Program-made: the position numbers and the translations under genes
Assembly: GCF_900156105.1 (NCBI RefSeq)
Contig: NZ_FTMS01000018.1
Location: 1-64,000, forward strand
Direction of reading: 5' to 3'
Length of the DNA: 64,000 nt
From: Alkalispirochaeta americana
GTDB lineage: Bacteria; Spirochaetota; Spirochaetia; DSM-27196; Alkalispirochaetaceae
Notes under the pieces: generated by a model
Told to the model about the DNA's origin: nothing
Database searches by the model: none
What the model saw: only the letters and a program-made list of their open reading frames with translations
Shown here: in pieces, positions 1 to 64,000 of the stretch
Layout of the letters: the number at the start of each line of letters is the position of its first letter
Numbering within the stretch: position 1 is the stretch's first letter

Positions 1-81
1 ACCCCCGCCATGGCGGCCTTGCTGTGCTACGTGGCGCTTTTTATCATGCAGAACGTTTTCATGCAGCAGGTCTTTGTGTAA
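1..81 (+). CDS. C-terminal end of a membrane protein (partial)
   Basis: An open frame enters from the left edge and stops at TAA 79-81. The 26 visible residues are strongly hydrophobic (ALLCYVALFIMQNVF), so they look like a last membrane helix followed by a short tail. Too little is present to name a family. It is convergent with the glycosyltransferase gene that ends at 196. Confidence 0.5.
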   Translation, partial: TPAMAALLCYVALFIMQNVFMQQVFV

Positions 82-95
82 GACCTGCGGGACCG

Positions 96-141
96 ATCGT
101 GCCCGGCCTTCCCCGGCCTTCCCGGCCGTGCCGGGCACGAT
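96..141. terminator. GC-rich hairpin between convergent genes
   Basis: Perfect 12-bp arms ATCGTGCCCGGC (96-107) and GCCGGGCACGAT (130-141) are separated by 22 nt that repeat CCCGGCCTT-like units. It sits between the gene ending at 81 and the minus-strand gene ending at 196, so a bidirectional terminator is the likely role. There is no clear T-tract. Confidence 0.45.
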
Positions 142-195
142 GATCCTTCCTGCGGGCACGGGGATTCTTCCGGGGGCACGATCGTGATCCCGAAG

Positions 196-1470
196 TCATC
201 CCCGAGGCAATTCTTCCAGAAGCCCCCGGATTTTTCGTTCCAGGAGATCCCTGGAAAAGTACCGGGTTGCAATATCCCTGTTCCGGCGGGCGCGGCGCTC
301 CTGCTCCCCGGGGTTATCAAGCAGGGCCTCTACCTCCTCCACAGCAGCCTGGGTAAGATATCCCTCGATCGTAACCGCCTGGAACCCCAGGGGCTCGATA
401 TCCTCGCGATACACCGAGTAGCGATTTACCAAGAGAGGTTTCCCGAAAAAAACCGCCTCCACAAAGGCGTTGCCAAAACCCTCGTAGAGCGAGGGGTAGG
501 TGACAAAGTCGGCCTGGACGTAGAGGTCCCAGAGGCTGTAGATCTTCTCCCCCTGCGCTGTGGTTCCCCGATCCAGGCCGATCCTGTCGGGTCGGAGCAT
601 CAGGGAAACCCCCAGTTGTTCGGCGTATTCGCAGATTCTCCTGGTATACTCGTCGCCTTCGTCGTATTCATGGTGGGGCACCACAAAGAGGGGGTTCCGG
701 TGAGCCAGGCGCGCCGCCAGCTCCAGGGCGTGTTCTATTCCCTTGCGGGCGATGATCCTCGTGGGCTGAAGCAGCACAAGCTGATCCGGGCCGATCCCCA
801 GGCTCTCGCGGAGATCGCTGTTGTATTCGTCCGGTCCGGGGGTGGGCAGAGAGAAGTCAAAGACGTTGGGGACCACCGGAGCCGTTACTCCCCGGCGCAG
901 CCCCAACTGCCGCTGGGCCTCGCGGTTGATCACGGCGTGACGCAGCGAAGGCAGGTCTGGCGGGAAGGCCAGGTGCAGAAGATCCTGAACGGCGCTCACC
1001 CGAAATCGATCCCGTTCCCAGGCAAAGTCGTGGTGGTGAGCCACTGCGGGAATCCCCGTCTCGGCGATGAACTCAGTGATCGCCAGCCCCAGGGGAACAT
1101 TCATGGGGATCGCCAGGGCGTTCTCGATCACCAGGAAGTCCGGGGCCAGGACCTCCCGAAAACGATAGAGTTCGTCCTTTAGTTCCCGGGCGATCCGCCA
1201 GAGAGCCTCCGTGGTTTCGGGGGTTCGGTGCTGGTTTTTGCCAAAGCACAGGCGTTGCAAGGATGCTATTTCGGGGTGGTCAAAGAAGGCCCGGGGCGTC
1301 ACCCAGGAGATCTCCCGGGGAAGATCGCTGAGACCCGAGAAATAGACTGCCTCGATTCCCAGGGCTTGCAGAACCCGGGCCCACTTGGTTGTCTCCAGGG
1401 ATACGCCATCGGTGCCGGCAAAGCGGGTCCCCACAAAGCCCGCCCGTTTCCAGGGGAATCTGTCTGTCAT
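196..1470 (-). CDS. GT4-family glycosyltransferase
   Basis: A 424-residue GT-B fold glycosyltransferase. The N-terminus VGTRFAGTDGVS is the glycine-rich acceptor loop, QPTRIIARKGIEHA carries the Arg and Lys that bind the donor phosphates, and LYEGFGNAFVEAV holds the ExxxxxxxE motif of family GT4 near residue 340. The motif HHHDFAWERDRF is typical of a subfamily found beside GH13_18 phosphorylases. Its ATG overlaps the stop of the phosphorylase gene (ATGA at 1467-1470), so the two are co-transcribed. Inference: it makes a glucosyl or mannosyl small-molecule glycoside, perhaps a compatible solute such as a glucosylglycerate derivative. The acceptor and donor cannot be read from sequence. Confidence 0.8.
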   Translation of the reverse strand: MTDRFPWKRAGFVGTRFAGTDGVSLETTKWARVLQALGIEAVYFSGLSDLPREISWVTPRAFFDHPEIASLQRLCFGKNQHRTPETTEALWRIARELKDELYRFREVLAPDFLVIENALAIPMNVPLGLAITEFIAETGIPAVAHHHDFAWERDRFRVSAVQDLLHLAFPPDLPSLRHAVINREAQRQLGLRRGVTAPVVPNVFDFSLPTPGPDEYNSDLRESLGIGPDQLVLLQPTRIIARKGIEHALELAARLAHRNPLFVVPHHEYDEGDEYTRRICEYAEQLGVSLMLRPDRIGLDRGTTAQGEKIYSLWDLYVQADFVTYPSLYEGFGNAFVEAVFFGKPLLVNRYSVYREDIEPLGFQAVTIEGYLTQAAVEEVEALLDNPGEQERRARRNRDIATRYFSRDLLERKIRGLLEELPRG

Positions 1471-3305
1471 GGCTTCATTTCCTTTCGTAGTAGCCAGAGT
1501 GTTTCAAAGGGAGCCAGGGAAATCTCCCCGACACCGCTATCTATGGTGGTATCGATTTCCCTGCGGGAGATCAGATCTTGCCAGCCTGGGCCGTCCAGGC
1601 CCGCTTTCGGGGCCGCTGCCGAGCCCGCTGTCGGGGCCACTACGGGAGCCGAAAGAGCGAGCCGGGCCGGGAGCGCAACCTGCCGGGCCGATGTGTTGGT
1701 GAGACACAGAATCTGGCGATCCCCGGTGGAGCGTAGCAGACCGAAGACCTCCCGGGGAAGGTTGGTCAGAACTGTCTGGGGTGCCTCGGGAGAAAAAAGA
1801 GGTTCCTCCTTCCTCAGGGCAATCAGATGTTTCAGGGCTGAAAAAACCCTGTGACGGCGCGAGGAGGGATCTGCCAGATCTGCCTCGAGCCGGGAGAGGG
1901 AGAGTTTTTCCCTGTTGATGGCCCGGTTGTGGCCGCAGACCCGGGGGCCGTCGTCCCAGTTTTCCGAACCTATCAGGCTGTGTACATAGATCCCCGGGAT
2001 TCCGGCCAGGGCCAGCATGATTGCGTGGGCAGAGATAAAGGCTCGAATCTGAAGCTCCCGGGGCAGCTCCGGATCGGCCAGGGCGCTGGCGTAGTTGATG
2101 TTGAGTTCGTAGGGGACCTCCCCCGAAGGGGTCGATTTCCATGAAACCAGACCTCCCCGGGCCTCGACCGTCCGCAGAAGCTCTGCCATCTCCCCGGCGG
2201 TGAGCCAGTCGGCGGCCGGGGTTACTCCGATCCCGTCGTGGGAAGCCAGAAAGTTGAGGAAGGTCCGCTGCTTTGAGGGTTCCGGGAGGGTCCTGGCCCA
2301 CCTGGTGAGGTGCTCGGCCGTGCCCGCCGTGAAAGCCTGCAGGGTCAGGGGGGGCAGGGCAAAATTATAGACCAGGTGGGCCTCGTTCCGGCCGTTTCCG
2401 AAGTAACTGATATTCTCCTGGTGGGGGACGTTGGTCTCCGTGAGAAGCACCGTGTTCAGGGCCATATGATCAACCAGGGCCCGTATCAGCTGCACAGCCC
2501 GGTGCGTGCAGGGGTGGTGAATACAGGGTGTCCCGTCTTCTTTCCAGAGATAGGCGATCGCGTCCAGGCGGATCATGGAAGCACCCCGTTCCACGTAAAG
2601 CAGGAGGGTGTCGATGATCCGGACCATCACCTCGGGGTTGGCGTAGTTCAAATCGACCTGATCCTCGCTGAAGGTGGTCCAGACGTGAAGCGCTTCCTCC
2701 CCGGGGTTGCTCCCGGGTCGGGTAAAGGGGGTGAGCAAAGGGTGAACCCGGGGCCGAACCACCCGGGACGTATCATAGTCAGCCGGCCGGTGGAGGTAAA
2801 AGTTCTCGTACCGGGGATCGCCCCGGAGAAAACCCTGGAACCACTCGTGGGAGGCGCTGGTGTGGTTCAAAACCAGATCAAAGGCCAGCCGGAAGGTTTT
2901 GGCCAGCTCCTGGATCGGTTCCCAGCTCCCAAGATCGGGGTTCACCCGGGTGTAATCGCTCACGGAAAAGCCATCGTCCGAGGTATAGGGAAAGAAGGGA
3001 AGAATATGAATGCAGGAAATAATTCCCTGGAAATATTCCCGGGCAATATGAAGGAGCCCTTCCAGGGGGGATGCCTCGGGTTTCTCCGGGATCGATCCCG
3101 GTTCGGGAAGAAACTGATCCCCGTAGGTGATGAGCACAATATCCTCCCGGGAGAAGGGTACTTCCCCAGAGGAATCGGACCCGCTGGAACGTCGAGAGGC
3201 CCGGCGATCCAGAACCTCCTCGAGGCTGTCCAGAAAACGGGCTGACTCCCCGGGGAAAAGTGCTTCGGCCAGGGATCTCACGGTGGTGTTGTCTTTGATG
3301 TTCAT
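1467..3305 (-). CDS. GH13 subfamily 18 sugar phosphorylase (sucrose phosphorylase-like)
   Basis: About 612 residues from ATG 3305 (AAGG lies 9 nt upstream; ATG 3314 is an alternative). Clan GH-H catalytic motifs are present: MIRLDAIAYLWKE contains the nucleophile Asp, LLTETNVPHQEN the acid/base Glu, and FLASHDGIGV the transition-state Asp. The family phosphorolyses alpha-glucosides (sucrose, glucosylglycerate, glucosylglycerol) to glucose-1-phosphate. The YLWKE-GTPCIH context resembles glucosylglycerate/sucrose-6-phosphate type members rather than classical sucrose phosphorylase, but this is a weak call. It is first gene of the minus-strand operon, divergent from a sugar ABC transporter. A cytosolic phosphorylase acting on the imported glycoside is the simplest model. 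Confidence 0.85.
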   Translation of the reverse strand: MNIKDNTTVRSLAEALFPGESARFLDSLEEVLDRRASRRSSGSDSSGEVPFSREDIVLITYGDQFLPEPGSIPEKPEASPLEGLLHIAREYFQGIISCIHILPFFPYTSDDGFSVSDYTRVNPDLGSWEPIQELAKTFRLAFDLVLNHTSASHEWFQGFLRGDPRYENFYLHRPADYDTSRVVRPRVHPLLTPFTRPGSNPGEEALHVWTTFSEDQVDLNYANPEVMVRIIDTLLLYVERGASMIRLDAIAYLWKEDGTPCIHHPCTHRAVQLIRALVDHMALNTVLLTETNVPHQENISYFGNGRNEAHLVYNFALPPLTLQAFTAGTAEHLTRWARTLPEPSKQRTFLNFLASHDGIGVTPAADWLTAGEMAELLRTVEARGGLVSWKSTPSGEVPYELNINYASALADPELPRELQIRAFISAHAIMLALAGIPGIYVHSLIGSENWDDGPRVCGHNRAINREKLSLSRLEADLADPSSRRHRVFSALKHLIALRKEEPLFSPEAPQTVLTNLPREVFGLLRSTGDRQILCLTNTSARQVALPARLALSAPVVAPTAGSAAAPKAGLDGPGWQDLISRREIDTTIDSGVGEISLAPFETLWLLRKEMKP

Positions 3306-3366
3306 GGGGTGCATCCTTCGCGGTCTCCCCGGGGGGGAGCGACAAGAGGTAATTTCATGATTGCCG

Positions 3367-3395
3367 ATTATAGACTGCCTTCTCCTTGGGTGCAA
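3367..3395 (-). promoter_or_regulatory. Sigma-70-type promoter of the phosphorylase operon
   Basis: Read on the minus strand: -35 TTGCAC (3395-3390), 17-bp spacer, -10 TATAAT (3372-3367), a perfect -10. The -35 overlaps the outer end of the left arm of the inverted repeat at 3393-3444. Confidence 0.75.
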
Positions 3396-3444
3396 TTGAT
3401 TTCTGAAAATTTCACCAAAGAGGAAATATTTCAGAAATCAATTG
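3393..3444. promoter_or_regulatory. 16-bp inverted-repeat operator shared by divergent promoters
   Basis: Left arm CAATTGATTTCTGAAA (3393-3408) and right arm TTTCAGAAATCAATTG (3429-3444) are perfect inverted copies 20 bp apart. GAAATATTTC (3423-3432) is an additional palindrome inside. Each outer end supplies the TTG of a -35 box, one on each strand, so a bound dimer or tetramer would cover both promoters. The cognate regulator is not next to the site. Confidence 0.7.
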
Positions 3445-3470
3445 ACATATCGGGGGAGGGGGCGTAGCAT
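3442..3470 (+). promoter_or_regulatory. Sigma-70-type promoter of the sugar ABC operon
   Basis: -35 TTGACA (3442-3447, perfect), 17-bp spacer, -10 TAGCAT (3465-3470, 4 of 6). The binding-protein gene starts 45 bp downstream with AGGAGG in front of its ATG. Confidence 0.65.
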
Positions 3471-3514
3471 GGGGAGAGACGATCGAAGAGACCATTGGAA
3501 CAGAGGAGGTTTTC

Positions 3515-4891
3515 ATGAAACACACACGAAGAGCGGCTGCCCTGATGGCGCTGCTTGTCTTTGCTGCCACGGCAGCCTTTGCCGGAGGCTCCCGGGAGCA
3601 GGCACCGCAGGAGCGAACCATTACACTTTGGACCACCGAAGAGCAGCCCGCACGAATGGAGGCGCAGCAAGCCATTGCCCGGCGCTTTCAGGACGCCACG
3701 GGAATAGCTGTGGAGGTGGTTCCTGTCACGGAAAACATGATGGGCGAGCGGGCCACAGCGGCCTTTTCCGCAGGAGATTTGCCGGATCTCATCTACCATC
3801 CCCTGAACTTTACCTACAGCTGGGCCGATGCAGGCATTCTTGATACCCAGGCCGCCACGGAGGTGGTCGAGCGTCTGGGAGCCGATACCTACGGTGCGGG
3901 CGTGCTGAACCTGGTGGAGTTCGAGGGCGACTACGCTGCCGTTCCCGTGGACGGCTGGGCACAGCTGGTGGTCTACCGGGCTGATCTCTTTGCCGAAAAA
4001 GGACTGGAGCCGCCCACCTCCTACGATGCGATCCGTCGCGCCGTGACGGCTCTGCACGATCCGCCCCGCTTTTACGGTGTTGTGGCAGCCACAGACCCCA
4101 GTCAGGTCTACATGATGCAAGTTTTCGAGCACGTGGCCATGGCCAACGGGGTTGATATCGTCGATTCCCGGGGAAACGTCACCCTCAATACGCCCCAAAT
4201 GCGGGAAGCCCTGGAGTTCTACAAGTTCCTGGCCGAGCACAGCCCTCCGGGAAACCTCTACTGGCAGCAGTCCCGCGAGCTCTACCACGATAACCGCACA
4301 GGCCTGATCATCTGGTCTCCCTTTATTCTGCACGGTCTGGCTGGTCTGCGCGATGGTGCTCCCGTTACCGGGTTTGGTGACGATCCCGCCACGGATGTTC
4401 TGGCAGGTCTCACCGGGTTTGCCACCAGCTTTGGTGGTCCTTCCAGCGCCGATGGTGCGGGCTGGGCCGATGTGCGGTACTTCGGGATCACCGTGGACGC
4501 CGATATTGAGGCTGCGCAGAAGTTTATCGAGTTTTCCATGAACGAGGCCTATACCGAAACCCTGGCGATCGCCGCCGTGGGGAAACACCCCGTGAGAATG
4601 GGCACGGTCGATGATCCCGAACGGTACGTCCGGGAGTGGGCCGAGCTGGAAGTGGGCGACGAGCGCCGCATGAAGCTCTCTGATATCTACGAACCCGATG
4701 TTATCATGGATATGCTCAGTGGCCTCGAACGGGGATCCCGCTGGGGCTACGAGCACGGCTACGGCTATCTCACGTCGCGGCTCTACGAGACCCGGGTTAT
4801 CGCCGAGCTCTTGCGCGAGTACATCGACGGAGAGCGGTCGGTGGAAGAGACAATGCAGCTCATGCAGCAAGAGACGGAACGGCTGAAATAA
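3515..4891 (+). CDS. Sugar ABC transporter periplasmic binding protein (family 1)
   Basis: 458 residues with a cleavable signal peptide (MKHTRR, then a hydrophobic stretch ending AFA before GGSREQ). The body ERTITLWTTEEQPARMEAQQ, followed by AIARRFQDATGI, is the standard opening of MalE/UgpB-like extracellular solute-binding proteins, and its length is normal for them. ATG 3515 is preceded by AGGAGG at optimal distance. It captures a carbohydrate outside the inner membrane and delivers it to the two permeases that follow. No ATPase gene is present in the operon, so a shared MsmK/UgpC-type ATPase elsewhere must energise it. The divergent phosphorylase hints that the ligand is an alpha-glucoside, but this is inference. 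Confidence 0.85.
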   Translation: MKHTRRAAALMALLVFAATAAFAGGSREQAPQERTITLWTTEEQPARMEAQQAIARRFQDATGIAVEVVPVTENMMGERATAAFSAGDLPDLIYHPLNFTYSWADAGILDTQAATEVVERLGADTYGAGVLNLVEFEGDYAAVPVDGWAQLVVYRADLFAEKGLEPPTSYDAIRRAVTALHDPPRFYGVVAATDPSQVYMMQVFEHVAMANGVDIVDSRGNVTLNTPQMREALEFYKFLAEHSPPGNLYWQQSRELYHDNRTGLIIWSPFILHGLAGLRDGAPVTGFGDDPATDVLAGLTGFATSFGGPSSADGAGWADVRYFGITVDADIEAAQKFIEFSMNEAYTETLAIAAVGKHPVRMGTVDDPERYVREWAELEVGDERRMKLSDIYEPDVIMDMLSGLERGSRWGYEHGYGYLTSRLYETRVIAELLREYIDGERSVEETMQLMQQETERLK

Positions 4892-4918
4892 CAGGCCGGT
4901 GGACCGGTGCCGGATGTT

Positions 4919-4941
4919 CCGGGGGGGGAGGCCCCCCTCGG
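4919..4941 (+). other. Strong intercistronic hairpin after the binding-protein gene
   Basis: A 10-bp stem (one G.U pair) from CCGGGGGGGG (4919-4928) and CCCCCCTCGG (4932-4941) with a 3-nt loop and no T-tract. It lies in the 103-bp gap between the binding-protein and first permease genes. Such hairpins commonly protect the upstream message or reduce readthrough, giving more binding protein than permease. Confidence 0.55.
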
Positions 4942-4994
4942 GATTTCCCGTGTCTGCCGGCAGGTCTTCCGATCATGACGAAAGAGGTTCGCCT

Positions 4995-6302
4995 GTGAAT
5001 AAAAAAGCACATCTATTGAAAAGGTTCCGGTCCTTCCGGACCGGAACATCCCTGGAACAGAGCGAGGCCCGTCTGGCCTTCTTCATGCTCCTTCCGGCCT
5101 TCACCATCGTAGCCATGGTTATTTTGTTTCCCGTGGTGGCGAACTTCTGGATCAGTTTCAAGTCCGTGGGTCTCGGGGATCTGCGTCCTCCCTCGGCGGT
5201 GGTGCGCGAGCAGGTAACGCAGATGCCCGAGTCCGTCGGTGAGGAACTGCACCTGACCTATCGCATGAGAAACTCAAGCCGCACTGTTCCCATTCAGCAG
5301 GTGCGCATCGAAGCATCGCTTCCTCGGGGACTCTCGGTGGTGGAGCTTCCCCCGGGATGGGCCGTTCAGGAGGGGATCCTTCAGGCCGATCGGGGTCGCT
5401 GGGAGCAGGGATTCTCTGAGGATATCTCCTTCAGGTTTCGTGCCGGAGAGGATTTCTTCACCTCTCCCGTGGATTCCCGCAGGCCCACCAGCCCCGAGGC
5501 AACGGTTCGGGCCAGAAACCCCCTGATGAGCCTGAATTTTACCCTGGATAATTTCCGCTTTGTCATTACCGCCAGGGAGTTCTGGCGCACCCTGGGAGTG
5601 AGTTTTTTCTATCCCTTCATGGGAGCCCTGGGATCGATCCTCCTGGGAATCCTGTCAGCGCAATTGCTCAACCGCTCCTTTCGTGGTCAAGGGCTGCTGC
5701 GGGGGCTCTTTCTCTTTCCCTATGTGGCGCCGGTTATCGCCGTTGCCTTTGCCTGGGTCTTTTTCCTGGATCCCTTCAGTGGCACCGTGAACGCCCTGGC
5801 CCTGGAACTGGGAGCGTTCCGGGAACCGATCTCTTTCCTGAGCGAGCGGTCCTACCGGTTCTCGTTTCTTGGAATCTCCCTGCGGATACCCCTGGCCCTG
5901 GTGGTGGTGATTCTCTTTGACTCCTGGCGGTATTTTCCCTTTGCTTTCCTCTTTATTCTGGCACGGTTTCAGGCCATTCCCGACCAGATCTACGAGTCCG
6001 CCGATGTCGATGGAGCCGGGCCGTTCAGAAAGTTCTTCTCCATTACCCTTCCGCAGCTGCGCAGTGTGGTGGCCACGCTCTTTCTGCTTCGCTTCATGTG
6101 GACCTTCAACAAGTTCGACGATGTCTTCTTGCTCACAGGAGGAGCGGCAGGAACGCGAACGCTGCCGATTCAGGTCTACGACAACGCCTTCGGCAGGGCT
6201 GACATCGGAGCCGGCTCGGCGGCCTCGGTGATTCTCTTTGCGCTTCTGGCACTTTTTATGGCTGTATATTTTCGCACCCTCCGGGAGGTGGATGATGAGT
6301 AA
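4995..6302 (+). CDS. Sugar ABC transporter permease with an inserted extracytoplasmic domain
   Basis: 435 residues from GTG 4995 (AGAGG 7 nt upstream). An earlier in-frame ATG at 4899 would add an unlikely arginine-rich leader. Membrane helix 1 is residues 27-50. The motif NFTLDNFRF, which normally follows helix 1 by about 20 residues, comes only at 181-189. The extra 120 residues (about 58-178) are hydrophilic and beta-rich (LHLTYRMRNSS, VRIEASLPRGLSV, EDISFRFRA), resembling an Ig/fibronectin-like sandwich. The EAA loop ESADVDGAGPFRKF near residue 335 is the contact site for the ATPase. MalF of E. coli also carries a periplasmic Ig-like insert, but in another loop. Co-transcribed with the second permease (8-bp overlap). 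Confidence 0.85.
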   Translation: MNKKAHLLKRFRSFRTGTSLEQSEARLAFFMLLPAFTIVAMVILFPVVANFWISFKSVGLGDLRPPSAVVREQVTQMPESVGEELHLTYRMRNSSRTVPIQQVRIEASLPRGLSVVELPPGWAVQEGILQADRGRWEQGFSEDISFRFRAGEDFFTSPVDSRRPTSPEATVRARNPLMSLNFTLDNFRFVITAREFWRTLGVSFFYPFMGALGSILLGILSAQLLNRSFRGQGLLRGLFLFPYVAPVIAVAFAWVFFLDPFSGTVNALALELGAFREPISFLSERSYRFSFLGISLRIPLALVVVILFDSWRYFPFAFLFILARFQAIPDQIYESADVDGAGPFRKFFSITLPQLRSVVATLFLLRFMWTFNKFDDVFLLTGGAAGTRTLPIQVYDNAFGRADIGAGSAASVILFALLALFMAVYFRTLREVDDE

Positions 6303-7563
6303 GCACCTTTCTACACCCCTTTTGCAGCACCGGCCGGGCCCGCAGGGGCTTCTTGTTTCGGCCCTTTTGGGCGGGATTGTAACGGCTGTGACCCTCTCTC
6401 TCTGGGCGCTGGTGGCAACCCTGGGAAGCTCTCTGGTTTTCTCTCTCCCCCTGCTCCCTCTGGCGGCAGCTGGTATTCTCCCGGGGTGTGCCGTGGTTTT
6501 TATTCGCTGGCGTGTTCCCCGTGCCACGCCCTGGGCCAGCTGGATCGCGGGAGCTCTTCTGGGGGGGCCCTGGGTGCTGGCAGGCGGATTTCTTCCGGCC
6601 GGTCTTTCCCTCCAGGCAGCTCCTGCCCTGGCAGTTCAACAGATCGTTGCCTTTGCCCTGGCAGGGCGGCTCACGGCAGGAGTGCTCAGGGGCGTTCCTT
6701 CCCGGGGAATCAGGAAGGACCACCTTGAGACCGTTGCGGTCCGGTTGCTCCGAAGTGGCGGGTTGATTTTCTTTGTCTGGATCGTGGTCTTCCCCTTTCT
6801 TTTCATGGTCTCCTCCAGCCTGAAGAGCCGGGCCGACTATCTGCGGGATCCCATTAATCTGGGGGTGAACCTTCTGCAGTCGCCGGAGCAACTCTTTCAC
6901 GGGTATATCCAGGTTCTGGGGCGGTTCAACTTCGGCAGGTATATTCTCAATAGCAGCCTTATTGCCGTTGCCACGGTCTTTGTTGCCCTGGTTCCGGCAA
7001 TCCTCGGGGCCTATGCGGTCACGCGGTTGCGCTTCCCGGGCAGAACCCTCCTTTCCAAATCTATCTTGCTGATCTATATGTTTCCCGCCATTGTGCTGGT
7101 GATTCCCCTCTATAGTGTCTTTACCCAACTGGGGCTTCGGGATACCCGCTTTGGTCTCCTGATCGTCTACGCCGCCATGACCATCCCCGTGGCGCTCTAT
7201 ATGTTGCGCAGCTACTTCCAGTCGCTTCCGGCAGACCTGGAGGAGGCGGGGCTCATCGACGGCCTCACCCGGCTGGGAGTCATCTGGAGGATCACCATTC
7301 CCCTGAGTATGCCCGCTATCGCCTCGGTGGGGCTCTACGTGTTCATGATCGCCTGGAACGAGTTTCTCTTTGCCTTCATGTTCCTGGACACGCCGGAGAT
7401 CTTCACCCTGAGCCGGGGCATGATCATGCTCGATGACCAGGAGGTTCCCCGGCAGTTCCTCATGGCGGGAGCAACGGTCATCACCGTTCCCATCATGATC
7501 CTCTTTTTCCGCTTCCAGCGGCTTCTGGTAGGAGGCCTCACCGCAGGAAGCGTGAAAGGATAG
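6295..7563 (+). CDS. Sugar ABC transporter permease with N-terminal membrane extension
   Basis: 422 residues from ATG 6295 (GGAGG just upstream; ATG 6292 also possible). The C-terminal 280 residues are a standard MalG-like permease: FPFLFMVSSSLKS, then the EAA loop LEEAGLIDGLTRLGVIWRI. Members usually start directly at that first helix. Here about 140 additional residues precede it with roughly four hydrophobic segments (about 17-40, 44-70, 81-100, 108-127). The ending GLTAGSVKG is typical of the family. Its start overlaps the stop of the preceding permease, so translation is coupled. Confidence 0.85.
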   Translation: MSKHLSTPLLQHRPGPQGLLVSALLGGIVTAVTLSLWALVATLGSSLVFSLPLLPLAAAGILPGCAVVFIRWRVPRATPWASWIAGALLGGPWVLAGGFLPAGLSLQAAPALAVQQIVAFALAGRLTAGVLRGVPSRGIRKDHLETVAVRLLRSGGLIFFVWIVVFPFLFMVSSSLKSRADYLRDPINLGVNLLQSPEQLFHGYIQVLGRFNFGRYILNSSLIAVATVFVALVPAILGAYAVTRLRFPGRTLLSKSILLIYMFPAIVLVIPLYSVFTQLGLRDTRFGLLIVYAAMTIPVALYMLRSYFQSLPADLEEAGLIDGLTRLGVIWRITIPLSMPAIASVGLYVFMIAWNEFLFAFMFLDTPEIFTLSRGMIMLDDQEVPRQFLMAGATVITVPIMILFFRFQRLLVGGLTAGSVKG

Positions 7564-7617
7564 ATGAAAACGGAAGAGACCTGGGGGAAGGTCAAGATCT
7601 TGTATACAAGTTATTGA
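7564..7617 (+). CDS. Possible 17-residue leader peptide
   Basis: ATG 7564 directly follows the permease stop and is preceded by AAAGGA. It encodes 17 residues ending in TGA 7615-7617, which overlaps the TTG at 7614 that may start the epimerase (TTGA). The GntR operator lies inside it. It may simply couple translation of the epimerase, or it may be chance. Confidence 0.25.
   Translation: MKTEETWGKVKILYTSY
7599..7610. promoter_or_regulatory. Predicted GntR (NanR-like) operator in front of the epimerase
   Basis: Perfect 12-bp palindrome CTTGTATACAAG, identical to the site at 9754-9765 before nanA. No good promoter surrounds it. It may act as a roadblock on transcripts arriving from the ABC operon. 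Confidence 0.65.
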
Positions 7618-8867
7618 CCAAATCTCCCGGCTCTTTCATGATAGACACCATGAATGCAGCAGCTGCGCAGGCCCTGGGCGATCACGCCCGGCGGCAGATA
7701 ACGGATCAGATACTTCCCTTCTGGCTCCCTCACTCGATCGACCGAACCCACGGCGGGTTTCTCTTTTGTCGTGACGAAGACGGCACCGTGATCGATACGG
7801 ACAAACCCGTCTGGATCCATGGTCGCTTCGTCTGGCTCCTGTCGGTCCTCTACTGTGAAATGCAGCAGAACCCCCAATGGCTCGAAGCAGCCCGTCAGGG
7901 CCTCGACTTCCTCAACACCTTTGGCGTGGACCGGCGCGACGGAAACAGGGAAGGGCGGTTCTTCTTCCGCCTCGACCAGCGCGGCCGGGGACTGATCAAG
8001 CGCAAACGCTACCTCTTCTCGGAATGCTTCGCCGTGGCTGCCAACGCAGCCTTTTCGCGGGCCTCGGGCGAGGAACGCTACCTCGCCGAAGCCCTTCGGT
8101 GCCTGGCCACCATAGAGCGCTATCGCACCACCCCGGGGCTGCTGGAACCAAAAGTTGACCCCCAGGTACGACCCGTGAAAGGACTGGCCCTGCCCATGAT
8201 CATGGTCTGGGTGCTCCAGGAGCTGCGCCTGGCCGACCCCCGGAACGCCCCGGACTACACCCGGCGGATAGACCGCGAAATCGACGAGATCCAGGGGTTT
8301 CTCTCCTTCGAACACTGTGCCGTGCTGGAAATCCTGGGAGCAAAAGGCGAAATCCTGGACCACTTCGAGGGCCGAACCCTGAACCCCGGCCACGCCCTGG
8401 AAGCAGCCTGGTTCATCCTGCGCGAAGCCTCCCTGACCGCCCCCGGCCCCCGTCGTGACGCCCTCATCCGCCAGGGACTCACCATGGCAGAGTGGATGTG
8501 GCAACGGGGATGGGACGATGAATACGGAGGATTCTTCTACTTCCGGGATCTCTTCGGGCGATCTGCCACGGAATACTGGCACGACATGAAATTCTGGTGG
8601 CCCCAGAACGAAGCAGCCCTGGCCGCCCTCTACGCCTGGAAGCTCTCGGGAGAACCCCGATGGTACGAACGATTCGCCCGGGTGCTCTCGTGGCAGGAAG
8701 AACACTTCATCGACCCCCTCCACGGAGAATGGTACGGATACCTCCACCGGGACGGTTCAATCTCGTCGCGGATCAAGGGTAATATGTTCAAAGGGCCCTT
8801 TCACATCCCCCGGATGTACCATGCCATAGCCACTGTAACAGGAGATCATCTGCGTGAGCCGGGATAA
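7614..8867 (+). CDS. AGE-family epimerase, probably N-acylglucosamine 2-epimerase
   Basis: Up to 417 residues, normal for the (alpha/alpha)6-barrel AGE family. The start is uncertain: TTG 7614, ATG 7638 or ATG 7650, none with a good ribosome site. Family landmarks are KPVWIHGRFVWLLSVLY (sugar-binding Arg/Trp), NPGHALEAAW with one catalytic His, and FKGPFHIPRMYH with the second. These enzymes interconvert N-acetylmannosamine and N-acetylglucosamine. Placed with nanA and a SiaPQM transporter, it would take the ManNAc released by the lyase to GlcNAc, replacing NanE/NanK. A mannose or cellobiose epimerase is the alternative. Its 3' end overlaps the regulator gene. Confidence 0.75.
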   Translation: MTKSPGSFMIDTMNAAAAQALGDHARRQITDQILPFWLPHSIDRTHGGFLFCRDEDGTVIDTDKPVWIHGRFVWLLSVLYCEMQQNPQWLEAARQGLDFLNTFGVDRRDGNREGRFFFRLDQRGRGLIKRKRYLFSECFAVAANAAFSRASGEERYLAEALRCLATIERYRTTPGLLEPKVDPQVRPVKGLALPMIMVWVLQELRLADPRNAPDYTRRIDREIDEIQGFLSFEHCAVLEILGAKGEILDHFEGRTLNPGHALEAAWFILREASLTAPGPRRDALIRQGLTMAEWMWQRGWDDEYGGFFYFRDLFGRSATEYWHDMKFWWPQNEAALAALYAWKLSGEPRWYERFARVLSWQEEHFIDPLHGEWYGYLHRDGSISSRIKGNMFKGPFHIPRMYHAIATVTGDHLREPG

Positions 8868-9510
8868 CGATCTGGTCGAGCGAATATACCAGGACCTCCG
8901 GAACGGCATCGTCCAGGAAACGATCAAACCGGACCAGAAACTCTCGGAAACCACCCTCTCCAGGAGCTACAACTGCAGCCGGACACCCATCCGCGAAGCC
9001 TTCAAGCGGCTCCAGCACGAAGGCCTTCTCCTGACCATCCCCAAATCGGGAACCTACGTCCGCAAGGAAACCCCGGCCCAACTCGTGGAGATCGAACAAG
9101 TTCGCACCTATCTGGAAAAACTCGCCTTCCGCCTCGCCATAAAAACCATCACCCCCCGGGAGCTGGCCGAACAGGAAGAGCGGGTAGAGAAGATGCAGCA
9201 CCTCCTGGACCAGCCCGCCTTCTCGCCCCGGGAATTCTCGGAAGTCCACTTCGCCTACCACCGGGGGCTCATAGTAGCCTCGCGAAACGACCTGCTCTGC
9301 CACACCTTTGACGGACTCAACCTCCGCTACTCAAACCTCTTTCAGGAAGGAGCCGGCACCAGCATGGACGTGGTCCGCACCTCCAACCGCGAACACGCCC
9401 TGATCATCGACGCGCTCCGGGCCGGGGACTGCTCCCTGGGCGAAGACCTGATCGAAACCCACCTGTGGAAACACAAGAAAATCAGGAACAAGTACCCCGT
9501 AGACCTCTGA
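8854..9510 (+). CDS. GntR/FCD-family transcriptional regulator of the sialic-acid locus
   Basis: 218 residues from GTG 8854 (GGAG upstream), overlapping the epimerase end by 14 bp. Residues 1-70 form a winged helix-turn-helix: ERIYQDLRNGI, SRSYNCSRTPIREAFKRLQ, and the wing GLLLTIPKSGTYV. The remainder is an all-helical FCD ligand domain with metal-binding-type His residues (HFAYHRGL, NREHALI, ETHLWKHK). FCD regulators typically bind TNGTATACNA-like palindromes, exactly what is found at 7599, 9732 and 9754. The likely inducer is Neu5Ac or a breakdown product, which is inference from the neighbours. Confidence 0.85.
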   Translation: MSRDNDLVERIYQDLRNGIVQETIKPDQKLSETTLSRSYNCSRTPIREAFKRLQHEGLLLTIPKSGTYVRKETPAQLVEIEQVRTYLEKLAFRLAIKTITPRELAEQEERVEKMQHLLDQPAFSPREFSEVHFAYHRGLIVASRNDLLCHTFDGLNLRYSNLFQEGAGTSMDVVRTSNREHALIIDALRAGDCSLGEDLIETHLWKHKKIRNKYPVDL

Positions 9511-9593
9511 AGGACCTCCCCGGGCAATCAGAGCCGCTCCCGGGCAATCCGGGAGACCCCGCAACATCCCAACCCCCGACAACCACCTGAAAA

Positions 9594-9698
9594 GGGGGGC
9601 TGCGCCCCCCTGTCTCCAGCCCGGCTGATCGCCCCGGCTTTCCCGGCTCTGTCGCCGCCGCCGGGCCGGGGCGGCCGGTCTTCCGCCACCCCCCCGGG
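9594..9698. repeat. Dispersed repeat element, copy 1 (with hairpin)
   Basis: Bases 9605-9698 match 25905-25998 at 93 of 94 positions. The element contains the heptamer CCCGGCT three times. It is flanked on the left by a 7-bp stem with a 3-nt loop (9594-9610). Read on the minus strand this hairpin is followed by TTTT, so the element ends in a terminator-like structure in that direction. Here it fills the gap between the regulator gene and the nanA promoter. Confidence 0.8.
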
Positions 9699-9723
9699 AG
9701 GGCAAAAAACCCGAAAAACGGGC

Positions 9724-9765
9724 TTGACAATCTTGTATACTAGTTTAGAATAACTTGTATACAAG
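9724..9765 (+). promoter_or_regulatory. nanA-siaPQM promoter with two GntR operators
   Basis: -35 TTGACA (9724-9729, perfect), 16-bp spacer, -10 TAGAAT (9746-9751, 5 of 6). Operator 1 CTTGTATACTAG (9732-9743, one mismatch) fills the spacer. Operator 2 CTTGTATACAAG (9754-9765, perfect) covers the expected start of transcription. The two sites are 22 bp apart, two helical turns, suggesting cooperative repression. Confidence 0.8.
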
Positions 9766-9779
9766 ATTGAGGAGCGTAC

Positions 9780-10676
9780 ATGTCTGCACTTCCCGGCGGG
9801 ATCATCCCCGCCCTGCTTACCCCGGTCGACTCCAGGGGAGATATCCTGAGGGATCACCTGGTCTCACTGCTGGAATACACCCTGGACTGCGGAGTCTCCG
9901 GTTTCTACGTTGGTGGCAGCACCGGCGAATGCTTTCTCATGTCCGTGAGTCAGCGCAAAGAGGTTCTGTCCATCGCCTCGGAAACCGTTTCAGGACGAGT
10001 CCCCCTGATCGCCCACATCGGGGCTCAAAACGTGGATGATTCTTTTTACCTGGCCGAGGAGGCTCACGCCCTGGGCTACAGCGCCATATCGGCGGTCACG
10101 CCCTACTACTACGGGTTTTCCTTTCAGGAAGTCTTCTCCTACTACCAGGAGCTCTGCCAGATTTCGCAACTTCCCATGGTGATGTATTTCATTCCCGCCC
10201 TGACGGGCAGAACCTTCACCAGCCAGGAGATCGCCAGACTCGCCGCCATTCCCGGGCTGGAGGGGATCAAGTTCACCGACGGAGACCTCTTCAAACTCGA
10301 ACGGCTTCGCGGACAGTTGCCGGATTTTGTCATCTATAGCGGCTACGACGAACTGCTCCTGCCCAGCCTCAGCCTGGGTGTGAACGGTGCCATCGGAAGT
10401 ACCTACAACGTCACGGCACCCCTGGTTATCGCCCTGTGGGAGTCCTTCCGGGAGGGCGATCTGGCCAGGGCAGGGCACCTTCAGAGGGAGCTCAACACCA
10501 TTATAGAGATGCTGGTGGGAAATAATCTGTACCCCACCCTGAAAGATCTCCTGGCACGGCGGGGGTTGGGAGGGGGGCTCTGCCGGAGACCCTTCCTGCC
10601 ACTCACAGCTTCCCAGAAGGAGGAATCAGCCCGAATCGATACCCATATCACCAGGGTCATTTCGTCCCTGGGATAA
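9780..10676 (+). CDS. nanA: N-acetylneuraminate lyase
   Basis: 298 residues, a class I aldolase of the DHDPS/NAL superfamily that splits N-acetylneuraminate into ManNAc and pyruvate in the cytosol. Features seen: the carboxylate-binding loop GGSTGECF (45-52), VTPYYYGFSF (106-115), Tyr136 in MYFIPAL, the Schiff-base Lys164 in GIKFTDGD, and YSGYDELLLPSLSLGVNGAI. These follow E. coli NanA closely, with Tyr and Lys at almost the same positions, and differ from the DapA at 59566-60441. ATG 9780 has GAGGAG upstream. First gene of a nanA-siaP-siaQ-siaM transcript. Confidence 0.9.
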   Translation: MSALPGGIIPALLTPVDSRGDILRDHLVSLLEYTLDCGVSGFYVGGSTGECFLMSVSQRKEVLSIASETVSGRVPLIAHIGAQNVDDSFYLAEEAHALGYSAISAVTPYYYGFSFQEVFSYYQELCQISQLPMVMYFIPALTGRTFTSQEIARLAAIPGLEGIKFTDGDLFKLERLRGQLPDFVIYSGYDELLLPSLSLGVNGAIGSTYNVTAPLVIALWESFREGDLARAGHLQRELNTIIEMLVGNNLYPTLKDLLARRGLGGGLCRRPFLPLTASQKEESARIDTHITRVISSLG

Positions 10677-10705
10677 AGAACTGGATTGTTTCCTGGATGA
10701 TCTGC

Positions 10706-10722
10706 CTCGGGCAAAGCCCGGG
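10706..10722 (+). other. Hairpin between nanA and siaP
   Basis: CTCGGGC (10706-10712) pairs with GCCCGGG (10716-10722) over an AAA loop, with no T-tract. It probably acts as a processing or stability element between the lyase and transporter genes. Confidence 0.4.
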
Positions 10723-10774
10723 ATCAGTCTCCCGGAATAGATACAATGTGAAGTACCATCAAGGAGGAGAAAAA

Positions 10775-11767
10775 ATGAAACGGCTATTGGCAGCGAGCAT
10801 AATCGGAATGGTTCTCGCAGCAGGACTCTTCGCGGGAGGAACAAAGGAAGCGGTCGAGGGGCAACCCCGGAACTTCAAGATGGGCCTTGTGGCGGGAACG
10901 GCCTCGATAGAGTACGAAGCAGCCAGCTTCTTTGCCGACCGGCTGGAAGTCCTGAGCGACGGAGCCATGACAGTGAGCCTCTTTCCTGGTTCGCAACTGG
11001 GGGACGACCGGGCCATGCTGGAGCAGGTCGCCGCAGGCGTGCTGGATTTTACCTTCGGCGAGACGGGCCGCATGGGATTGTGGGTTCCCTACGCTGAAAT
11101 TTTCCAGTATCCCTTTGTCTTCGATTCCTTTGAGCATCTTCTGGCATCCCTTGCGACCCCCTTTGGAGAGAAGATGAACCAGGATTTCCGTGATCGGGGC
11201 TGGAGACTCCTGGCGAACGCCTATAACGGAACGCGCCAGACCTCGTCAAACCGGGCAATCAACAGCGTTTCCGACATGCGGAACCTCAAGTTGCGCGTGC
11301 CCAACGCCAAGGCAAACATGGCCTTTGCCCGTAACAGCGGAGCAGCTCCCACGCCCATGGCTTTCGGAGAGGTCTATTTGGCCCTGCGGACCAACGCCGT
11401 GGACGGCCAGGAGAACCCCCTTCCCGCAATCTACGCCATGAAGTTCTACGAAGTGCAGTCTCACATCGCCCTGACAGGCCATATCATCAACGATCAGAAC
11501 TACATCATCAGCGAAACCCTCTGGCAAGCCCTCCCGGGCGGAGACCAGGAGATCATTCGCCAGGCCGCACAGGAAGCCGCCGAGCTCCACACCCGTCGCT
11601 TCGTGGAACAGGAAGAGACCATGCTCGCCTACTTTCAGGAGCAAGGCCTGACCATCACTCGTCCTGACCGCGAGGGCTTCCGCAGAGCCAACATGCCCCT
11701 CGTTCACGAGTACGAGAAGGACCACGGCTCCGAAGCAATGGACGCGATCAACAGCGTCCGGCCATAA
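10775..11767 (+). CDS. siaP: Sialic acid TRAP transporter binding protein
   Basis: 330 residues from ATG 10775 (AAGGAGGAG upstream), with a signal peptide ending near AGLFAGG. The body matches H. influenzae SiaP motifs: NGTRQTSSNRAINS, LKLRVPNAKAN (Arg174 corresponds to the carboxylate-clamping Arg of TRAP binding proteins), PTPMAFGEVYLAL and TNAVDGQENPL, followed by KFYEVQ and IINDQNY. This level of detail supports N-acetylneuraminate as the ligand rather than a generic C4-dicarboxylate. It acts in the periplasm and hands the ligand to SiaQM. Confidence 0.9.
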   Translation: MKRLLAASIIGMVLAAGLFAGGTKEAVEGQPRNFKMGLVAGTASIEYEAASFFADRLEVLSDGAMTVSLFPGSQLGDDRAMLEQVAAGVLDFTFGETGRMGLWVPYAEIFQYPFVFDSFEHLLASLATPFGEKMNQDFRDRGWRLLANAYNGTRQTSSNRAINSVSDMRNLKLRVPNAKANMAFARNSGAAPTPMAFGEVYLALRTNAVDGQENPLPAIYAMKFYEVQSHIALTGHIINDQNYIISETLWQALPGGDQEIIRQAAQEAAELHTRRFVEQEETMLAYFQEQGLTITRPDREGFRRANMPLVHEYEKDHGSEAMDAINSVRP

Positions 11768-11814
11768 TTGCTCCCGGGTTCGGAATTCGAACAGCGACAA
11801 TCACGATTCTGTTT

Positions 11815-11840
11815 CTGGCCGGGAGAGAGCTCCCGGCCAG
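11815..11840 (+). other. Strong hairpin between siaP and siaQ
   Basis: Perfect 11-bp stem CTGGCCGGGAG (11815-11825) and CTCCCGGCCAG (11830-11840) with a 4-nt loop and no T-tract. It lies midway in the 109-bp gap after the binding-protein gene, the same architecture as at 4919-4941. It probably sets a surplus of SiaP mRNA over membrane-component mRNA. Confidence 0.6.
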
Positions 11841-11876
11841 CAGGGCAGAAAGACCCGAAAAGCTTGAAGGAAAGGT

Positions 11877-12359
11877 ATGTATCCTACACTACGACGCGCC
11901 GAAGAGGCCCTGGCAGTTTTATTATTTTCCGTCATTTTGCTTCTGATTCTCTGGCAGATTATATCGCGCTACATCCTGGGAGTGCCCGTTCCCTGGACGG
12001 ACGAACTCTCGCGGCTTCTCTTTGTGTATATGGGAGTTCTGGGTGCTCATCTGGCACAGCGGGACAAAATCCACGTGCGCATCGACATGATTCTTTCCCG
12101 CCTCGCGCCGGGAGCGTATCGAGTTGTGGAGATCCTCTTCAACCTGATCATACTGGCCTGCTGCATCTTCCTGATCCGGGAAGGAATGATTCTGGCAGCA
12201 CGAAAGGCGGTCATCTACATGATAACTATCAACGTGAGTTCCTGGTTTCTCTTTATCCCCTTGGCAATCCTGGGGGCGCTGGTGTCCCTTGAGGTGGGCC
12301 TCCAGACCCGGGATCTCCTTCGCCAGACCAGCGGCGCCGGGGAGGCAGACCGATGCTGA
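11877..12359 (+). CDS. siaQ: TRAP transporter small membrane subunit
   Basis: 160 residues with four predicted membrane helices (LAVLLFSVILLLILWQ, LLFVYMGVLGAHLAQR, IILACCIFLIRE, FLFIPLAILGALVSL), the DctQ-family layout. The motif PVPWTDELSRLLFVYMGVLG is diagnostic of the family. ATG 11877 has AAGGA upstream. It overlaps the large-subunit gene by 7 bp and forms with it the sodium-driven membrane complex. Confidence 0.88.
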   Translation: MYPTLRRAEEALAVLLFSVILLLILWQIISRYILGVPVPWTDELSRLLFVYMGVLGAHLAQRDKIHVRIDMILSRLAPGAYRVVEILFNLIILACCIFLIREGMILAARKAVIYMITINVSSWFLFIPLAILGALVSLEVGLQTRDLLRQTSGAGEADRC

Positions 12360-13630
12360 CCCTGATGTTCATCCTCTGGTTCGCCTTGCTCCTTCTGGGG
12401 TTTCACGTAGGCTATTCCCTGATTTTTATCTCCCTCTTTTACTTCTTTCTTTCCGGCACACCCCAGCTCATCGGCTTCGCCCTGGAACAGATGGTAGAGG
12501 GAGTGAACGACTTCATTCTCCTGGCGGTGCCCTTTTTTGTTCTTACGGGAAACTTGATGAACGGCGGGGGAATAACGGAACGAATCTTCACCTTCGCAAA
12601 AACTCTGGTGGGGCACCTCCAGGGTGGTATGGCTCACGTGAATATCTTTGCCAGCCTGATCTTCTCGGGCATGTCGGGCTCGGCCCTGGCCGATGCGGGA
12701 GGGCTGGGGCAGCTTGAGATAAAATCAATGCGTGACGAGGGCTACGACGACGGCTTTGCCGGTGGCGTCACGGCAGCCTCGTGCATCATTGGTCCCCTGG
12801 TTCCCCCCAGCACATCCCTCATTATCTACGCCGTGGTGGCAGATCAATCCATAGAGAGGCTCTTTATCGCAGGCTTCATTCCGGGAGTTCTCACAGCCCT
12901 CACCCTGATGATCATGTCCAGCGTTCTGGCGCGGCGCCGCAACTACCCTCGGGGAGAGCGCGCCTCGGTAGCAGAGATATGGGCCAGTTACAAGCGGGCC
13001 TTTTTTGCCCTTCTCACGCCGGTCATCATCCTGGCGGGGATCTTCTCGGGTGTCTTCACACCCACGGAAGCGGCCATTGCAGCCGCCACGTACTCACTCT
13101 TTATTGGGGCTCTGGTATACCGGGAACTCACCTGGAACAAACTCTTCCACATCATTCTGGACAGCGTCAAAACCACGGGAACCATCTTTCTGCTCGTCCT
13201 GGGCGTGAGCCTCTTCGGGTGGATCATCGCCCGGGAACAGATGCCCCTGCGGGTGGCCCAGGCTTTTCTCGCCTTCAGCGATAACCCCATCATTCTGCTT
13301 CTCTCCATAAACATTCTGCTCCTGGTTCTAGGAGCGATCATCGATGCCTTGCCGCTCCTTATCATTCTGGTGCCGGTCCTGCTCCCCACAGTGCTGGCTG
13401 CCGGGGTAGACCCCATTCACTTTGGCATCATCGTGGTCTTTAACCTGATGATCGGGATTCTGACTCCTCCCATGGGAACAGCCCTATTTGTGGTGAGCCG
13501 GGTGGGAAATATTCCCTTTCACGTCCTCACCCGGGGTGTCCTCCCCTTTCTGGTTCCTCTGGGAATTACCCTGCTTCTGCTGGTCTTTTTTCCCCAGATA
13601 TCGCTCTTCTTGCCGGGGCTGTTGCGGTAA
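12353..13630 (+). CDS. siaM: TRAP transporter large membrane subunit
   Basis: 425 residues, normal for DctM/SiaM, with about 11-12 hydrophobic helices. Conserved family stretches include FSGMSGSALADAGGLG (ion-binding hairpin region), IIGPLVPPSTSLIIYAV, SGVFTPTEAAIAAATYSLF and LMIGILTPPMGTALFVV. It carries the transport path for sialic acid with sodium. Last gene of the operon, followed by a hairpin terminator at 13644. Confidence 0.9.
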   Translation: MLTLMFILWFALLLLGFHVGYSLIFISLFYFFLSGTPQLIGFALEQMVEGVNDFILLAVPFFVLTGNLMNGGGITERIFTFAKTLVGHLQGGMAHVNIFASLIFSGMSGSALADAGGLGQLEIKSMRDEGYDDGFAGGVTAASCIIGPLVPPSTSLIIYAVVADQSIERLFIAGFIPGVLTALTLMIMSSVLARRRNYPRGERASVAEIWASYKRAFFALLTPVIILAGIFSGVFTPTEAAIAAATYSLFIGALVYRELTWNKLFHIILDSVKTTGTIFLLVLGVSLFGWIIAREQMPLRVAQAFLAFSDNPIILLLSINILLLVLGAIIDALPLLIILVPVLLPTVLAAGVDPIHFGIIVVFNLMIGILTPPMGTALFVVSRVGNIPFHVLTRGVLPFLVPLGITLLLLVFFPQISLFLPGLLR

Positions 13631-13643
13631 CACCGGTGCCTTT

Positions 13644-13670
13644 GCACGGGGGGGCTTTACCCCTCCGTGC
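13644..13670 (+). terminator. Hairpin terminator of the nanA-siaPQM operon
   Basis: GCACGGGGGG (13644-13653) pairs with CCCTCCGTGC (13661-13670, one G.U) over a 7-nt loop. A second small hairpin (CCCC-CGAA-GGGG, 13677-13688) follows, then a pyrimidine-rich run. It starts 13 bp after the siaM stop. Confidence 0.6.
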
Positions 13671-13855
13671 GAAATCCCCCCGAAGGGGCGCTCCCTTTTC
13701 CATCGGTGGCCTGGTAAATTCACCTGATCTTCACAGGAACTCCTCCTCTCCTCCACTCCCGGGGGGAATACTTACTCTGTACCTGACCGATAGAACCCCC
13801 GGGAACCTCGATGTGATGAGACATCGGCTGGACGACGGGACAGAAGGAGTGACAT

Positions 13856-15289
13856 ATGATGCGCTGGCGCCACACATCACGGGGACTGCCGATCTGCATT
13901 ATCGCGATCCTGGGCATCGCGCCAATCCTCGGGGCAGAAGAGGTCTCGCGCACCCTCTCCTGCGTGCTTTCCGAAAGCCTTGCCAGCCCGAAAACGGCAC
14001 AGGCTGAAGTAGAGTATGCCCGGGCAATCCTCTCCGCCCGGCGAGCACAGGAGCTTCCTGATATTTCCGTGACCCTCTCTCCCCTGGCGAAGATACAGGG
14101 AGATGACGATACCAGGGATCCCCAGAAAGCACGTATTACCTCCTCCATGAGTGTATCCCTGCCCTTTTCCATGACGCCGGAGCAAAACCTTCGTGCTGAA
14201 GCGGCCAGTGACCGCGTCTCCCTGGAACGCCTGCGCCTGGAAGAATCCCGACAGGAGGAACTCCTTCGGTTGATCAACCTCTACCATGGCGCGTACCTGG
14301 CGCAACAGGAAATTCAGGTGGCCTCCATGGAGCGTGAGCTTGCTCGTATCAGGCTCGATATTGAGCAATCACGGTTTGAGCGGGGCGAAATCAGGTTCAT
14401 AGATTTTGAACGGGTCAGTACAAGCTATGTGGAGGCCCAAGCCTCTTTCATCAAGGCCGAAGGGATGCACCACGATCGAGTTCGTGCGTTGGCGGCAGCG
14501 AGCGGAATACGGGCAGAGGATCTGCTCCTGCTCCAGCCCCCCCCTCTGGTACATCCCGAGAATACCGGGGTTATTGATACACTGGCAGGAGATAACCCCG
14601 GCAGGGTTGATACAGGAGCTGTATCGTGGCGTATCGCTTCTCAAAGGGCCGAGCTTCAGGCGATAGAACGCGAAGTCCACCATCTTCCGTCATTAGCCCG
14701 ATTTGCCCAGGCCCGTATCGGTTTTGACTATCAGGATCACTCGGCGTCGATCAGTCTCAATCCTGTCTCGCGTATTTTGAGTCTCGGTTACACCCCGGCA
14801 GGAATAACCCTGGTGGACGATGGACCGTCCCGAGGAGGGGGATCCTCCTCGGGGGGCGATTCTTCCGATTTTGACTGGAACCTGAATCTGAGCGTGAGCT
14901 TCAGTGTATCCCTGCCGCGAATCAGTTCGTATGATCGGGAAATTGCGGAACTATCCGCTGAATCTGCACGGTTGCGCCTTCTGGAGCTGGAACTCGAAGC
15001 CCTGGATCGGGAAAGAGAGTCTGTAAATGATCTGAGGCAGGCCCTGGATGATCAGAAAAACAGCGAGATCGCCCTGGCGCGGGCAAAGCTGAATCACGAG
15101 ATAGTGGAAGTCCAAGCTGAGGCTGGCCGAAGCATTGCCGCTGATGTGATGGCTGCCGGGGTAGCTCTTGAACGGGCGACTTTGAATCTGCAAAGAGCAC
15201 AGCTTCAGACCGACAGAATTTTGCTCTCTCTGGTGCCGAGTCTTGGGACCCACCTGCATAACACCCTCGAGGGGAGGATTGAAGGATGA
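13856..15289 (+). CDS. TolC-family outer membrane efflux protein
   Basis: 477 residues from ATG 13856 (AAGGAG upstream) with a signal peptide ending near ILGAEE. The rest is rich in long helices and heptad-like Glu/Arg/Leu segments (EESRQEELLRLINLYHGAYLA, LDIEQSRFERGEIRFIDFER, with a similar pair in the second half), the internal duplication of outer membrane factors. The position before adaptor and ABC genes supports export. A serine/glycine-rich low-complexity stretch (RGGGSSSGGDSSD) sits at about residue 325. The preceding 225-bp gap holds a CGATGT-N6-ACATCG inverted repeat (13809-13826), a possible operator. The ATGA overlap with the adaptor gene indicates one operon of five genes. Confidence 0.8.
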   Translation: MMRWRHTSRGLPICIIAILGIAPILGAEEVSRTLSCVLSESLASPKTAQAEVEYARAILSARRAQELPDISVTLSPLAKIQGDDDTRDPQKARITSSMSVSLPFSMTPEQNLRAEAASDRVSLERLRLEESRQEELLRLINLYHGAYLAQQEIQVASMERELARIRLDIEQSRFERGEIRFIDFERVSTSYVEAQASFIKAEGMHHDRVRALAAASGIRAEDLLLLQPPPLVHPENTGVIDTLAGDNPGRVDTGAVSWRIASQRAELQAIEREVHHLPSLARFAQARIGFDYQDHSASISLNPVSRILSLGYTPAGITLVDDGPSRGGGSSSGGDSSDFDWNLNLSVSFSVSLPRISSYDREIAELSAESARLRLLELELEALDRERESVNDLRQALDDQKNSEIALARAKLNHEIVEVQAEAGRSIAADVMAAGVALERATLNLQRAQLQTDRILLSLVPSLGTHLHNTLEGRIEG

Positions 15290-16548
15290 ACCGAAGGACC
15301 ATCTTGCTTCTTGTCGCGGCGATCGCTCTTTTGGTCGTCTCTATTTCAATAGTCCGTCATTACTATCGGCCAGAGAGCACCGCCGAGAGCGATGAAGGGC
15401 AGGATTTTATCATAACCGGGCCAAGACTCGGAGTTGTGCGCCTTGGAATAGAATCGCCCGCCCTGGTAGAACCTTATCGACACCAGGTGATTCGCTCCCC
15501 CGGCCAGTCCCGTATCACCTTTGTCGGTGTCCTGGGTTCCTCCCGAAGCGAGGGAGATGTGCTGATTCGTTTTGAATCGTCCGAAGCACAGTCCCGGCTG
15601 GCTCGGGCAGAACTTGATTATCAGGAATCGGAGCTTGCCCTGTCTCGTGCAGATCGGAATCTTGAGCAAAGCCGGGTTGCCCTTCAGGCAGCCCGGGACC
15701 TTCACGCGGCAGGGGCGGCTTCCGGAGAAGAGGTCTCGAAATCAGAAGAGGCCATGGTGAATGCCGGGTATCATCGGCAACTCGCAGAACTATCGCTGGA
15801 AAAGAGCAGGCTCGATCTGGAACGTGCCCGGATGGATCTGGAGTCGACAATTATACGAGCCCCCTTCGATGGTCAAATACTGGAGGTATCGGTACAACCT
15901 GGCGATATCGTGGGGAGCAACACGGCGCTCATGACCTTTGGAGATGTCTCCCGTGTCCGGCTGGTGGCGGAAATGGATGAATATGATGCAGTGAGAATCG
16001 TGCGAAACCAGCGGGCCGAGGCACAGGCAGAGGCCTTGCGCTCTTCCGCATCCTCCACCCAGGCCTGGAGCGGACGAGTGGATACCATAAGCCCTGTTGC
16101 AAAAATTGTGAGCAACATCTCGGTTTTTACCGTGGGGGCAGTCTTTGATAATGAAGATCAGCTTTTGCGTCCGGGAATGAGTGCCGACCTCACGGTGATC
16201 GTGGCGCAAGACAGGGGACTGATCGTCCCGGCTGGATCGATCTCGACCGTTCGGGATCGAAGCTATCTTGATGTAATGAACTCCGAGGGTGAAATAGAGC
16301 CGCGAAGGGTCGTGACCGGAGCGAGTGACGGAGTCCAGACGGTGATTCTCGAGGGCATCGGAGAAGATGATCAGATAGTGGTTTACCAGGAATCATCACT
16401 CGACATTCTTGCCGGATCGCCCTCCGGAGCAGACCCGGGAAGTTCCTCCTTTATCCCGATTTCGGTTCCCGGTTCCTCGGGAGGATCATCGTCCTCACCG
16501 GCCTCCCCTGCAGGTGGCGGCGGTGGTGGAGGGGGGGGAGGCCGCTGA
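15286..16548 (+). CDS. MacA-like periplasmic adaptor (HlyD/RND-MFP family)
   Basis: 420 residues. A signal anchor is at residues 5-25 (TILLLVAAIALLVVSISIV). Split biotinyl-lipoyl halves and a long coiled-coil hairpin follow (ELDYQESELALSRADRNLEQ to RLDLERARMDLESTI), with the strand motif IRAPFDGQILEVSVQPGDIV that closes the lipoyl domain. A membrane-proximal beta domain follows (GMSADLTVIVAQDRGLIVPA). The extreme C-terminus is low complexity, serine-rich then ten glycines and Arg. It links the ABC permease to the TolC-like protein. Start and stop both overlap neighbours. Confidence 0.85.
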   Translation: MNRRTILLLVAAIALLVVSISIVRHYYRPESTAESDEGQDFIITGPRLGVVRLGIESPALVEPYRHQVIRSPGQSRITFVGVLGSSRSEGDVLIRFESSEAQSRLARAELDYQESELALSRADRNLEQSRVALQAARDLHAAGAASGEEVSKSEEAMVNAGYHRQLAELSLEKSRLDLERARMDLESTIIRAPFDGQILEVSVQPGDIVGSNTALMTFGDVSRVRLVAEMDEYDAVRIVRNQRAEAQAEALRSSASSTQAWSGRVDTISPVAKIVSNISVFTVGAVFDNEDQLLRPGMSADLTVIVAQDRGLIVPAGSISTVRDRSYLDVMNSEGEIEPRRVVTGASDGVQTVILEGIGEDDQIVVYQESSLDILAGSPSGADPGSSSFIPISVPGSSGGSSSSPASPAGGGGGGGGGGR

Positions 16549-17267
16549 TGATTGAACTTGAGAAGATCTCGAAAACCTACCGGATGGGTTCTTCCGAGGT
16601 GCTGGCCCTGAAGGAGGTGTCGCTCCTGATCGGATCGGGGGAGTTTGTCTCGATTATCGGGCCGAGCGGGTCGGGGAAAACCACCTTGATGAACATTATC
16701 GGTTGTCTCGACACACCTACATCGGGGCACTACCGTCTGGGGGGCGAGGCCGTGGAAACCCTTTCTGTCAACCGGACGGCGGCCCTGCGGAACGCCACAA
16801 TTGGCTTTGTGTTTCAGAGCTTCAACCTCCTGCCGAAACTCAACGCTCTGGAAAACGTCGAGCTGCCGCTTGTCTACGCGGGCCTTCGAAAGAAAGAGCG
16901 TCGCCACCGGGCAACGGAGATGCTCGAAAGGGTAGGGCTTCTTGATCGGGCTCGTCACAGGCCGAATGAACTCTCGGGAGGCCAGCGGCAGCGCGTTGCT
17001 ATTGCTCGTGCATTGTCCGTACATCCTGGCATGGTCCTGGCCGATGAGCCTACGGGTGCACTGGACAGCGTGACGGGGGAGGAAATCATGGGGTTGTTCG
17101 AGGAGCTTCACCGGGACGGCGTCACGATCATACTGGTTACCCATGAGAAAAATCTTGCCCTGCGGGCCCGGAGAATGCTCAGTCTCCATGATGGCGATGT
17201 GGTGGAAGATAGTGCCACGGCCTTCGTTCAGGAGCAGGAGCAGGAGCAGGAGAGGGATCGGTCGTGA
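16548..17267 (+). CDS. MacB/LolD-type ABC transporter ATPase
   Basis: 239 residues with all nucleotide-binding motifs: Walker [10 protein letters not shown] (about 40-48), Q-loop [12 protein letters not shown], signature [15 protein letters not shown], Walker [14 protein letters not shown] and the switch His in LVTHEKN. This is the exporter subclass that couples to FtsX-like permeases (MacB, LolCDE). The C-terminal tail [11 protein letters not shown] comes from an in-gene hexanucleotide repeat (17229-17252). TGATG overlap with the adaptor gene and GTGA overlap with the permease gene. Confidence 0.92.
17229..17252 (+). repeat. Hexanucleotide repeat (CAGGAG x4) inside the ATPase gene
   Basis: Four perfect CAGGAG units encode a QEQEQE-type tail. 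The six-base period keeps frame when copy number changes, so variation would only alter tail length. Confidence 0.8.
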
Positions 17268-18490
17268 AAGGGATAACCCAGTGGGAAAACACCCGTATTT
17301 CCGTGCTCAGCATCGCCGGTTCTCCGGTTCGCTCGGCCCTGACAGCCCTGGGGGTAATGATCGGCGTTGCAGCGGTGATCGTCCTGGTTGCTCTGGGACA
17401 GGGAGCCCAGGCGCAGGTGGAAAAGAGCCTGCAATCTCTGGGGTCCAATCTGCTCATCGTCTATTCCGGTGAGCAGCGTGGAGCGGCTCTGGTCAGGACG
17501 AACACCGCAAATATCCGTCCAACCCTGACTCAGGACGATCTTGCAATGATCCGTTCACTGCCGCCCGATCTCGTTGCCTTGAGCACTCCCGCATCGACAG
17601 CGAACGTACAACTGAAGTTCGAGAACCGTAACGTCGCGGCCACGGCGATCGGGACCGGTCCCGAGTACCCGGAAATACGGAACTTCAGGCCGATCTATGG
17701 AGAGTTTTTCCGTTACGACCACCTGGAGAACCGCGCCCCGGTGGTAGTCCTTGGTGCCCAGGTCTACCGGGATCTCTTTCACCAGGGTCACGACCCGCTG
17801 GGTGAAGCGGTGCGTATTAATGGCGTGGCCTATCGTGTCATCGGGGTAATGGAGGAAAAGGGGAACGCCGCCCAGGATTCCTCGGTGATCGTTCCCGTGA
17901 CCACCTTCCAGCGAAGAATAAGCGGAGGATCAAACTATGCGATGATCAACGTTCAGGCTGCCTCCACGGATGTAATGAGAGAGGTTCAGGCGCTCATTGA
18001 GCAGGGAATACTGCGCCTTCACCGGCTGCCCTCGATGGATCACGCCGATTTTTACGTTGCAAATCAGCTGGACCTTCTTTCGACGGTGGCCGGTGTTGCC
18101 GGAACATTTACTCTCTTGCTGGCAGGAATCGCGGCGATCAGTCTGTTGGTAGGAGGCGTGGGAATCATGAATATCATGCTGGTTTCAGTAACCGAGAGAA
18201 CGCGGGAAATCGGGGTCAGGATGGCCCTGGGCGCTCGGCCCCGGGACATCATCTTCCAGTTCCTGACCGAGGCCGTCGTCCTTTCCGTAGCTGGCGGAAT
18301 CGCGGGGATCGCCATAGGTCTGGCCGGTTCCTGGGTCGCAGTCCATCTTGGCAGAACCCCTGCGAACGTACACATTCTCTCGGTTGTGGCGTCCTTTGGG
18401 GTGTCGGTCATGATCGGTCTGTTTTTTGGTGGATACCCCGCGTGGCGGGCGTCAAAACTCGATCCTATAGAGGCATTGCGTTATGAATAA
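17264..18490 (+). CDS. MacB-like FtsX-family ABC permease
   Basis: 408 residues from GTG 17264. Helix 1 is near residues 20-45 (LTALGVMIGVAAVIVLVALG). A large periplasmic MacB_PCD domain spans about 50-270, and three C-terminal helices follow. Family motifs are VGGVGIMNIMLVSVTERTRE, IGVRMALGARPRDI and GGYPAWRASKLDPIEALRYE at the very end. With the separate ATPase it forms a MacAB-like pump. The substrate (lipoprotein, peptide, macrolide or toxin) is not indicated. Confidence 0.9.
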   Translation: MKGITQWENTRISVLSIAGSPVRSALTALGVMIGVAAVIVLVALGQGAQAQVEKSLQSLGSNLLIVYSGEQRGAALVRTNTANIRPTLTQDDLAMIRSLPPDLVALSTPASTANVQLKFENRNVAATAIGTGPEYPEIRNFRPIYGEFFRYDHLENRAPVVVLGAQVYRDLFHQGHDPLGEAVRINGVAYRVIGVMEEKGNAAQDSSVIVPVTTFQRRISGGSNYAMINVQAASTDVMREVQALIEQGILRLHRLPSMDHADFYVANQLDLLSTVAGVAGTFTLLLAGIAAISLLVGGVGIMNIMLVSVTERTREIGVRMALGARPRDIIFQFLTEAVVLSVAGGIAGIAIGLAGSWVAVHLGRTPANVHILSVVASFGVSVMIGLFFGGYPAWRASKLDPIEALRYE

Positions 18491-19139
18491 CTGGAAAAGA
18501 GGTGCCAGGTGGATCCCTTGTTCGGGTCCCGGGTGTGGACAACGAGTGATCTCCATACTCTGTCTGGTCTTGCTTGTTTCTCCGGCCCTTGCGGCACAGC
18601 GCCGTGTCGACGACGCGGCACTTCGCACGGCCCGTGAAGAGACCGAGATAATTCTCGATCTTGGACGCTTGCTCGGTTTTGTCCATCGCATGACCCAGGA
18701 ATCGCCTGAACTTGACTTCGAATCTGATCAGGCGCGGGAGATGCTGGAAATTCTGGAGGAGATTCGAGGGACCCCGCGTATGACGCCGACCCGGGCGCGC
18801 ACGATGATACAGCGGATAGAAGATACGATACTCACTGCCGCCCAGTTGGCCTACACCGATCGGCTCTGGATCAATGCCCAGAGGAATGACCAGAGGAACA
18901 CCCAGAACAGCCGTGCCGAATCGGCCTCATCGGGGCAAGAGTCTGCCTCAGCGTCGAGGGCTGGTCCTGGCTCTTCCTCTCGCCAGGGGACCTCGACAGA
19001 AGATGGTGCCCCGGCGGGCTCGCTGGCTTCGTATGCTGCGGGGGGGCCGTACAACCCCATGACCGAAACGGGGCGGAGGCACGCCGAAGATTTCGAAGCG
19101 TTATACGCCTATCTCCAGACGAAACGTGTCGGGAGGTGA
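18483..19139 (+). CDS. Secreted protein of unknown function, last gene of the export operon
   Basis: 218 residues. The first 38 form a signal peptide (hydrophobic VISILCLVLLVSPALA, cleavage near AQR). Residues 40-140 are helical and charged (TAREETEIILDLGRLLGF, EMLEILEEIRG). Residues 140-190 are a low-complexity Ser/Gly/Ala linker, followed by a short conserved-looking end (RRHAEDFEALYAYLQTKR). I recognise no family. It overlaps the permease gene by 8 bp, so it is likely a periplasmic accessory factor or the exported cargo of this MacAB-TolC-like system. Confidence 0.7.
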   Translation: MNNWKRGARWIPCSGPGCGQRVISILCLVLLVSPALAAQRRVDDAALRTAREETEIILDLGRLLGFVHRMTQESPELDFESDQAREMLEILEEIRGTPRMTPTRARTMIQRIEDTILTAAQLAYTDRLWINAQRNDQRNTQNSRAESASSGQESASASRAGPGSSSRQGTSTEDGAPAGSLASYAAGGPYNPMTETGRRHAEDFEALYAYLQTKRVGR

Positions 19140-19145
19140 CACTCC

Positions 19146-19210
19146 CCGTGCCGTGCCGTGCCGTGCCGTGCCGTGCCGTGCCGTGCCATGCCATGCCGTG
19201 TCGTGTCGTG
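19146..19210. repeat. Pentanucleotide tandem repeat (13 units)
   Basis: Eight perfect CCGTG units, then CCATG x2, CCGTG and TCGTG x2. It starts 6 bp after the stop of the secreted-protein gene and ends 20 bp before the stop of the convergent pilus adhesin gene. It fills the only gap between the two operons. The period of five would shift frame if it were coding, but it lies outside both genes. Confidence 0.9.
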
Positions 19211-19229
19211 TCACCCGGCCCGGGGCGGC

Positions 19230-20174
19230 CTACTGAGCCGTCACGGTCACGGTGAGGTTTTCTGTGTATTCTCCGCTGGTGGCGTCCCGGACATCGCCGA
19301 TCTCGAAGTATAGTTCGTAGCGGTCTCCTGCGATGGAAGTCGGAGAACCTGATCCGATCTCGGCATGGCCCGAAGAAAGATCCCTGATAAGGCCATTCAC
19401 GCGCATCGTGTACGGAATAGCCTCTCCCCTCGTCACGGCACTCCCCGGTGTGGCTCCCTCAAGGACCAGAAACCCCGAGTTTGGCGAGGTCACGCTCAGG
19501 CGGTAGTTGATATCGGTCACCACCACCAGATCAACCTCCTCGGAACGACCCTGCTGGAGTTCTCCAAAATCCAGATGGGCAACATCGGAAAGCGGATCAA
19601 AGGGTTGGCCGCGTCCAACCACGGATAGCCGTACCACCGGAGGAACAGTTACCACGATATGGAGGGGTTCTTCTTCCAGGGAGGGGGTTGTGGCGGGTAT
19701 TCCCCGGTAAAGACGCGTCTGGACCGTGTCGGTATATGTTCCGGCAGGGGGAAACTGACCCTGGGGAATCCGTACCACCAGGGGAAAGGGTTCCTCCTGA
19801 TTCCCCCGGAACTCGTGATAGATCAGATGGCGCTGCCCTGCAGGTCCATCAAGGTCGGTGAGAACCCGGTCGTCAGCCTCGGGGTCCAGAAGCTGATACT
19901 CCAGGGCCGCACCTCCGGGGCCGGTGAGTCGGCGCTGGCTGAAGGAGGCTGAGCCCCCCGCAGAGAAACCGATACCGAACTCAACATTACGGCCGGAGAC
20001 GATAATATCCCCGGTGATGTTGTTTCCCAGGTATTGATCGTAGACTGCGGTGATCGTGCCGGGCGGCGCTCCGAAGGAGGGGCCCTGCGAGGCCTGGCCA
20101 AAGAGGAGGCCTGGCCCGAGGACCATGAGGGAGGCTGCTGCTATCAGGTATATCGATGGGAATGTCTGTTTCAT
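19230..20174 (-). CDS. Two-domain pilus tip subunit/adhesin (CsuE-like, spore-coat-U fold)
   Basis: 314 residues with a signal peptide ending near LLFGQASQ. Two beta-rich domains follow: about 35-170, closing with PPAGTYTDTVQTRLY, and about 180-314, closing with SGEYTENLTVTVTAQ. Both endings are typical last strands of SCPU-fold (spore coat protein U) subunits of archaic chaperone-usher pili. In Csu pili the tip protein has exactly this adhesin-plus-pilin arrangement. Its ATG overlaps the usher stop (ATGA at 20171-20174). Role in attachment is inferred from the family. Confidence 0.75.
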   Translation of the reverse strand: MKQTFPSIYLIAAASLMVLGPGLLFGQASQGPSFGAPPGTITAVYDQYLGNNITGDIIVSGRNVEFGIGFSAGGSASFSQRRLTGPGGAALEYQLLDPEADDRVLTDLDGPAGQRHLIYHEFRGNQEEPFPLVVRIPQGQFPPAGTYTDTVQTRLYRGIPATTPSLEEEPLHIVVTVPPVVRLSVVGRGQPFDPLSDVAHLDFGELQQGRSEEVDLVVVTDINYRLSVTSPNSGFLVLEGATPGSAVTRGEAIPYTMRVNGLIRDLSSGHAEIGSGSPTSIAGDRYELYFEIGDVRDATSGEYTENLTVTVTAQ

Positions 20175-22699
20175 CTCTTTTCTCCTTGAAGCCGAAGATC
20201 CTCCAGGATAACCAGCGGCCCTGGAGCCTGGGGAACTTCCATGATCACCCGGCGACCGGTTCCGTCCCGGAGGGTGATCCGGTATTGTCCGGGAAGAAGA
20301 CCATAGACCTCGAAGGTCCCCTGGTCATCGGTGAAGGAACTCCCTCCCGGGGGCATGTCCTGATCTTCGTCGGGAAGATCAAAGAGGGGGTCCACGGTGA
20401 ATCCTCTATAGACTGCGGGGTGCCCCTGGTCATCCACAAGCCGGCCCCGCACATAGAGGCGCTGAAGCGCCACGATCGTTATGGCCGTACCGGTTCTGTA
20501 GCCCGGCGCAAGAATAAACTGGGTGTGTCCCAGGGTTTGGTCCGCCGGCAGGCCCGGCAGCTCCACGCTGATCGGGGTCCGGCTTCCCGGCATCAGGTTC
20601 GGGACAAAGGCGGCACCCAACCGCCCCGATGTGCGAGGAAGCGCTCCTCCCCGGGTTCTGACAGCCAGGGGTGTCCCGGAAAGATCCCTGTGGGGCCGAA
20701 CCAGGGCAAAGGAAGAGCGCCCGGGGGCACCGACTGCGGCCACGCCATCGGCAAGGTACAGACCTGTGCCGAACTGAAGAGAACGATTGCTGCTCTGAAC
20801 GCTCTGGTCTGCCAGGGAGTCTCCCTCGGAGAAAGTGATTCCGCCGCCTGCTCGCAACTCAAAACGGGAGCTGGCTGCGCTGGCCGTAGCGGAGATTCCT
20901 CCCAGCGTTCCCTCTTCGGGATCGATGGAGTTAGCCCGGCCTCCCGCCGAGAGCCGCACCGTCCCGGGACGACCTGCGGTGCCGCTTAGATCGACCGTTG
21001 ATTCTCGCGCATCAAAGGTTGCGTTGCCGCTCAGATTTCGCTGAACTGCCCGGGACGAGAGGGTTATCCTGAGCCCCCATTGCTCTTCGGGATCCCTGGT
21101 GTCCACCGTCCCGGTGATGTGAAGCCCCAGGCGCGGACCCAGGTTGCGTGCCAGTGTTGCAAAAAGCAGGGACGTTTCGGAGGAATCCCCATGGAAGGTC
21201 CGATACTGGTGTCCCAGGGAGATGCCCACCTCGCCGGGCAGGGTATGAGAGAGGGAGCTTGAGACCTGCCAGGCCTGAGATGAGCCGGTATTCTGTGATC
21301 CCGGCTGGATATAGTCTTGCTGCCGGTAATCCAGGGACGTTGATAGCAGGGGAAGCCAGGACCGCCCCGGAAGCACAAGACGGTATCCCGCCTGGATGGC
21401 CCAGCCGGTTTTCCGGTCATCCTCCATGGAGCCGTAGGCGGCCAGCAAGGCCTCCCCGAAGGGAGTGGCACCCACTATCTCGGTACCTGCCTGCGTTCCC
21501 CGGGTGGAACCATCGGCCAGGATACCCGCCGTGAAGGTCTCTCCAAAACCGTAGCGGAAAAAGCCCGAACCGGCGGGACGTTCCGGGTCGTCCTCCTCGA
21601 CCCCCAAAGCAAGGGCATAGCTGAAAGCTCCCCGATTCAGGAGCCCCCCGGCGTGAGGGACAATAAGTTCGATCGTTTCAACCTCGCCGCTGTTGCGGGT
21701 GTATTCTATACGCGCTGTATTGACCCCTGCTGCAAGAGGAAGATCTCGCAACTCGTACTGACCCATGGAGACGGGGAAGGACCGGATGCGACGATCGTTC
21801 AGATACACATCGATCGTTCCCGCCTCATCCACTGTCAGGGGTCGGCTCAGCAGGGCCGGCAGCAGGGATCGGCTTGTGTCAGCCTCCAGATTGTCGAAGG
21901 AAACTCCCGAAAGTTGCATCGGGGCCTGAAGTCCCCGCAGATACTGGGCAAATTGCCCCGCCTGGAAGCGATAGCCCCGGTCCTCCTGGAACCAGACAAG
22001 GCGGGTGTTTTCGGTCTCCGCCTCGGGCATTCCCTGGTCCTCCTCAAGGTTGGGCCAGTCCAGGCGGAGATCGCTTTCCAGGGTCCAGCCGGAACGGGTG
22101 ATCCCGGGAGAGAAGCGCAGGGAGAGAGACGAGACGCTCTCGCCGTCCCGAACGCTGCTGGACCGGTACTGGCTCCAGAGCGGTATGCCCAGGGCAAAGC
22201 GGGCGTTCTCGGCTTTGACATAGCCCGGAAGCTGGCGCGGTTGATGCAGTGAAAGCGATTGCGGTTCCAGGGCGGTCAGGGGAACCCGTAGTTCCACCGT
22301 CAACTGGTGACGGTCAAAGCGAAGATCAAGCCCTCGTGTCCGGATATCCCCCGCAGAGAGCCAGCCTGTCCCGGCGGCTTCTGAAAGGTTCTCCAGGGTC
22401 TGGTCATCGAGGTAGACCGCCAGAGCCGAAAGGATCTTTGGTGCCTGGAGTGCTACCAGGTCCATGGAATGACTGACCCGGGCCACTACTACCAACTGGT
22501 TGGTACTTCCTCCGGCGACAACCCTGAGAGAAAGCGGAATTTTCACCAGATGATCCATAGTTTCACCCTCCCCGGGAGCTTGGGAAAAAACCGGGACGGT
22601 CATGGGGCCTGAAACAGGAGAAAAAGGGACAAGAAACCCCAGAACCATGACGAGACGGGGGAGCCGCCCCGGACGTCTCGGTGTGGTTCCGGAAATCAT
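20171..22699 (-). CDS. Outer membrane usher of a chaperone-usher pilus (FimD/CsuD-like)
   Basis: About 842 residues from ATG 22699, which follows the chaperone stop by one base. The signal sequence is PRLVMVLGFLVPFSPVSG. The N-terminal domain (IPLSLRVVAG to YLDDQTLENL) is followed by a large beta-barrel containing GTIDVYLNDRRIRSFPVSMG and YELRDLPLAAGVNTARIEY, hallmarks of ushers. The C-terminal domains include a carboxypeptidase-like segment (YVRGRLVDDQGHPAVYRGF) and GTFEVYGLLPGQYRITLRD. It secretes and orders subunits across the outer membrane. An in-frame start further upstream would overlap the chaperone gene and is less likely. Confidence 0.88.
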   Translation of the reverse strand: MISGTTPRRPGRLPRLVMVLGFLVPFSPVSGPMTVPVFSQAPGEGETMDHLVKIPLSLRVVAGGSTNQLVVVARVSHSMDLVALQAPKILSALAVYLDDQTLENLSEAAGTGWLSAGDIRTRGLDLRFDRHQLTVELRVPLTALEPQSLSLHQPRQLPGYVKAENARFALGIPLWSQYRSSSVRDGESVSSLSLRFSPGITRSGWTLESDLRLDWPNLEEDQGMPEAETENTRLVWFQEDRGYRFQAGQFAQYLRGLQAPMQLSGVSFDNLEADTSRSLLPALLSRPLTVDEAGTIDVYLNDRRIRSFPVSMGQYELRDLPLAAGVNTARIEYTRNSGEVETIELIVPHAGGLLNRGAFSYALALGVEEDDPERPAGSGFFRYGFGETFTAGILADGSTRGTQAGTEIVGATPFGEALLAAYGSMEDDRKTGWAIQAGYRLVLPGRSWLPLLSTSLDYRQQDYIQPGSQNTGSSQAWQVSSSLSHTLPGEVGISLGHQYRTFHGDSSETSLLFATLARNLGPRLGLHITGTVDTRDPEEQWGLRITLSSRAVQRNLSGNATFDARESTVDLSGTAGRPGTVRLSAGGRANSIDPEEGTLGGISATASAASSRFELRAGGGITFSEGDSLADQSVQSSNRSLQFGTGLYLADGVAAVGAPGRSSFALVRPHRDLSGTPLAVRTRGGALPRTSGRLGAAFVPNLMPGSRTPISVELPGLPADQTLGHTQFILAPGYRTGTAITIVALQRLYVRGRLVDDQGHPAVYRGFTVDPLFDLPDEDQDMPPGGSSFTDDQGTFEVYGLLPGQYRITLRDGTGRRVIMEVPQAPGPLVILEDLRLQGEKR

Positions 22700-22700
22700 C

Positions 22701-23465
22701 CTAGTCAATAAGCCGTACGTTATAGTCCACATAGAAAGTCCCCTTGGCCCACAGGTCGGGCAAGGGAAGAACCTCTTCCAGGGTTCTTCCTGCCAGAAGG
22801 TTCCGGCCCGCCAGAATCGGGAGCTGAGCTCCCTGAAAGACCTCTTCGGCAATCATCTTTTCGCCGTCGAAAAGACGCAGATGTATGGAAAGATCGCCCA
22901 GGATTCCGTGGGTGGCACCGCGATTTTCAAACCTTACCAGAACGCCCTGGAACGATCCGTTTTGGTACCACCTCTCGGCTCCCGCAAGAATAACATCAGG
23001 AGAGAACCTGCCAGGCCGAACATAAACGCTTCCCTCGTACCGAAAAAGCACGTTGATCCCGGACTGGCGGTCGCCACCGGAGATATCAACCGGCAACTGC
23101 TCGGCAATTATCCTGAAGGCCTGCTCACGCTCTATTCCCCCAGGACCGGTATACTGGACCCGCACGGCCTGGGTCTGGCCGGGAGCGAGCACCATCCGTG
23201 AGGGAAAGACCACCCACTTATCGGAGGCGTCTTCCCGAACCTCTTTTCCCCGGGCATTGTGATCCCGGGTGGTCATGCGGACCTGAACAGCAATCTCCCG
23301 CTCCTGGGTGTTGGTTACCCGATACGTATGGAGCCTCCCCGCCTGGGAGGTTGTAAAGACCTGCGTCAGCGGTTCCAGCGAAAGAGCCCGCAGTGAAGGG
23401 GCTATTGGAAAAAGAATCATCGCCCCCAGGGCGATGATTCGAAGTGACCGTGCAACAGAACCCAT
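22701..23465 (-). CDS. Periplasmic pilus chaperone (PapD/CsuC-like)
   Basis: 254 residues from ATG 23465, which has GGAGG six bases upstream. The longer frame from 23555 lacks this. The signal peptide ends near PSLRALS. The two Ig domains show the usual chaperone elements: TYRVTNTQEREIAVQVRM, DKWVVFPSRMVLAPGQTQAV (the binding groove strand before RVQYTG), and EQAFRIIAEQLPVD with the conserved FRIxxEQLP motif. It stabilises subunits by donor-strand complementation. Encoded directly between the pilin and usher genes. Confidence 0.88.
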   Translation of the reverse strand: MGSVARSLRIIALGAMILFPIAPSLRALSLEPLTQVFTTSQAGRLHTYRVTNTQEREIAVQVRMTTRDHNARGKEVREDASDKWVVFPSRMVLAPGQTQAVRVQYTGPGGIEREQAFRIIAEQLPVDISGGDRQSGINVLFRYEGSVYVRPGRFSPDVILAGAERWYQNGSFQGVLVRFENRGATHGILGDLSIHLRLFDGEKMIAEEVFQGAQLPILAGRNLLAGRTLEEVLPLPDLWAKGTFYVDYNVRLID

Positions 23466-23557
23466 AACATGCCTCCAGTCCGGGATATCGTTCGTCAACC
23501 TTTCTGATCGTATCGTTCTTTCCGGTCGTATCTTTTTCAGCACCAACCCTGACAACC

Positions 23558-24040
23558 TTAGTTCGCCGTGATAGTGAAGATCAAATCATCGTCATACTCG
23601 CCATCACCCAGATCGGGATCGTAGACAAAGTTGACTCCCAGACGGCGGTCTGTGCCAGGACCCACGGACTTCTCATTTGCCCGGTCCGTGACAAGGGCAG
23701 CACCCTCGCTCAGATCCCAGGTAACACCATCGTAGGTAACGGTGTAGGGAAGAACCTCCGACGAATCATCCCTGTTCACCAGGCGCCCTTCCTGTACCGA
23801 CGCCAGGGTGACCTGGTATCCGGCCCGAACGTTGGACCATTCCGTAATGGTGGCCACTTCCACATCGTCGGCATCGGCCAGCATATCCACTTCAAAATCG
23901 GGAACGCTCGCCGTGATCACCACCCGGGGAGCCACACGGCCGTAGAGCCGTATCTCGACGCTGTCACTGGTCTGAAGCTGTGCAAAAGCTGTCGTTCCCG
24001 CCGTTACCATAATCGCTGCAACCAAAAAACCTTTTTTCAT
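23558..24040 (-). CDS. Major pilus subunit candidate (CsuA/B-like, SCPU fold)
   Basis: 160 residues from ATG 24040 (GGAGGG upstream; the in-frame ATG at 24055 contains that ribosome site and is rejected). The signal peptide ends AFAQL. The mature part is beta-rich (VEIRLYGRVAPRVVITASV, VRAGYQVTLAS) and ends GEYDDDLIFTITAN, the same terminal strand type as in the tip subunit. Single-domain size matches the shaft pilin of archaic pili. First gene after the sigma-54 promoter, so it is likely made in greatest amount. Confidence 0.7.
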   Translation of the reverse strand: MKKGFLVAAIMVTAGTTAFAQLQTSDSVEIRLYGRVAPRVVITASVPDFEVDMLADADDVEVATITEWSNVRAGYQVTLASVQEGRLVNRDDSSEVLPYTVTYDGVTWDLSEGAALVTDRANEKSVGPGTDRRLGVNFVYDPDLGDGEYDDDLIFTITAN

Positions 24041-24088
24041 TTTCCTACCCTCCATAGTTGGTATTTCAAACCGTTTCAGTAATATATA

Positions 24089-24104
24089 AGCAAGAGCCGT
24101 GCCA
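24089..24104 (-). promoter_or_regulatory. Sigma-54 (RpoN) promoter of the pilus operon
   Basis: On the minus strand bases 24104-24089 read TGGCACG-GCTC-TTGCT, a full match to the consensus TGGCACG-N4-TTGCW with correct GG/GC spacing. Transcription would begin about 38 nt before the pilin ATG at 24040. A sigma-54-dependent activator gene ends 293 bp upstream. Confidence 0.88.
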
Positions 24105-24396
24105 AATATTCTCCAAAAACGGAGGAAAGGGGAAAAGATTTTTCCGAAGCGGGGGCGGGGAGTTTTTTATTTTCTTTTAATACAAGGAAATATATTGGAT
24201 TTTCCCGCATTCAAGCAGGGAAAATTTTGAGATGTGGCTGAGCAGAACAGGGCAGGAACTGGGGCGCTCCCCCCGGGGAGGAGAAAAATCGGAGGGGGGC
24301 GGGCCTGGATCGGCGATTCCCCTCGCCATGGCGGGCGAAGAAAATCCCGTCACTCGCCCCCCAGGGCGAGCATCGCCGGATCACCTCCGGGAAATC
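24105..24396. promoter_or_regulatory. Upstream activator region of the pilus promoter (no gene)
   Basis: This AT-richer gap between the activator gene and the sigma-54 promoter has no convincing coding frame. It holds two inverted repeats: ATTTTCCC-N11-GGGAAAAT (24199-24225), centred about 108 bp upstream of the -24 element, and GGAAAA-N3-TTTTCC (24131-24145). The first is at a typical distance for an enhancer bound by an NtrC-like protein. Binding by the neighbouring regulator is inferred. Confidence 0.5.
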
Positions 24397-25836
24397 TCAG
24401 GTGTAGGGATTTTCCAGGACCAATCGCTCCAGGCGGGATCGCAAACGACGCTCGGTAATCTTCAAAAGCGCTGCTGCCCGGGACTGGTTTCCCCCGGTCT
24501 CTTTCAGCGCTTCCAGAATCAGGTGCCGCTCAAGGTTGTTCAGCTTGTGATCCAGGGAGTCCCCAGCGGGTTCGGTAGTGCTTCCCGAAACCACAAACGC
24601 CGGGAGATCACCCTCGTGTATGAGGGACCGCTTTGCCAGAATAACGGCCCGCTCCAGAATATTCTCAAGCTCCCGGACATTTCCCGGAAAACCGTAGCCC
24701 ACCAGAAGATTCAGTGCCCGTTGGGTTATTCCTTCAAGGGGGCGTCTGTTTTTTGCTGCGAGCTTGCGGATCATCTGTCCCACCAGGTGAGGAATATCCT
24801 CGCGACGTTCCCGCAAAGGAGGCAACTGTACAGTTATCACGTTGATCCGGTAGAAAAGATCCTCCCTGAAGGATCCATCCCGGACCATCTCGTCCAGATT
24901 CTTGTGGGAGGCCGCCAGAATCCGCACATCCACAGAACGCGGTTCCGAATCGCCCACGCGCTGAATCTCCTTGAACTGGAGAACGCGCAACAACTTTACC
25001 TGCACCGAAAGGGGAATCTCGGCAACCTCATCGATAAAAAGCGTTCCCGACGCTGCCTGCTCAAAAAAACCGACCCGGTCCGTCTGGGCACCGGTAAAAG
25101 CCCCCTTGCGGTGGCCGAAAAGCTCGCTCTCTACGAGAGACTCCGCAAGAGCCGCCACATTCACCACCACAAAGGGCCTCTCCCGGCGCGCGCTCTTGCT
25201 GTGGATAAACCGGGCCAGAAGCTCTTTCCCCGTACCGCTCTCGCCCTGAATCAAAATGGACGCATCGGAATCAGCCGCCCGACCGGCAAGACGCAGGGCA
25301 TCCTTCATCACCGGTGATGCACTATAGGCGATCCCCTCTCCTTCCTGATCGGGCTCGATCAGATCGGCGTAATCCTCTTCCTCGGAACGCCACGCCAGGG
25401 ATCCCGCAATGACCTGCTGAATCTCCGCCATCTTCAGGGGTTTCACCAGATAATCCCGGGCCCCCCGCTTGATCAGACCCACAGCGTTCGGGACAGACTC
25501 GTGGGCAGTAATGACAATCACTGGCACCAGAGGATTCCGGTGACGCATCTCCGTCAGAACGGCAGAGGCCTCGCCATCGGGCAGAAAGTTATCGCAAATC
25601 ACAATATCGGGCTTGCAGGAACCAATCGCCTCCCGGGCAGAGGCAACCGAATCAGCCCGCACCACCCCTATTGGAGGGTATTCCAGCCGCTCTGCGGCGG
25701 CAGCGATAATCTCCAGCTGCACAGGATCATCGTCCACAGCGAGCAAGATCATCCTGCTTGCCTCCGCCGGGGTTTCCTGGTCCGGAGTCACTTCTTTCAG
25801 GGTCACATCCTCCCGGTTCACCTTCTGTGGGATCAT
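24397..25836 (-). CDS. Sigma-54-dependent response regulator (NtrC family)
   Basis: 479 residues from ATG 25836 (GGAGG close upstream). Residues 25-150 form a receiver domain with acidic pocket LLAVDDD, phospho-acceptor Asp in IVICDNFLPDG, and the switch residues ITAHES and YLVKPLK. An AAA+ domain follows: Walker A GESGTGKELLA, the sigma-54-contacting loop GAFTGA, Walker B GTLFIDEVAEI and the arginine-finger region FREDLFYRINV. The C-terminal Fis-type helix-turn-helix is LKETGGNQSRAAALLKITER. It activates RpoN promoters, and the one at 24089-24104 is the obvious target. No cognate kinase is adjacent, though the hybrid kinase at 28890 is nearby. Confidence 0.92.
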   Translation of the reverse strand: MIPQKVNREDVTLKEVTPDQETPAEASRMILLAVDDDPVQLEIIAAAAERLEYPPIGVVRADSVASAREAIGSCKPDIVICDNFLPDGEASAVLTEMRHRNPLVPVIVITAHESVPNAVGLIKRGARDYLVKPLKMAEIQQVIAGSLAWRSEEEDYADLIEPDQEGEGIAYSASPVMKDALRLAGRAADSDASILIQGESGTGKELLARFIHSKSARRERPFVVVNVAALAESLVESELFGHRKGAFTGAQTDRVGFFEQAASGTLFIDEVAEIPLSVQVKLLRVLQFKEIQRVGDSEPRSVDVRILAASHKNLDEMVRDGSFREDLFYRINVITVQLPPLRERREDIPHLVGQMIRKLAAKNRRPLEGITQRALNLLVGYGFPGNVRELENILERAVILAKRSLIHEGDLPAFVVSGSTTEPAGDSLDHKLNNLERHLILEALKETGGNQSRAAALLKITERRLRSRLERLVLENPYT

Positions 25837-25885
25837 ATCCTCCAAGTATAGGTCCGAACCCTCTGCCTGTGAAGGAAGGCGGAAC

Positions 25886-25908
25886 AAAAAGGGGAGGGCT
25901 TCGCCCCC
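25886..25908 (-). terminator. Rho-independent terminator after rsgA
   Basis: Read on the minus strand, a GC stem with a GAA loop (GGGGGGGCGAAGCCCTCCCC, 25910-25891) is followed by TTTTT (25890-25886). It lies just past the rsgA stop at 25916 and before the response-regulator start at 25836. It is part of, or abuts, repeat copy 2. Confidence 0.7.
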
Positions 25909-25998
25909 CCTGTCTTCAGCCCGGCTGATCGCCCCGGCTTTCCCGGCTCTGTCGCCGCCGCCGGGCCGGGGCGGCCGGTCTTCCGCCACCCCCCCGGG
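25905..25998. repeat. Dispersed repeat element, copy 2
   Basis: Matches 9605-9698 with one difference (position 25916, T instead of C). It overlaps the 3' end of rsgA, whose last 27 codons or so (RGGGGRPAAPARRRRQ and onwards) are read from it, including the stop codon. Confidence 0.85.
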
Positions 25999-27052
25999 CC
26001 GGAGCATCTCGAGCGGTAGCTGCCTGGTCCAGCTCCTGGCGCTGCTCGAGATAATGCTCAAACCGTTGCGGCGGCACAAACCCCTGGGCAACAGCCATCT
26101 GGACAGCGCACCCCGGTTCACCCTGGTGCCGACAGTCCCGGAAGCGGCAATCCTTCGCCAGATCATCAATATCGGCAAAGCTCTCTCCCAGGGAATCCTG
26201 GCCTCCCCAGAGCTGTACCTCCCGGACCCCCGGCGTATCGATCACCATCCCTCCCCGGTCATGACCAAACCCCCGGGGAAGCATCCACAACCGAGCCGTG
26301 GAGGTGGTATGGCGGCCCTTGCCATGGAAGGAACTCACGGGGGCGGTCCCGATGAGTTTCTCCCCCGGGCGACCTCCGGCCCCAAGGGCGTTGATAATGC
26401 TCGATTTTCCCGCCCCGGAACGGCCCAGGAAGCAGGCCGTCTTGCCTGGAGGAACACGTCGGCGCACCTCCTCCAGGCCCGTGGTGTAGCGACCGTCGCC
26501 GTGGAGAGCCGAGGTAACACAGAGAGGAAGATCGGCATAATGAGCTCTCACCTGGCAGACTATGTGCTCCTCCTGTCCAGGCGCCGCACAGTCAGCCTTG
26601 TTCAGGACCACCACGGGGCTGACCCCTCCACCGGCGGTGACCGTAAGAAACCGTTCCAGAAGCCCCAGGGAGAAACTCCTTCCCCCGTCGAGGCCAAAAA
26701 CCAGGAAGACCGTATCAACATTGGCTGCCAGCACCTGAGGTCGCCGTCCCCGGCCCGCCTCCTGGCGGATCAGGGCGGTCCGGCGCGGAAAAACCCTGTC
26801 TATAACCTTTTTCGAGGGGGCCAGGGCAACCCAATCGCCGGCTCGGGGCAGGGGACACTCGCCGGGACCGGAACCACGGTGATGAAACGCACCGGCAAGC
26901 TGTACCTGGATCTCCCGACCTTCTTCGGGAATCATTACCCTCCAGGACGAGACATACCCGGCCGTTACCCGGGCCGGGATATATCCCGGCGGGATGGTGC
27001 TCATCAGGGCCTCGTCATCCTCGGTCCAGCCCCAGAAAGAACGGCTGCTCAT
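25916..27052 (-). CDS. rsgA: Ribosome small-subunit biogenesis GTPase RsgA
   Basis: 378 residues from ATG 27052, which overlaps the RNHCP gene stop (ATGA). The circularly permuted GTPase order is visible: G4 VVLNKAD, G5 TSAL, G1 GRSGAGKSSIINAL, G3 DTPGVRE. An N-terminal OB-fold precedes, and a zinc motif CRFRDCRHQGEPGC follows. The enzyme matures the 30S subunit in the cytosol. The C-terminal 27 residues are an arginine/glycine/proline tail encoded by the dispersed repeat, not expected in the family. Confidence 0.92.
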   Translation of the reverse strand: MSSRSFWGWTEDDEALMSTIPPGYIPARVTAGYVSSWRVMIPEEGREIQVQLAGAFHHRGSGPGECPLPRAGDWVALAPSKKVIDRVFPRRTALIRQEAGRGRRPQVLAANVDTVFLVFGLDGGRSFSLGLLERFLTVTAGGGVSPVVVLNKADCAAPGQEEHIVCQVRAHYADLPLCVTSALHGDGRYTTGLEEVRRRVPPGKTACFLGRSGAGKSSIINALGAGGRPGEKLIGTAPVSSFHGKGRHTTSTARLWMLPRGFGHDRGGMVIDTPGVREVQLWGGQDSLGESFADIDDLAKDCRFRDCRHQGEPGCAVQMAVAQGFVPPQRFEHYLEQRQELDQAATARDAPARGGGGRPAAPARRRRQSRESRGDQPG

Positions 27053-27423
27053 GGACGCACCCCCCCGGTTAACACCTCCAGAGGGAAGGGGAGTCTGGTC
27101 AGGGGGCGTGCTGCCAGAGTCATCAGGGCTGCTTCGCAATCGTCGGGGCCAATCCGGTTCAGCTTTAGTACCCCGCAGCTGGTGCAACGATGGATAATAC
27201 TCCACTCGCCCTTGGGCTGCACGTATACGCCGATCGCTTCCATTGGACCCCGGCAGCCCGAGCGGCGGTCGCCCGGGCGCAGATCAACGTGGAGACTTGT
27301 GAGACAATGAGGGCAATGGTTGCGATTGCGCGTACCCGTTTGGGCCGGGCCAACACCGCGACCGCATTTGACGCATAGAAAGGAATCATCCCCGGTATGG
27401 TGAATAACACTATGGCGTGACAT
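27049..27423 (-). CDS. RNHCP domain protein
   Basis: 124 residues. It carries the name-giving motif RNRNHCPHCL with CVKCG before it and CTSCG after it (Cys pairs near residues 17, 37, 79), suggesting a zinc-ribbon-like fold. The family has no firm function. Translational coupling to rsgA (ATGA overlap) points to a role near ribosome assembly or RNA, which is inference. Confidence 0.85.
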   Translation of the reverse strand: MSRHSVIHHTGDDSFLCVKCGRGVGPAQTGTRNRNHCPHCLTSLHVDLRPGDRRSGCRGPMEAIGVYVQPKGEWSIIHRCTSCGVLKLNRIGPDDCEAALMTLAARPLTRLPFPLEVLTGGVRP

Positions 27424-27718
27424 GGTCGTACCTCGACTCGAAATCAGATTGATCTCTCGCTCGGGGCAGGACGCACCTGTTCGTGAGCTTGCTGATTCAG
27501 CAGTGTGAATCGTTAAAGATGCGCGAGGGCAAGCTGAGCGGGACGCAACGCGTCACCGGAACAGATGCGCCTATATCACAAAAGCAAATACCATAGAATT
27601 GGAGTATTTCCGTCTTCTATGGATTGTGTCAATCCCTCCGTTTTTCCGTCTTCGTGGTGTCCTTCTGCAAACTTTGGTATATCCGCAAAAGCCAGGTTTT
27701 CTTTGGACGGGCTGGGTG
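27424..27718. other. Intergenic region with inverted repeats, no gene seen
   Basis: About 295 bp between the RNHCP gene start and the Rpn gene end, both on the minus strand. It contains GATTCA-N6-TGAATC (27494-27511), a possible operator, and the overlapping repeats CCATAGAA-N16-TTCTATGG (27591-27622) and AAATAC-N12-GTATTT (27586-27609), which could form alternative hairpins. No open frame here resembles a known protein. Confidence 0.4.
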
Positions 27719-28615
27719 TTATTTTTGCTCCTTTTGCATTTCCCGTATGACCTGCTCCGAGAGACCGGTGATGCGGGATACAAGAGGTATTTCAAGCCCC
27801 TCGAGGACCATCTTGCGGGCATCTTCGCGGCGGGCCTGCTGCATACCCTGCTGCATACCCTGCTCCACACCACGCTGCTCTATTTTTTCAACTACCTCTG
27901 CCAGCATCGTCTGTACCTCCGTCAATTGATGAACCTTCTCGATATCTCCTGTGTCCAGGGATCCCCGGAACATCCGGTTGATCCAGTGGCCAAACTGCCG
28001 CAACTGTTCAGGCTGCTCCTCGGCGATCATGGCGATTGCCCTGTCGATGGTCCGGGCCAGAGCAGTCTCGTCTTCCTGTTGCTCCAGATACATGATCGCA
28101 GCCACCAGTCCCTTGATCTGCTCCAGCCGCTCCGGCGGGATATCCCGCTCGATGATGGGGTAGTACTCGAAGGAGGGAATGTACCTGGCCGGAATCTCCC
28201 GGGCAATAAGCTCGCTGATATTGAAGGGCACGTTCCAGGGACGGCTGCCGTTATACAACAGAACGGGAAAAACCGCAGGCAAGAGCCCTTTGGTGCTGCT
28301 ACGGAAAAGCTGATCGTAGAGCTGCAGGATATAGAGGAGCATCCGCACGGGGATCGTCTTGTCCGGACTTGACTGGAACTCCAGAAGCACGTAGACGTAG
28401 ACCTCGCGTCCGGGAAGATCCACCCGGTAGATGATATCGCTCTCCCGGTCCAGAAGCTCGTCACTGACAAAGCTCTTGTCGACCAGCTCCACATCCTCTA
28501 CGGCCAGGCCCTGGACAAAGTCCTCTTCCACAAAGCGGGTGAGAAACTGGTGGAACACCTGCCGGCTCGAAAAAAGGTACTTGTAGGCACTATCCCAGGA
28601 CTTCCGCTCTGCCAT
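27719..28615 (-). CDS. Rpn/YhgA-family PD-(D/E)XK nuclease
   Basis: 298 residues, normal for the Rpn (recombination-promoting nuclease, formerly putative transposase) family. The nuclease core is residues 1-110: WDSAYKYLFSSRQVFHQFL at the start, then ESDIIYRV and VYVYVLLEFQSSPD, which hold the D and E-x-Q catalytic residues. The C-terminus is glutamine-rich with GMQQGMQQ repeats, as in many members whose copy number varies. It is a single gene with no terminal inverted repeats, so not an insertion element by itself. Its promoter leaves almost no 5' leader. Confidence 0.85.
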   Translation of the reverse strand: MAERKSWDSAYKYLFSSRQVFHQFLTRFVEEDFVQGLAVEDVELVDKSFVSDELLDRESDIIYRVDLPGREVYVYVLLEFQSSPDKTIPVRMLLYILQLYDQLFRSSTKGLLPAVFPVLLYNGSRPWNVPFNISELIAREIPARYIPSFEYYPIIERDIPPERLEQIKGLVAAIMYLEQQEDETALARTIDRAIAMIAEEQPEQLRQFGHWINRMFRGSLDTGDIEKVHQLTEVQTMLAEVVEKIEQRGVEQGMQQGMQQARREDARKMVLEGLEIPLVSRITGLSEQVIREMQKEQK

Positions 28616-28622
28616 AGTGACA

Positions 28623-28651
28623 AGTATAAGCCCTTTTCAGGGTTGCCTCAA
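28623..28651 (-). promoter_or_regulatory. Promoter of the Rpn gene, probably leaderless
   Basis: Minus strand: -35 TTGAGG (28651-28646), 17-bp spacer, -10 TATACT (28628-28623). Seven bases separate the -10 from ATG 28615, so transcription should start at or next to the A. No Shine-Dalgarno sequence is present. Confidence 0.6.
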
Positions 28652-28889
28652 TTGCACACCTCTCTGGGGGCCGGTATTTCTTAAGTGGGGTGCAGCAACG
28701 CTGGCGAGGTGAACAGAAGAAATCAAAATAGAACATCCCGTCAGAACATCCAGCCAGAACCGAAGGGCTGCCTGAAAAACGGCGTTGCAATCTGTTCAGA
28801 GCCTGGACGATACTGGAAAAAGACCAGTTTCAGGACCCGCTACAGGATCCGCAAAAGGTCACCCGGGGACTGGAGGGAGCGGTAAAAAC

Positions 28890-31800
28890 GTGGAGCACGC
28901 TGATCTGAACGAACTTTTTCGGGCTTCTCCCTTTGGCTTTGCCCACCACGAGATCCTTCTTGATGAGGCCCAACAGCCCCGGGATTTCCGGTTCCTTGAG
29001 GTAAACCCGGCCTTCGAGACGCTCACCGGTCTTGATGCACCAACGATCATCGGCAAAACAGCCAGGGAAACTCTCTGGAGCCAGGACCAGATCGATCACG
29101 CCCTGATCGAACTCTTCGGCCGGGTGGCCCTCGAGGGTGGCAACGAAACCTTCGAGCATTATTCCAGGGTCCTGGGCCGGTGGTATCAGGTCCACGCCTT
29201 CTCGCACAGCCCGGGGTACTTCACCACGACCTTCACCGATATTACCCGCCGGAAGGTCCAGGAAGAAGAACTGGAGCGGTTTTTCTCGGTCAACCTGGAC
29301 CTGCTCTGCATCGCCGATCTGGAGGGGCGCTTCCTGAAGACCAACGAGGCCTGGAGCGACATCCTGGGCTATTCCCGGGGAGAGCTGGAGGGCAAGCGCT
29401 TTCTCGATTTTGTCCATCCCGATGACCTCCAGCCCACGCTGAAAGCGATCTCTACCCTCGCCGAGGGGGAAGATCTGCTGTGCTTTACCAACCGCTACCA
29501 AAGCAAGGACGGCTCCTGGAGGTACATCGAGTGGCGCGCGCACCCCCGGGGAGAGCGCATCTACGCCGCAGCCCGGGACATCACCGAACGGGTCAGGAAT
29601 GAGGAGCGCAATCACCGGCAACTGGAGTTTCAGAAAATCGTCGCTGCCAGCGCGGCCGCTTTTTCCGACATTCACGACACCCCGGAACTGAACAGGGTGA
29701 TCGACACTATCCTTCAACGGCTGGGAAGCTTTTTTGGCGCCGATAGAAGCTATCTCTTCCAGTTCACCCAAGATGGCCGTTTCATGACCAACACCCACGA
29801 GTGGTGCTCCGATAATACCCCCTCCCAGATGCATCGCTCCCAAAAGGTCCCTTTGGATTCCATGCCCTGGTGGCAGGAGCGCATGGCTACCGAGGGCTTT
29901 GTTCTGATCCCCTCTGTGGAGGATCTTCCTCCCGGGGCTGGGGCAGAGCAGCGGGAGTTTCTGGACCAGGGTATTCAGTCGCTCATCTCGATCCCCCTGG
30001 CGGAGTCGTCAGAGAAAACATCATCCTCTGGTGAAGCCGACTCCCCGGAAAAGATCACCGGCTTTATCGGTCTCGATGCGGTCCACCGTCGCTATCGCTG
30101 GTCCCGGGAAGAAGTGTCGCTCCTGAGGATTCTGGGATCGATCGTGGGCAGCGGGATTGAGCGATTCCTGGCCCGGAAACAGCTCCAGGAGAGCGAGCTG
30201 AAGCTGCGGCATATCACGGAGAACATGGGAGAGGTCTTCTGGCTCCGCAACGCTGACAACAGCAAAATGCTCTACATAAGCCCCGCCTATGAGACGGTCT
30301 GGGGCCGCAGTTGCCAGAGCCTCTACGATGACCCGGCTTCTTTTACCAAGGCAGTTCACCCCGACGACGCCGACCGGATAGGAGCTGCCTACGCTGCATA
30401 CCTGGAGTCTCATGCCTTTGAAGAGGAATACCGGATTGTCCGTCCCGACGGAACCCTTCGCTGGATTCGTGCCCGGTCCTTCCCTGTTCGCGGCCCGGCG
30501 GGTGAGATCATTCGCCATACCGGCATCGCCACGGACATCACGGAACGAATCCTCAAGGAGCAGGAAATAGCCAGGGAGAAGAACCTCACGGAACAGTTCT
30601 TTAACCAGTCCCTCCACGGATTCTTCATTTCTCTTCTCGATAAACCCCTGGACTGGAACGACGGGGCCTCCAGAGATAGCATGGTAGAGTACGCCCTGGA
30701 CCATCAGCGAATGACCAGGGTCAACCAGGCCATGCTCGATCAATACGGTGCAAGCCGGGAGGAGTTCATCGGCATTACCGTGCGGGAGCTCTTTCGTCAC
30801 GACCCGGATCAGGGCCGGGAGATCTGGCGCGGTCTCTTTGACCGCGGGTCGTGGCACGTGGAAACCCGGGAACAGCGTATGGACGGAACGCCCATCATCA
30901 TCGACGGTGACTACCGGTGCCTCTACGACGACCAGGGACGGGTTCTGGGGCATTTCGGTGTGCAGGTAGACATAACGGCCCGCAAGGAGGCCGAAGAAAC
31001 GCTCCGCGATGCCCAGGAGCAGATAAAACAGATCGTCGCCACCACCCCGGTTGTTCTCTACAGCTACATCATCGATTCCCGGGGTGAACCCGATCTGGTC
31101 TTCATCAACGGCAAGGTAACAGAAATCCTGGGGTACCAGCCCGAGGATTTCATCGGCCGTATCGATCTCTGGAAACGCTGTGTCCATCCCGATGATCTGG
31201 AACGGGTCATGACTACCCTCCGGGAGCTGCGGCAGAGAGATTCCCTGGAGACAGAGTACCGGTTTCGGGATATCCGGGGGCAATGGCACTGGATACTCGA
31301 CCGGCACAACGTGATCCGCCGGGACCTGGAGTGTACGAAGGTAACGGGTGCCTGGTCAGATATAACCGACCGCAGGAAGGTTGAAGAGCAGCTGCAGTAC
31401 GAGCGGAATCTCTTCACGGCGGGTCCGGTTTTTACCATAGAGTGGGACCCCTCCCGGGGCTGGCCCGTCCGTTCTGTCTCTGCCAACGTTGCCCAGATTC
31501 TTGGCTACAGCCCCGGGGAGATGACTCATCAGGGGTTTTGCTACGCCGACCTGATCCACCCCGATGATGCCGGGAGGGTCGCTGATGAGGTGACGAACAA
31601 TATCTCAAACCGCGTGGACGCCTACGAGCAGTCCTATCGGCTGAAATGCGGCGACGGCCAATATCGATGGTTTTATGATTTTACCATGCTGGTCCGCGAT
31701 GACAGGGAAGAACTCACGGCAATTCGTGGCTATATGTACGACCAGACGCAGCAGAAATCGACGGAGCTGGCGCTGGTGCGGGAACGCACGCGCCTGGCAG

Positions 31801-33827
31801 GGATTATCGAGGGCACCCATGTCGGTACCTGGGAGTGGAATGTCCCGACCGGTGAGACAGTTTTTAACGAACGCTGGGCCGAGATTATCGGCTATACCCT
31901 GGAGGAACTTGCTCCGATCTCGATCAACACCTGGATGAGCTTTGCCCATCCCGATGATCTGAAACGAAGCGGAGAATTGCTGGAAGAGCACTTTCGGGGA
32001 GAGCGCGATTATTACGAGTGTGAATCACGGATGCGGCACAAAAGGGGCGGGTGGGTCTGGGTTCTTGACAGAGGAAAGGTGGTCTCCTGGACAAGCGAGG
32101 GAAAGCCCGAGCTCGTAATGGGCACCCACCAGGACATCACCGAGCGCAAAAGATCCGAAGAAGAGCTTCTTCTGGCAAAAGAACAGGCCGAGGCCGCAAG
32201 CACGGCCAAGTCCCGGTTCCTGGCCAACATGAGTCACGAGATCCGCACCCCCCTGAACGGAGTCATCGGGTTCACGGATCTGCTGAAAGATACCCCGCTC
32301 TCGCCTGCCCAGAAGCAGTACGTGGATAGCGCCAACGTCTCGGGCCATACTCTCCTGGAAATAATCAACGATATCCTGGATTTCTCCAAAATTGAGGCGG
32401 GGATGATGGAGCTTGAGATGATCAAGGTCGATATGGAGACGCTCCTGGAAAACAGCGTGGATATAATACGGTACAGTGCCGGAAAAAAGAATCTCGAGGT
32501 ACTTCTCAATATCGACCCTGCCATGCCTCGCTTTGCCCTGGTTGATCCCGTGCGGCTCAAGCAGGTTCTGGCAAACCTCCTGGGCAACGCCGTGAAGTTC
32601 ACCGACTCAGGGGAGGTGGAGCTGGCTCTTCGATTTGAAGATCAGGGAAGCGATCAGGATCAGGGAGTCTTCCACGTTTCTGTTCGTGACACGGGAATCG
32701 GTATATCGGCAGTGGAGCGGAAGAAACTCTTTCAAGCCTTCTCCCAGGCCGACAGCTCCACCACGCGTAAATTTGGCGGCACCGGCCTGGGGCTGATCAT
32801 CTCGGACATGATCGCCCGGAAGATGGGGAGTGAAATCCGCGTGGAGAGCGATCCCGGTCAGGGCACGGTCTTTTCCTTCGAGTTTTCCGCCCGGGTAGAA
32901 CGGGGCCGGCACAGTGAGCATCCCGTGAGCCTCAAGGGCTGGCGCGTTCTGGTGATCGATGATAACGCCAGCAACCGTCTGATCCTGGAGCGTCTTCTGG
33001 AACGCTGGGGCATTGTCAGTGAATCCTGCGAGAACGGTCTTGAGGCGTTGAAACTCCTGGAGCGGTCAGGACCCTTCGACGTGATCATGTGCGACTACCA
33101 CATGCCCTATCTGGACGGGCTGGAGACGGTCAGGATGATCCGCTCAAACCCCGACCTTTCGGCAGAGAGGCAACCAATCATTTTGCTTCACTCTTCATCG
33201 GACAACCAGGAACTGCAACGGGATTGCGAGAACCTGGGAATCCGGTTCCGCCTGACAAAACCGGTGCGGACCCACGATCTGCGGGAGTATCTGTGCAATA
33301 TTCATGATCCTCCAGCCCCGGCCGCGCCCGGGGCAGAGGCCGTCAAGGGAGGCTCTGACGAAACTGGCCATGCCACCGATCCCGGCCGGGAAGACTCCTT
33401 CAGGGAGCCTCGGGATCCATCAAGGAATGTGAAAATTCTGATCGCCGAGGATGTGGCGCTGAACATGACCATGATCAAGGCGCTCCTCACCAGACTTTCC
33501 CCCTCTTCGGGTTTGCTGGAGGCGGCGAATGGCGCCGAGGCGGTGGATATCTACGCCCGGGAATTGCCGGACCTGGTCTTTATGGACGTCCAGATGCCCG
33601 AAAAAGATGGAGTTCAGGCAACAGAAGCGATTCGGGCCCTCGAAACCGATCGGTATCCGGGGCGGTCTGTTCCGATCGTGGCCCTCACGGCGGGTGCTCT
33701 CACGGAAGAGCGGGACCGCTGCCTTGCTTCGGGTATGGACGACTTCCTCACCAAGCCTGTTGATCCTGAAAAGCTTCGGAAGTGCCTGGGCCGTTATCTC
33801 CCGGGGGGCAGTGATACCTTCGGGTAA
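28890..33827 (+). CDS. Giant cytoplasmic multi-PAS/GAF hybrid histidine kinase
   Basis: About 1645 residues from GTG 28890 (GGAGGGAG upstream; an earlier ATG at 28785 is possible). Domains in order: PAS 6-122, PAS 129-233, GAF 246-420, PAS/PAC 437-550, PAS 569-694, PAS 710-825, PAS 837-952, PAS 968-1085, HisKA with SHEIRTPLNG (phospho-His 1116), ATPase 1218-1335 (GTGLGL), receiver 1 (1350-1470, Asp 1402) and receiver 2 (1513-1640, Asp 1566). I see no membrane helix or signal peptide, so it senses cytoplasmic cues such as redox state, flavin, haem or a ligand. No Hpt domain is fused, so a separate Hpt and response regulator must complete the relay. The linker between receivers is Pro/Ala/Gly-rich. 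Confidence 0.9.
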   Translation: MEHADLNELFRASPFGFAHHEILLDEAQQPRDFRFLEVNPAFETLTGLDAPTIIGKTARETLWSQDQIDHALIELFGRVALEGGNETFEHYSRVLGRWYQVHAFSHSPGYFTTTFTDITRRKVQEEELERFFSVNLDLLCIADLEGRFLKTNEAWSDILGYSRGELEGKRFLDFVHPDDLQPTLKAISTLAEGEDLLCFTNRYQSKDGSWRYIEWRAHPRGERIYAAARDITERVRNEERNHRQLEFQKIVAASAAAFSDIHDTPELNRVIDTILQRLGSFFGADRSYLFQFTQDGRFMTNTHEWCSDNTPSQMHRSQKVPLDSMPWWQERMATEGFVLIPSVEDLPPGAGAEQREFLDQGIQSLISIPLAESSEKTSSSGEADSPEKITGFIGLDAVHRRYRWSREEVSLLRILGSIVGSGIERFLARKQLQESELKLRHITENMGEVFWLRNADNSKMLYISPAYETVWGRSCQSLYDDPASFTKAVHPDDADRIGAAYAAYLESHAFEEEYRIVRPDGTLRWIRARSFPVRGPAGEIIRHTGIATDITERILKEQEIAREKNLTEQFFNQSLHGFFISLLDKPLDWNDGASRDSMVEYALDHQRMTRVNQAMLDQYGASREEFIGITVRELFRHDPDQGREIWRGLFDRGSWHVETREQRMDGTPIIIDGDYRCLYDDQGRVLGHFGVQVDITARKEAEETLRDAQEQIKQIVATTPVVLYSYIIDSRGEPDLVFINGKVTEILGYQPEDFIGRIDLWKRCVHPDDLERVMTTLRELRQRDSLETEYRFRDIRGQWHWILDRHNVIRRDLECTKVTGAWSDITDRRKVEEQLQYERNLFTAGPVFTIEWDPSRGWPVRSVSANVAQILGYSPGEMTHQGFCYADLIHPDDAGRVADEVTNNISNRVDAYEQSYRLKCGDGQYRWFYDFTMLVRDDREELTAIRGYMYDQTQQKSTELALVRERTRLAGIIEGTHVGTWEWNVPTGETVFNERWAEIIGYTLEELAPISINTWMSFAHPDDLKRSGELLEEHFRGERDYYECESRMRHKRGGWVWVLDRGKVVSWTSEGKPELVMGTHQDITERKRSEEELLLAKEQAEAASTAKSRFLANMSHEIRTPLNGVIGFTDLLKDTPLSPAQKQYVDSANVSGHTLLEIINDILDFSKIEAGMMELEMIKVDMETLLENSVDIIRYSAGKKNLEVLLNIDPAMPRFALVDPVRLKQVLANLLGNAVKFTDSGEVELALRFEDQGSDQDQGVFHVSVRDTGIGISAVERKKLFQAFSQADSSTTRKFGGTGLGLIISDMIARKMGSEIRVESDPGQGTVFSFEFSARVERGRHSEHPVSLKGWRVLVIDDNASNRLILERLLERWGIVSESCENGLEALKLLERSGPFDVIMCDYHMPYLDGLETVRMIRSNPDLSAERQPIILLHSSSDNQELQRDCENLGIRFRLTKPVRTHDLREYLCNIHDPPAPAAPGAEAVKGGSDETGHATDPGREDSFREPRDPSRNVKILIAEDVALNMTMIKALLTRLSPSSGLLEAANGAEAVDIYARELPDLVFMDVQMPEKDGVQATEAIRALETDRYPGRSVPIVALTAGALTEERDRCLASGMDDFLTKPVDPEKLRKCLGRYLPGGSDTFG

Positions 33828-33852
33828 TCTGCAGGATCTCTTCGTGACCGGG

Positions 33853-34221
33853 CTAGTCCGGTATTTCTTCAAGATTCTGCAGCGGTACCCATCCAGCATC
33901 TTCCGGCACACCCCATCGCTCGCACCAGAGCCAGCCGTTCAGGACTCGCGCACCGGCAAGGGTTTCTCCCTTTTGTACGTTCAGTTCCCGCGCTGTGTAA
34001 TCCTCAAGAGCACGGCCGGTTGAACCTTCTCCGCGCTCTATGATTTGGCCCGGCACCCATCCCGGTTCCTCTCCCGCAGTGGTGCAGAAAAACCAGTTTT
34101 CCCAGCCCTGGTAGCCCTCTGATTCTTCGCCTATCTCCAGGATGGCGCCTTTTCTGAAGGTAATGGGGTCGGCGAACTCCGTCTCGTGGGGGGTAATCAC
34201 CCGGTATGTTCTGGTTTTCAT
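33853..34221 (-). CDS. Small protein with two SH3-like repeats
   Basis: 122 residues preceded by AAGGAG. Two related halves each resemble a variant SH3 domain: ADPITFRKGAILEIGEE to GWENWFFCTTAGEEPGWVP (about 17-60), and ARELNVQKGETLAGARVLNG to WLWCERWG, DAGWVP (about 77-115). There is no signal peptide. The family's function is unknown and probably protein-binding. Convergent with the hybrid kinase and divergent from the lipoprotein gene. Confidence 0.7.
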   Translation of the reverse strand: MKTRTYRVITPHETEFADPITFRKGAILEIGEESEGYQGWENWFFCTTAGEEPGWVPGQIIERGEGSTGRALEDYTARELNVQKGETLAGARVLNGWLWCERWGVPEDAGWVPLQNLEEIPD

Positions 34222-34413
34222 GGTCTCTCCTTGTTCTGTCTGTTTATTTGTTTTTTGTCTGTGTATTGCCCGGAAGAGATCCTCCCGGGCGTGATCGGTC
34301 GGTCAGAACTACTATACCACTCTCGTTGACACAAGACTGGCCATTCGGCCAATGGAGGGGTGGAAAATTCCGGGATACAATCCATCCTGAGACATTATTT
34401 TTCTGGGGGCTCT

Positions 34414-36342
34414 ATGAGATGGTCTTTGAAAAGCAAAGTGGTAACGAAACCTGAATGCAGGAGATCCGTTCCATGCGGACATCACCTCATCATCGCCGTG
34501 ATTCTTGCGGTGTTCACCGTGGCAGCCTGCCCGTCGCCGACAAACTCAACAAACGATCGCTCGAGTCATGATATTCTCTTCTTTCGCTTTCCGGCGGAGC
34601 TCAATGACGGCCTCAATTTCGACGTAGAGGCCGTTATTGACGGGTTGGAGATCAGGGTGACCCTGCCCTTCGGTGCGAATCGCGACGGCCTCTTGATAGC
34701 AGAGTTTGATACAAACGGGGTGAGCGTCTTCATAGGTGGGGAGGAGGGCCATGAGGCCCCGGAAAGCGGGACACGCCAGGAAAGCGGTGTAACGCCAAAC
34801 GATTTTACCAATTCTGTGGAGTACAGGGTAACCGCAGAGAACGGTGGCAGAAAAACGTACACGGTGCGGATCGTCGAGGAGATTGCTTCTCCTGAGCAAC
34901 TTGCCTTGTTGGGAGACTTTCGGGACGGGGATTATGTTTTGGTGAATGATATCGATCTTTCCTCCCTTGGAAGTTGGATTCCTATTGGAAGACATATGGA
35001 TATTCCCTTCACAGGAACTTTCGATGGGCGGGGATTTACCATCACCGGCCTGATTATCAATAGTGATTCACTGGATTCAAGATGGGGACAAGGCCTTTTT
35101 GGCGTCGTGAGGGGTGCAACCATAGAGAACGTAACGCTTGCGGATGTTTCGATCTCCGGAGACTCCATATTTGGTACTGGAGCACTTATCGGAGTGATTC
35201 GTAATGACCGATACGATAGCACGCTTGTTCGAAATTGCCACGTCACGGGTTCCATCAGTTCGAGCGGGGGTTCCGTTGGTGGTTTGATCGGTAATGCATC
35301 GACATGGTTTGCCCAGCGGACTAACAATATTTCATCAATCACCATCATTGATAGCTCGACAGATTGTAATGTTGTCGGGGGGGGGAATGTTGGGGGGCTG
35401 TTGGGGGGTGTTAATGTTGCCGGGGACCAGGTGACCCTGGTAGTGTCTGGTTCTTCAGCTCATGGAGATGTTGAGGGAAAGGGTAGTACGGGAGGTCTCA
35501 TTGGTAATGTGGGTTATGGATATAATCCGAGCATATCCATTACAGACTCACATGCTTCAGGCTTGGTTCGTGCCACAGAGGGTGGTAATATAGGTGGATT
35601 CATCGGGTTTCTGTCCTCATATGCCTATACGGGGAGTTATAGGGAAGGTGTGGTAGTACGGGGTTGCAGCGCCACTGGGGATGTGGAGGCCCGCAACAGC
35701 CCTAATGTTGGTGGCTTCGTTGGGGGAGCTGCCTCGATAGGAGAGGGGGCCCTTCTTTTTGAAACGAGCAGCTCCCATGGTTCGGTACAGGGGCGAGAAG
35801 TCGTTGGAGGATTCGTCGGCTCAACGGGATTGACAGGTGACGGTCAAAACCCGCGGAGATCTGCGTATAGATACTGCTATGCCACCGGTGATGTGAGCGC
35901 GACTGGTGTTTCCGTTGGCGGGTTTGCCGGTGAATTGTATCGTCGTGATGCTGATCGCATATCGACTGTAGACGCCAGTTATGCCCTGGGAAATGTCAGC
36001 GGAAGCGGAGGGGTCGGCGGGTTTGTTGGTTCAGCTCAGGGTAGAATCACGGGATCCTACTCTGTGGGACGTGTGGAGGGGGGGGATTCTTCTGGTGGTT
36101 TCGCAGGTTCTGCCCGCTTCGGGGTCGTGTTAAACTCTTTTTACGACGAGGAAACCAGCGGACGCAGGGATTCTGAAATCGTTCTGCCCCGGCCTACAGA
36201 GCATATGAAGACCAAACAAACCTTTCTGGATGCAGGCTGGGATTTCGTTGGCGAGGACGAAAACGGAACCGAGGGAATCTGGAATATCGACCCAACCCGT
36301 AATAATGGCTACCCCTACCTGCAAGAGGTACCCCTGCGCTAG
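34414..36342 (+). CDS. GLUG-repeat surface lipoprotein
   Basis: 642 residues from ATG 34414 (GGGGG 5 nt upstream). A lipobox VAAC is at Cys39, so it is a lipoprotein. A beta-rich N-terminal part (about 45-150, ending in a YRVTAENGGRKTYTVRI segment typical of cadherin/Ig-like repeats) precedes the domain VNDIDLSSLGSWIPIG. About ten glycine-rich GLUG-type repeats follow (GGLIGNA, GGLLGGV, GGFIGFL, VGGFVGG, GGFVGST, GGFAGEL, GGFVGSA, GGFAGSA), predicted to form a beta-solenoid. Such proteins are usually surface adhesins. It is visibly richer in A/T than its neighbours, hinting at acquisition by transfer. Confidence 0.8.
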   Translation: MRWSLKSKVVTKPECRRSVPCGHHLIIAVILAVFTVAACPSPTNSTNDRSSHDILFFRFPAELNDGLNFDVEAVIDGLEIRVTLPFGANRDGLLIAEFDTNGVSVFIGGEEGHEAPESGTRQESGVTPNDFTNSVEYRVTAENGGRKTYTVRIVEEIASPEQLALLGDFRDGDYVLVNDIDLSSLGSWIPIGRHMDIPFTGTFDGRGFTITGLIINSDSLDSRWGQGLFGVVRGATIENVTLADVSISGDSIFGTGALIGVIRNDRYDSTLVRNCHVTGSISSSGGSVGGLIGNASTWFAQRTNNISSITIIDSSTDCNVVGGGNVGGLLGGVNVAGDQVTLVVSGSSAHGDVEGKGSTGGLIGNVGYGYNPSISITDSHASGLVRATEGGNIGGFIGFLSSYAYTGSYREGVVVRGCSATGDVEARNSPNVGGFVGGAASIGEGALLFETSSSHGSVQGREVVGGFVGSTGLTGDGQNPRRSAYRYCYATGDVSATGVSVGGFAGELYRRDADRISTVDASYALGNVSGSGGVGGFVGSAQGRITGSYSVGRVEGGDSSGGFAGSARFGVVLNSFYDEETSGRRDSEIVLPRPTEHMKTKQTFLDAGWDFVGEDENGTEGIWNIDPTRNNGYPYLQEVPLR

Positions 36343-36514
36343 AACTCTTGTTCCCCGGGAGGCTCTCCCGGGGGTAACCCGCCAAGAGGCCCCGCAGTAA
36401 AGATTGCACCGCCTGCCGCGACAGAACACTGTCACCGTTCCCTTCAGCTCCCGGGAAATCCCGCAACTATGAATCCCGCCGTTTTTCTGGAAAAGGGCGG
36501 GTTACCCGACCTCT

Positions 36515-36640
36515 CTCACCAAGCCTGTTGATCCTGAAAAGCTTTGGAATTTCCTGGGGCGTTACTTCGCGGGGCTCGTAAGACTCGCAAAATCAGATCG
36601 GCAAAACCAGACCGGGAAGACCACAATAAAAATAAAGTGA
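36515..36640 (+). pseudogene. Truncated copy of a receiver-domain C-terminus
   Basis: The 30 bases 36515-36544 are identical to 33747-33776 in the hybrid kinase gene, and similarity continues for some 20 bases. The frame reads LTKPVDPEKLWNFLGRYFAG and on to a stop at 36638, matching LTKPVDPEKLRKCLGRYLPG of the kinase. No start or upstream domain is present. It is best explained as the scar of a duplication or of a second, deleted hybrid kinase gene. Confidence 0.75.
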
Positions 36641-36650
36641 TAAATTTCAC
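36637..36650. promoter_or_regulatory. Predicted Fur/PerR-type box 1 before the hydrogenase cluster
   Basis: GTGATAAATTTCAC, a near-palindrome sharing the GTGAWAW/TTTCAC halves of the perfect site at 42524-42539 in front of the regulator gene. Confidence 0.5.
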
Positions 36651-36698
36651 ATAAAAACTACAAAATACTATTTTAAAATCAACGATTGACAAAAACAC

Positions 36699-36712
36699 GT
36701 GAAATAGATCAC
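36699..36712. promoter_or_regulatory. Predicted Fur/PerR-type box 2 before the hydrogenase cluster
   Basis: GTGAAATAGATCAC, with left half identical to the perfect site at 42524. A TTGACA lies 8 bp upstream (36686-36691), but no well-spaced -10 can be assigned. Confidence 0.5.
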
Positions 36713-36795
36713 CTTATACCTGTCAGATTCGCATGGGATTGCATCAGGCCCAACCCCTCGGGCTGGCCTGTCATCAAGGCGAGTATGACGCCGAA

Positions 36796-36829
36796 GCGAT
36801 TATGTTACCGAGGCGATTATGTTACCGAG
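36796..36829 (+). repeat. 17-bp perfect tandem duplication in the cluster leader
   Basis: GCGATTATGTTACCGAG occurs twice head to tail (36796-36812, 36813-36829), ending 19 bp before the first start codon of the cluster. Confidence 0.9.
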
Positions 36830-36848
36830 GTGAGCAAGGGAGCAAGGG

Positions 36849-37115
36849 ATGAATAAAATAACAATTTGCCTGGGAAGTTCCTGTTTTGCACGCGGGAACG
36901 GTGCACATCTGGACAGGATCGAACAATGGCAGAACGAACAGGGCCTGGCAGGGGGAATCGATCTGGCCGGTTGCCGATGTCGTGGGCAGTGTTCCACCGG
37001 TCCCGTTCTGGAAATCAATGGACAGCTACACCACGGAGTGGACGAGGGCATGCTCTGGGATCTTCTCGAATACGATGTTCAGGTAGCAGACCCGGCCGGT
37101 GGTCACCATGAATAA
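36849..37115 (+). CDS. Thioredoxin-like [2Fe-2S] ferredoxin (NuoE/HydC type)
   Basis: 88 residues. The cluster-binding pattern is CLGSSCFARG near the N-terminus and CRCRGQCSTGP in the middle, as in the C-terminal domain of NuoE and small HydC-like subunits. Cytosolic electron carrier. First gene of the hydrogenase cluster. Its end overlaps the next gene by 8 bp. A related 91-residue protein is encoded at 40113-40388 before the second hydrogenase. Confidence 0.85.
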   Translation: MNKITICLGSSCFARGNGAHLDRIEQWQNEQGLAGGIDLAGCRCRGQCSTGPVLEINGQLHHGVDEGMLWDLLEYDVQVADPAGGHHE

Positions 37116-38838
37116 GCAATATGCTGTCTACACGGCAGAGACAAACTGCCAGGATTGCTGTCGCTGTCTCCGCAACTGCCCCGTGAAGGCAATTCGCGTA
37201 GAAAAAGGACGAGCTGCGATCGTCCCCGAGCTCTGCGTGGCCTGCGGCACCTGTGTAGACGCCTGCCCGGGTGGGGCCAAGAAGATACGTTCTGATATCG
37301 GCCGCGTCCGGGCTCTGCTGGCGCGGCGGGAGCGGGTCCTGGTCTCGGTGGCACCCTCCTACGCGGCGGAGTTTCCCGAGGTGCGGCCCGGGGCGTTCGC
37401 CCAAGCCATGAAGGAACTCGGCTTTGCCGGCACGGCAGAAACGGCAATAGGGGCCGACCGCGTTACCCGTGCTCTGGCCGATCTTCTGCAGGAGCCCCCA
37501 CAGCCACTCTCAATCTCGACGGCCTGCCCTGCGGCGGTCGATTTTATCCGAAAATACATGCCCGAGTTTACCCCCTGCCTGACACCCCTGGGGAGTCCCA
37601 TGGTGGCCCACAGCGACATCATGAGGAAGGAACACAACGATACCATCGGTATTGTCTTCATTGGTCCCTGTATCGCCAAGAAGGTAGAGGCCGATGCGGA
37701 CCCGCTCAACCCCGAGGCGGCTCTGACCTTCGGGGAGCTGCGGCAGTTTATGAAGGAAGAGGGCGTATCCTTCAGGGATACTCCCGAGATGGACGATTCG
37801 GCGTTGCAGAGCGGCCGAAGCGGGGCGGTCTACCCCGTGGCGGGGGGAATGATCGAGGCGTTGCGCGAGCTCGGCGCTTGCAAGGATGTGGACTGCGTGG
37901 CTGTCTGCGGAATCGATTCGATCTGGCATACCCTGAAGGGGCTTGATCCCTCCCGAATGGATCGCCCCGTTTTTCTGGAGATGCTTGCCTGCGAGGGGGG
38001 GTGTATCAACGGCCCCTCGTCGGACAAAAAGAGGGCCCGGCTCATGCAGGAGCAGGCGATCCGGCGCCGACACAGGTCCCTCCTGCTCCAGGGGGTCTCA
38101 GGATCTGTCGCTACTGACCCCGTTCCGCTTGGACAGTCTCTCAGCCCGGCTGTTCCTCTCTCCGTTGTGGCCGACGAGCAGTCCCTGCGGATCGCTCTGG
38201 AGCGGGTGGGCAAGTATGTCTGGGAAGACGAGCTGAACTGCGGAGGCTGTGGGTACGATACCTGCCGGGAGTTTGCCGCCTCGATGCTCGAGGGGCGTGC
38301 GGAACCGGACATGTGCCTGTCCTTTCTGCGAAAGAAGGCCCAGCGCAAGGCCAACGCGCTCCTCCGCTGCATGCCTTCGGGAGTTGTGATCGCCGACGCG
38401 AATCTTCAGGTGGTGGAGTGCAACCGGAACTTTGCTGCCATGATCGGTTCGGACACGATGACGGTCTACGACGCGCGCCCCGGGCTGGAGGGGGCCAATC
38501 TGGAGCGGCTGGTTCCTTTCGCGGATCTGTTTCGGCGCGTGCTGGCCACGGACGAGGATTACCGCTGCGACATGATGCGCGTTGGCGAACGCCTGCTGAA
38601 CGTAACGCTTTTCCCCATCGAGCCCCACCAGACCGTAGGGGGAATTGTGCTGGATGTGACGCGCAGCGAGTTGCGGCGGGAGTACATCGCACAGCGTGCC
38701 CGCGAGGTGATCGATCGAAACATGGCAACGGTCCAGGAGATCGCCTGCAAACTGGGCGAGCACATGGCCGACACGGAGATTCTGCTGCGCAATATCGCCG
38801 AGGACTATGGCGAGCGGGGGAGATCGGAAAATGAATGA
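37108..38838 (+). CDS. Sensory-type [FeFe]-hydrogenase with C-terminal Fe-S and PAS domains
   Basis: 576 residues (ATG 37108; GTG 37099 possible). Order: two 4Fe-4S motifs (CQDCCRCLRNCP, CVACGTCVDACP), an H-cluster domain (about 75-345), a four-Cys Fe-S motif (CGGCGYDTC, then Cys near residue 405), and a PAS domain (about 420-535) with a helical tail. H-cluster ligands are retained: Cys140 (STACPAAV), Cys188 (GPCIAKK), Cys295 and Cys299 (ACEGGC). The proton-relay Cys next to the first ligand is Ala139, as in hydrogenase-like sensors rather than efficient catalysts. It has no kinase domain and is followed by a SpoIIE-type phosphatase, so H2 or redox state is probably passed to that protein. 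The sensing role is inferred. Confidence 0.85.
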   Translation: MNKQYAVYTAETNCQDCCRCLRNCPVKAIRVEKGRAAIVPELCVACGTCVDACPGGAKKIRSDIGRVRALLARRERVLVSVAPSYAAEFPEVRPGAFAQAMKELGFAGTAETAIGADRVTRALADLLQEPPQPLSISTACPAAVDFIRKYMPEFTPCLTPLGSPMVAHSDIMRKEHNDTIGIVFIGPCIAKKVEADADPLNPEAALTFGELRQFMKEEGVSFRDTPEMDDSALQSGRSGAVYPVAGGMIEALRELGACKDVDCVAVCGIDSIWHTLKGLDPSRMDRPVFLEMLACEGGCINGPSSDKKRARLMQEQAIRRRHRSLLLQGVSGSVATDPVPLGQSLSPAVPLSVVADEQSLRIALERVGKYVWEDELNCGGCGYDTCREFAASMLEGRAEPDMCLSFLRKKAQRKANALLRCMPSGVVIADANLQVVECNRNFAAMIGSDTMTVYDARPGLEGANLERLVPFADLFRRVLATDEDYRCDMMRVGERLLNVTLFPIEPHQTVGGIVLDVTRSELRREYIAQRAREVIDRNMATVQEIACKLGEHMADTEILLRNIAEDYGERGRSENE

Positions 38839-40006
38839 TCTCTTCATGGAACTCGAGTTTGCCCAGTGTCACAAGGCGGGACAGTATGTGGCGGGTGATG
38901 CCTTTCTGATGCAGCGCGACCGCTGCAACGGACGTCTTCTGGCTGTTCTTTCGGACGGACTGGGCAGCGGAATAAAGGCGGGGGTTCTGGCGAACATGAC
39001 GGCCCATATGGCGATGCGCTTTGCCGCAAGTGATACCGATTTTATCCACTACGCCAAGGTGATCATGAACTCCCTCCCGGTGTGCCAGGTGCGGAAGATA
39101 GCCTACGCCACGTACACCGTGGTGGATTGCAGCCCCGATGCCCGTATCAGGATGGTGGAGCAGGGGAATCCTCCCTTCGTTCTTGTGCGCCGGGGCCGGG
39201 AGGTCTCTGTGCCCTACCGCGAGGTCCCGGGAAAGCAGGGGGACTATCGCCTCATGCGGGAGTACATCTTTCAGGCCCAGCCCGAGGACCGGATCGTGTT
39301 CTTCAGCGATGGTGTTACCGATAGCGGTCTCGGCAGTCGTCACTACAAGCTCGGCTGGCGGCGGACGGGGTGTGTTGATTGGCTGGAGCGTCATCTCGCG
39401 GGCGATCCCTTTCGTTCGGCCCGTCAGCTTGCTCATGATGTGGTTGCCCAGGCCCGCCAGAAAGAACCGGGCCGCAAGGCGGGGGACGACATCACCTGTG
39501 CTGTTCTCTATTTTCGCAAGCCCCGGAAGCTCCTGCTCGCGTCGGGTCCTCCCTTCAGCCCTGACCGTGATCGCGAATATGCCAAGCTCATCGGCGGATT
39601 TGACGGACGGCGCATTGTAAGCGGAGGGACCACCTCGGATCTGGTAGCTCGCGAGCTGGGGCGCGATGTGAGGATGGATCTGAGAACCTTTCGCAAGGGA
39701 GGTCTTCCCCCCGTCTCGGTGATGGAGGGAATCGATCTGGTGACCGAGGGTATTCTGACGCTCACCGAGACGCTGCGACTTCTCGAGACGGGCGATCGGC
39801 CCGATCACGAGAACGCCGCTGTGCGCATGGCGGAACTCCTTCTGGATTCCGACGAGGTCCATCTGCTGGTGGGGACAAAGATCAACGAGGCGCATCAGGA
39901 TCCGAATCTTCCGGTGGAGCTGGAGATCCGGCGTAGCCTTATGAAAAGGATCGCCACGGTGCTGGACACCAGATACTTCAAGAAGGTCGATGTCGAATAT
40001 ATCTGA
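38831..40006 (+). CDS. SpoIIE/PP2C-type serine phosphatase
   Basis: 391 residues from ATG 38831, overlapping the hydrogenase-sensor stop by 8 bp. Metal-binding motifs of the PP2C fold are present: YVAGDAFL, VLSDGLGSG, FFSDGVTDSG and GDDITCAVL (about 10-235). The C-terminal 150 residues (from YAKLIGGFDGRRIVSGGTTS) form a separate domain I do not recognise, rich in charged helices. Such phosphatases normally act on STAS-domain anti-anti-sigma factors, but none is encoded here. Coupling to the PAS-hydrogenase suggests it is the output of that sensor. Confidence 0.85.
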   Translation: MNDLFMELEFAQCHKAGQYVAGDAFLMQRDRCNGRLLAVLSDGLGSGIKAGVLANMTAHMAMRFAASDTDFIHYAKVIMNSLPVCQVRKIAYATYTVVDCSPDARIRMVEQGNPPFVLVRRGREVSVPYREVPGKQGDYRLMREYIFQAQPEDRIVFFSDGVTDSGLGSRHYKLGWRRTGCVDWLERHLAGDPFRSARQLAHDVVAQARQKEPGRKAGDDITCAVLYFRKPRKLLLASGPPFSPDRDREYAKLIGGFDGRRIVSGGTTSDLVARELGRDVRMDLRTFRKGGLPPVSVMEGIDLVTEGILTLTETLRLLETGDRPDHENAAVRMAELLLDSDEVHLLVGTKINEAHQDPNLPVELEIRRSLMKRIATVLDTRYFKKVDVEYI

Positions 40007-40112
40007 GCACATCCGGGTGTATCGGGTGTATCGGAATGGCTCCGGGGAAGAATGTCTTCTGTAGATCAATTTCCGGGGAAAAACCCGGTGAACAAAACCT
40101 GAGGATCAAAAA

Positions 40113-40388
40113 ATGAAAAAGAACCGAGTCAAAATCTGTATGGGAACAGCCTGCTACGTCATGGGGTCCACCCAGTTGCTCCGCCTGGAAGAGGAGATCG
40201 GCCCCGATCTCTGCGACCTCGTGGAAGTCGAAGGGGTACGGTGTCTCGGGTACTGTGAGGATGCTTCCCGGGGGCGCCCCCCCTTTGTAACGGTCGACGA
40301 TGAATGTATAGCCGATGCAACGGTGGAGACGGTGCTGGAGGCCCTGCGTCGCCGGAGGGCGGCAGAAGACGCGGGAGGGGCCTCATGA
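40113..40388 (+). CDS. Thioredoxin-like [2Fe-2S] ferredoxin, second copy
   Basis: 91 residues with GAGGA upstream. Cluster cysteines are in KICMGTACYVMG and VRCLGYCEDAS, the same pattern as the 88-residue protein at 36849. Its stop overlaps the ATG of the catalytic-type hydrogenase gene, so it is its likely electron partner. The 106-bp gap before it holds a short direct repeat (CGGGTGTAT twice, 40014-40034 region) and nothing else. Confidence 0.85.
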   Translation: MKKNRVKICMGTACYVMGSTQLLRLEEEIGPDLCDLVEVEGVRCLGYCEDASRGRPPFVTVDDECIADATVETVLEALRRRRAAEDAGGAS

Positions 40389-41824
40389 AAAGCAGTAATA
40401 ATGCTGATCGTCTGCGCAAGGAGGTGCTGATCCGTACGGCCAGGGCGCTCCTGGAGAGCGATGACCGTGCCGCGCTGGACCGAATTCCCCTGGACATGCG
40501 TCCGCGCGGGACCAAAAGTCCCACCCGGTGCTGTCTCTATCGGGATCGGGCTGTGATCCGGTATCGCTGTATGGCAGCGCTGGGCTTTTCCGTGGAGAAA
40601 GAGACAGATGAGCTCAGGTCCCTGGGAGACTACGGCGATGAGGCCTTTACCCGCGAGAGGCCCGAGGGCGAGGTTCTGACGCTGATCGACGAGGCCTGTA
40701 GCGCCTGTATTCAGACGAGGTATACCGCCACCGACGTCTGCCGTGGCTGTGTTGCCCAGAGTTGCATCCACGCCTGCCCCAAGGGGGCCATAGAGATGCG
40801 GGGTGGCCGGGCCTGGATCAACCCGGAGACTTGCATCAACTGCGGGTTGTGCATGAAGGCCTGTGCCTATTCGGCGATCATCAAGGTGCCGATTCCCTGC
40901 GAGGAGGCCTGCCCCACCGACGCGATTACCAAGGACCCCGATACGGGGCGCGAGAAGATCGATCACGCCAAGTGCATCAGCTGCGGAAAATGTCTTCGGG
41001 CGTGTCCCTTCGGTGCTATCGCCGAACGTTCGCAGATGGTGGATGTGATCCGTCGCCTGAAAGAGGGGAGCCCGATGATTCTCCTGACGGCCCCTTCCGT
41101 GGCAGGTCAGTTTCCCGGAACACCGGTGCAGTTTCAGGCAGCTGTGGAGCGGCTCGGCTTCTCCGGACTTCGGGAGGTTGCCCACGGTGCCGACGAGACG
41201 GCTCGGCACGAGGCAGAGGAGCTTATGGAGCGTCTTGATGAGGGACAACCCTTTATGACGACCTCCTGCTGCCCCGCCTACGTGGAGGCTGTGAAAAAGG
41301 TTCTGCCCGAAATGCAACCCTTTGTGTCACACACCCCGACGCCGCTGCAGTATGCAGCACGTGCGGCAAAAGCCGGGAGCCCCGGGAGTATCACGGTTTT
41401 TGCAGGACCCTGTATCGCCAAACGGGTGGAGGGGATGCGGGAAGAATCGGTGGATTATGTGATCACCTTCGAGGAGTTGGGAGCTTTGCTGATTGCTGCG
41501 GGCATCGATGTTCTGGAGTGCCCCGAGGGGGATTGCGCCGATGAGGCGCTGCCCAGCGCCCGGGGGCGGGGTTTTGCGGTGAGCGGTGGCGTAACGGCGG
41601 CTGTGGAAGCCTGCGCCGGCGAGGGTCTGAATCCGGTCTCGATAGATGGCCTGGATCGCGCGGCCGTGAAACGGCTTCGCTCCTTTGCGTGCAAGGGGAC
41701 CTGCCCCGGAAATTTTGTGGAGGTCATGGTATGCGAGGGCGGGTGCGTGGCCGGCCCCGGAGCTGTTGTGGCGCCGCGGATCTCGGAGCGGGAGCTGAAA
41801 AAGCAGATGACCGCTGCCGGTTGA
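40385..41824 (+). CDS. [FeFe]-hydrogenase, catalytic type
   Basis: 479 residues, ATGA overlap with the ferredoxin gene. N-terminal region (1-90) unknown, then a cysteine-rich ferredoxin domain (CRGCVAQSCIHACPKGAI, CINCGLCMKAC, CISCGKCLRACPFGAI, about 118-220). The H-cluster domain carries TSCCPAY with both the proton-relay Cys295 and ligand Cys296, then GPCIAKR (Cys343) and VCEGGC (Cys450, Cys454). All catalytic residues are therefore present, unlike in the upstream paralogue. It probably evolves or oxidises H2 with the 2Fe-2S protein. Maturases HydEFG are not in this window. Confidence 0.88.
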   Translation: MKSSNNADRLRKEVLIRTARALLESDDRAALDRIPLDMRPRGTKSPTRCCLYRDRAVIRYRCMAALGFSVEKETDELRSLGDYGDEAFTRERPEGEVLTLIDEACSACIQTRYTATDVCRGCVAQSCIHACPKGAIEMRGGRAWINPETCINCGLCMKACAYSAIIKVPIPCEEACPTDAITKDPDTGREKIDHAKCISCGKCLRACPFGAIAERSQMVDVIRRLKEGSPMILLTAPSVAGQFPGTPVQFQAAVERLGFSGLREVAHGADETARHEAEELMERLDEGQPFMTTSCCPAYVEAVKKVLPEMQPFVSHTPTPLQYAARAAKAGSPGSITVFAGPCIAKRVEGMREESVDYVITFEELGALLIAAGIDVLECPEGDCADEALPSARGRGFAVSGGVTAAVEACAGEGLNPVSIDGLDRAAVKRLRSFACKGTCPGNFVEVMVCEGGCVAGPGAVVAPRISERELKKQMTAAG

Positions 41825-41873
41825 TCGGAAGTATTGCGGTGGACAAACCCGCAGGGACGGGGTAGAAGAAGGA

Positions 41874-42467
41874 ATGCACTGGTCACTTGCACACATGATT
41901 CTGGACCTGGCCCAGAATAGTATCGAGGCCGGATCGTCGCTGGTGGAGCTTTCCGTTGCTGCCCGGGGGAGTATCTGGCACGTGGACATTCGGGATAACG
42001 GCTGTGGCATGGATGATGCCCAGAAGGCGGCTGCCCTGGATCCCTTCTACACCGAGCCGGGAAAGCACCCGGGCCGGCGGGTGGGGCTGGGCCTGCCTTT
42101 TCTGTTGCAGACGGTCGAGCAGGCCGACGGCGGGTATTCCCTGCACTCCGAGAAAGGGCGGGGAACCCGGTTGTCCTTTTTTCTGGATTCTGCCCACGTC
42201 GACTCACCTCCTCTGGGGGATCTGGCCGAGCTCTTTGTGGATCTTATGTGTTATCAGGGCGACTACGAGCTGGTCATCCAGCGTTCCTGCGCACCCGCAG
42301 CATCTGCCGACGGGGAGGGGCAGCGGCAGGAAGAGGAGGCTGTCAGGTCTTATGAGCTTTCCCGGTCCGAGCTGGAAGAAACGCTGGGGGAGATCGCCCT
42401 GGTGGAAAACCGGCTCCTGGCAAGGGAACTGCTCCTGGACTGGGAGGAGTCGCTCCGGGGGGTATAG
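41874..42467 (+). CDS. GHKL-type ATPase (anti-sigma/histidine kinase-like)
   Basis: 197 residues. ATP-binding boxes: N-box LDLAQNSIEAG, G1 DNGCGM, G2 RVGLGLPFLLQ and a G3-like KGRGTRLSF, all within residues 1-110. The C-terminal part is helical and acidic. There is no HisKA domain. Together with the SpoIIE-type phosphatase in the same cluster this could form a partner-switching pair, but the kinase substrate is not visible. It starts 49 bp after the hydrogenase stop and is likely co-transcribed. Confidence 0.8.
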   Translation: MHWSLAHMILDLAQNSIEAGSSLVELSVAARGSIWHVDIRDNGCGMDDAQKAAALDPFYTEPGKHPGRRVGLGLPFLLQTVEQADGGYSLHSEKGRGTRLSFFLDSAHVDSPPLGDLAELFVDLMCYQGDYELVIQRSCAPAASADGEGQRQEEEAVRSYELSRSELEETLGEIALVENRLLARELLLDWEESLRGV

Positions 42468-42506
42468 CCCCTGGTCACGGCAGAAGGGGCCGGTCGTTCT
42501 TCCTGA

Positions 42507-42539
42507 TTGACCTTGCTGGCAGGGTGAAATATATTTCAC
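42507..42539 (+). promoter_or_regulatory. Promoter and autoregulatory palindrome of the Fur/PerR-type gene
   Basis: -35 TTGACC (42507-42512), 17-bp spacer, -10 TATATT (42530-42535). The perfect 16-bp palindrome GTGAAATATATTTCAC (42524-42539) covers the -10. The GTG start is 10 nt after the -10, so the 5' leader would be only about 4 nt. Confidence 0.75.
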
Positions 42540-42545
42540 TGTATC

Positions 42546-42962
42546 GTGGCGAAGGTGAGAAAGAGCAAACAGCGGGATCGAATACGGGAACTCCTGGAGC
42601 GCGAGCGCATCCACGTTACCGCGAGCTGGGTCTACGACCAGCTTCGGGAGGAGTTCCCCACCCTCAGCTTGGGGAACGTCTACCGGAACCTCAACATTCT
42701 GGTCCGCCAGGGCGAGGCAAACCGGCTCCCCTTCGGGAGCACCTTCGATGTCTACGAGGCGGTCCGCAAACCTCACTATCACTTTGTCTGCGAGCGGTGC
42801 GGAGCGATCGAGGATGTAGCTGTCCCGGGATCGCTTCAGGCCCAGCTGGATTCACTCCTGGACGATTCCAGTGGACATCGCCTGCTCCGCACAACCGTGG
42901 AGTTTCACGGTATCTGCCAGGCCTGCCGGAAGAAGGCAACTCCTTCTTCCGAAGACCAGTAA
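42546..42962 (+). CDS. Fur-family regulator, PerR-like
   Basis: 138 residues from GTG 42546. Winged-helix part 1-80 (RIHVTASWVYDQL, SLGNVYRNLNILVRQGEA). The structural zinc site has two CxxC pairs (CERCG about residue 81, CQACR about residue 124), as in PerR and many Fur proteins. The regulatory His/Asp residues around HYHFVC and SGHRLLRTTVEFHG suit a PerR-like peroxide or redox sensor. It lies directly after the hydrogenase cluster. Palindromes like its own operator occur before that cluster, so it probably represses the hydrogenase genes under oxidative conditions. Confidence 0.85.
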   Translation: MAKVRKSKQRDRIRELLERERIHVTASWVYDQLREEFPTLSLGNVYRNLNILVRQGEANRLPFGSTFDVYEAVRKPHYHFVCERCGAIEDVAVPGSLQAQLDSLLDDSSGHRLLRTTVEFHGICQACRKKATPSSEDQ

Positions 42963-42999
42963 CAGCCAACGCTCTTTTTGCAGCCCTGCTGTGGCGCTT

Positions 43000-44277
43000 C
43001 TAGATCACGGTTCCTGCGGGGATTACCCCGTTTTTGGGAACAATGATAATCCCGTCGCGGACAAAGAACCGATCGTAGTCACCTTCGGGCGGAATGCCGT
43101 CCCATCCAATGGAACATCCTTCGCCAATCCGGGCGTTTTTATCTATGATAGCTTGCTTGATCCGTGTGTTGCGACCGATTCCGATAGGCGGTACCGAGTG
43201 GCCATCTTCAAGCGGCTCCGGCCCGGGCTCTTCGTAATAGTCTGCTCCCATGCAGATAACGCCCTCCAGAGTACAGCCCTCGCCGATAATTGTCCGGATA
43301 CCGATAACCGTACGAGAGAGACTGCTCTGGGTGATAATGCAGCCATCGGCGGCCAGGGTTTGCGAGATGGTGCAGGAGTTGAGCTTGCTCGGAGGGAGGT
43401 CCCTTCGGCGCGTGTAAATGGGCATCTCTTCGTCGTACAAGTTGAAGGCAGGGTAGATATCTGCCAGATCAAGGCTTGTTTTGTAGAAGCTCTCTATGGT
43501 GCCGATATCTTCCCAGAAACCGTTGAAGAAGTAGGCGTTTACGTGGCGGCTGCCGATCATGTTAGGGATGACTTCTTTTCCGAAGTCTGCTTCGTCGCTG
43601 TCCAGGACTGCTTCCATGGCTTCGGCGTTGAAGATATAGATGCCCATGGAGGCCAGGTAATCTTTCCCCTCTTCGTAGTTGGGTAATCGGGCTGCCAGGG
43701 TCTTGGGAATTTTAAGGGAGCTGATGTCTTTTTCCAGGGGGGGCTTTTCGGTGAACTTCTTGATCCTCTTTTTTGTATCCACCGTAAGAATTCCGAAACC
43801 TGTTGCGTCCTGGCGGTTTACGGGAAGAACGGCTACGCTCGCCTCGGCCCCGCTCTTTACGTGCTCATCAAAAAATCCTCGCAGATCCATGCGGTAGAGC
43901 TGATCGCCCGAGAGGATCATATAGTGGGTTGGTTTTTGCGTGCGAAAATGGACCAGATTTTTTCGTACCGCATCGGCTGTTCCCTCGTACCACCCGGTAT
44001 GGGTGAAGGTTTGTTCCGCCGCAAGAACCTCCACAAAACCGTTGGTGAAGGAGTCAAAAATATAGGTGTTCCCGATGTGCAGGTGCAGTGACGCTGTATT
44101 AAACTGCGTGAGCACGTATATTTTCTTGAAGTTTGCGGCGATGCTGTTGGAGAGAGGAATATCCACCAGACGATACTTCGCCCCGAAGGGAACTGCAGGT
44201 TTTGCTCTGTCCGCCGTAAGCGGGTAAAGCCGAGTTCCCTTTCCACCACCCATTACAATTGTTAGTACGTCATGCAT
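43000..44277 (-). CDS. glgC: Glucose-1-phosphate adenylyltransferase
   Basis: 425 residues from ATG 44277, normal for bacterial GlgC. Motifs: IVMGGGKGTRLYPLT with the nucleotide-binding loop, AKPAVPFGAKYRLVDIPLSN, MILSGDQLYRMD and FTEKPPLE near the active site. A left-handed beta-helix C-terminus follows (VIGIRTIIGEGCTLEGVI, IDKNARIGEGCSIG). It makes ADP-glucose for glycogen synthesis; glgA lies 3.6 kb away. Its promoter appears to give a leaderless message. Confidence 0.95.
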   Translation of the reverse strand: MHDVLTIVMGGGKGTRLYPLTADRAKPAVPFGAKYRLVDIPLSNSIAANFKKIYVLTQFNTASLHLHIGNTYIFDSFTNGFVEVLAAEQTFTHTGWYEGTADAVRKNLVHFRTQKPTHYMILSGDQLYRMDLRGFFDEHVKSGAEASVAVLPVNRQDATGFGILTVDTKKRIKKFTEKPPLEKDISSLKIPKTLAARLPNYEEGKDYLASMGIYIFNAEAMEAVLDSDEADFGKEVIPNMIGSRHVNAYFFNGFWEDIGTIESFYKTSLDLADIYPAFNLYDEEMPIYTRRRDLPPSKLNSCTISQTLAADGCIITQSSLSRTVIGIRTIIGEGCTLEGVICMGADYYEEPGPEPLEDGHSVPPIGIGRNTRIKQAIIDKNARIGEGCSIGWDGIPPEGDYDRFFVRDGIIIVPKNGVIPAGTVI

Positions 44278-44283
44278 AATCTG

Positions 44284-44312
44284 ATTGTAGGGGTACTCCT
44301 GAACGGGGTCAA
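44284..44312 (-). promoter_or_regulatory. glgC promoter, probably leaderless
   Basis: Minus strand: -35 TTGACC (44312-44307), 17-bp spacer, -10 TACAAT (44289-44284). Only six bases separate the -10 from ATG 44277, and there is no Shine-Dalgarno sequence. Confidence 0.7.
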
Positions 44313-44322
44313 GGAAAGATGA

Positions 44323-44328
44323 TACAAT
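44323..44328 (+). promoter_or_regulatory. Possible -10 box of mrfA, leaderless
   Basis: TACAAT ends 7 nt before the GTG at 44336. The -35 region is poor (CTGAAC at 18 bp). This divergent arrangement mirrors the glgC promoter on the other strand. Confidence 0.4.
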
Positions 44329-44335
44329 TCTAACT

Positions 44336-46630
44336 GTGATGATGAATGGATTGATTAAAGATCTTGAACAGGACACTTCCTTTTTGCGTTACGTCTCGCA
44401 TTGGGCGCGTATTCCCGCAACTGAGGGCTGCACCGTCCCCCTTCCGGCGTCGCTGGATCCCCGACTGAAGGAGGCTCTGTCCCACCGGGGGATCAGGGAC
44501 CTCTACTCGCACCAGGGGGAGGCGTGGTCGCATGTGGAGGCCGGGAGGAATGTGGTCGTGGTGACTCCCACAGCGTCGGGCAAGACCCTGACCTATAACC
44601 TCCCCGTCCTTGATACCCTTCTGGGGGATCCGTCGGCGAGGGCTCTCTATCTTTTTCCCACCAAGGCCCTGAGTCAGGACCAGCAGGCGGAGCTCGGTGA
44701 GACGATCCAGGGCGGGGATCTTCCTCTGGCGGCGATGACCTACGATGGTGATACTCCCCGGTCTGTCCGAACCACCCTGCGAACCCGCAGCAGAATCGTC
44801 ATAACAAATCCCGATATGCTCCACGCCGGGGTGCTTCCAAACCATACCCGGTGGGTTCAGTTCTTTCAGAACCTGCGCTACATCGTCATAGACGAGCTTC
44901 ACATCTATCGGGGAATCTTTGGTTCTCACGTGGCCAACGTTATCCGGCGACTGAAACGGGTGGCCCGCTTTTATGGGGCCGATCCTCAGTTCATTCTTTG
45001 TTCGGCGACCATTGGAAACCCCCGGGAGCTGGCCCGGCAGCTGATCGGAGAGCCTGTTGCGCTGGTTGATAAAAACGGGGCTCCCCGGGGAGAAAAGCAT
45101 CTTGTTCTCTATAATCCTCCTCTGGTCGATTCTGTTCAGGGAATTCGCCAGGGGGTGGTCCAGGCTTCAAAGGGGCTGGCCCTGCGCTTTCTCAAGCAGG
45201 GTGTAAAGACGATCGTCTTCACCCGGTCCCGGCAAAACACCGAGCTTGTGGCAGATTACATTCGTCGCGGCCTTGCAAACGTCTTTACCGATAACGGAGG
45301 CATCAGGATCGAGTCCTACCGGGGCGGGTATCTTCCATCGGAACGCCGGGAGATAGAACGAGGGCTTCGGGATGGATCCATCCAGGGTGTTGTTTCCACC
45401 AACGCCCTGGAGCTGGGTATAGACATCGGCGGGCTGGATGTTTCCATCCTCGGGGGATTCCCCGGCACCGTGGCGGCCGCCCTGCAGCAGGCCGGGCGTG
45501 CCGGGCGGCGTCAGGACTGTTCTCTGGCAGTGCTGGTAGCAACCTCCGCTCCCGTAGATCAATATGTGGTGGAACATCCCGACTATTTTTTCGGACGCTC
45601 TCCCGAATCGGCCTGGGTAAACCCCGATAACCCCTATGTGCTGATGGATCAGCTCAAGTGTGCCGCCTTCGAGCTGCCTCTGGACCCCGGGGAACCCCTG
45701 GTGCAATCAGCGGGGGAGTTTGTGACCCTCCTGGAAGAGTCCGGGGTCATTCGCTGGGGCGGGGCTACCTGGCACTGGTCCGATCAGAGCTATCCTGCTG
45801 AAGGAGTCAGTTTACGCAGTGCCTCCAGCGAGAACGTGGTGATTATCGATACTACAGGCGGAACGGAGCAGGTGATCGGCGAGATGGATCGTCCCTCGGC
45901 AAAGGAGCTCCTTTTTGATCAGGCTGTGTATATTCACCGGGGAACCCAGTACATGGTGCGAAAGCTGGACGTTGAAAACCGGCAGTGCCGGGTGGAGCAG
46001 CGCCAGGTGGAGTATTTCACCGATGCCCTGGTGAAGGTCGATCTGAAGGTTCTCACCGAGGAGGATGCGATCGACACCGGTGCAGGAACGGTTCTCCTGG
46101 GAGATGTCCTGGTGAGAAGCGTGGCTTCGAAGTTCAAAAAAATACGCTTTGGAAGCCACGAGAATGTGGGCTACGGAGATATCTTCCTGCCCGAGGAACA
46201 GATGCACACCCGGGCCGTCTTGATCCCCTTTTCTTCGGGCCACCCTCTGGAGGAACCCCTGGAGGAGATGCCTCCCGAGGCGCGGGCGGCTCTTCTGGGG
46301 CGTCTGGGCCGAATGCTCCGGGCGGTGGCTCCGGTCTTCCTTATGGCTTCTCTCCAGGATGTGGGGGTTCACACTGCCTTGAAGGATACCCACTTTGGTG
46401 TGCCGGCGATCTTTTTCTATGATCGCTACCCTGGAGGAAGTGGTCTGGCTCAGGGCATCGCAGAAGCCTTTCCTTTGCTTCTCTCGGCGGCTCTGGAGCG
46501 TGTCTCGAACTGTTCCTGCACCTCGGGGTGCCCTTCCTGTGTAGGCCCCCGGGATGCCCGGCAAGAGGGCTGGGAGGGGAACCCCCGGCAGGCTGTGCAA
46601 GCTCTGCTGGCGCGGTGGGTCCGTGGGTGA
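44336..46630 (+). CDS. mrfA: MrfA-type DEAD/DEAH-box DNA helicase (DUF1998)
   Basis: 764 residues (GTG 44336, or ATG 44339/44342). Superfamily 2 motifs: TPTASGKTLTYNLP (I), VIDELHIYRG (II), LCSATIGNP (III), TNALELGIDIGG and QQAGRAGRR (VI). The C-terminal DUF1998 domain ends in a four-Cys zinc site (CSCTSGCPSC). B. subtilis MrfA (YprA) is a 3'-5' helicase for mitomycin-type DNA damage that works with the exonuclease MrfB. The downstream overlapping gene is just such an exonuclease. Confidence 0.88.
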   Translation: MMMNGLIKDLEQDTSFLRYVSHWARIPATEGCTVPLPASLDPRLKEALSHRGIRDLYSHQGEAWSHVEAGRNVVVVTPTASGKTLTYNLPVLDTLLGDPSARALYLFPTKALSQDQQAELGETIQGGDLPLAAMTYDGDTPRSVRTTLRTRSRIVITNPDMLHAGVLPNHTRWVQFFQNLRYIVIDELHIYRGIFGSHVANVIRRLKRVARFYGADPQFILCSATIGNPRELARQLIGEPVALVDKNGAPRGEKHLVLYNPPLVDSVQGIRQGVVQASKGLALRFLKQGVKTIVFTRSRQNTELVADYIRRGLANVFTDNGGIRIESYRGGYLPSERREIERGLRDGSIQGVVSTNALELGIDIGGLDVSILGGFPGTVAAALQQAGRAGRRQDCSLAVLVATSAPVDQYVVEHPDYFFGRSPESAWVNPDNPYVLMDQLKCAAFELPLDPGEPLVQSAGEFVTLLEESGVIRWGGATWHWSDQSYPAEGVSLRSASSENVVIIDTTGGTEQVIGEMDRPSAKELLFDQAVYIHRGTQYMVRKLDVENRQCRVEQRQVEYFTDALVKVDLKVLTEEDAIDTGAGTVLLGDVLVRSVASKFKKIRFGSHENVGYGDIFLPEEQMHTRAVLIPFSSGHPLEEPLEEMPPEARAALLGRLGRMLRAVAPVFLMASLQDVGVHTALKDTHFGVPAIFFYDRYPGGSGLAQGIAEAFPLLLSAALERVSNCSCTSGCPSCVGPRDARQEGWEGNPRQAVQALLARWVRG

Positions 46631-47933
46631 TTTGTACGAGCGGCTCCGGCGAATCCGGGAGCAACAGCGTCGCGGTGCCACCCTGCCGGGAGGAAGCGGT
46701 TCATCCCCTCCCGAAGGCCCGGTAACACTTCGCCGGAAATCTGTCACCGGAGGTGCTCCTGGGCCAGGCTGGGAGGAGCGTGCTCCCGGGGTTTTCTACC
46801 GTTCTCTTCCGGGCGAGTTGCCCCGGAGCCATGCCTGCCAGGTGTCCCCCGACGGAAGGTGGCGCAGCATCTCGGCAGTTTTTGGAGTGGGGGAGATCTG
46901 TTCTCCCCTCTTCCTGGACGTGGAAACCAGTGGTCTTTCGGGAGGTTCCGGGAGCGTTGCCTTTCTCACGGGGCTGGGGCGATTCGTGGGAACAAAGGAT
47001 GGGGAAGACGATCGCCCCCGGCTACGGGTGGAGCAGCTCTTTTTGGCCGATCTTGGAGCCGAGACGGCCTACACCGGTGAACTTCACCGCCTCATCGGCG
47101 ATAATCCCTGTTATGTCACGTATAATGGCGCTTCTTTTGATATTCCCGTTTTGCGCACCCGGGCGATCATGACCAGAAGAAATCTCCCCGAAGCGCGTCA
47201 TCTGGACCTTCTCCCGATCACGCGCCGTCTCTTTTCGCCCGTGATTGGTTCCTGCCGTCTTTCTGCGGTGGAAGAGCGGGTTCTGGGGGTGCAACGGGAT
47301 GAGGACATCCCCGGCAGTCAGGTTCCCGAGCGCTATCAGGAGTATCTTCGCCGGGGCGATCCCCGGGGAATTGCTCCCGTTCTGGCCCATCATTTCTACG
47401 ATATTCTGCACCTGGCGCTTCTGGCAGTGCACCTGAACGGGCTTTTTTGTTGCCGGACCCCTTCTTCTGCCACAGGCGAGACGACCGATCTCTCTTCAGG
47501 ATGTCAGGAGACGCTCCCGGTTGTTGCCGACGAGGCGGCGCGACTTCGCTTGCTCTGGGAAAGAGGAAGTCCTTCAGACCGGGATCGGGCAGCATTCCGG
47601 GTTCGGCATCTTCTCGCCTGTCCCGGAAGCTCTTCCGGCAGGGCCCGGGAAAAGCTGGCGGAGCTCCAGATTCGGATCGCCCGAAGCCGAAAGGACTGGC
47701 CCGGTCAGGAGGCGGCGCTGCGCCTTCTTCACCGCTATCGGGGCAGCCGGGAAGACGCCGTGGCTCTTGCCAAGTTTCTGGAACATCGTCAGGGCCGTTT
47801 CGACGAGGCTTTGCAGGTGGTAAGCGCTGCGGCAGACCGATGGGGCCGGGATGCTTCCCTGGAACACCGGATGGCGCGATTGCTTCGCAAGAAGGCCCGC
47901 TACGACGGGCCTTCCCGGATTTCACCGGGCTGA
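46623..47933 (+). CDS. mrfB: MrfB-type DEDD exonuclease (YprB-like)
   Basis: 436 residues from GTG 46623, overlapping mrfA by 8 bp. An RNase H-like exonuclease domain (about 95-275) shows FLDVETSGLSGG (D and E of motif I), YNGASFDIPVL (motif II) and HHFYDILHL (final Asp). The C-terminal half is helical with TPR-like character (AALRLLHRYRGSREDAVALA). In B. subtilis the pair removes mitomycin adducts independently of UvrABC. The 3' end overlaps convergent glgA by 34 bp. Confidence 0.85.
   Translation: MGDLYERLRRIREQQRRGATLPGGSGSSPPEGPVTLRRKSVTGGAPGPGWEERAPGVFYRSLPGELPRSHACQVSPDGRWRSISAVFGVGEICSPLFLDVETSGLSGGSGSVAFLTGLGRFVGTKDGEDDRPRLRVEQLFLADLGAETAYTGELHRLIGDNPCYVTYNGASFDIPVLRTRAIMTRRNLPEARHLDLLPITRRLFSPVIGSCRLSAVEERVLGVQRDEDIPGSQVPERYQEYLRRGDPRGIAPVLAHHFYDILHLALLAVHLNGLFCCRTPSSATGETTDLSSGCQETLPVVADEAARLRLLWERGSPSDRDRAAFRVRHLLACPGSSSGRAREKLAELQIRIARSRKDWPGQEAALRLLHRYRGSREDAVALAKFLEHRQGRFDEALQVVSAAADRWGRDASLEHRMARLLRKKARYDGPSRISPG
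47892..47913. terminator. Hairpin in the mrfB/glgA convergent overlap
   Basis: AAGGCCCG (47892-47899) pairs perfectly with CGGGCCTT (47906-47913) over a 6-nt loop, inside the coding overlap of the two convergent genes. No T-tract on either side, so termination is only suggested. Confidence 0.35.
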
Positions 47934-49381
47934 TCAAGAAGCGAGCTGTACAGATCCTGGTAGTCTTTGGCGGAACGATCCCACCCGAAGTCTCTGGCCA
48001 TGGCGGCATCGCGCAGATCTTCCAGGCGACGGGAGGGCTCCTGGTAGATCCGGCAGGCCTCCTGAAGCGCAGCGAAGATACCCTCGGGTGAGTAGTGGCG
48101 GATGAGAACTCCCGTTTCGGAATCCACCGTATCGGCCAGCCCCCCTGTGGGGGTTACCACGGGGATGGTGCCATAGCGCAGGGCGTAGAGCTGATTCAGG
48201 CCGCAGGGTTCGTAGGTGCTGGGCATCAGGAAAAAATCACTTCCGGCGGTGATCCGGTGGGCCAGGGTCTCGCTGTACCCGATAAGGGCCGAGAAATTGG
48301 GAAGCTCCGCCGACAGGCGCTGAATCTCCTCCTGGCACCAGGCTTCTCCTGTTCCGATAAGGATTACCTGAAGGGGAAGTTCTTCGCATATTCGTCGGAG
48401 AGCCCCTCGCTCTGTTCCGGCCTGCCTGGTGCCGTTCCCGAAAAGCGCGCCGATTCCCTTCTGCTCGGTGAGGCGGGTTACCATTCCTATCAGGGGAACC
48501 TCTGGTTCCGGAGGCAGCCCGAACTCTATCTGGAGCGTTGCCTTGCAAAGAGCTTTTCCCCGGCGGTTCTCCCGGCTATAGCAGGCCGGCAGGGCGGTAT
48601 CGTGCTGGGGATTCCATTCCTCCCGGTCGATGCCGTTCAGAATTCCCGTCAGTTTTTCCTTCTGCTGTGTTATTTCCCGGTGCAAGCCAAAGCCAAAGGC
48701 GGGCGTCTGAATCTCCCGGGCATAGCGGGGGCTCACGGCTACCAGGGCATCGGCCGTGGTGAGGGCTCCCTTCACGAGGTTGATCTCCTGGTTATGCTCG
48801 AGCCCGGCCCGACCGCGCTCCTCCGGTGATAGTCCCGTCTCGCGGGATCTGGCGAGGGGGCTCCACCCCTGGTAGCCAAAGTTGTGGATGGAGAAGACCG
48901 TTCTGGCCCCGCCCAGGGGAGTTTCCCGGTAAAAGAGCCGGTGAAAAACAGGAACCAGGGCGGTCGGCCAGTCGTGGGCGTGGATGATCTGCGGCCTGAG
49001 ATCAAGGGCCAGGGCCAGTTGCAACGCGCCCCGGGAGAGAAGAGAGAAGCGGCGAAGGTTATCCCCGTAGGCCTCGGCGGGACTCGGGCCATAGATGCCA
49101 GGGCGTCGGAAGAGCTCCCCGTGATCCAGGGCGAACAGATCAACCCCTCCCAGTTCACGGTGGTGACACCCTGTCCAGATTTCCTGATCTCCCAGAGGAA
49201 CACCCAGGGGGATTTTCAGATCGGTCCAGCCCTCAAGGTCTATGGATTGGTAGCGGGGTAGAACCAGGGAGACCCGGTTTCCCCGGGAAAAAAGGGTTTT
49301 TGCCAGGGAGGCCACGGCATCAGCAAGGCCCCCGGATTTTGCCAAAGGATGAAACTCGCTTGTTACAAAAAGAATATGCAC
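47900..49381 (-). CDS. glgA: Glycogen synthase (ADP-glucose, GT5)
   Basis: 493 residues, normal size. The ADP-glucose binding loop KSGGLADAVASLAK (15-28) and the C-terminal segment FLMPSTYEPCGLNQLYALRYG with PTGGLADTV identify GlgA. It starts with GTG two bases after the acetyltransferase stop and has no ribosome site, so translation likely depends on reinitiation. It elongates glycogen from the ADP-glucose made by GlgC. Confidence 0.95.
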   Translation of the reverse strand: MHILFVTSEFHPLAKSGGLADAVASLAKTLFSRGNRVSLVLPRYQSIDLEGWTDLKIPLGVPLGDQEIWTGCHHRELGGVDLFALDHGELFRRPGIYGPSPAEAYGDNLRRFSLLSRGALQLALALDLRPQIIHAHDWPTALVPVFHRLFYRETPLGGARTVFSIHNFGYQGWSPLARSRETGLSPEERGRAGLEHNQEINLVKGALTTADALVAVSPRYAREIQTPAFGFGLHREITQQKEKLTGILNGIDREEWNPQHDTALPACYSRENRRGKALCKATLQIEFGLPPEPEVPLIGMVTRLTEQKGIGALFGNGTRQAGTERGALRRICEELPLQVILIGTGEAWCQEEIQRLSAELPNFSALIGYSETLAHRITAGSDFFLMPSTYEPCGLNQLYALRYGTIPVVTPTGGLADTVDSETGVLIRHYSPEGIFAALQEACRIYQEPSRRLEDLRDAAMARDFGWDRSAKDYQDLYSSLLDQPGEIREGPS

Positions 49382-49383
49382 GG

Positions 49384-50244
49384 TCAGCGATAATAACTGA
49401 TTCGATAGGGAGATACAAACGAAAAATGAAGGCCGTCATAGAGTCGCCGGGCTGCGGTGTTGTCTTTTTTCACAAAGAGCGATGCCCTCCGGCCTTCCCG
49501 GGCCAGATCGGCAAGAAGGTGAGTCATCAGGAGGCGGGCTATTCCCCGTCCCCTCCAGGAGGGAACGGTGTAGACGCCTCCGATCTGATCGGTTCCCATG
49601 CCGCGGGCGTTCGTGGCGACCCGGCCGATAACATCGCCCTGACAGACTGCAACGAGAACGCGCTGGCAGGTCAGGCTGTCGATGAGGGAGGTCTTGCTGT
49701 GTTCCGGGGCCGGTCTGGTTCCCGGAAGCAGCACCTCCTCTATCTCGTAGGCGATCTGAAGCTGGAGAAGACTGCGCCACTGGTCCGGACGGGGGCGAAC
49801 GATGCTGATATCCCGGGGGGCTGGCATTCTCCGGGGATAGTCCGGGGGGGAGAGGCTCAGGAGATCGTAGTTAACCCATGTGCGGGGATTTGCCCCCAGC
49901 AAGGCTGTCAGGGCCTCCACATGAGCCTCGGCACCCATGATCGTGCGGGGGCGCAGAAAGGCGCCAAAGTTCCGGCGGAGGGCTGCCTGGGCGTGAAGAT
50001 CTTCCGGGCTGTATCCCGAAAAGAAGGGAGCAAAAAAACCGCCCGGTCCCTGATAGACCGCCCCGCAGTTCTCCCGGAAATGGACGCGCCCTCCGCCGTG
50101 GAGGCGTCGATCCAGGGGGAATCGACGCAGACGGTCGCTCACAACGGTAGCAAGCGGTTCGTGGCGTTCCAGGTATTTCACCAGGTCAGATTGCTCGGGA
50201 GAGGAGACGATTTTCCAGAGGGCGCGGGAGCCGCTGTTTCTCAT
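49384..50244 (-). CDS. GNAT-family acetyltransferase
   Basis: 286 residues. The C-terminal 140 residues are a GNAT domain with the acetyl-CoA loop GGVYTVPSWRGRGIARLLMT (near residue 215) and the closing segment FVKKDNTAARRLYDGLHF. The N-terminal half (1-140) resembles FeeM/DUF-type extensions but is not specific. Directly upstream of glgA in the same transcript. Substrate unknown. Confidence 0.8.
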   Translation of the reverse strand: MRNSGSRALWKIVSSPEQSDLVKYLERHEPLATVVSDRLRRFPLDRRLHGGGRVHFRENCGAVYQGPGGFFAPFFSGYSPEDLHAQAALRRNFGAFLRPRTIMGAEAHVEALTALLGANPRTWVNYDLLSLSPPDYPRRMPAPRDISIVRPRPDQWRSLLQLQIAYEIEEVLLPGTRPAPEHSKTSLIDSLTCQRVLVAVCQGDVIGRVATNARGMGTDQIGGVYTVPSWRGRGIARLLMTHLLADLAREGRRASLFVKKDNTAARRLYDGLHFSFVSPYRISYYR

Positions 50245-50270
50245 GATCCCTTGCTCCTTCAGGTGCTCCT

Positions 50271-52067
50271 TCAGGGATAATTTAAAAGGAGCGGTAGCGA
50301 TCCCCGGGGCTGATAATGACCCTGGATAACGCTGAAGCCTGCTTCAAAGCTCTCTCTGCCCCAGCCGTAAACGGCGATCGCGTTTTCCACCCAGGGGAGT
50401 GCTCCCAGGTAGATCGGTGTCAGGACGCTGTAGACGATGACCTTGGCGTTTTTGGGTCGGGCAGACTGAAGGATCTCCAGCGTGTTGGGATCGCTCAGAA
50501 GAAAGATTACTGTATCGTAGCGGTCCATCTCGGCGGCCCAGCGGTTCCGGTCTTCCGCCAGGGAGGAGTAAAAATTACTGCCCCGGAACCGCAGTTCTCC
50601 GGCTCCAGGAAAGAACTGCCGACCCACGGCAAAAAAGGTTGCTCCCCGGCCTGCCAGAAGCACCCGCTCTCCCTCCCGGCGGGGATGGGGGAGGGCTGTG
50701 TCACGGATCATGGTGATGCTTCGCCCCGCCTGGTCCAGGAAGAAGGTCTGGGCCTCGGGGATGCGAACAAACTCCCGCACCGTGGAGGCATCAGGGAAAA
50801 GAGGTACGCGCCATTCCGGAATCAGATAAGCGATCTTGACGCGCAGGGTCCGCCGAACCGATTCGTCCACGCGGCGGCGAAAATCTGGTTCGGTACGGTA
50901 GGCTTCCAGGAGGGTTCGCCAGATCAGGCCGTTAAAAGCGGGAGTTCTTGAAAGCATGACACTGTCGTTTCCTGCCAGAACGGCCTGTTTTATGAGCTCT
51001 GCAAAGGTCCAGCCCTGACGCTCGGCGTAGACCAGGGCGCCTCCCATGTACATATCGTCGGTGATTACGATTCCCTCAAAGCCCAGGTTTTCCCGCAAGA
51101 GGGTGATGTTGAAGTAGGGCGAGAGGCTCGCCGGGGTCTCGACCCCCGAAATTTCAGGAAAGCTCAGGTGCCCTCCCAGGATCGCAGGTATCCCCTCGCG
51201 GATCAGCATTCTGAAGGGCAGGAGATCCCGGTCCCAGAGGGTCTGGAAGGAGTCGTTGAGTACCGGAAGGACGCCGTGGCTGTCGCCCGTGGCGTTCCCG
51301 TGGCCTGGAAAATGTTTCGCCGTGGCGATCACGCCGCTCTGTTCCTGGCCCCTGAAGAAGGCCGTCCCCAGCAGCCCCGTTTGGGCAGGGTCGTGAGAGA
51401 ACGCCCGGGGACCGATCACGTGAGCCTCGGGGTTGATGTAGACATCTACCGTGGGGGCAAAGTTCATGTTCACTCCCAGGGCGCGCAGCTCCTGGCCAAT
51501 GTAGCGGGAGCTCATCATGGCGTCGTAGGGGAGCCCCGAGGCCCCGATGGCCATGTTGCCGGGGGTGATCAGGGTTCCTCCCTTGATGTGCCGGACCCAG
51601 CCGCCCTCCTGATCGGTGGCGGTAAAGAGTGGTATGCCGTTTTCGGTGGCGATGCTTTTGCGCTGCATCGTCGTGAGAGAGCGGGTCAGGGTCACCAGGT
51701 TCTCGGCGTTCCAGCCGAAAATCTTGACTCCCCCCAGGTTGCGCTCGGTGATCCACCGAAGAATCTCGTCGCTGGGTTCCTCTCCGCTCCAGGCAAGCAT
51801 GAGTATTTGGGCCACCCGCTCCTCGTCGGACATGGAAGCCAGGAGATGCTCCACATGGTGATCAATCGCCTCGGAGGAGGCGGGCCAGCGTAGCCCCTGG
51901 AGCTCTTCGGGAGGCAAATTCCAGAAACGCCCGCCCGGTACGGTGGCCGATTCCTGGTCCTGAGGTTCGATATTCCGGGCGGTGTAGTGCCGGCTCTGGG
52001 CTGGCAAAGGGACAAGAAGTACCAAAGCTGCAACAAGCGCGGGAAATGTCAGGGGAATCCGGTGCAT
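50271..52067 (-). CDS. Glycoside hydrolase family 3, probable beta-N-acetylhexosaminidase
   Basis: 598 residues with a signal peptide (LTFPALVAALVLLVPLPAQS). The NagZ-subfamily motif AKHFPGHGNATGDSHG supplies the Asp-His acid/base dyad, and FEGIVITDDMYMGGAL carries the nucleophile Asp. A C-terminal domain (about 400-598) follows, as in secreted two-domain members. It would cleave N-acetylglucosaminides of peptidoglycan or chitin outside the cytoplasm. Released GlcNAc could enter the same route as ManNAc from sialic acid. Confidence 0.88.
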   Translation of the reverse strand: MHRIPLTFPALVAALVLLVPLPAQSRHYTARNIEPQDQESATVPGGRFWNLPPEELQGLRWPASSEAIDHHVEHLLASMSDEERVAQILMLAWSGEEPSDEILRWITERNLGGVKIFGWNAENLVTLTRSLTTMQRKSIATENGIPLFTATDQEGGWVRHIKGGTLITPGNMAIGASGLPYDAMMSSRYIGQELRALGVNMNFAPTVDVYINPEAHVIGPRAFSHDPAQTGLLGTAFFRGQEQSGVIATAKHFPGHGNATGDSHGVLPVLNDSFQTLWDRDLLPFRMLIREGIPAILGGHLSFPEISGVETPASLSPYFNITLLRENLGFEGIVITDDMYMGGALVYAERQGWTFAELIKQAVLAGNDSVMLSRTPAFNGLIWRTLLEAYRTEPDFRRRVDESVRRTLRVKIAYLIPEWRVPLFPDASTVREFVRIPEAQTFFLDQAGRSITMIRDTALPHPRREGERVLLAGRGATFFAVGRQFFPGAGELRFRGSNFYSSLAEDRNRWAAEMDRYDTVIFLLSDPNTLEILQSARPKNAKVIVYSVLTPIYLGALPWVENAIAVYGWGRESFEAGFSVIQGHYQPRGSLPLLLNYP

Positions 52068-52152
52068 GATCAGAAAAGATACCAGATTCAGTCGTCCCGG
52101 GCTATCCCCTTTTTCCCGGAAGATATGCCGGGAAAAAAGGGCGATGGCTGAA

Positions 52153-53175
52153 TCAGAGGCCCTGAAAGAGCAGCCATCGGCTCAGGAGCAGTTCTGCCTG
52201 AACCAATCCCGCAGCCTGAAGCATTCCTGCGAGAAAAAAGATCAGGGCCGCTGCGGTTGCAAGGATCATCCCCCGTCTCCGATGGCCCCGTCCTATCTGG
52301 CCCCTTCCCTCACGGATAGTCCTCTCACGAATTCTTCGGACCAGCGAGGTGCCGCCGGGAACAAGAAAGATCACTCCCGCTGCAAGAAAGACAAGGGAAA
52401 AGACCCGCCGCGCCTCCCCCGGGGCCGAGATGCCCCACTGGTGCAGACGAAACCCCGCCGAAAGAACGGAGGCGTTGATCTGCTGGAACTGTCCCAGGGC
52501 GATGAGTGCGCCCAAAAGCACCAGAAGAACGCCGCTACCCCGGCGGATTCTCCCCAGGTGCGGGCCCAGCTTGGGTGTTGTCCTGACCAGGCGGGAGAAC
52601 ATCATCCCCCCGGCAATAAAAGGTATCCCCAGCCCCAGAGAGTAAGCTGCCAAAAGCAAACCTGCTCTGGCAGGATCGCCGCCGGATCCGGCAAGAAAGA
52701 GAATGGAGCCCAGAAGGGGGCCTATGCAGGGAGTCCAGCCAACACCAAAGGCCGCTCCGGCAAGAGCCGCCCCGCCCAGCGAGGAAGGTTTTGCAGGAGC
52801 TGCTCGCCAGCTCCCGGGAAGTATCTTTTCCAGAAACAGGGGAAGGTTAAAGACCAGGGCAATTCCAAAGAAAACCAGAACCGACCCCGCAGCCAGATTG
52901 ATCCAGGGCAGGGCCGGAGCAAAGAGCAGGGCCGGGCCCGAGAAGAGAAACCCCAGGGCGACAAAAACCGCAGAGAAACCCAGAACAAAGGCGATCGTCC
53001 TGCCCAGAATCAGGGAGTTCCTGTGATCCCCCCGGGAGAGTTCGGAGAAGCCCACGCCGCTGATGAAGCTCATGTAACTGGGCACCAGAGGAAAGACACA
53101 GGGTGAGAGAAACGATACAAATCCCGCCGCCAGGGCTGTTGCCACTGCGGCCACCAGGGAGAGATCACCGACCAT
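52153..53175 (-). CDS. CcdA/DsbD-type thiol-disulfide membrane transporter
   Basis: 340 residues from ATG 53175, overlapping the TlpA-like gene by 11 bp. The DsbD core shows the two redox cysteines in helices: FLSPCVFPLVPSY and GWTPCIGPLLGS. About seven to eight hydrophobic helices are present. The C-terminal 100 residues, with one more helix pair, are an extension. It moves reducing power from cytosol to periplasm and passes it to the TlpA-like protein encoded just upstream. Confidence 0.88.
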   Translation of the reverse strand: MVGDLSLVAAVATALAAGFVSFLSPCVFPLVPSYMSFISGVGFSELSRGDHRNSLILGRTIAFVLGFSAVFVALGFLFSGPALLFAPALPWINLAAGSVLVFFGIALVFNLPLFLEKILPGSWRAAPAKPSSLGGAALAGAAFGVGWTPCIGPLLGSILFLAGSGGDPARAGLLLAAYSLGLGIPFIAGGMMFSRLVRTTPKLGPHLGRIRRGSGVLLVLLGALIALGQFQQINASVLSAGFRLHQWGISAPGEARRVFSLVFLAAGVIFLVPGGTSLVRRIRERTIREGRGQIGRGHRRRGMILATAAALIFFLAGMLQAAGLVQAELLLSRWLLFQGL

Positions 53176-53776
53176 ATTTTTCTTCCAGAGCAACAATCCT
53201 GCGAAAAGTCTGGATAACCCGGGGCGCCGACCAATCCAGGGCTCCTTGGACCACGGCAAGGACCGTTCCTTCCGAAGAGATCAGGTACGACGTGGGAATG
53301 CTCCTGATTCCGTAGGTAGCGGAAATCCTGCCCGAGGAATCCATCAATACGGGAAAGGTGGTTCCCGTCTCGTGCACATATTGCCGCACCTGGAGAGGGT
53401 TTTCCTGCATGTTCACCGAGAGAATCTTCAGACCCGCTCCCTGAAACTCCCGGTGCAGTTGCTCCAGGGCGGGTTTTTCGATCCGGCACGGGGGACACCA
53501 GGTGGCCCAGAAGTTGAGGATCACCAGATTCGGACGGTGCTCCTCCAGGGAAGTACTGCCTCCCGAAAGCAGGGGGGCGGTGAAATCGATCGCTTCTATT
53601 CGCCGTGACGGGCTGTTGAAGCCCAGCGACGAGAGCAGTTCCCTCTGTTCTGCCCGGATTTCCGGGGGAACGTCCGCTGCCGCCGCGACGGAAAGGGCCG
53701 CAAAGGCCAGAACACAAAGAAGGCGTCTCGGGAGCCTTTTGTAAAAGGTTTGTGTTTTTCTATATGCAACTGTCAT
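53165..53776 (-). CDS. TlpA-like periplasmic thioredoxin
   Basis: 203 residues. The signal peptide RLLCVLAFAALSVAAAADV is followed by a thioredoxin fold with active site WATWCPPCRIE near residue 95 and cis-Pro in YGIRSIPTSYLI. It reduces or isomerises disulfides outside the membrane and is recharged by the CcdA-like partner. Its own promoter lies at the end of the CPBP gene. Confidence 0.88.
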   Translation of the reverse strand: MTVAYRKTQTFYKRLPRRLLCVLAFAALSVAAAADVPPEIRAEQRELLSSLGFNSPSRRIEAIDFTAPLLSGGSTSLEEHRPNLVILNFWATWCPPCRIEKPALEQLHREFQGAGLKILSVNMQENPLQVRQYVHETGTTFPVLMDSSGRISATYGIRSIPTSYLISSEGTVLAVVQGALDWSAPRVIQTFRRIVALEEKYGR

Positions 53777-53780
53777 GATG

Positions 53781-54461
53781 TTATACTGTAGCAGTCCCGA
53801 TGGCAGGAATCAAGAGGGCCAGGGCGTTGTAGGCGGCGTGCCCCAGGGCCAGGTGGTGAATACCCGGGCGGAGTATCCAGACTGAGCCCAGGAAGATGCC
53901 GCTGATCCAGGCAAAGAAAACAGCCTCGGGGCCTTGCCACTGATGAGTCAACGCAAAAAGTGTGGCCGAGATCAAAAGAGCCGGCATCGACGATAGACCC
54001 GCCTGGTTGAGGCGGATCAGCAGATAGGCCCGGAAAAAGATTTCTTCTCCGTAGGCTACCGCCAGAAGCGTTCCTGTCAGCAGGGGGATAGTGGTCAGGG
54101 GAGCGGTGATCAGAGGTGAAGAGGCGCTCTTCGGTGAAAAGGGCTGGCCCGAGGAAACTGTGAGTGCCCGCAAAAGTGCTGCCAGCGCCAGAAGGCTCAG
54201 GGCGATTGCCCCGGCTCCCAAAAGCGTCTTTCCGCTCCAGACCTTCCAGGGAGATCGCAAGAACTCCGCCTCTCCCTGAACATCCAGAAGGTGTATCACC
54301 AGAAGGGCAAAGACCGTCTGTTTTATTGCCACTGCCAGAAGTCCCTGGGGACTGTCCAGAAAGGAGGCTCCTCCGGGGGATCCTGCAGAGAAATACCCGG
54401 GAAGAAACACAATGGCCCAGAGAAGGAAAATTTCACGAAACCGTTGCATGGGAGCGCTCAT
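53781..54461 (-). CDS. CPBP-family intramembrane protease
   Basis: 226 residues with about six to seven helices. Metalloprotease motifs of the CAAX/Abi family: GEEIFFRAYLL (EExxxR), FALTHQWQGPEAVFF (His) and HHLALGHAAYNALAL (His/Asn). Role unknown; members process prenylated or small peptides or protect against them. It precedes the TlpA gene by 4 bp. Confidence 0.85.
   Translation of the reverse strand: MSAPMQRFREIFLLWAIVFLPGYFSAGSPGGASFLDSPQGLLAVAIKQTVFALLVIHLLDVQGEAEFLRSPWKVWSGKTLLGAGAIALSLLALAALLRALTVSSGQPFSPKSASSPLITAPLTTIPLLTGTLLAVAYGEEIFFRAYLLIRLNQAGLSSMPALLISATLFALTHQWQGPEAVFFAWISGIFLGSVWILRPGIHHLALGHAAYNALALLIPAIGTATV
53785..53813 (-). promoter_or_regulatory. Promoter of the TlpA-CcdA pair, near-leaderless
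   Basis: Minus strand: -35 TTGATT (53813-53808), 17-bp spacer, -10 TACAGT (53790-53785), eight bases before ATG 53776. There is no Shine-Dalgarno sequence. Confidence 0.45.
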
Positions 54462-54646
54462 GGAGGTGCTATTTTCCCTGCCCTGGAGGGCGTTGTCTAC
54501 AGGTGTCTACAGTCCTCTTTTGACGATGGCCTCTTTTGATCCTTCTTGCAGTTCCACTTCCTCTGCCGCTACTATAGTATCGGTACCGTCGCTATCGCAG
54601 TATCGATGCGTTCCAACCGATTATCCTTCCCGGGAGAGAGCTTGAC

Positions 54647-55753
54647 GTGGAGCTTCTGATACCAGCCATGGTGCTGGTCCTTGTAGTAGCCTTGGCCTAT
54701 CTTGTGTTTCGCCGCGACGGCCTGGGGGGATCGTGGCTGCGTTTCTACGTGCGGGGAAAGGAAACGGGCTTTTCCCTTGCCGAGGTTCATCTGCTTCGCA
54801 GAGCTGCTCGTGAGCGGGGGCTTTCGAACCCCGAGATGCTCTTCTGGAGTGTGCGGGCTCTTGAAGCGTGTCTTCAGCGGGTTCTTGAGCAGTACCATCT
54901 GGCGGTGCCTGCCCGGGAAGAGGAGCGGCGCCGGTTTCTGAACAAGCTCTTCGATTTTCGCGCTCAGCTGGAGTTCCGGAAGCCCAAATACCGCCTGGGA
55001 ATATCTTCCACGCGAAGGCTCGAACCGGGCCAGCCTCTCAAAATAACGGTGCCGGGCAAGGGGGTCTTTCTTGCAAGAGTCGCCGAGACGGCCCGGCGTT
55101 ATGTTGCGGTGAGCCTTCCCGGGGAAGGAGTTCGTCTTCCACCGGGATTCTCCTGGAAAACCCAGAAGCTGGGGGTCTATTTCTGGCGCAAAGACGATGC
55201 CGGCTACTATTTCGAGACTACTGTCCTCAATGTTCCCCGGAATCAAAAAGTGTTGATGCTCCACCTGGCCCACGAGGATCATCTGGAACGGAGCCAGAAA
55301 CGAGCCTCGGTCCGGCGTGAGACCAATCTGGCCGGTCGGGTATATCCCCTGCGAGACCCTGCCCAGGGAAACGAACTGGAAGAGGCCTCAGGGGGGTATC
55401 GTTGCAGGGTTCTGGATATTTCCGAGGATGGCGCCGCCCTGGCTCTGCGGGGGCGGGTCGCAGCGGGGTTTTCCCTGAAACTCCAGATTGAAGTCAACGG
55501 TGCGGTGCTTATTCTCTGCGGTGTTATCCGTTCTGCCAACTACCACAGCGAGAAGCATATATCCATACTGCATCTCCAGGCACAGCCCCCCTCTGGCGAT
55601 ATGAGAATCAAAATCCTCTCCTATGTGTACCGGCTCACGGAGGATAGGTCCGGGGAGGACCAGCTTGAAGAACCATACCCCCAGGAGCCTCCTCCCAAGG
55701 AGGATTCCCCCCGGAAAGAAGCGTGGGAGCACGGGCCACCCGGGGAGGAGTGA
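54647..55753 (+). CDS. PilZ-domain (c-di-GMP-binding) membrane-anchored protein
   Basis: 368 residues from GTG 54647 (GGGAGAGAG upstream). N-terminal helix LLIPAMVLVLVVALAYLVF, a helical region, then a YcgR-N-like beta domain (about 120-210). The PilZ domain (about 222-345) has both c-di-GMP motifs: RASVRRETN and DISEDGAAL. An acidic Pro/Glu-rich tail ends the protein. Similar proteins in spirochaetes link c-di-GMP to motility. That role is inferred, since no flagellar gene is adjacent. Confidence 0.85.
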   Translation: MELLIPAMVLVLVVALAYLVFRRDGLGGSWLRFYVRGKETGFSLAEVHLLRRAARERGLSNPEMLFWSVRALEACLQRVLEQYHLAVPAREEERRRFLNKLFDFRAQLEFRKPKYRLGISSTRRLEPGQPLKITVPGKGVFLARVAETARRYVAVSLPGEGVRLPPGFSWKTQKLGVYFWRKDDAGYYFETTVLNVPRNQKVLMLHLAHEDHLERSQKRASVRRETNLAGRVYPLRDPAQGNELEEASGGYRCRVLDISEDGAALALRGRVAAGFSLKLQIEVNGAVLILCGVIRSANYHSEKHISILHLQAQPPSGDMRIKILSYVYRLTEDRSGEDQLEEPYPQEPPPKEDSPRKEAWEHGPPGEE

Positions 55754-55762
55754 AATTCTTCG

Positions 55763-55791
55763 TTGCAACCACCGGTTCTTTCAACTACTAT
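55763..55791 (+). promoter_or_regulatory. Promoter of the HEAT-like gene, probably leaderless
   Basis: -35 TTGCAA (55763-55768), 17-bp spacer, -10 TACTAT (55786-55791), six bases before ATG 55798. Confidence 0.45.
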
Positions 55792-55797
55792 AACAGT

Positions 55798-56988
55798 ATG
55801 ATAACCTCCGTAAAATCTGCCGGCCTTGTGGCCGTGCTGGTCTTTTCTGCAGGAATCCTCCAGGCCCAGACGGGGAGACTCGGGGTATTCCAGCGAAATT
55901 TTGCCGCTGCCAACGTGCAGACAAAAATAGAAATTCTCCGCGGTGCCGAGAGCGAGGACCCCCGGGCCTTTGGCCCCCTCTACGAACAGTCCTTGCGCTA
56001 TGTTCTCAGCAACTCCCGTGAGCTCTACACAAGCCCGCTTCTGCGCGAGATCGCCCGGATATCCATTGATCGTCTGGATGAGGGGGAATATCTTCCCGCT
56101 GTGGGAGATCTCTGGCGGCTTTTCCAGGTCTTCGATGAAACCTCCACGCGAATCCGGGTTCTTGAAGTGATCGCCGCCATGGGTTCCGGGGATGAGCGCG
56201 TCGTGGAAGGTCTTGTCGACTGGGTCCGGCGTCAGCATATCGTCTCCCAGGGAGGTGGCAGGCCCGATCTTCAAGTCCTTTCCGGCGCGGTGAAAGCTCT
56301 GGGGGATCTTCAGGTTCCTCAGGGGTTTGGCGTTTTAGTCGATACGGTACTTTTGCAATATCCCGATTTCGTTACCACCCCCGCCCGGGAGGCTCTGGGA
56401 AAAATAGAGGGGGCTGTGGCCGATCTCGCCCTGGCGGCGGTGAGGAACCGTCCCCTGGTAGAGCGTCGTCCTGCCTTCACCTTCCTTCTGGAGAGCGGGT
56501 TGCTGTCGCAGGAAGAGCGTCTTGAGCTTGCCCGGACCGTTCTGAGCGATGCCGAGGCCGCAGGCACCGGCGATATTCGGGCTCAGGAGGAATATCGGCA
56601 GATCCGTTTTGCCGCCGCCGCCGTATTGCGGGTCGGTGAGTACAGTCCCGCTACACCCGAGGTCATCCGCCATTTCAACCAGACGGTTCTTGAGTTCGAG
56701 CGGGGCAGGATCAGTAGCGGCCCTCTCCTGGAAGCTATCGCAACCCTGGGAGCAATGGGCAACGAGGAAGCAGCCCGCCGACTCACCTCGTATCTGGAGC
56801 TGGTCAACACCTACACCGAGACCGATCGTCCCTATGACACCCAGATTGTTCTGGCGGTGATCGGGAACCTGGAATCTCTGGGAAATTCTCTGGCTTTTGA
56901 CGCAATGTTTTACACCACCCTTCTGGAGAACTATCCCAGTCGTGTTCGGCAACGGGCCAGAGAAGCGCTGCGTTCCGTTGCTCCGTAA
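55798..56988 (+). CDS. Secreted HEAT-repeat-like protein
   Basis: 396 residues from ATG 55798, chosen because a clean signal peptide follows at once (AGLVAVLVFSAGILQAQ). GTG 55750, overlapping the previous stop, is the alternative. The mature protein is a series of helical pairs of about 35-40 residues (LLREIARISIDRLDEGEY, VLEVIAAMGSGDERVVEGL, LSGAVKALGDLQVPQG, LLEAIATLGAMGNEEAARRL), the pattern of HEAT/ARM solenoids. Likely a periplasmic scaffold; no specific family recognised. Confidence 0.75.
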   Translation: MITSVKSAGLVAVLVFSAGILQAQTGRLGVFQRNFAAANVQTKIEILRGAESEDPRAFGPLYEQSLRYVLSNSRELYTSPLLREIARISIDRLDEGEYLPAVGDLWRLFQVFDETSTRIRVLEVIAAMGSGDERVVEGLVDWVRRQHIVSQGGGRPDLQVLSGAVKALGDLQVPQGFGVLVDTVLLQYPDFVTTPAREALGKIEGAVADLALAAVRNRPLVERRPAFTFLLESGLLSQEERLELARTVLSDAEAAGTGDIRAQEEYRQIRFAAAAVLRVGEYSPATPEVIRHFNQTVLEFERGRISSGPLLEAIATLGAMGNEEAARRLTSYLELVNTYTETDRPYDTQIVLAVIGNLESLGNSLAFDAMFYTTLLENYPSRVRQRAREALRSVAP

Positions 56989-56997
56989 TATCTCTAT

Positions 56998-58731
56998 GTG
57001 AGAAGAACTGTTTTTTTCTGGGGCCCCCCTTCTCGGGGGTGCCCCGTGGCGGCCGTGTCGGTTCTGACGGCGCCCGAGGTGTGGGCCTCCCTCATTATTT
57101 TTGGAGGGCTCTCCCTCAGGATGGGTCTTGCCGGCGGGATGTTCCTGTTTTCCTCTGCCGTTGCTGTTCTGGTCCTGATATCAACAACCCCTCGTTGGCC
57201 GAATCGTGCTCCCCCCGAAAATCCCGGTCTCCCCGGAGATCCTGGTCTCCCCGAAGATACCGGGCCCTCCGAAAAACGGCTTTCCCTGGTTTTCCTCCGT
57301 CTCGGAGCGGGATGTATTTTGGGGTTGATCGCTGTTATCGCCGGCGAGGTCCGGATTGCTGCGGCCGATGCTCCCCTGGCGGCGACGATCGATCCCCGGG
57401 GAGGGCTGTGGGTTTCCGGCACCCTGGTCGATGATCTTCGCCCGGGAACCTCGTCCCTGCGGCGGATCGAGCTGGCCGTTGACCGGGCGGGTGATCGCCG
57501 GGGCTGGCAGGGAGACGCCCGGGGGCGGGTGGTGGTACTTTGGCGGGGAAGCGAATATCTTCACGCCGAAGAGAGAAGAATCATCCCCCTCAGGGGAGAT
57601 CGTCTGATAGTCTCTGGCCTGGACGATCTGCCTGGCCTGGATCATCCAGGCCAGGCGAGTTCTCTTTGGGTCTCGGAGGATCAGCTCTCCCTTCTTCCTG
57701 GCCGGGGGCCCGTGGCGGTGCGGAGGGTGGTCCGGAACTGGATGCGCCGGCGTCTGGCCCGGCTCGATGCTCTGGGCGGCCCTCTGATTCTTGCCCTGCT
57801 TCTGGGAGATCGGGGGGCTCTCTCGGAAGATCTCTCAGGGGCGGTCCGTTCCGCCGGAGCATCCCACGCCCTGGCCCTTAGCGGGATGCATCTGGGGGTG
57901 CTGGCGCTGATTTTGTACGCCGGTCCAGCCCGGTTTCTGCCGTACCGTTTGCGCGGAGTTGCTGTTCTCCCCCTCCTGGCAGGGTACGTCTGGGTGGCGG
58001 GATTTATTCCTTCTCTGGTGCGGGCCTTCGTCCTGATCGCGCTCATTTCGCTTGCCCGCTTTCGGGGAAGAAAGACCCCCTTGCCCGTGTTGCTGGCGCG
58101 AACGGTCTGCCTGGTGGCTCTGGTGGCTCCGGGAATTGTCCAGAACGTAGGGTTCCAGCTGTCCCTGCTGGCGCTTCTGGGAATCGTTGTGGCCGGCCCC
58201 CCCCTGGTGGATGGCTTGAGCCGGTTTCTGCCCCGACGGTTCGCAGAGTATACCGGAGTCTCCCTGGCGGCGATGGTCGCTACAGGGCCGATATCCTGGT
58301 TCTCCTTTGGAACAATTTACCCGGCAGGTATTCTCTTTGCCGGGCTTCTCTCGTCTCTGGTGGTGCTGGTGATGTGGTGCGGGCTGGTCTTCTTGCTGAC
58401 GGCAACCCTTCCCGGTCTGGGTTCGTTCCTGGCGATGCTGATCCGGTGGCAGGCACAACTTCTGTTTCAGGTCGCCCGGTTGGGAGGAAGCATACCGGGG
58501 ATTGTTCGTACCGGTGATCGCCTTTCCGTTTGGTCTTCTTTGAGAGCCTCCTGGGAGGCCTCGTTTCGGAGCTCTCCCTGGGCTCTTTTGATCCTGGGGG
58601 CTATAATCGCAGGGGGCACCGGGTGTATCATCAGGCAGCATTGTCTCCAGAGGAACCAGTCCCGGAGTGACCAGTCCCAGGGAAGACAGCTCCAAAAAGA
58701 GAGTAACCATGAATCACAACTCGATTTCTGA
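56998..58731 (+). CDS. ComEC/Rec2-type DNA channel core, without nuclease domain
   Basis: 577 residues from GTG 56998. N-terminal helices, an OB-like periplasmic region (about 140-250), then the Competence domain with HALALSGMHLGVLALILYAG and about eight more helices. The usual C-terminal metallo-beta-lactamase domain of ComEC is missing: the protein ends in a short polar tail overlapping rsmA by 23 bp. Residues 73-90 have a Pro-Gly-rich repeat (NPGLPGDPGLPEDTG). It could import single-stranded DNA with a separate nuclease, or have another transport role. Confidence 0.8.
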   Translation: MRRTVFFWGPPSRGCPVAAVSVLTAPEVWASLIIFGGLSLRMGLAGGMFLFSSAVAVLVLISTTPRWPNRAPPENPGLPGDPGLPEDTGPSEKRLSLVFLRLGAGCILGLIAVIAGEVRIAAADAPLAATIDPRGGLWVSGTLVDDLRPGTSSLRRIELAVDRAGDRRGWQGDARGRVVVLWRGSEYLHAEERRIIPLRGDRLIVSGLDDLPGLDHPGQASSLWVSEDQLSLLPGRGPVAVRRVVRNWMRRRLARLDALGGPLILALLLGDRGALSEDLSGAVRSAGASHALALSGMHLGVLALILYAGPARFLPYRLRGVAVLPLLAGYVWVAGFIPSLVRAFVLIALISLARFRGRKTPLPVLLARTVCLVALVAPGIVQNVGFQLSLLALLGIVVAGPPLVDGLSRFLPRRFAEYTGVSLAAMVATGPISWFSFGTIYPAGILFAGLLSSLVVLVMWCGLVFLLTATLPGLGSFLAMLIRWQAQLLFQVARLGGSIPGIVRTGDRLSVWSSLRASWEASFRSSPWALLILGAIIAGGTGCIIRQHCLQRNQSRSDQSQGRQLQKESNHESQLDF

Positions 58732-59542
58732 AATACGAGACCTTCTGGATCGTCACGAGATAGGTCTGAAAAAGCGCTTTGGCCAGAACTTTCTGACCGA
58801 TTCGGCAACCCGTCACCGGATCGGTTCGCTCATAGCCCGGACGCTGCCAACGCCACTTCCCGGCAGCGGAGAAATCTGGGAGATAGGGCCCGGCTTGGGA
58901 TCACTTACCGATGAGCTGCGTGGTCTGGGCTTGCCGATCCGGCTTTTTGAGATCGACCGGGGGGTAATCCGCGTGCTCCGGGAGCGCTACGGCGACGAAC
59001 TGCCGATAGAGGAGGGGGATTTTCTCGACACCTTTCAGGGGCTCCCTGCTCCGGGAGCGATCGTGGGAAACTTGCCTTACCACAGCGCGGGGGCGATGGT
59101 GCCCCGCATCGTCGAGTCGGGGCTGGCCGTGCCTGTCATGGTCTTTCTTCTCCAGTCCGAGATGGTGGACCGGCTGGTTTCCCCCCGGGGGTGCAAGACC
59201 TACAGCGCCCTTTCGGTTCTCGTCCAGAGCCACTACCGGGTCGAGCGGGCTTTTTCAGTTCCTGCCGGGGTTTTTTACCCCCGGCCCCAGGTAGGGTCTG
59301 CCGTGGCTGTTCTGAGGGAGCTTCCTCACCGGCCTTCGCGGGAGGTAACGGAACGGATATCCCTCCTGACCCGGGAAGCCTTCGGCCAGCGCCGGAAAAC
59401 GCTGCGGAACACCTGGAAAGCCTGGCTCCCCGCCCTGGAAGAATGCGGGATCGATCCCGGGCTCAGGCCCGAAGAACTGCCACCCGAGACGTTCCGCCTT
59501 CTGGCAGAACGCCTCCTGGGTATCCTCCCCGAGAGCGAGTAG
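58709..59542 (+). CDS. rsmA: 16S rRNA dimethyladenosine transferase (KsgA)
   Basis: 277 residues from ATG 58709. Motifs: KKRFGQNFLTD at the N-terminus, SAM loop EIGPGLGSLTDEL, acidic FEIDRG, and catalytic NLPYHSAGAM. It dimethylates two adenosines in the 3' end of 16S rRNA. It overlaps comEC and is convergent with dapA, 23 bp away. Confidence 0.93.
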   Translation: MNHNSISEIRDLLDRHEIGLKKRFGQNFLTDSATRHRIGSLIARTLPTPLPGSGEIWEIGPGLGSLTDELRGLGLPIRLFEIDRGVIRVLRERYGDELPIEEGDFLDTFQGLPAPGAIVGNLPYHSAGAMVPRIVESGLAVPVMVFLLQSEMVDRLVSPRGCKTYSALSVLVQSHYRVERAFSVPAGVFYPRPQVGSAVAVLRELPHRPSREVTERISLLTREAFGQRRKTLRNTWKAWLPALEECGIDPGLRPEELPPETFRLLAERLLGILPESE

Positions 59543-59565
59543 CCCCGAGCGATCAGGGATGGTCG

Positions 59566-60441
59566 CTAGACGATTCCGTACCGCGTCAGGAGTGCGTCGA
59601 TCGAGCGCTGGTTTTCCTCGCTCAAGGGTACCATGGGCAAGCGGTAGCTGTTCTCGCAGAAACCCGCCCGATGCATCATATATTTGATGGGTACCGGATT
59701 TGTGTCGAGAAAGAGAGCTCTGAAGAAGGGAAGCAACTTGTAGTGAGCCTCCCGGGCATGGGCCCACTCACCCTGCAGGGTTTGGTCCACCAGTTTCACC
59801 ATCCGCGAAGGGATCAGGTTGCTCGCCACCGAGACAACTCCTTGCCCCCCCAAAGAGGTAAGAACAAAAGCCAGGTTGTCGTCTCCCGAGAGAACGGCAA
59901 AATCCTCGGGCAGACGGGCGATCACATCCATCATTTGGGAGATGCTTCCGCTCGCCTCCTTGATCGCCACGATATTCGGGTGGTTGGCCATACGCACCAG
60001 CGTGTCGGTCTCGATGTTCTTTCCCGTGCGTCCGGGAATGTTGTAGACCATAATGGGCAGATCCACTGTGTCGGCGATGGTCGTGAAATGGCGGTAGAAC
60101 CCCTCCTGGGAGGGCTTGTTATAGTAGGGCGCCACCTGGAGAGTCGCCGTTGCGCCAAGCTTCTTTGCCTCGCGGGTCATCTCGATCGCCTCAGCCGTGG
60201 AGTTTGAACCGGTTCCGGCGATCACCGGAACTCTTCCCCGGGCCTCCTCAATCACAATGCCGATGACGCGGATGTTCTCCTGGTGCGTCACAGTGGGGCT
60301 CTCCCCGGTTGTTCCCACCGGGACGAGGCCCGCCACGCCGGCCTCAATCTGGGCGTTCACAATCCGCCGCAGGGCTGGTTCATCAATTGCCCCCTCGGCG
60401 GTAAAGGGGGTGATCAGTGCTGTGTAGACTCCCTTGAACAT
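59566..60441 (-). CDS. dapA: 4-hydroxy-tetrahydrodipicolinate synthase
   Basis: 291 residues from ATG 60441 (AAGGAG 7 nt upstream). GTTGESPT loop, catalytic Tyr in MVYNIPGRTG and Schiff-base Lys in VAIKEASG. It condenses pyruvate with aspartate semialdehyde in lysine/diaminopimelate synthesis. Third gene of a pta-dapB-dapA transcript (16-bp gap to dapB). Same superfamily as nanA at 9780, but clearly a different enzyme. Confidence 0.93.
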   Translation of the reverse strand: MFKGVYTALITPFTAEGAIDEPALRRIVNAQIEAGVAGLVPVGTTGESPTVTHQENIRVIGIVIEEARGRVPVIAGTGSNSTAEAIEMTREAKKLGATATLQVAPYYNKPSQEGFYRHFTTIADTVDLPIMVYNIPGRTGKNIETDTLVRMANHPNIVAIKEASGSISQMMDVIARLPEDFAVLSGDDNLAFVLTSLGGQGVVSVASNLIPSRMVKLVDQTLQGEWAHAREAHYKLLPFFRALFLDTNPVPIKYMMHRAGFCENSYRLPMVPLSEENQRSIDALLTRYGIV

Positions 60442-60457
60442 ATGAAAACTCCTTGTA

Positions 60458-61231
60458 TTACTGGTCTTGGAACAGATCGTTAAAAAACTCGTCCACAGGA
60501 ACAACGTCCTGGCGCGAGGAAATCCACTCCGCAGCCTGGACAGCTCCCAGGGCAAAGCCCTGTCGCGTCCGGGCCCGGTGGGTCAGTTCCACCGTGTCTG
60601 CCACGGAATCAAGATAAACCGTATGGGTGCCGGGAATGAACCCGACACGGCCAGAAATGACGTGGAGTTCTTCCTGTTCGATCCGGCGGTGCAGTGTTTC
60701 GGGTTGAATGGTATTCTTGCAAGAGGTCTCCTGCAGAAGCCCTTCGGCGATGGTCAGCGCCGTTCCGCTGGGGCTGTCCTGTTTTTGCCGGTGGTGCAGT
60801 TCCATCACGGCGCTATCGTAGGCTCCGGTTTTGTTGGCCAGACGGGCAGCATACCGGGAGAGCCTGAAAAAGAGATTGGCTCCCACGGAAAAGTTTGATC
60901 CGTAGACCAGTCCTGTGCCGGCCTCCCGGGCCGGTCGGAGGACCTCCTCCCGCTCCTGGTCCCATCCGGTGGTGCCAATCACCCCATGCCAGCCGTGACG
61001 GGCGTAGTAGGCCACGTTCTCCCTGATCTGCGGGGGAAGGGCAAACTCGATCACCGTTACGGGGTTTTCGAGAGTGCTGGCCGGTTCCAGGGGGGGGAGC
61101 TGCTCCAGGGATGCAGCGGTTGCTCCCGGGGCAAGAGGATCCACCGTAGCAAGGATCTGGTGTCCCCGTTCGCGGGAGATCGCCTCGATCTCCCGTCCCA
61201 TCCGGCCATAGCCGACGATCACTATTCTCAT
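60458..61231 (-). CDS. dapB: 4-hydroxy-tetrahydrodipicolinate reductase
   Basis: 257 residues with GGAGG before the ATG. NAD(P) loop VIVGYGRMGREIE, VIGTTGWDQER, and the substrate motif ELHHRQKQDSPSGTAL. It performs the step after DapA. Between pta and dapA with 16-bp spacings on both sides. Confidence 0.93.
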   Translation of the reverse strand: MRIVIVGYGRMGREIEAISRERGHQILATVDPLAPGATAASLEQLPPLEPASTLENPVTVIEFALPPQIRENVAYYARHGWHGVIGTTGWDQEREEVLRPAREAGTGLVYGSNFSVGANLFFRLSRYAARLANKTGAYDSAVMELHHRQKQDSPSGTALTIAEGLLQETSCKNTIQPETLHRRIEQEELHVISGRVGFIPGTHTVYLDSVADTVELTHRARTRQGFALGAVQAAEWISSRQDVVPVDEFFNDLFQDQ

Positions 61232-61247
61232 GGAAGCCTCCAGGTGC

Positions 61248-62246
61248 TTACAGTGCTTCCTGGCAGAGCGTCACTGCCGAGGTGGTGACGATATCCTCAA
61301 CGGAGCACCCTCTGGAGAGGTCGCTCACGGGTTTTGCAAAGCCCTGCAGGAATGGTCCGTAGGCATCAGCCTTGGCCAGGCGCTGCACCAGTTTGTACCC
61401 GATATTCCCCGAGTTCAGGTCGGGGAAGACCAGGGTATTGGCGCAGCCTGCCACGGGGGAACCGGGCGCTTTCTTCTCTCCCACCGAGGGGACCAGCGCT
61501 GCGTCGGCCTGGAGCTCGCCGTCCACGGCAAGATCGGGTTCCTTCTCCTTCACCAGGGCCAGGGCCTGGGTCACCTTGTCCACCGCGGGGTGCTGGGCCG
61601 ATCCTTTTGTAGAGAACGAGAGCATCGCCACCTGGGGGGTGGTGTTCAGAAAGGTTCGGCAACTCTGGGCAGCTGCCCGGGCGATCTCAGCCAGTTGCTC
61701 CGCCGTGGGGTCGGGAATAGTAGCACAGTCGGAAAAGATCATGTGGCCCTCTACTCCCCAGGCGGGATCGGGCACCCGCATGACAAAGCAGCTTGATGCG
61801 AAGGTTGTGCCCGGGGCGGTCTTGATGATCTGAAAGGCTGCCCGCAGAACGTTGCCGGTGGAGTTCTCGGCACCAGCCACCATGGCGTAGGCATCGCCCC
61901 TGCGGACCATCATGGCTGCCCAGTTCAGGGGAGCCTCTATGGCTTTCAGGGCTTCCTCGCGGGTCATCCCCTTTTTCTTGCGCAACTCCGCAAGCTCGGT
62001 TGCGTAGGCCTCTTTTTTTGATGATCCGGTCGGGTCCTCGATGGTGATTCCCGTCAGATCGACTCCGGCGTCGGCAGCGGCAGCTTTGATAGCCTGCTGC
62101 GCTCCCACGAGCGTTACCGCTCCGGCGAGTTTGTCATCCAGAAGGATGCGGGCTGCCTGGATTGTCCTGGGCTCGGTGCCTTCGGGCAGAACCAGGGCGC
62201 GCTGCAACTTTCGGGCCTGGGCTTTCATCGTTTCAACAAATTCCAT
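61248..62246 (-). CDS. pta: Phosphate acetyltransferase
   Basis: 332 residues from ATG 62246 (AAGGAG upstream), the usual size of the short Pta form. Motifs: [55 protein letters not shown]. It converts acetyl-CoA to acetyl phosphate for ATP formation in fermentation; ackA is not in this window. Its co-transcription with lysine genes is unusual. Confidence 0.93.
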
Positions 62247-62418
62247 GAATTGGCTCCTTGCGTTATAAACCTCTGCTCCTGTCTGCGTAGAGAGACCTTT
62301 CTTCACAGGGGCTTTCCACGTTGGAAGAACACCCTGAAGGCCACACCTCTGAAAACGGGAGCTGTGGGCAAAAAATATCGATACAGGAAGAGTAGCATAG
62401 ATCGAGAGAAAATGTAAC

Positions 62419-62448
62419 TTGAGGAGAAGGGGCATTTACGGGCATACT
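62419..62448 (+). promoter_or_regulatory. tyrA promoter, probably leaderless
   Basis: -35 TTGAGG (62419-62424), 18-bp spacer, -10 CATACT (62443-62448), seven bases before GTG 62456, and no Shine-Dalgarno sequence. Confidence 0.5.
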
Positions 62449-62455
62449 CACCGCT

Positions 62456-63346
62456 GTGAACGAGGAAGAAAAAGAGTCCGTCGGCACTGATGCCGCCGGA
62501 AGAGGGCCATCGGTCGGGAGATCTCCCCTGGCTGCAGTGATCGGACTCGGAAGGTTCGGATCTTTCTGGGCGGGAATGCTGGCTGGGCATTATCGTGTGT
62601 TGGGAACCAGCCGCCGCCAGGTAGCTTCCTTGCCCCCGGGGGTGGAACAGGTTCCCCTGGAGAAGGCTCTGGATGCTCCTGTGGTTTTTCTGACCGTGGC
62701 AATCTCGGCAATGCCCGGAGTGTTGCGCACCATAGCTCCTCTGCTGAAACCGGGCACGGTTGTGGTGGACACCTGTTCAGTCAAGGTCTACCCGGTCCGC
62801 CAGATGAAAGAGCTGCTACCCGATTCGGTGGATATCATCGCGTCTCACCCCATGTTTGGTCCCGATTCAGCCCGGGAGAGGGAATATCCCCTGCCGATAA
62901 TTCTCTGGCCCGTCAGAAATCGCCAGGGCCGGTACGATGAACTGCGCACCACTTTTGAAGGGTTGGGATTGCGGATCGTGGAGATGTCTCCCGAGGCCCA
63001 CGATCAGGAGGCGGCCTTCACCCAGGGAGTGACCCACTTGGTAGGGCGGGTCTTGCGGGCCATGGATCTTGAGCCGAGTGATATCGGCACCCTGGGATAC
63101 CGGAGGCTTCTTCAGGTGATGGATCAGACCTGTAACGATCCCCTGGAACTGTTCCGGGATCTGCAACGATTTAACCCGTCCACGAGGGAGATGAGAGAGG
63201 CCTTCTCCCGGGCCTTCTGCCAGGTGGAGAATTTGCTCACACCGGATGATCGGGCTGTTCCGGACCAAGTTGCCCCGGATCAAGCTCCCCCGGGGAAAGA
63301 AGATTCTTCCGGGGGGGGCGATCCTCCCTGGAACGGACGTTCTTGA
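62456..63346 (+). CDS. tyrA: Prephenate/arogenate dehydrogenase
   Basis: 296 residues from GTG 62456. The Rossmann motif AVIGLGRFGSFWAGML begins near residue 27. VDTCSVKVYPVRQM and SHPMFGPDSA are the family's substrate-site segments, and EAHDQEAAFTQGVTHLVGR carries the conserved His. It oxidises prephenate (or arogenate) toward tyrosine. The last 30 residues are a Pro/Asp/Gly-rich tail. Confidence 0.88.
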   Translation: MNEEEKESVGTDAAGRGPSVGRSPLAAVIGLGRFGSFWAGMLAGHYRVLGTSRRQVASLPPGVEQVPLEKALDAPVVFLTVAISAMPGVLRTIAPLLKPGTVVVDTCSVKVYPVRQMKELLPDSVDIIASHPMFGPDSAREREYPLPIILWPVRNRQGRYDELRTTFEGLGLRIVEMSPEAHDQEAAFTQGVTHLVGRVLRAMDLEPSDIGTLGYRRLLQVMDQTCNDPLELFRDLQRFNPSTREMREAFSRAFCQVENLLTPDDRAVPDQVAPDQAPPGKEDSSGGGDPPWNGRS

Positions 63347-63372
63347 CGAGGGAAGCCCCCCCGCTGTAGCGT
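63343..63372 (+). promoter_or_regulatory. Bactofilin promoter, probably leaderless
   Basis: -35 TTGACG (63343-63348, overlapping the tyrA stop), 18-bp spacer, -10 TAGCGT preceded by TG (63367-63372), six bases before ATG 63379. Confidence 0.45.
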
Positions 63373-63378
63373 TGCACC

Positions 63379-63855
63379 ATGGCAGAGTTACGGGTACGCA
63401 CCATTGACGAGTCCGAGCTGGAAACTGTTCTTGGCGAGGATCTGGAGTTTGAGGGGACGATTGAGTTTGCCGAGCCCCTTTTGGTAAAGGGACGCCTCTC
63501 CGGAGAGATTCGGGCCAAATCGGATCTCTTTGTGGCCGCTTCTGCGGAAGTTGTCGCCGACGTTCATGCTGAATGCGTCTCGGTGCGAGGGACCGTGCGC
63601 GGCGATGTCACCGCCGCAAAGCGACTGGAGCTTTTTTCAGGAGCCTCCCTGGAGGGCAATATCGCCACTCCCGATCTGGTTGTGCAGAGCGGGAGCACCT
63701 TCTCCGGGTCCTGCCGCATGGGGAGCGACTTTCCAGAGAAGTCTCCCGAAAAAGGAGCTGCTGGTGGGGGCCGGGCACCCGGAAACGCTGCGACGCCGGA
63801 GAGTCAGAGACAGAATCAGGAGGGCCACCGTGATGAGGCGAGTCAAAGTGAGTAG
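63379..63855 (+). CDS. Bactofilin (polymer-forming cytoskeletal protein)
   Basis: 158 residues. The central beta-helix is evident (LEFEGTIEFAEPLLVKGRLS, VVADVHAECVSVRGTVRGDV, RLELFSGASLEGNIATPDLV). The C-terminal 40 residues are low complexity (Gly/Glu/Gln). It self-assembles into filaments at the membrane and shapes cells or organises cell-wall enzymes. The next gene overlaps its end. Confidence 0.88.
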   Translation: MAELRVRTIDESELETVLGEDLEFEGTIEFAEPLLVKGRLSGEIRAKSDLFVAASAEVVADVHAECVSVRGTVRGDVTAAKRLELFSGASLEGNIATPDLVVQSGSTFSGSCRMGSDFPEKSPEKGAAGGGRAPGNAATPESQRQNQEGHRDEASQSE

Positions 63856-64000
63856 TGTTTCCCTTCCTTTGGGAATACGGTCTCCCTCGGGGGGGGCATC
63901 GCCAGGGCTTCGCCGCGCCTTTCCGGGAAAACTCGGGTGCGTGGTTTTTCTCGGGGTGTTCTTTCTGGGGCTCGGTCCGATCCCCGGGGTGGCCTCCCAG
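63833..64000 (+). CDS. Secreted or membrane protein, N-terminal part only
   Basis: Open frame from ATG 63833 (GGAGG 9 nt upstream; GTG 63830 possible), overlapping the bactofilin gene and running off the right edge (56 codons, no stop). It begins with a basic stretch, then a hydrophobic segment LGCVVFLGVFFLGLG before GVASQ, which looks like a long signal peptide. Bactofilin genes are often paired with an M23 peptidase, but nothing of such a domain is visible yet. Confidence 0.6.
   Translation, partial: MRRVKVSSVSLPLGIRSPSGGASPGLRRAFPGKLGCVVFLGVFFLGLGPIPGVASQ

Follow-up and report, generated by a model that had tools for sequence, protein, structure and literature searches.

A divergent DUF11-type Ig-like domain predicted in the first periplasmic loop of a MalF-type permease from Alkalispirochaeta americana, and its possible role in positioning the solute-binding protein

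The window analysed here is a stretch of 64,000 nucleotides from Alkalispirochaeta americana (positions 1 to 64,000 of contig NZ_FTMS01000018.1, assembly GCF_900156105.1). Near one end it encodes a solute-binding protein, two permeases of an ABC importer and two linked enzymes. The features, in window coordinates, are as follows.

196..1470, minus strand: putative GT4 glycosyltransferase, mannosylglucosylglycerate synthase-like (206 bits, which falls short of the family cut-off, 640)
1467..3335, minus strand: putative GH13 phosphorylase with a TETN motif (43% identity to E. coli YcjM, annotated as a glucosylglycerate phosphorylase)
3515..4891, plus strand: solute-binding protein (SBP_bac_1) just upstream of P1, by family match; homologue in 77/80 loci
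4995..6302, plus strand: ABC permease P1 (MalF/SugA type, BPD_transp_1), 435 aa, from the ORF, the family match and solved relatives
5049..5156, plus strand: helix 1 of P1, residues 19-54, equivalent to MalF TM3 and SugA TM1 (AF2 model and alignments)
5163..5537, plus strand: inserted periplasmic segment, residues 57-181 (homologue alignment and AF2 model)
5196..5513, plus strand: predicted beta-sandwich proper, divergent DUF11/Ig-like, residues 68-173 (profiles and AF2)
5535..5567, plus strand: re-entry into the membrane, with NFTLDNFRF and the interface helix, residues 181-191 (translation and AF2 model)
5580..6296, plus strand: rest of the transmembrane core, residues 196-434 (solved relatives and AF2 model)
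6295..7563, plus strand: partner permease P2 (MalG type, 422 aa), by family match; homologue in 77/80 loci
6295..6741, plus strand: hydrophobic N-terminal extension of P2, about 150 aa, which MalG lacks (family matches and hydropathy)

The frame at 4995-6302 is free of stops along its whole length and is likely the P1 gene, with a GTG start and a product of 435 aa. The sole Pfam match of P1 is to BPD_transp_1 (PF00528; residues 215-424, E 8.2e-17), and searches of family libraries for importer permeases gave only generic or below-cut-off matches. Among solved sequences, the closest were SugA of LpqY-SugABC (residues 184-427) and MalF (residues 214-419), and the AF2 model has the fold of a type I sugar importer permease (SugA, Z 24.2; MalF, Z 22.3). 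A search of the same genome returned 37 matches to P1; the 36 others begin at query residue 172 at the earliest, and none spans the whole insert. Downstream of the importer genes, at 7614-12359, lies an apparent sialic-acid-type catabolic cluster with an AGE-family epimerase, a GntR regulator, TRAP transporter genes and an N-acetylneuraminate lyase (312 bits, above the cut-off of 281). Two further ORFs, of 314 and 893 aa, on the minus strand at 19230-22852 appear by eye, from their translations, to encode a pilus-like secreted subunit and an outer-membrane usher-like protein.

In P1, 126 residues separate helix 1, as placed by the AF2 model, from the NFTLDNFRF motif in the translation. The original prediction had given about 120, and its limits for the insert (5160-5540) were correct to within one codon. 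Between the alignment columns of K56 and N186 there are 129 residues in the window copy and 126-137 in 24 insert-bearing representatives, as against 13-20 in 31 insert-free permeases. The AF2 model of the permease, built with 48 aligned family members (pLDDT 89.4, pTM 0.79), shows ten-residue pLDDT blocks of 92-98 over residues 61-180 and predicts eight strands in the insert (residues 68-76, 84-93, 100-108, 113-117, 122-125, 128-136, 141-150 and 168-173), in line with its earlier description as beta-rich. When modelled alone, the insert was again predicted to form a beta-sandwich (pLDDT 94.1, pTM 0.84). A disordered insert is rejected on the strength of this confident predicted fold, obtained both in isolation and within the permease. 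Thus, the models support a folded Ig-like beta-sandwich in the first periplasmic loop. Together with the beta-sandwich fold neighbours described below, they bear out the earlier proposal of a beta-sandwich-like domain at this site.

A survey of homologues had also been suggested. We collected 83 family rows, ranked by similarity to the insert-bearing query, that comprise the 80 best among 512 encoding stretches plus the copy in the window and two from its genus; two pairs are duplicates (L009 = L013 and L010 = L017), leaving 81 distinct loci. The insert was present, at 122-133 aa, in 83 of 83 rows, and hence in all 81 distinct relatives retrieved. It is therefore neither a chance feature nor an assembly error, and an assembly artefact is ruled out; since the query carried the insert, the same rows give no estimate of how often it has been lost. 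Alphaproteobacteria were the commonest source of the best 80 of 512 loci, which also came from Spirochaetota, Deinococcota (Thermaceae and Trueperaceae) and SAR324.

Searches of sampled genomes with the insert profile gave matches in 1/296 Spirochaetota, that one being the genome of the window itself, and in 8/289 genomes of the class of Martelella, including that of a Martelella locus (L061, genome G310). In the phylum of the Trueperaceae genome G304, 40 of 111 sampled genomes were matched: 31 strongly (E 2.8e-28 or better), one partially, close to the end of a contig (1.7e-12), and another 8 only weakly (1.5e-9 to 8.5e-6). The frames matched in these 8 are 769-2326 aa long and may encode DUF11-type surface proteins. 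Eleven genomes that carry a family locus had one match each, and the Deinococcota genome G674 had two. Within the genus, the insert-bearing permease was found in three of seven genomes; two more encode a relative with a short loop, whose match begins only at residue 185 (39-43% identity). A Thermaceae locus (L143) encodes a 503-aa permease frame with a normal TM1-TM2 loop and a long N-terminal extension. Most insert representatives (42 of 48) have a pair of cysteines, at positions 122 and 131, which suggests a disulphide across a hairpin. The window copy has W and A at these positions (5358-5360 and 5385-5387), and the six representatives without the pair (the window copy, L010, L014, L018, L019 and L031) are all from Spirochaetota.

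At E<=1, DUF11 (PF01345) was matched by 30 of 48 family members (best 5.6e-7) and DUF7933 by 24; B_ant_repeat (TIGR01451) was matched by 26 of the 48. When six members were re-scored, two lay above the DUF11 cut-off of 24.6 bits. The window's own copy had no DUF11 match by itself, its only match being a weak one to DUF7092 (E 0.06), so that it is assigned to DUF11 by way of its relatives. We conclude that the insert, judged from profile matches at the level of the family, is a divergent DUF11 Ig-like domain, in which Y89, N93, S95, P110 and G112 are what we take to be DUF11 hallmark residues. Against PDB sequences the insert profile gave a best E of 0.22, which we judged to be chance. The fold neighbours of the insert model are beta-sandwiches. 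Integrin alpha domains were best among the matches listed (Z 10.0); others were the adhesin CLIPPER domain 9ifr (Z 9.9, rmsd 2.5, 105 aligned), mu2 adaptin, the cellulose-binding domain 6qfs (Z 9.0) and chitin-binding domains. These Z values reflect a common arrangement and are no indication of function.

DUF11 repeats occur in surface proteins, in which they may act as tethers. Given this kinship, the weak profile matches in long frames, and the adhesin and the cellulose- and chitin-binding domains among the fold neighbours, the insert could act like an adhesin on the envelope side and anchor the importer to the cell wall, S-layer or a glycan. We regard such a role as improbable: the insert is kept across phyla with differing envelopes, always as a single unit in an importer, and its fold neighbours are generic beta-sandwiches.

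We then compared the insert with the transmembrane core. In two comparisons dN/dS was 0.22-0.24 for the insert and 0.05-0.08 for the core, with dS near saturation in the second; in a third, dS of the insert was not computable. Mean column identity was 42% for the insert and 61% for the whole permease. Purifying selection acts on the insert, but less strongly than on the core. Both a dN/dS some three to five times the core value and the lower identity would fit a tolerated passenger that serves no specific function, but the ratio is still far below 1, and the length of the insert is maintained in every row, although retrieval favours insert-bearing relatives. A passenger is the least probable of the readings considered here. 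Apart from the DUF11 hallmarks, the best-kept residues of the insert (L60, D62, L63, R64, E72 and N175) sit near its membrane-proximal ends.

The insert of MalF, MalF-P2, had been placed by the original prediction in a later loop. This was wrong. In a structural alignment, residues 21-429 of the model superimpose on residues 58-509 of MalF (4jbw_F; Z 22.3, rmsd 2.5, 280 aligned), and alignment to the E. coli MalF sequence places the two ends of the insert at MalF residues 92 and 263, that is, between MalF TM3 and TM4. MalF has extra N-terminal helices and its TM3 is the counterpart of helix 1 of P1; thus, the insert and MalF-P2, given as residues 91-271 in excerpts of PMC3150292, share the homologous loop. 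The domains that fill this loop appear unrelated. Alignment of the insert family with E. coli MalF 93-275, a single P2 sequence, gave an hhalign probability of 0.5%. MalF_P2 (PF14785) was not one of the 20 listed Pfam families that the 48 members matched, and it had no match in the genome of the window, with a positive E. coli control. A divergent MalF-P2 is therefore unsupported. The fold of MalF-P2 is Ig-like, and the absence of MalF-P2 among the 50 fold neighbours listed for the isolated insert domain is uninformative about relatedness.

A tree of 56 permease cores, from which the insert columns had been removed (24 insert-bearing, 31 insert-free and MalF), placed the 24 insert-bearing permeases on one side of a branch with support of 100/99. 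Together with two insert-free permeases of the same genus they formed a larger group (100/98). MalF is a long branch in this tree, and an AU test did not reject a clade of MalF plus the insert-bearing permeases (p 0.348). The original prediction had described the insert as a solution independent of that in MalF. This may hold, because the filling domain looks unrelated to MalF-P2, and the insert-free sister clade agrees with it; the AU test, however, permits the grouping with MalF. Two insertions at one site are the simplest reading, given the sequences, the lengths and the sister clade that lacks the insert.

The partner permease, P2, is also unusual. The MalG match to P2 starts at MalG residue 19, and the N-terminal extension that precedes the common region has no confident Pfam match and, by hydropathy, probably lies in the membrane. 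Residue 157 of the window P2 corresponds to position 126 or beyond in 75 of 79 rows; L029, L036, L042 and L071 were dropped for long or broken frames. The lengths were obtained by ungapped extrapolation, and some of the assumed starts probably lie too far upstream. One insert-free sister operon was examined; its partner frame is 323 aa, too short for a long extension.

We also asked whether distances within the insert co-vary with those within the binding protein or the P2 extension, using 18, 21 or 44 representatives from 70 usable rows of the 83; sets of 4 representatives were unstable (+0.93 and -0.41) and were left out. With the transmembrane core controlled for, no excess co-variation of insert and binding protein was found (partial -0.14 to -0.19). 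The 90 fastest columns of the binding protein gave +0.20 with the insert, or +0.12 with a fast-site control, which makes this test weak either way. Insert and P2 extension co-varied beyond the core in the sets of 18, 21 or 44 (partial 0.22-0.31), with at most 2/500 or 1/300 permutations as high. This co-variation, and the fact that the P2 proteins of the family have the long extension while MalG and the 323-aa partner do not, would suit a role in assembly or stability, in which the insert packs against P2, perhaps against its N-terminal helices, and has no part in docking the binding protein. However, fast sites of the binding protein co-varied likewise with the insert (0.20) and even more with the extension (0.37). 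The signal may thus be a rate artefact, and we have set it aside as an indication of contact. Moreover, the probable location of the hydrophobic extension in the membrane speaks against such packing. We consider an assembly role possible but rather unlikely.

What the importer carries is suggested by the linked enzymes. An alphaproteobacterial operon (L041) encodes a LacI-type regulator, binding protein, P1, P2, an MGH1-like GH63 enzyme and a MalK/UgpC-type ATPase. Its GH63 matches PF22422 (E 6e-115) and scores 337.7 bits against the glucosylglycerate hydrolase family NF047898 (cut-off 550). Relatives of this glucosylglycerate/mannosylglycerate-hydrolase-like enzyme were found in 51/80 loci (locus counts out of 80 refer to the best 80 of the 512 encoding stretches) and relatives of the ATPase in 48/80. 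GH13 was found in 11/80 loci (E 1e-20), and 10 of these 11 neighbours have a (T/S)ETN motif, the exception being a partial match. Excerpts of PMC7178133 describe (T/S)ETN as a motif of glucosylglycerate phosphorylases. One or both of GH63 and GH13 occurred in 58/80 loci and neither in 22/80, several of which are truncated. Over residues 61-546, the GH13 of the window and E. coli YcjM share 43% identity, and a glycosyltransferase-GH13 pair like that on the minus strand at 196-3335 lies directly after P2 in several Thermaceae loci (for example L030, L032, L033 and L037). From the linked enzymes, the substrate is most likely a glucosylglycerate-type osmolyte. No importer ATPase was found among the genes examined beside the importer (196-12359); a UgpC/MalK-type ATPase is encoded on another contig of the genome (504.7 bits, above cut-off).

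Part of MalF-P2, one segment, is in direct contact with MalE according to excerpts of PMC3150292, and an Ig-like domain on the same loop would adjoin the binding protein. This makes docking or positioning the leading inference for the insert. In our working model, an ancestor of this MalF/MalG-like type I importer family would have gained a DUF11-type Ig-like domain, once on the simplest reading, in the periplasmic TM1-TM2 loop of its MalF-like subunit. Located next to the outer opening of the pore, the domain would form a rigid platform in the periplasm that holds or positions the importer's own solute-binding protein on its two permeases, in the manner of MalF-P2 with MalE. The membrane-proximal position of the best-kept residues and the lack of excess co-variation with the binding protein count against docking, and we assign a probability of about 0.5 to the acquired domain being a platform that positions the binding protein in a glucosylglycerate-type importer family.

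No description of such a permease insert was found in the open-licence PMC literature, as far as excerpts of it go. The findings suggest that domains have entered the periplasmic TM1-TM2 loop of MalF-type permeases on more than one occasion, and the family provides a large natural set for asking what a domain like MalF-P2 contributes to docking of the binding protein. The DUF11 insert together with the long partner also offers a sequence handle for a probably osmolyte-specific importer in several phyla. More tentatively, and with the odds against it, a surface-protein DUF11 domain may have been captured once by an osmolyte-importer lineage and turned into a dock for the binding protein at the loop that holds the unrelated enterobacterial MalF dock, which, with the N-terminal multi-helix module of P2, would set these systems apart as a separate class of type I importer.

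Several known systems resemble this importer in part. Among solved proteins, SugA of LpqY-SugABC (7cad, 8ja7) comes nearest in its transmembrane core, both in sequence and in structure, but is without the insert, its residues 19-302 aligning with residues 21-434 of the model (8ja7_A, Z 24.2). The E. coli YcjNOP/YcjM system is related, with identities of 25% in the binding protein, 34% and 40% in the two permeases and 43% in the phosphorylase. However, YcjO, encoded beside YcjM, has no insert, and residue 16 of YcjP matches residue 156 of P2, so that it is without the long extension; a glucosylglycerate-type substrate class thus does not require the insert. DUF11 and B_ant_repeat domains are linked to the insert by the profile matches (30/48 and 26/48 members), but here one unit lies within a permease loop, in contrast to the repeats of surface proteins. 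MalF-P2 (PF14785) is, like the insert, a large periplasmic insertion in the same homologous loop. It differs in length (170 versus 129 residues between the same columns), and its relation in sequence to the DUF11-type insert is undetectable; the insert is likely a convergent counterpart of MalF-P2.

Follow-up and report, generated by a model that had tools for sequence, protein, structure and literature searches.

What do the four genes on the minus strand at 19230-24055 encode, and how would they be turned on? Spirochaete flagella are internal, and to our knowledge spirochaetes are not generally credited with chaperone-usher fibres. We analysed the window, which is the whole 64,000-nucleotide stretch of Alkalispirochaeta americana DNA, together with related loci from other genomes. 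Our reading, to which we give a probability of about 0.85, is that the locus encodes a minimal adhesive pilus of a chaperone-usher type resembling the archaic class, together with a sigma-54 switch of its own. The host, which the original prediction had called a spirochaete only conditionally, is one. Its genus is common to the host and to Spirochaeta and Spirochaetaceae MAGs, and the host chaperone groups among Spirochaetota sequences.

The genes are arranged in the order pilin, PapD-type chaperone, usher and two-domain tip adhesin. The major pilin gene (23558-24055, minus strand) encodes 165 residues as an open reading frame, including a signal peptide, and its product is characterised by a conserved family and a predicted fold. 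The reading frame opens with an ATG at 24055. A better Shine-Dalgarno sequence precedes the ATG at 24040, the likely start. It is followed by the gene of a CsuC-like periplasmic pilus chaperone (22701-23465, minus strand, 254 residues), that of the outer-membrane usher (20171-22699, minus strand, 842 residues) and that of the two-domain tip subunit or adhesin (19230-20174, minus strand, 314 residues). The complete four-gene operon that had been predicted was thus found in the expected order and strand, with its starts refined. Short GGCAC repeats lie in a run at 19140-19200 of the window, in the gap that separates the tip gene's end from a convergent gene (18483-19139). An usher match was detected in 29 of the 61 genomes searched, the host's own counted. 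A second four-gene chaperone-usher operon is located in the same genome (L022:5223-10053; G000:C8), and a second system of this type is also found in close relatives (L023-L025).

Profile searches against the SCPU, PapD and usher families had been proposed as a check of the four proteins, and they were borne out in part. The tip protein matched SCPU (3.1e-12) and the chaperone matched PapD_N (1.7e-9) in Pfam. The pilin had no Pfam match, SCPU included, and no PDB profile match. The window usher alone had no match to the Pfam Usher model, only a weak one to PefC/AfrB (9e-4), and its single-sequence search against the PDB returned nothing usable. The usher and the pilin therefore had to be placed by a family profile or by a fold search. 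PF00577 was matched by 11 of the 24 usher family members, and the usher family profile reached FimD (1.6e-15) and PapC (2e-11) in the PDB. By this profile the usher is assigned to the FimD/PapC family, the window protein being too divergent for Pfam on its own.

The chaperone family profile matched CsuC first (1.1e-6) and EcpB next, and no classical chaperone appeared at E<=0.001. In the alignment, Pro90 and Arg120 of the chaperone correspond to Pro59 and Arg89 of CsuC, and both are invariant in 17 relatives. Pro59 is a feature of the superfamily and Arg89 is a feature of non-classical chaperones (PMC4654587); the subunit-anchoring Arg89 is common to the archaic and alternative classes.

The structures of the two subunits were predicted with mean pLDDT values of 87 (pilin) and 88 (tip). 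The predicted pilin fold matches the chaperone-usher pilins CfaB (top), CsuA/B and CupE (8cio), with modest TM-scores of 0.4-0.5, and the best match of the predicted tip fold is CsuE (6fjy, 2e-12). In the pilin model the N-terminal segment is free and of low confidence, whereas order in the tip model begins at about residue 30, as expected if the pilin is a donor-strand subunit and the tip is terminal. These models bear on whether the products might form a surface coat, a capsule-like layer or a polyadhesin and not an extended, tip-bearing pilus. Such a structure would agree with the name SCPU, which comes from spore coat protein, with the single rod subunit gene, and with the pilin fold, which also matches the capsule-like or polyadhesin subunits Caf1, Saf and Psa. 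However, the separate two-domain subunit with CsuE as its best fold match fits a tip on a polymer, and the free pilin N-terminus beside the ordered tip model also argues against a coat. We consider the coat reading unlikely and the tip-bearing pilus the preferred one.

By these matches the pilus belongs to the non-classical chaperone-usher systems and most resembles the archaic Csu. Two archaic features were found: a non-classical chaperone with the Arg89 equivalent, and a two-domain, CsuE-like SCPU tip. The archaic class has been described with conserved disulfide-forming cysteines, including an invariant pair in the pilin (PMC4654587, PMC10104325). This pair is missing from the window pilin and tip, and the cysteine count is zero in all four pilus proteins. 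Cysteine-free pilins make up 45/50 in Spirochaetota versus 4/22 in Pseudomonadota. No DsbA or DsbB match was detected in the host genome, whose assembly is 95.6% complete. Since cysteine-free rows occur in other phyla too, the archaic pair may not be universal. The system was not classed as a strict archaic member because the pair is missing, though it would work as one and by chaperone and tip it is closest to that class. The earlier label "archaic, Csu-like" therefore holds for the likeness to Csu (chaperone to CsuC, tip to CsuE) but is weakened by the pilin, which has neither the cysteine pair nor an SCPU match.

The second part of the question is the control of the operon. A -24/-12 element, TGGCACGGCTCTTGCT, is located at 24104-24089 on the minus strand and matches the sigma-54 consensus at 11/11 scored positions, the sole full match in the 64-kb window. 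Base composition predicts 0.06 full matches in the window and 0.00015 in an upstream region of 300 bp. The element is kept before orthologous pilin genes: among 40 Spirochaetota loci, a full site was found in 6 (0 for the reversed motif), and a site of at least 10/11 in 18 (2 for the reversed motif). A chance match was rejected on this expectation together with the conservation. The genome carries one intact rpoN, and the full RpoN-consensus promoter of the original prediction was confirmed.

Six further full sites were found in the genome. By gene names read from the sequence without family search, they precede amtB/glnK, glutamate synthase, a sulfate-type ABC transporter, a CDP-diglyceride-synthase-like gene and two sigma-70-family genes, which makes the -24/-12 consensus plausible for this host. 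The elements just upstream of the two sigma-70-family genes (L059:3620, L063:3521; G000:C3, C13) suggest that sigma-54 may feed a cascade of other sigma factors. TGGCAT-type -24/-12 elements (10/11) were also observed about 60 bp before the pilin gene of Bdellovibrionota chaperone-usher operons (L103:6045, L129:6114), and no activator of the pilus-bEBP family adjoins these two loci.

The next gene upstream of the pilus operon (24397-25752, minus strand) encodes a sigma-54 activator (bEBP) of 451 residues, on which, as on the paired dyads described below, the original prediction was silent. It contains a receiver with the phospho-acceptor Asp54 (Response_reg, 4.4e-19), a GAFTGA-bearing AAA+ domain (Sigma54_activat, 4.2e-68) and a Fis-type HTH (HTH_8, 6.6e-9). 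Orthologues of the activator score about 400 bits or higher, and the next homologues reach at most 320; by this gap the orthologue was found in 13 of the 61 genomes, each of which also has an usher (Fisher 1e-5, relatedness ignored). In a comparison with four other activators of the host genome, the pilus activators group as one clade. This gene is very probably the pilus operon's own dedicated activator. Beside the bEBP in relatives no partner kinase was found; the adjoining genes are UmuC-like, FapA and transporter genes, among others. A gene for a UmuC-like polymerase lies directly upstream of the pilus activator gene in two relatives (L077:3513-4814, L090:3454-4803). Within the window, a gene for a 1680-residue multi-PAS hybrid histidine kinase (28785-33827) lies beside a YhgA-like transposase gene (27719-28615). 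This kinase is unsupported as the partner of the bEBP, an rsgA-like gene and the transposase lying between them.

Between the activator gene and the promoter lie two dyads of the form TCGCCM-N4-KGGCGA, which are putative bEBP sites. In minus-strand reading they are TCGCCCTGGGGGGCGA (dyad 1, 24354-24369) and TCGCCCGCCATGGCGA (dyad 2, 24323-24338), 31 bp apart and kept as a pair, and each matches 12/12 positions of the scoring consensus TCGMCM-N4-KGKCGA. In the whole genome the dyad pattern occurs at nine places, versus 12 for the reversed control, and it is paired only at the pilus locus. The two dyads of the window stand about 235-265 bp upstream of the -24 element. Across loci, paired dyads are spaced by 20-21, 30-32 or 43 bp, consistent with two, three or four helical turns. 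The helical phasing of the pairs gives a Rayleigh p of about 6e-5, an approximate value because the consensus was derived partly from loci that were later scored and because several loci are close relatives, so not all are independent. At each of three activator loci left out of the motif derivation (L053, L168, L169), two dyads matching 11-12/12 positions were found as a pair, together with a promoter of 11/11; L170 was not counted, being an apparent duplicate of L070. No dyad of at least 11/12 was detected upstream of 19 control operons without an activator. A perfect inverted repeat, ATTTTCCC-N11-GGGAAAAT (24225-24199), lies between the dyads and the promoter; it was dropped as an activator site because it is missing from the orthologous regions.

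The order of activator, dyads, -24/-12 element, pilin, chaperone, usher and tip recurs in Spirochaetota loci. Two Treponema MAGs (L085, L098) have the dyad and promoter without an adjoining activator, and in both an orthologue is encoded elsewhere in the genome (429 and 403 bits). One relative (L074) has neither dyad nor promoter, and no activator orthologue was found there (best 314 bits). Matches to the promoter or dyad consensus are poorer in the loci that diverge most (L069, L077, L090, L093), and L090 shows a single dyad.

This pattern bears on the choice between the switch that we propose and two other explanations. The pilus operon could be real while a sigma-70-type promoter drives it, the -24/-12 match and the nearby bEBP being coincidental. 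A consensus match alone is no proof of function; in the second operon of this genome, the region upstream of the pilin gene lacks both a -24/-12 element and dyads, and no activator gene adjoins it; sigma-54 site and activator are likewise missing in many relatives. Against coincidence stand the low chance expectation, the excess over the reversed motif in the 40 loci, and the co-conservation of the site with bEBP and dyads, the held-out loci included. Together with the activator gene and the paired dyads, this conservation turns the consensus match into strong evidence for sigma-54 control, and a coincidental promoter is very improbable.

It could also be that the operon is sigma-54 dependent and a different bEBP activates it, the dyads being used by some other protein, such as a repressor, or in autoregulation of the bEBP gene. 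The dyads follow immediately after the bEBP stop codon and stand as far as about 265 bp from the promoter, which would suit such a role. Yet L085 and L098 keep dyad and promoter where the bEBP gene is not adjoining, and the HTH residues E434, R435, R438, S439 and R440 are invariant in 12/12 aligned activators, those of L085 and L098 included. Moreover, NtrC-family activators typically bind at dyads that occur in phased pairs upstream of a -24/-12 element. This alternative is improbable, and we favour the dyads as binding sites of the adjoining bEBP.

On the favoured reading, a signal, probably phosphorylation of the orphan receiver, would activate the adjoining bEBP, which would bind the two helically phased dyads and loop to RNA polymerase-sigma-54 at the -24/-12 element. 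ATP hydrolysis driven through the GAFTGA motif would open the promoter, so that pilin, chaperone, usher and tip would be transcribed together. The chaperone would then bring the cysteine-free subunits to the usher. The CsuE-like subunit would exit first as the tip, and donor-strand exchange would extend the rod into a fibre that may serve in adhesion.

We compared this predicted system with known pili. Like Csu of Acinetobacter baumannii (PMC4654587, PMC9452303), it has a CsuC-nearest chaperone, a CsuE-nearest two-domain tip, and subunits, chaperone, usher and tip in one operon. In contrast to the Csu rod genes CsuA/B, A and B, the spirochaete operon has a single rod subunit gene; it also differs from Csu in its subunits without cysteine, its usher too divergent for the Pfam model, and its sigma-54 promoter with a dedicated bEBP. 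CupE of Pseudomonas aeruginosa (PMC10104325) resembles it in pilin fold (8cio) and pathway class, whereas CupE1 has a conserved disulfide, C41-C85 (PMC10104325), of which the spirochaete pilin has none, and regulation by a sigma-54 module is not described for CupE. The alternative class (CFA/I CfaB; E. coli common pilus EcpB) is similar in that CfaB is the top pilin fold match, the chaperone profile reaches EcpB, and Arg89 is shared, but the spirochaete chaperone and tip match archaic proteins better. In Burkholderia thailandensis, csuFABCDE with bfmSR is likewise an archaic pilus operon beside a two-component system, which is needed for its biofilm role (PMC12124856). That paper names neither sigma, RpoN nor NtrC, whereas in the spirochaete no kinase gene adjoins the regulator, an orphan sigma-54 activator.

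Spirochaetae were already listed in the fimbrial usher family in a 2016 survey (PMC4827864), so an usher in a spirochaete is not new by itself. The earlier remark that an usher pilus in a spirochaete is noteworthy is thus right about the host but must be tempered by that listing. Archaic chaperone-usher pili have been described from proteobacteria, cyanobacteria and Deinococcota (PMC4654587, PMC10104325). In the open-licence literature we found no report of a chaperone-usher pilus with a dedicated sigma-54 activator, none of an archaic pilus under sigma-54 control, and none of a chaperone-usher pilus characterised in spirochaetes. The regulatory module and the cysteine-free lineage look new.

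In conclusion, we lean towards the view that Spirochaetota have a distinct cysteine-free chaperone-usher lineage, in many members of which a dedicated sigma-54 activator, acting through phased sites of its own, would provide a tightly gated attachment switch. The co-travelling promoter, activator, dyads and structural genes give a testable model of how free-living spirochaetes may turn on attachment. The cysteine-free subunits, in a genome without a DsbA or DsbB match, call into question whether pili of this kind require the conserved disulfide.
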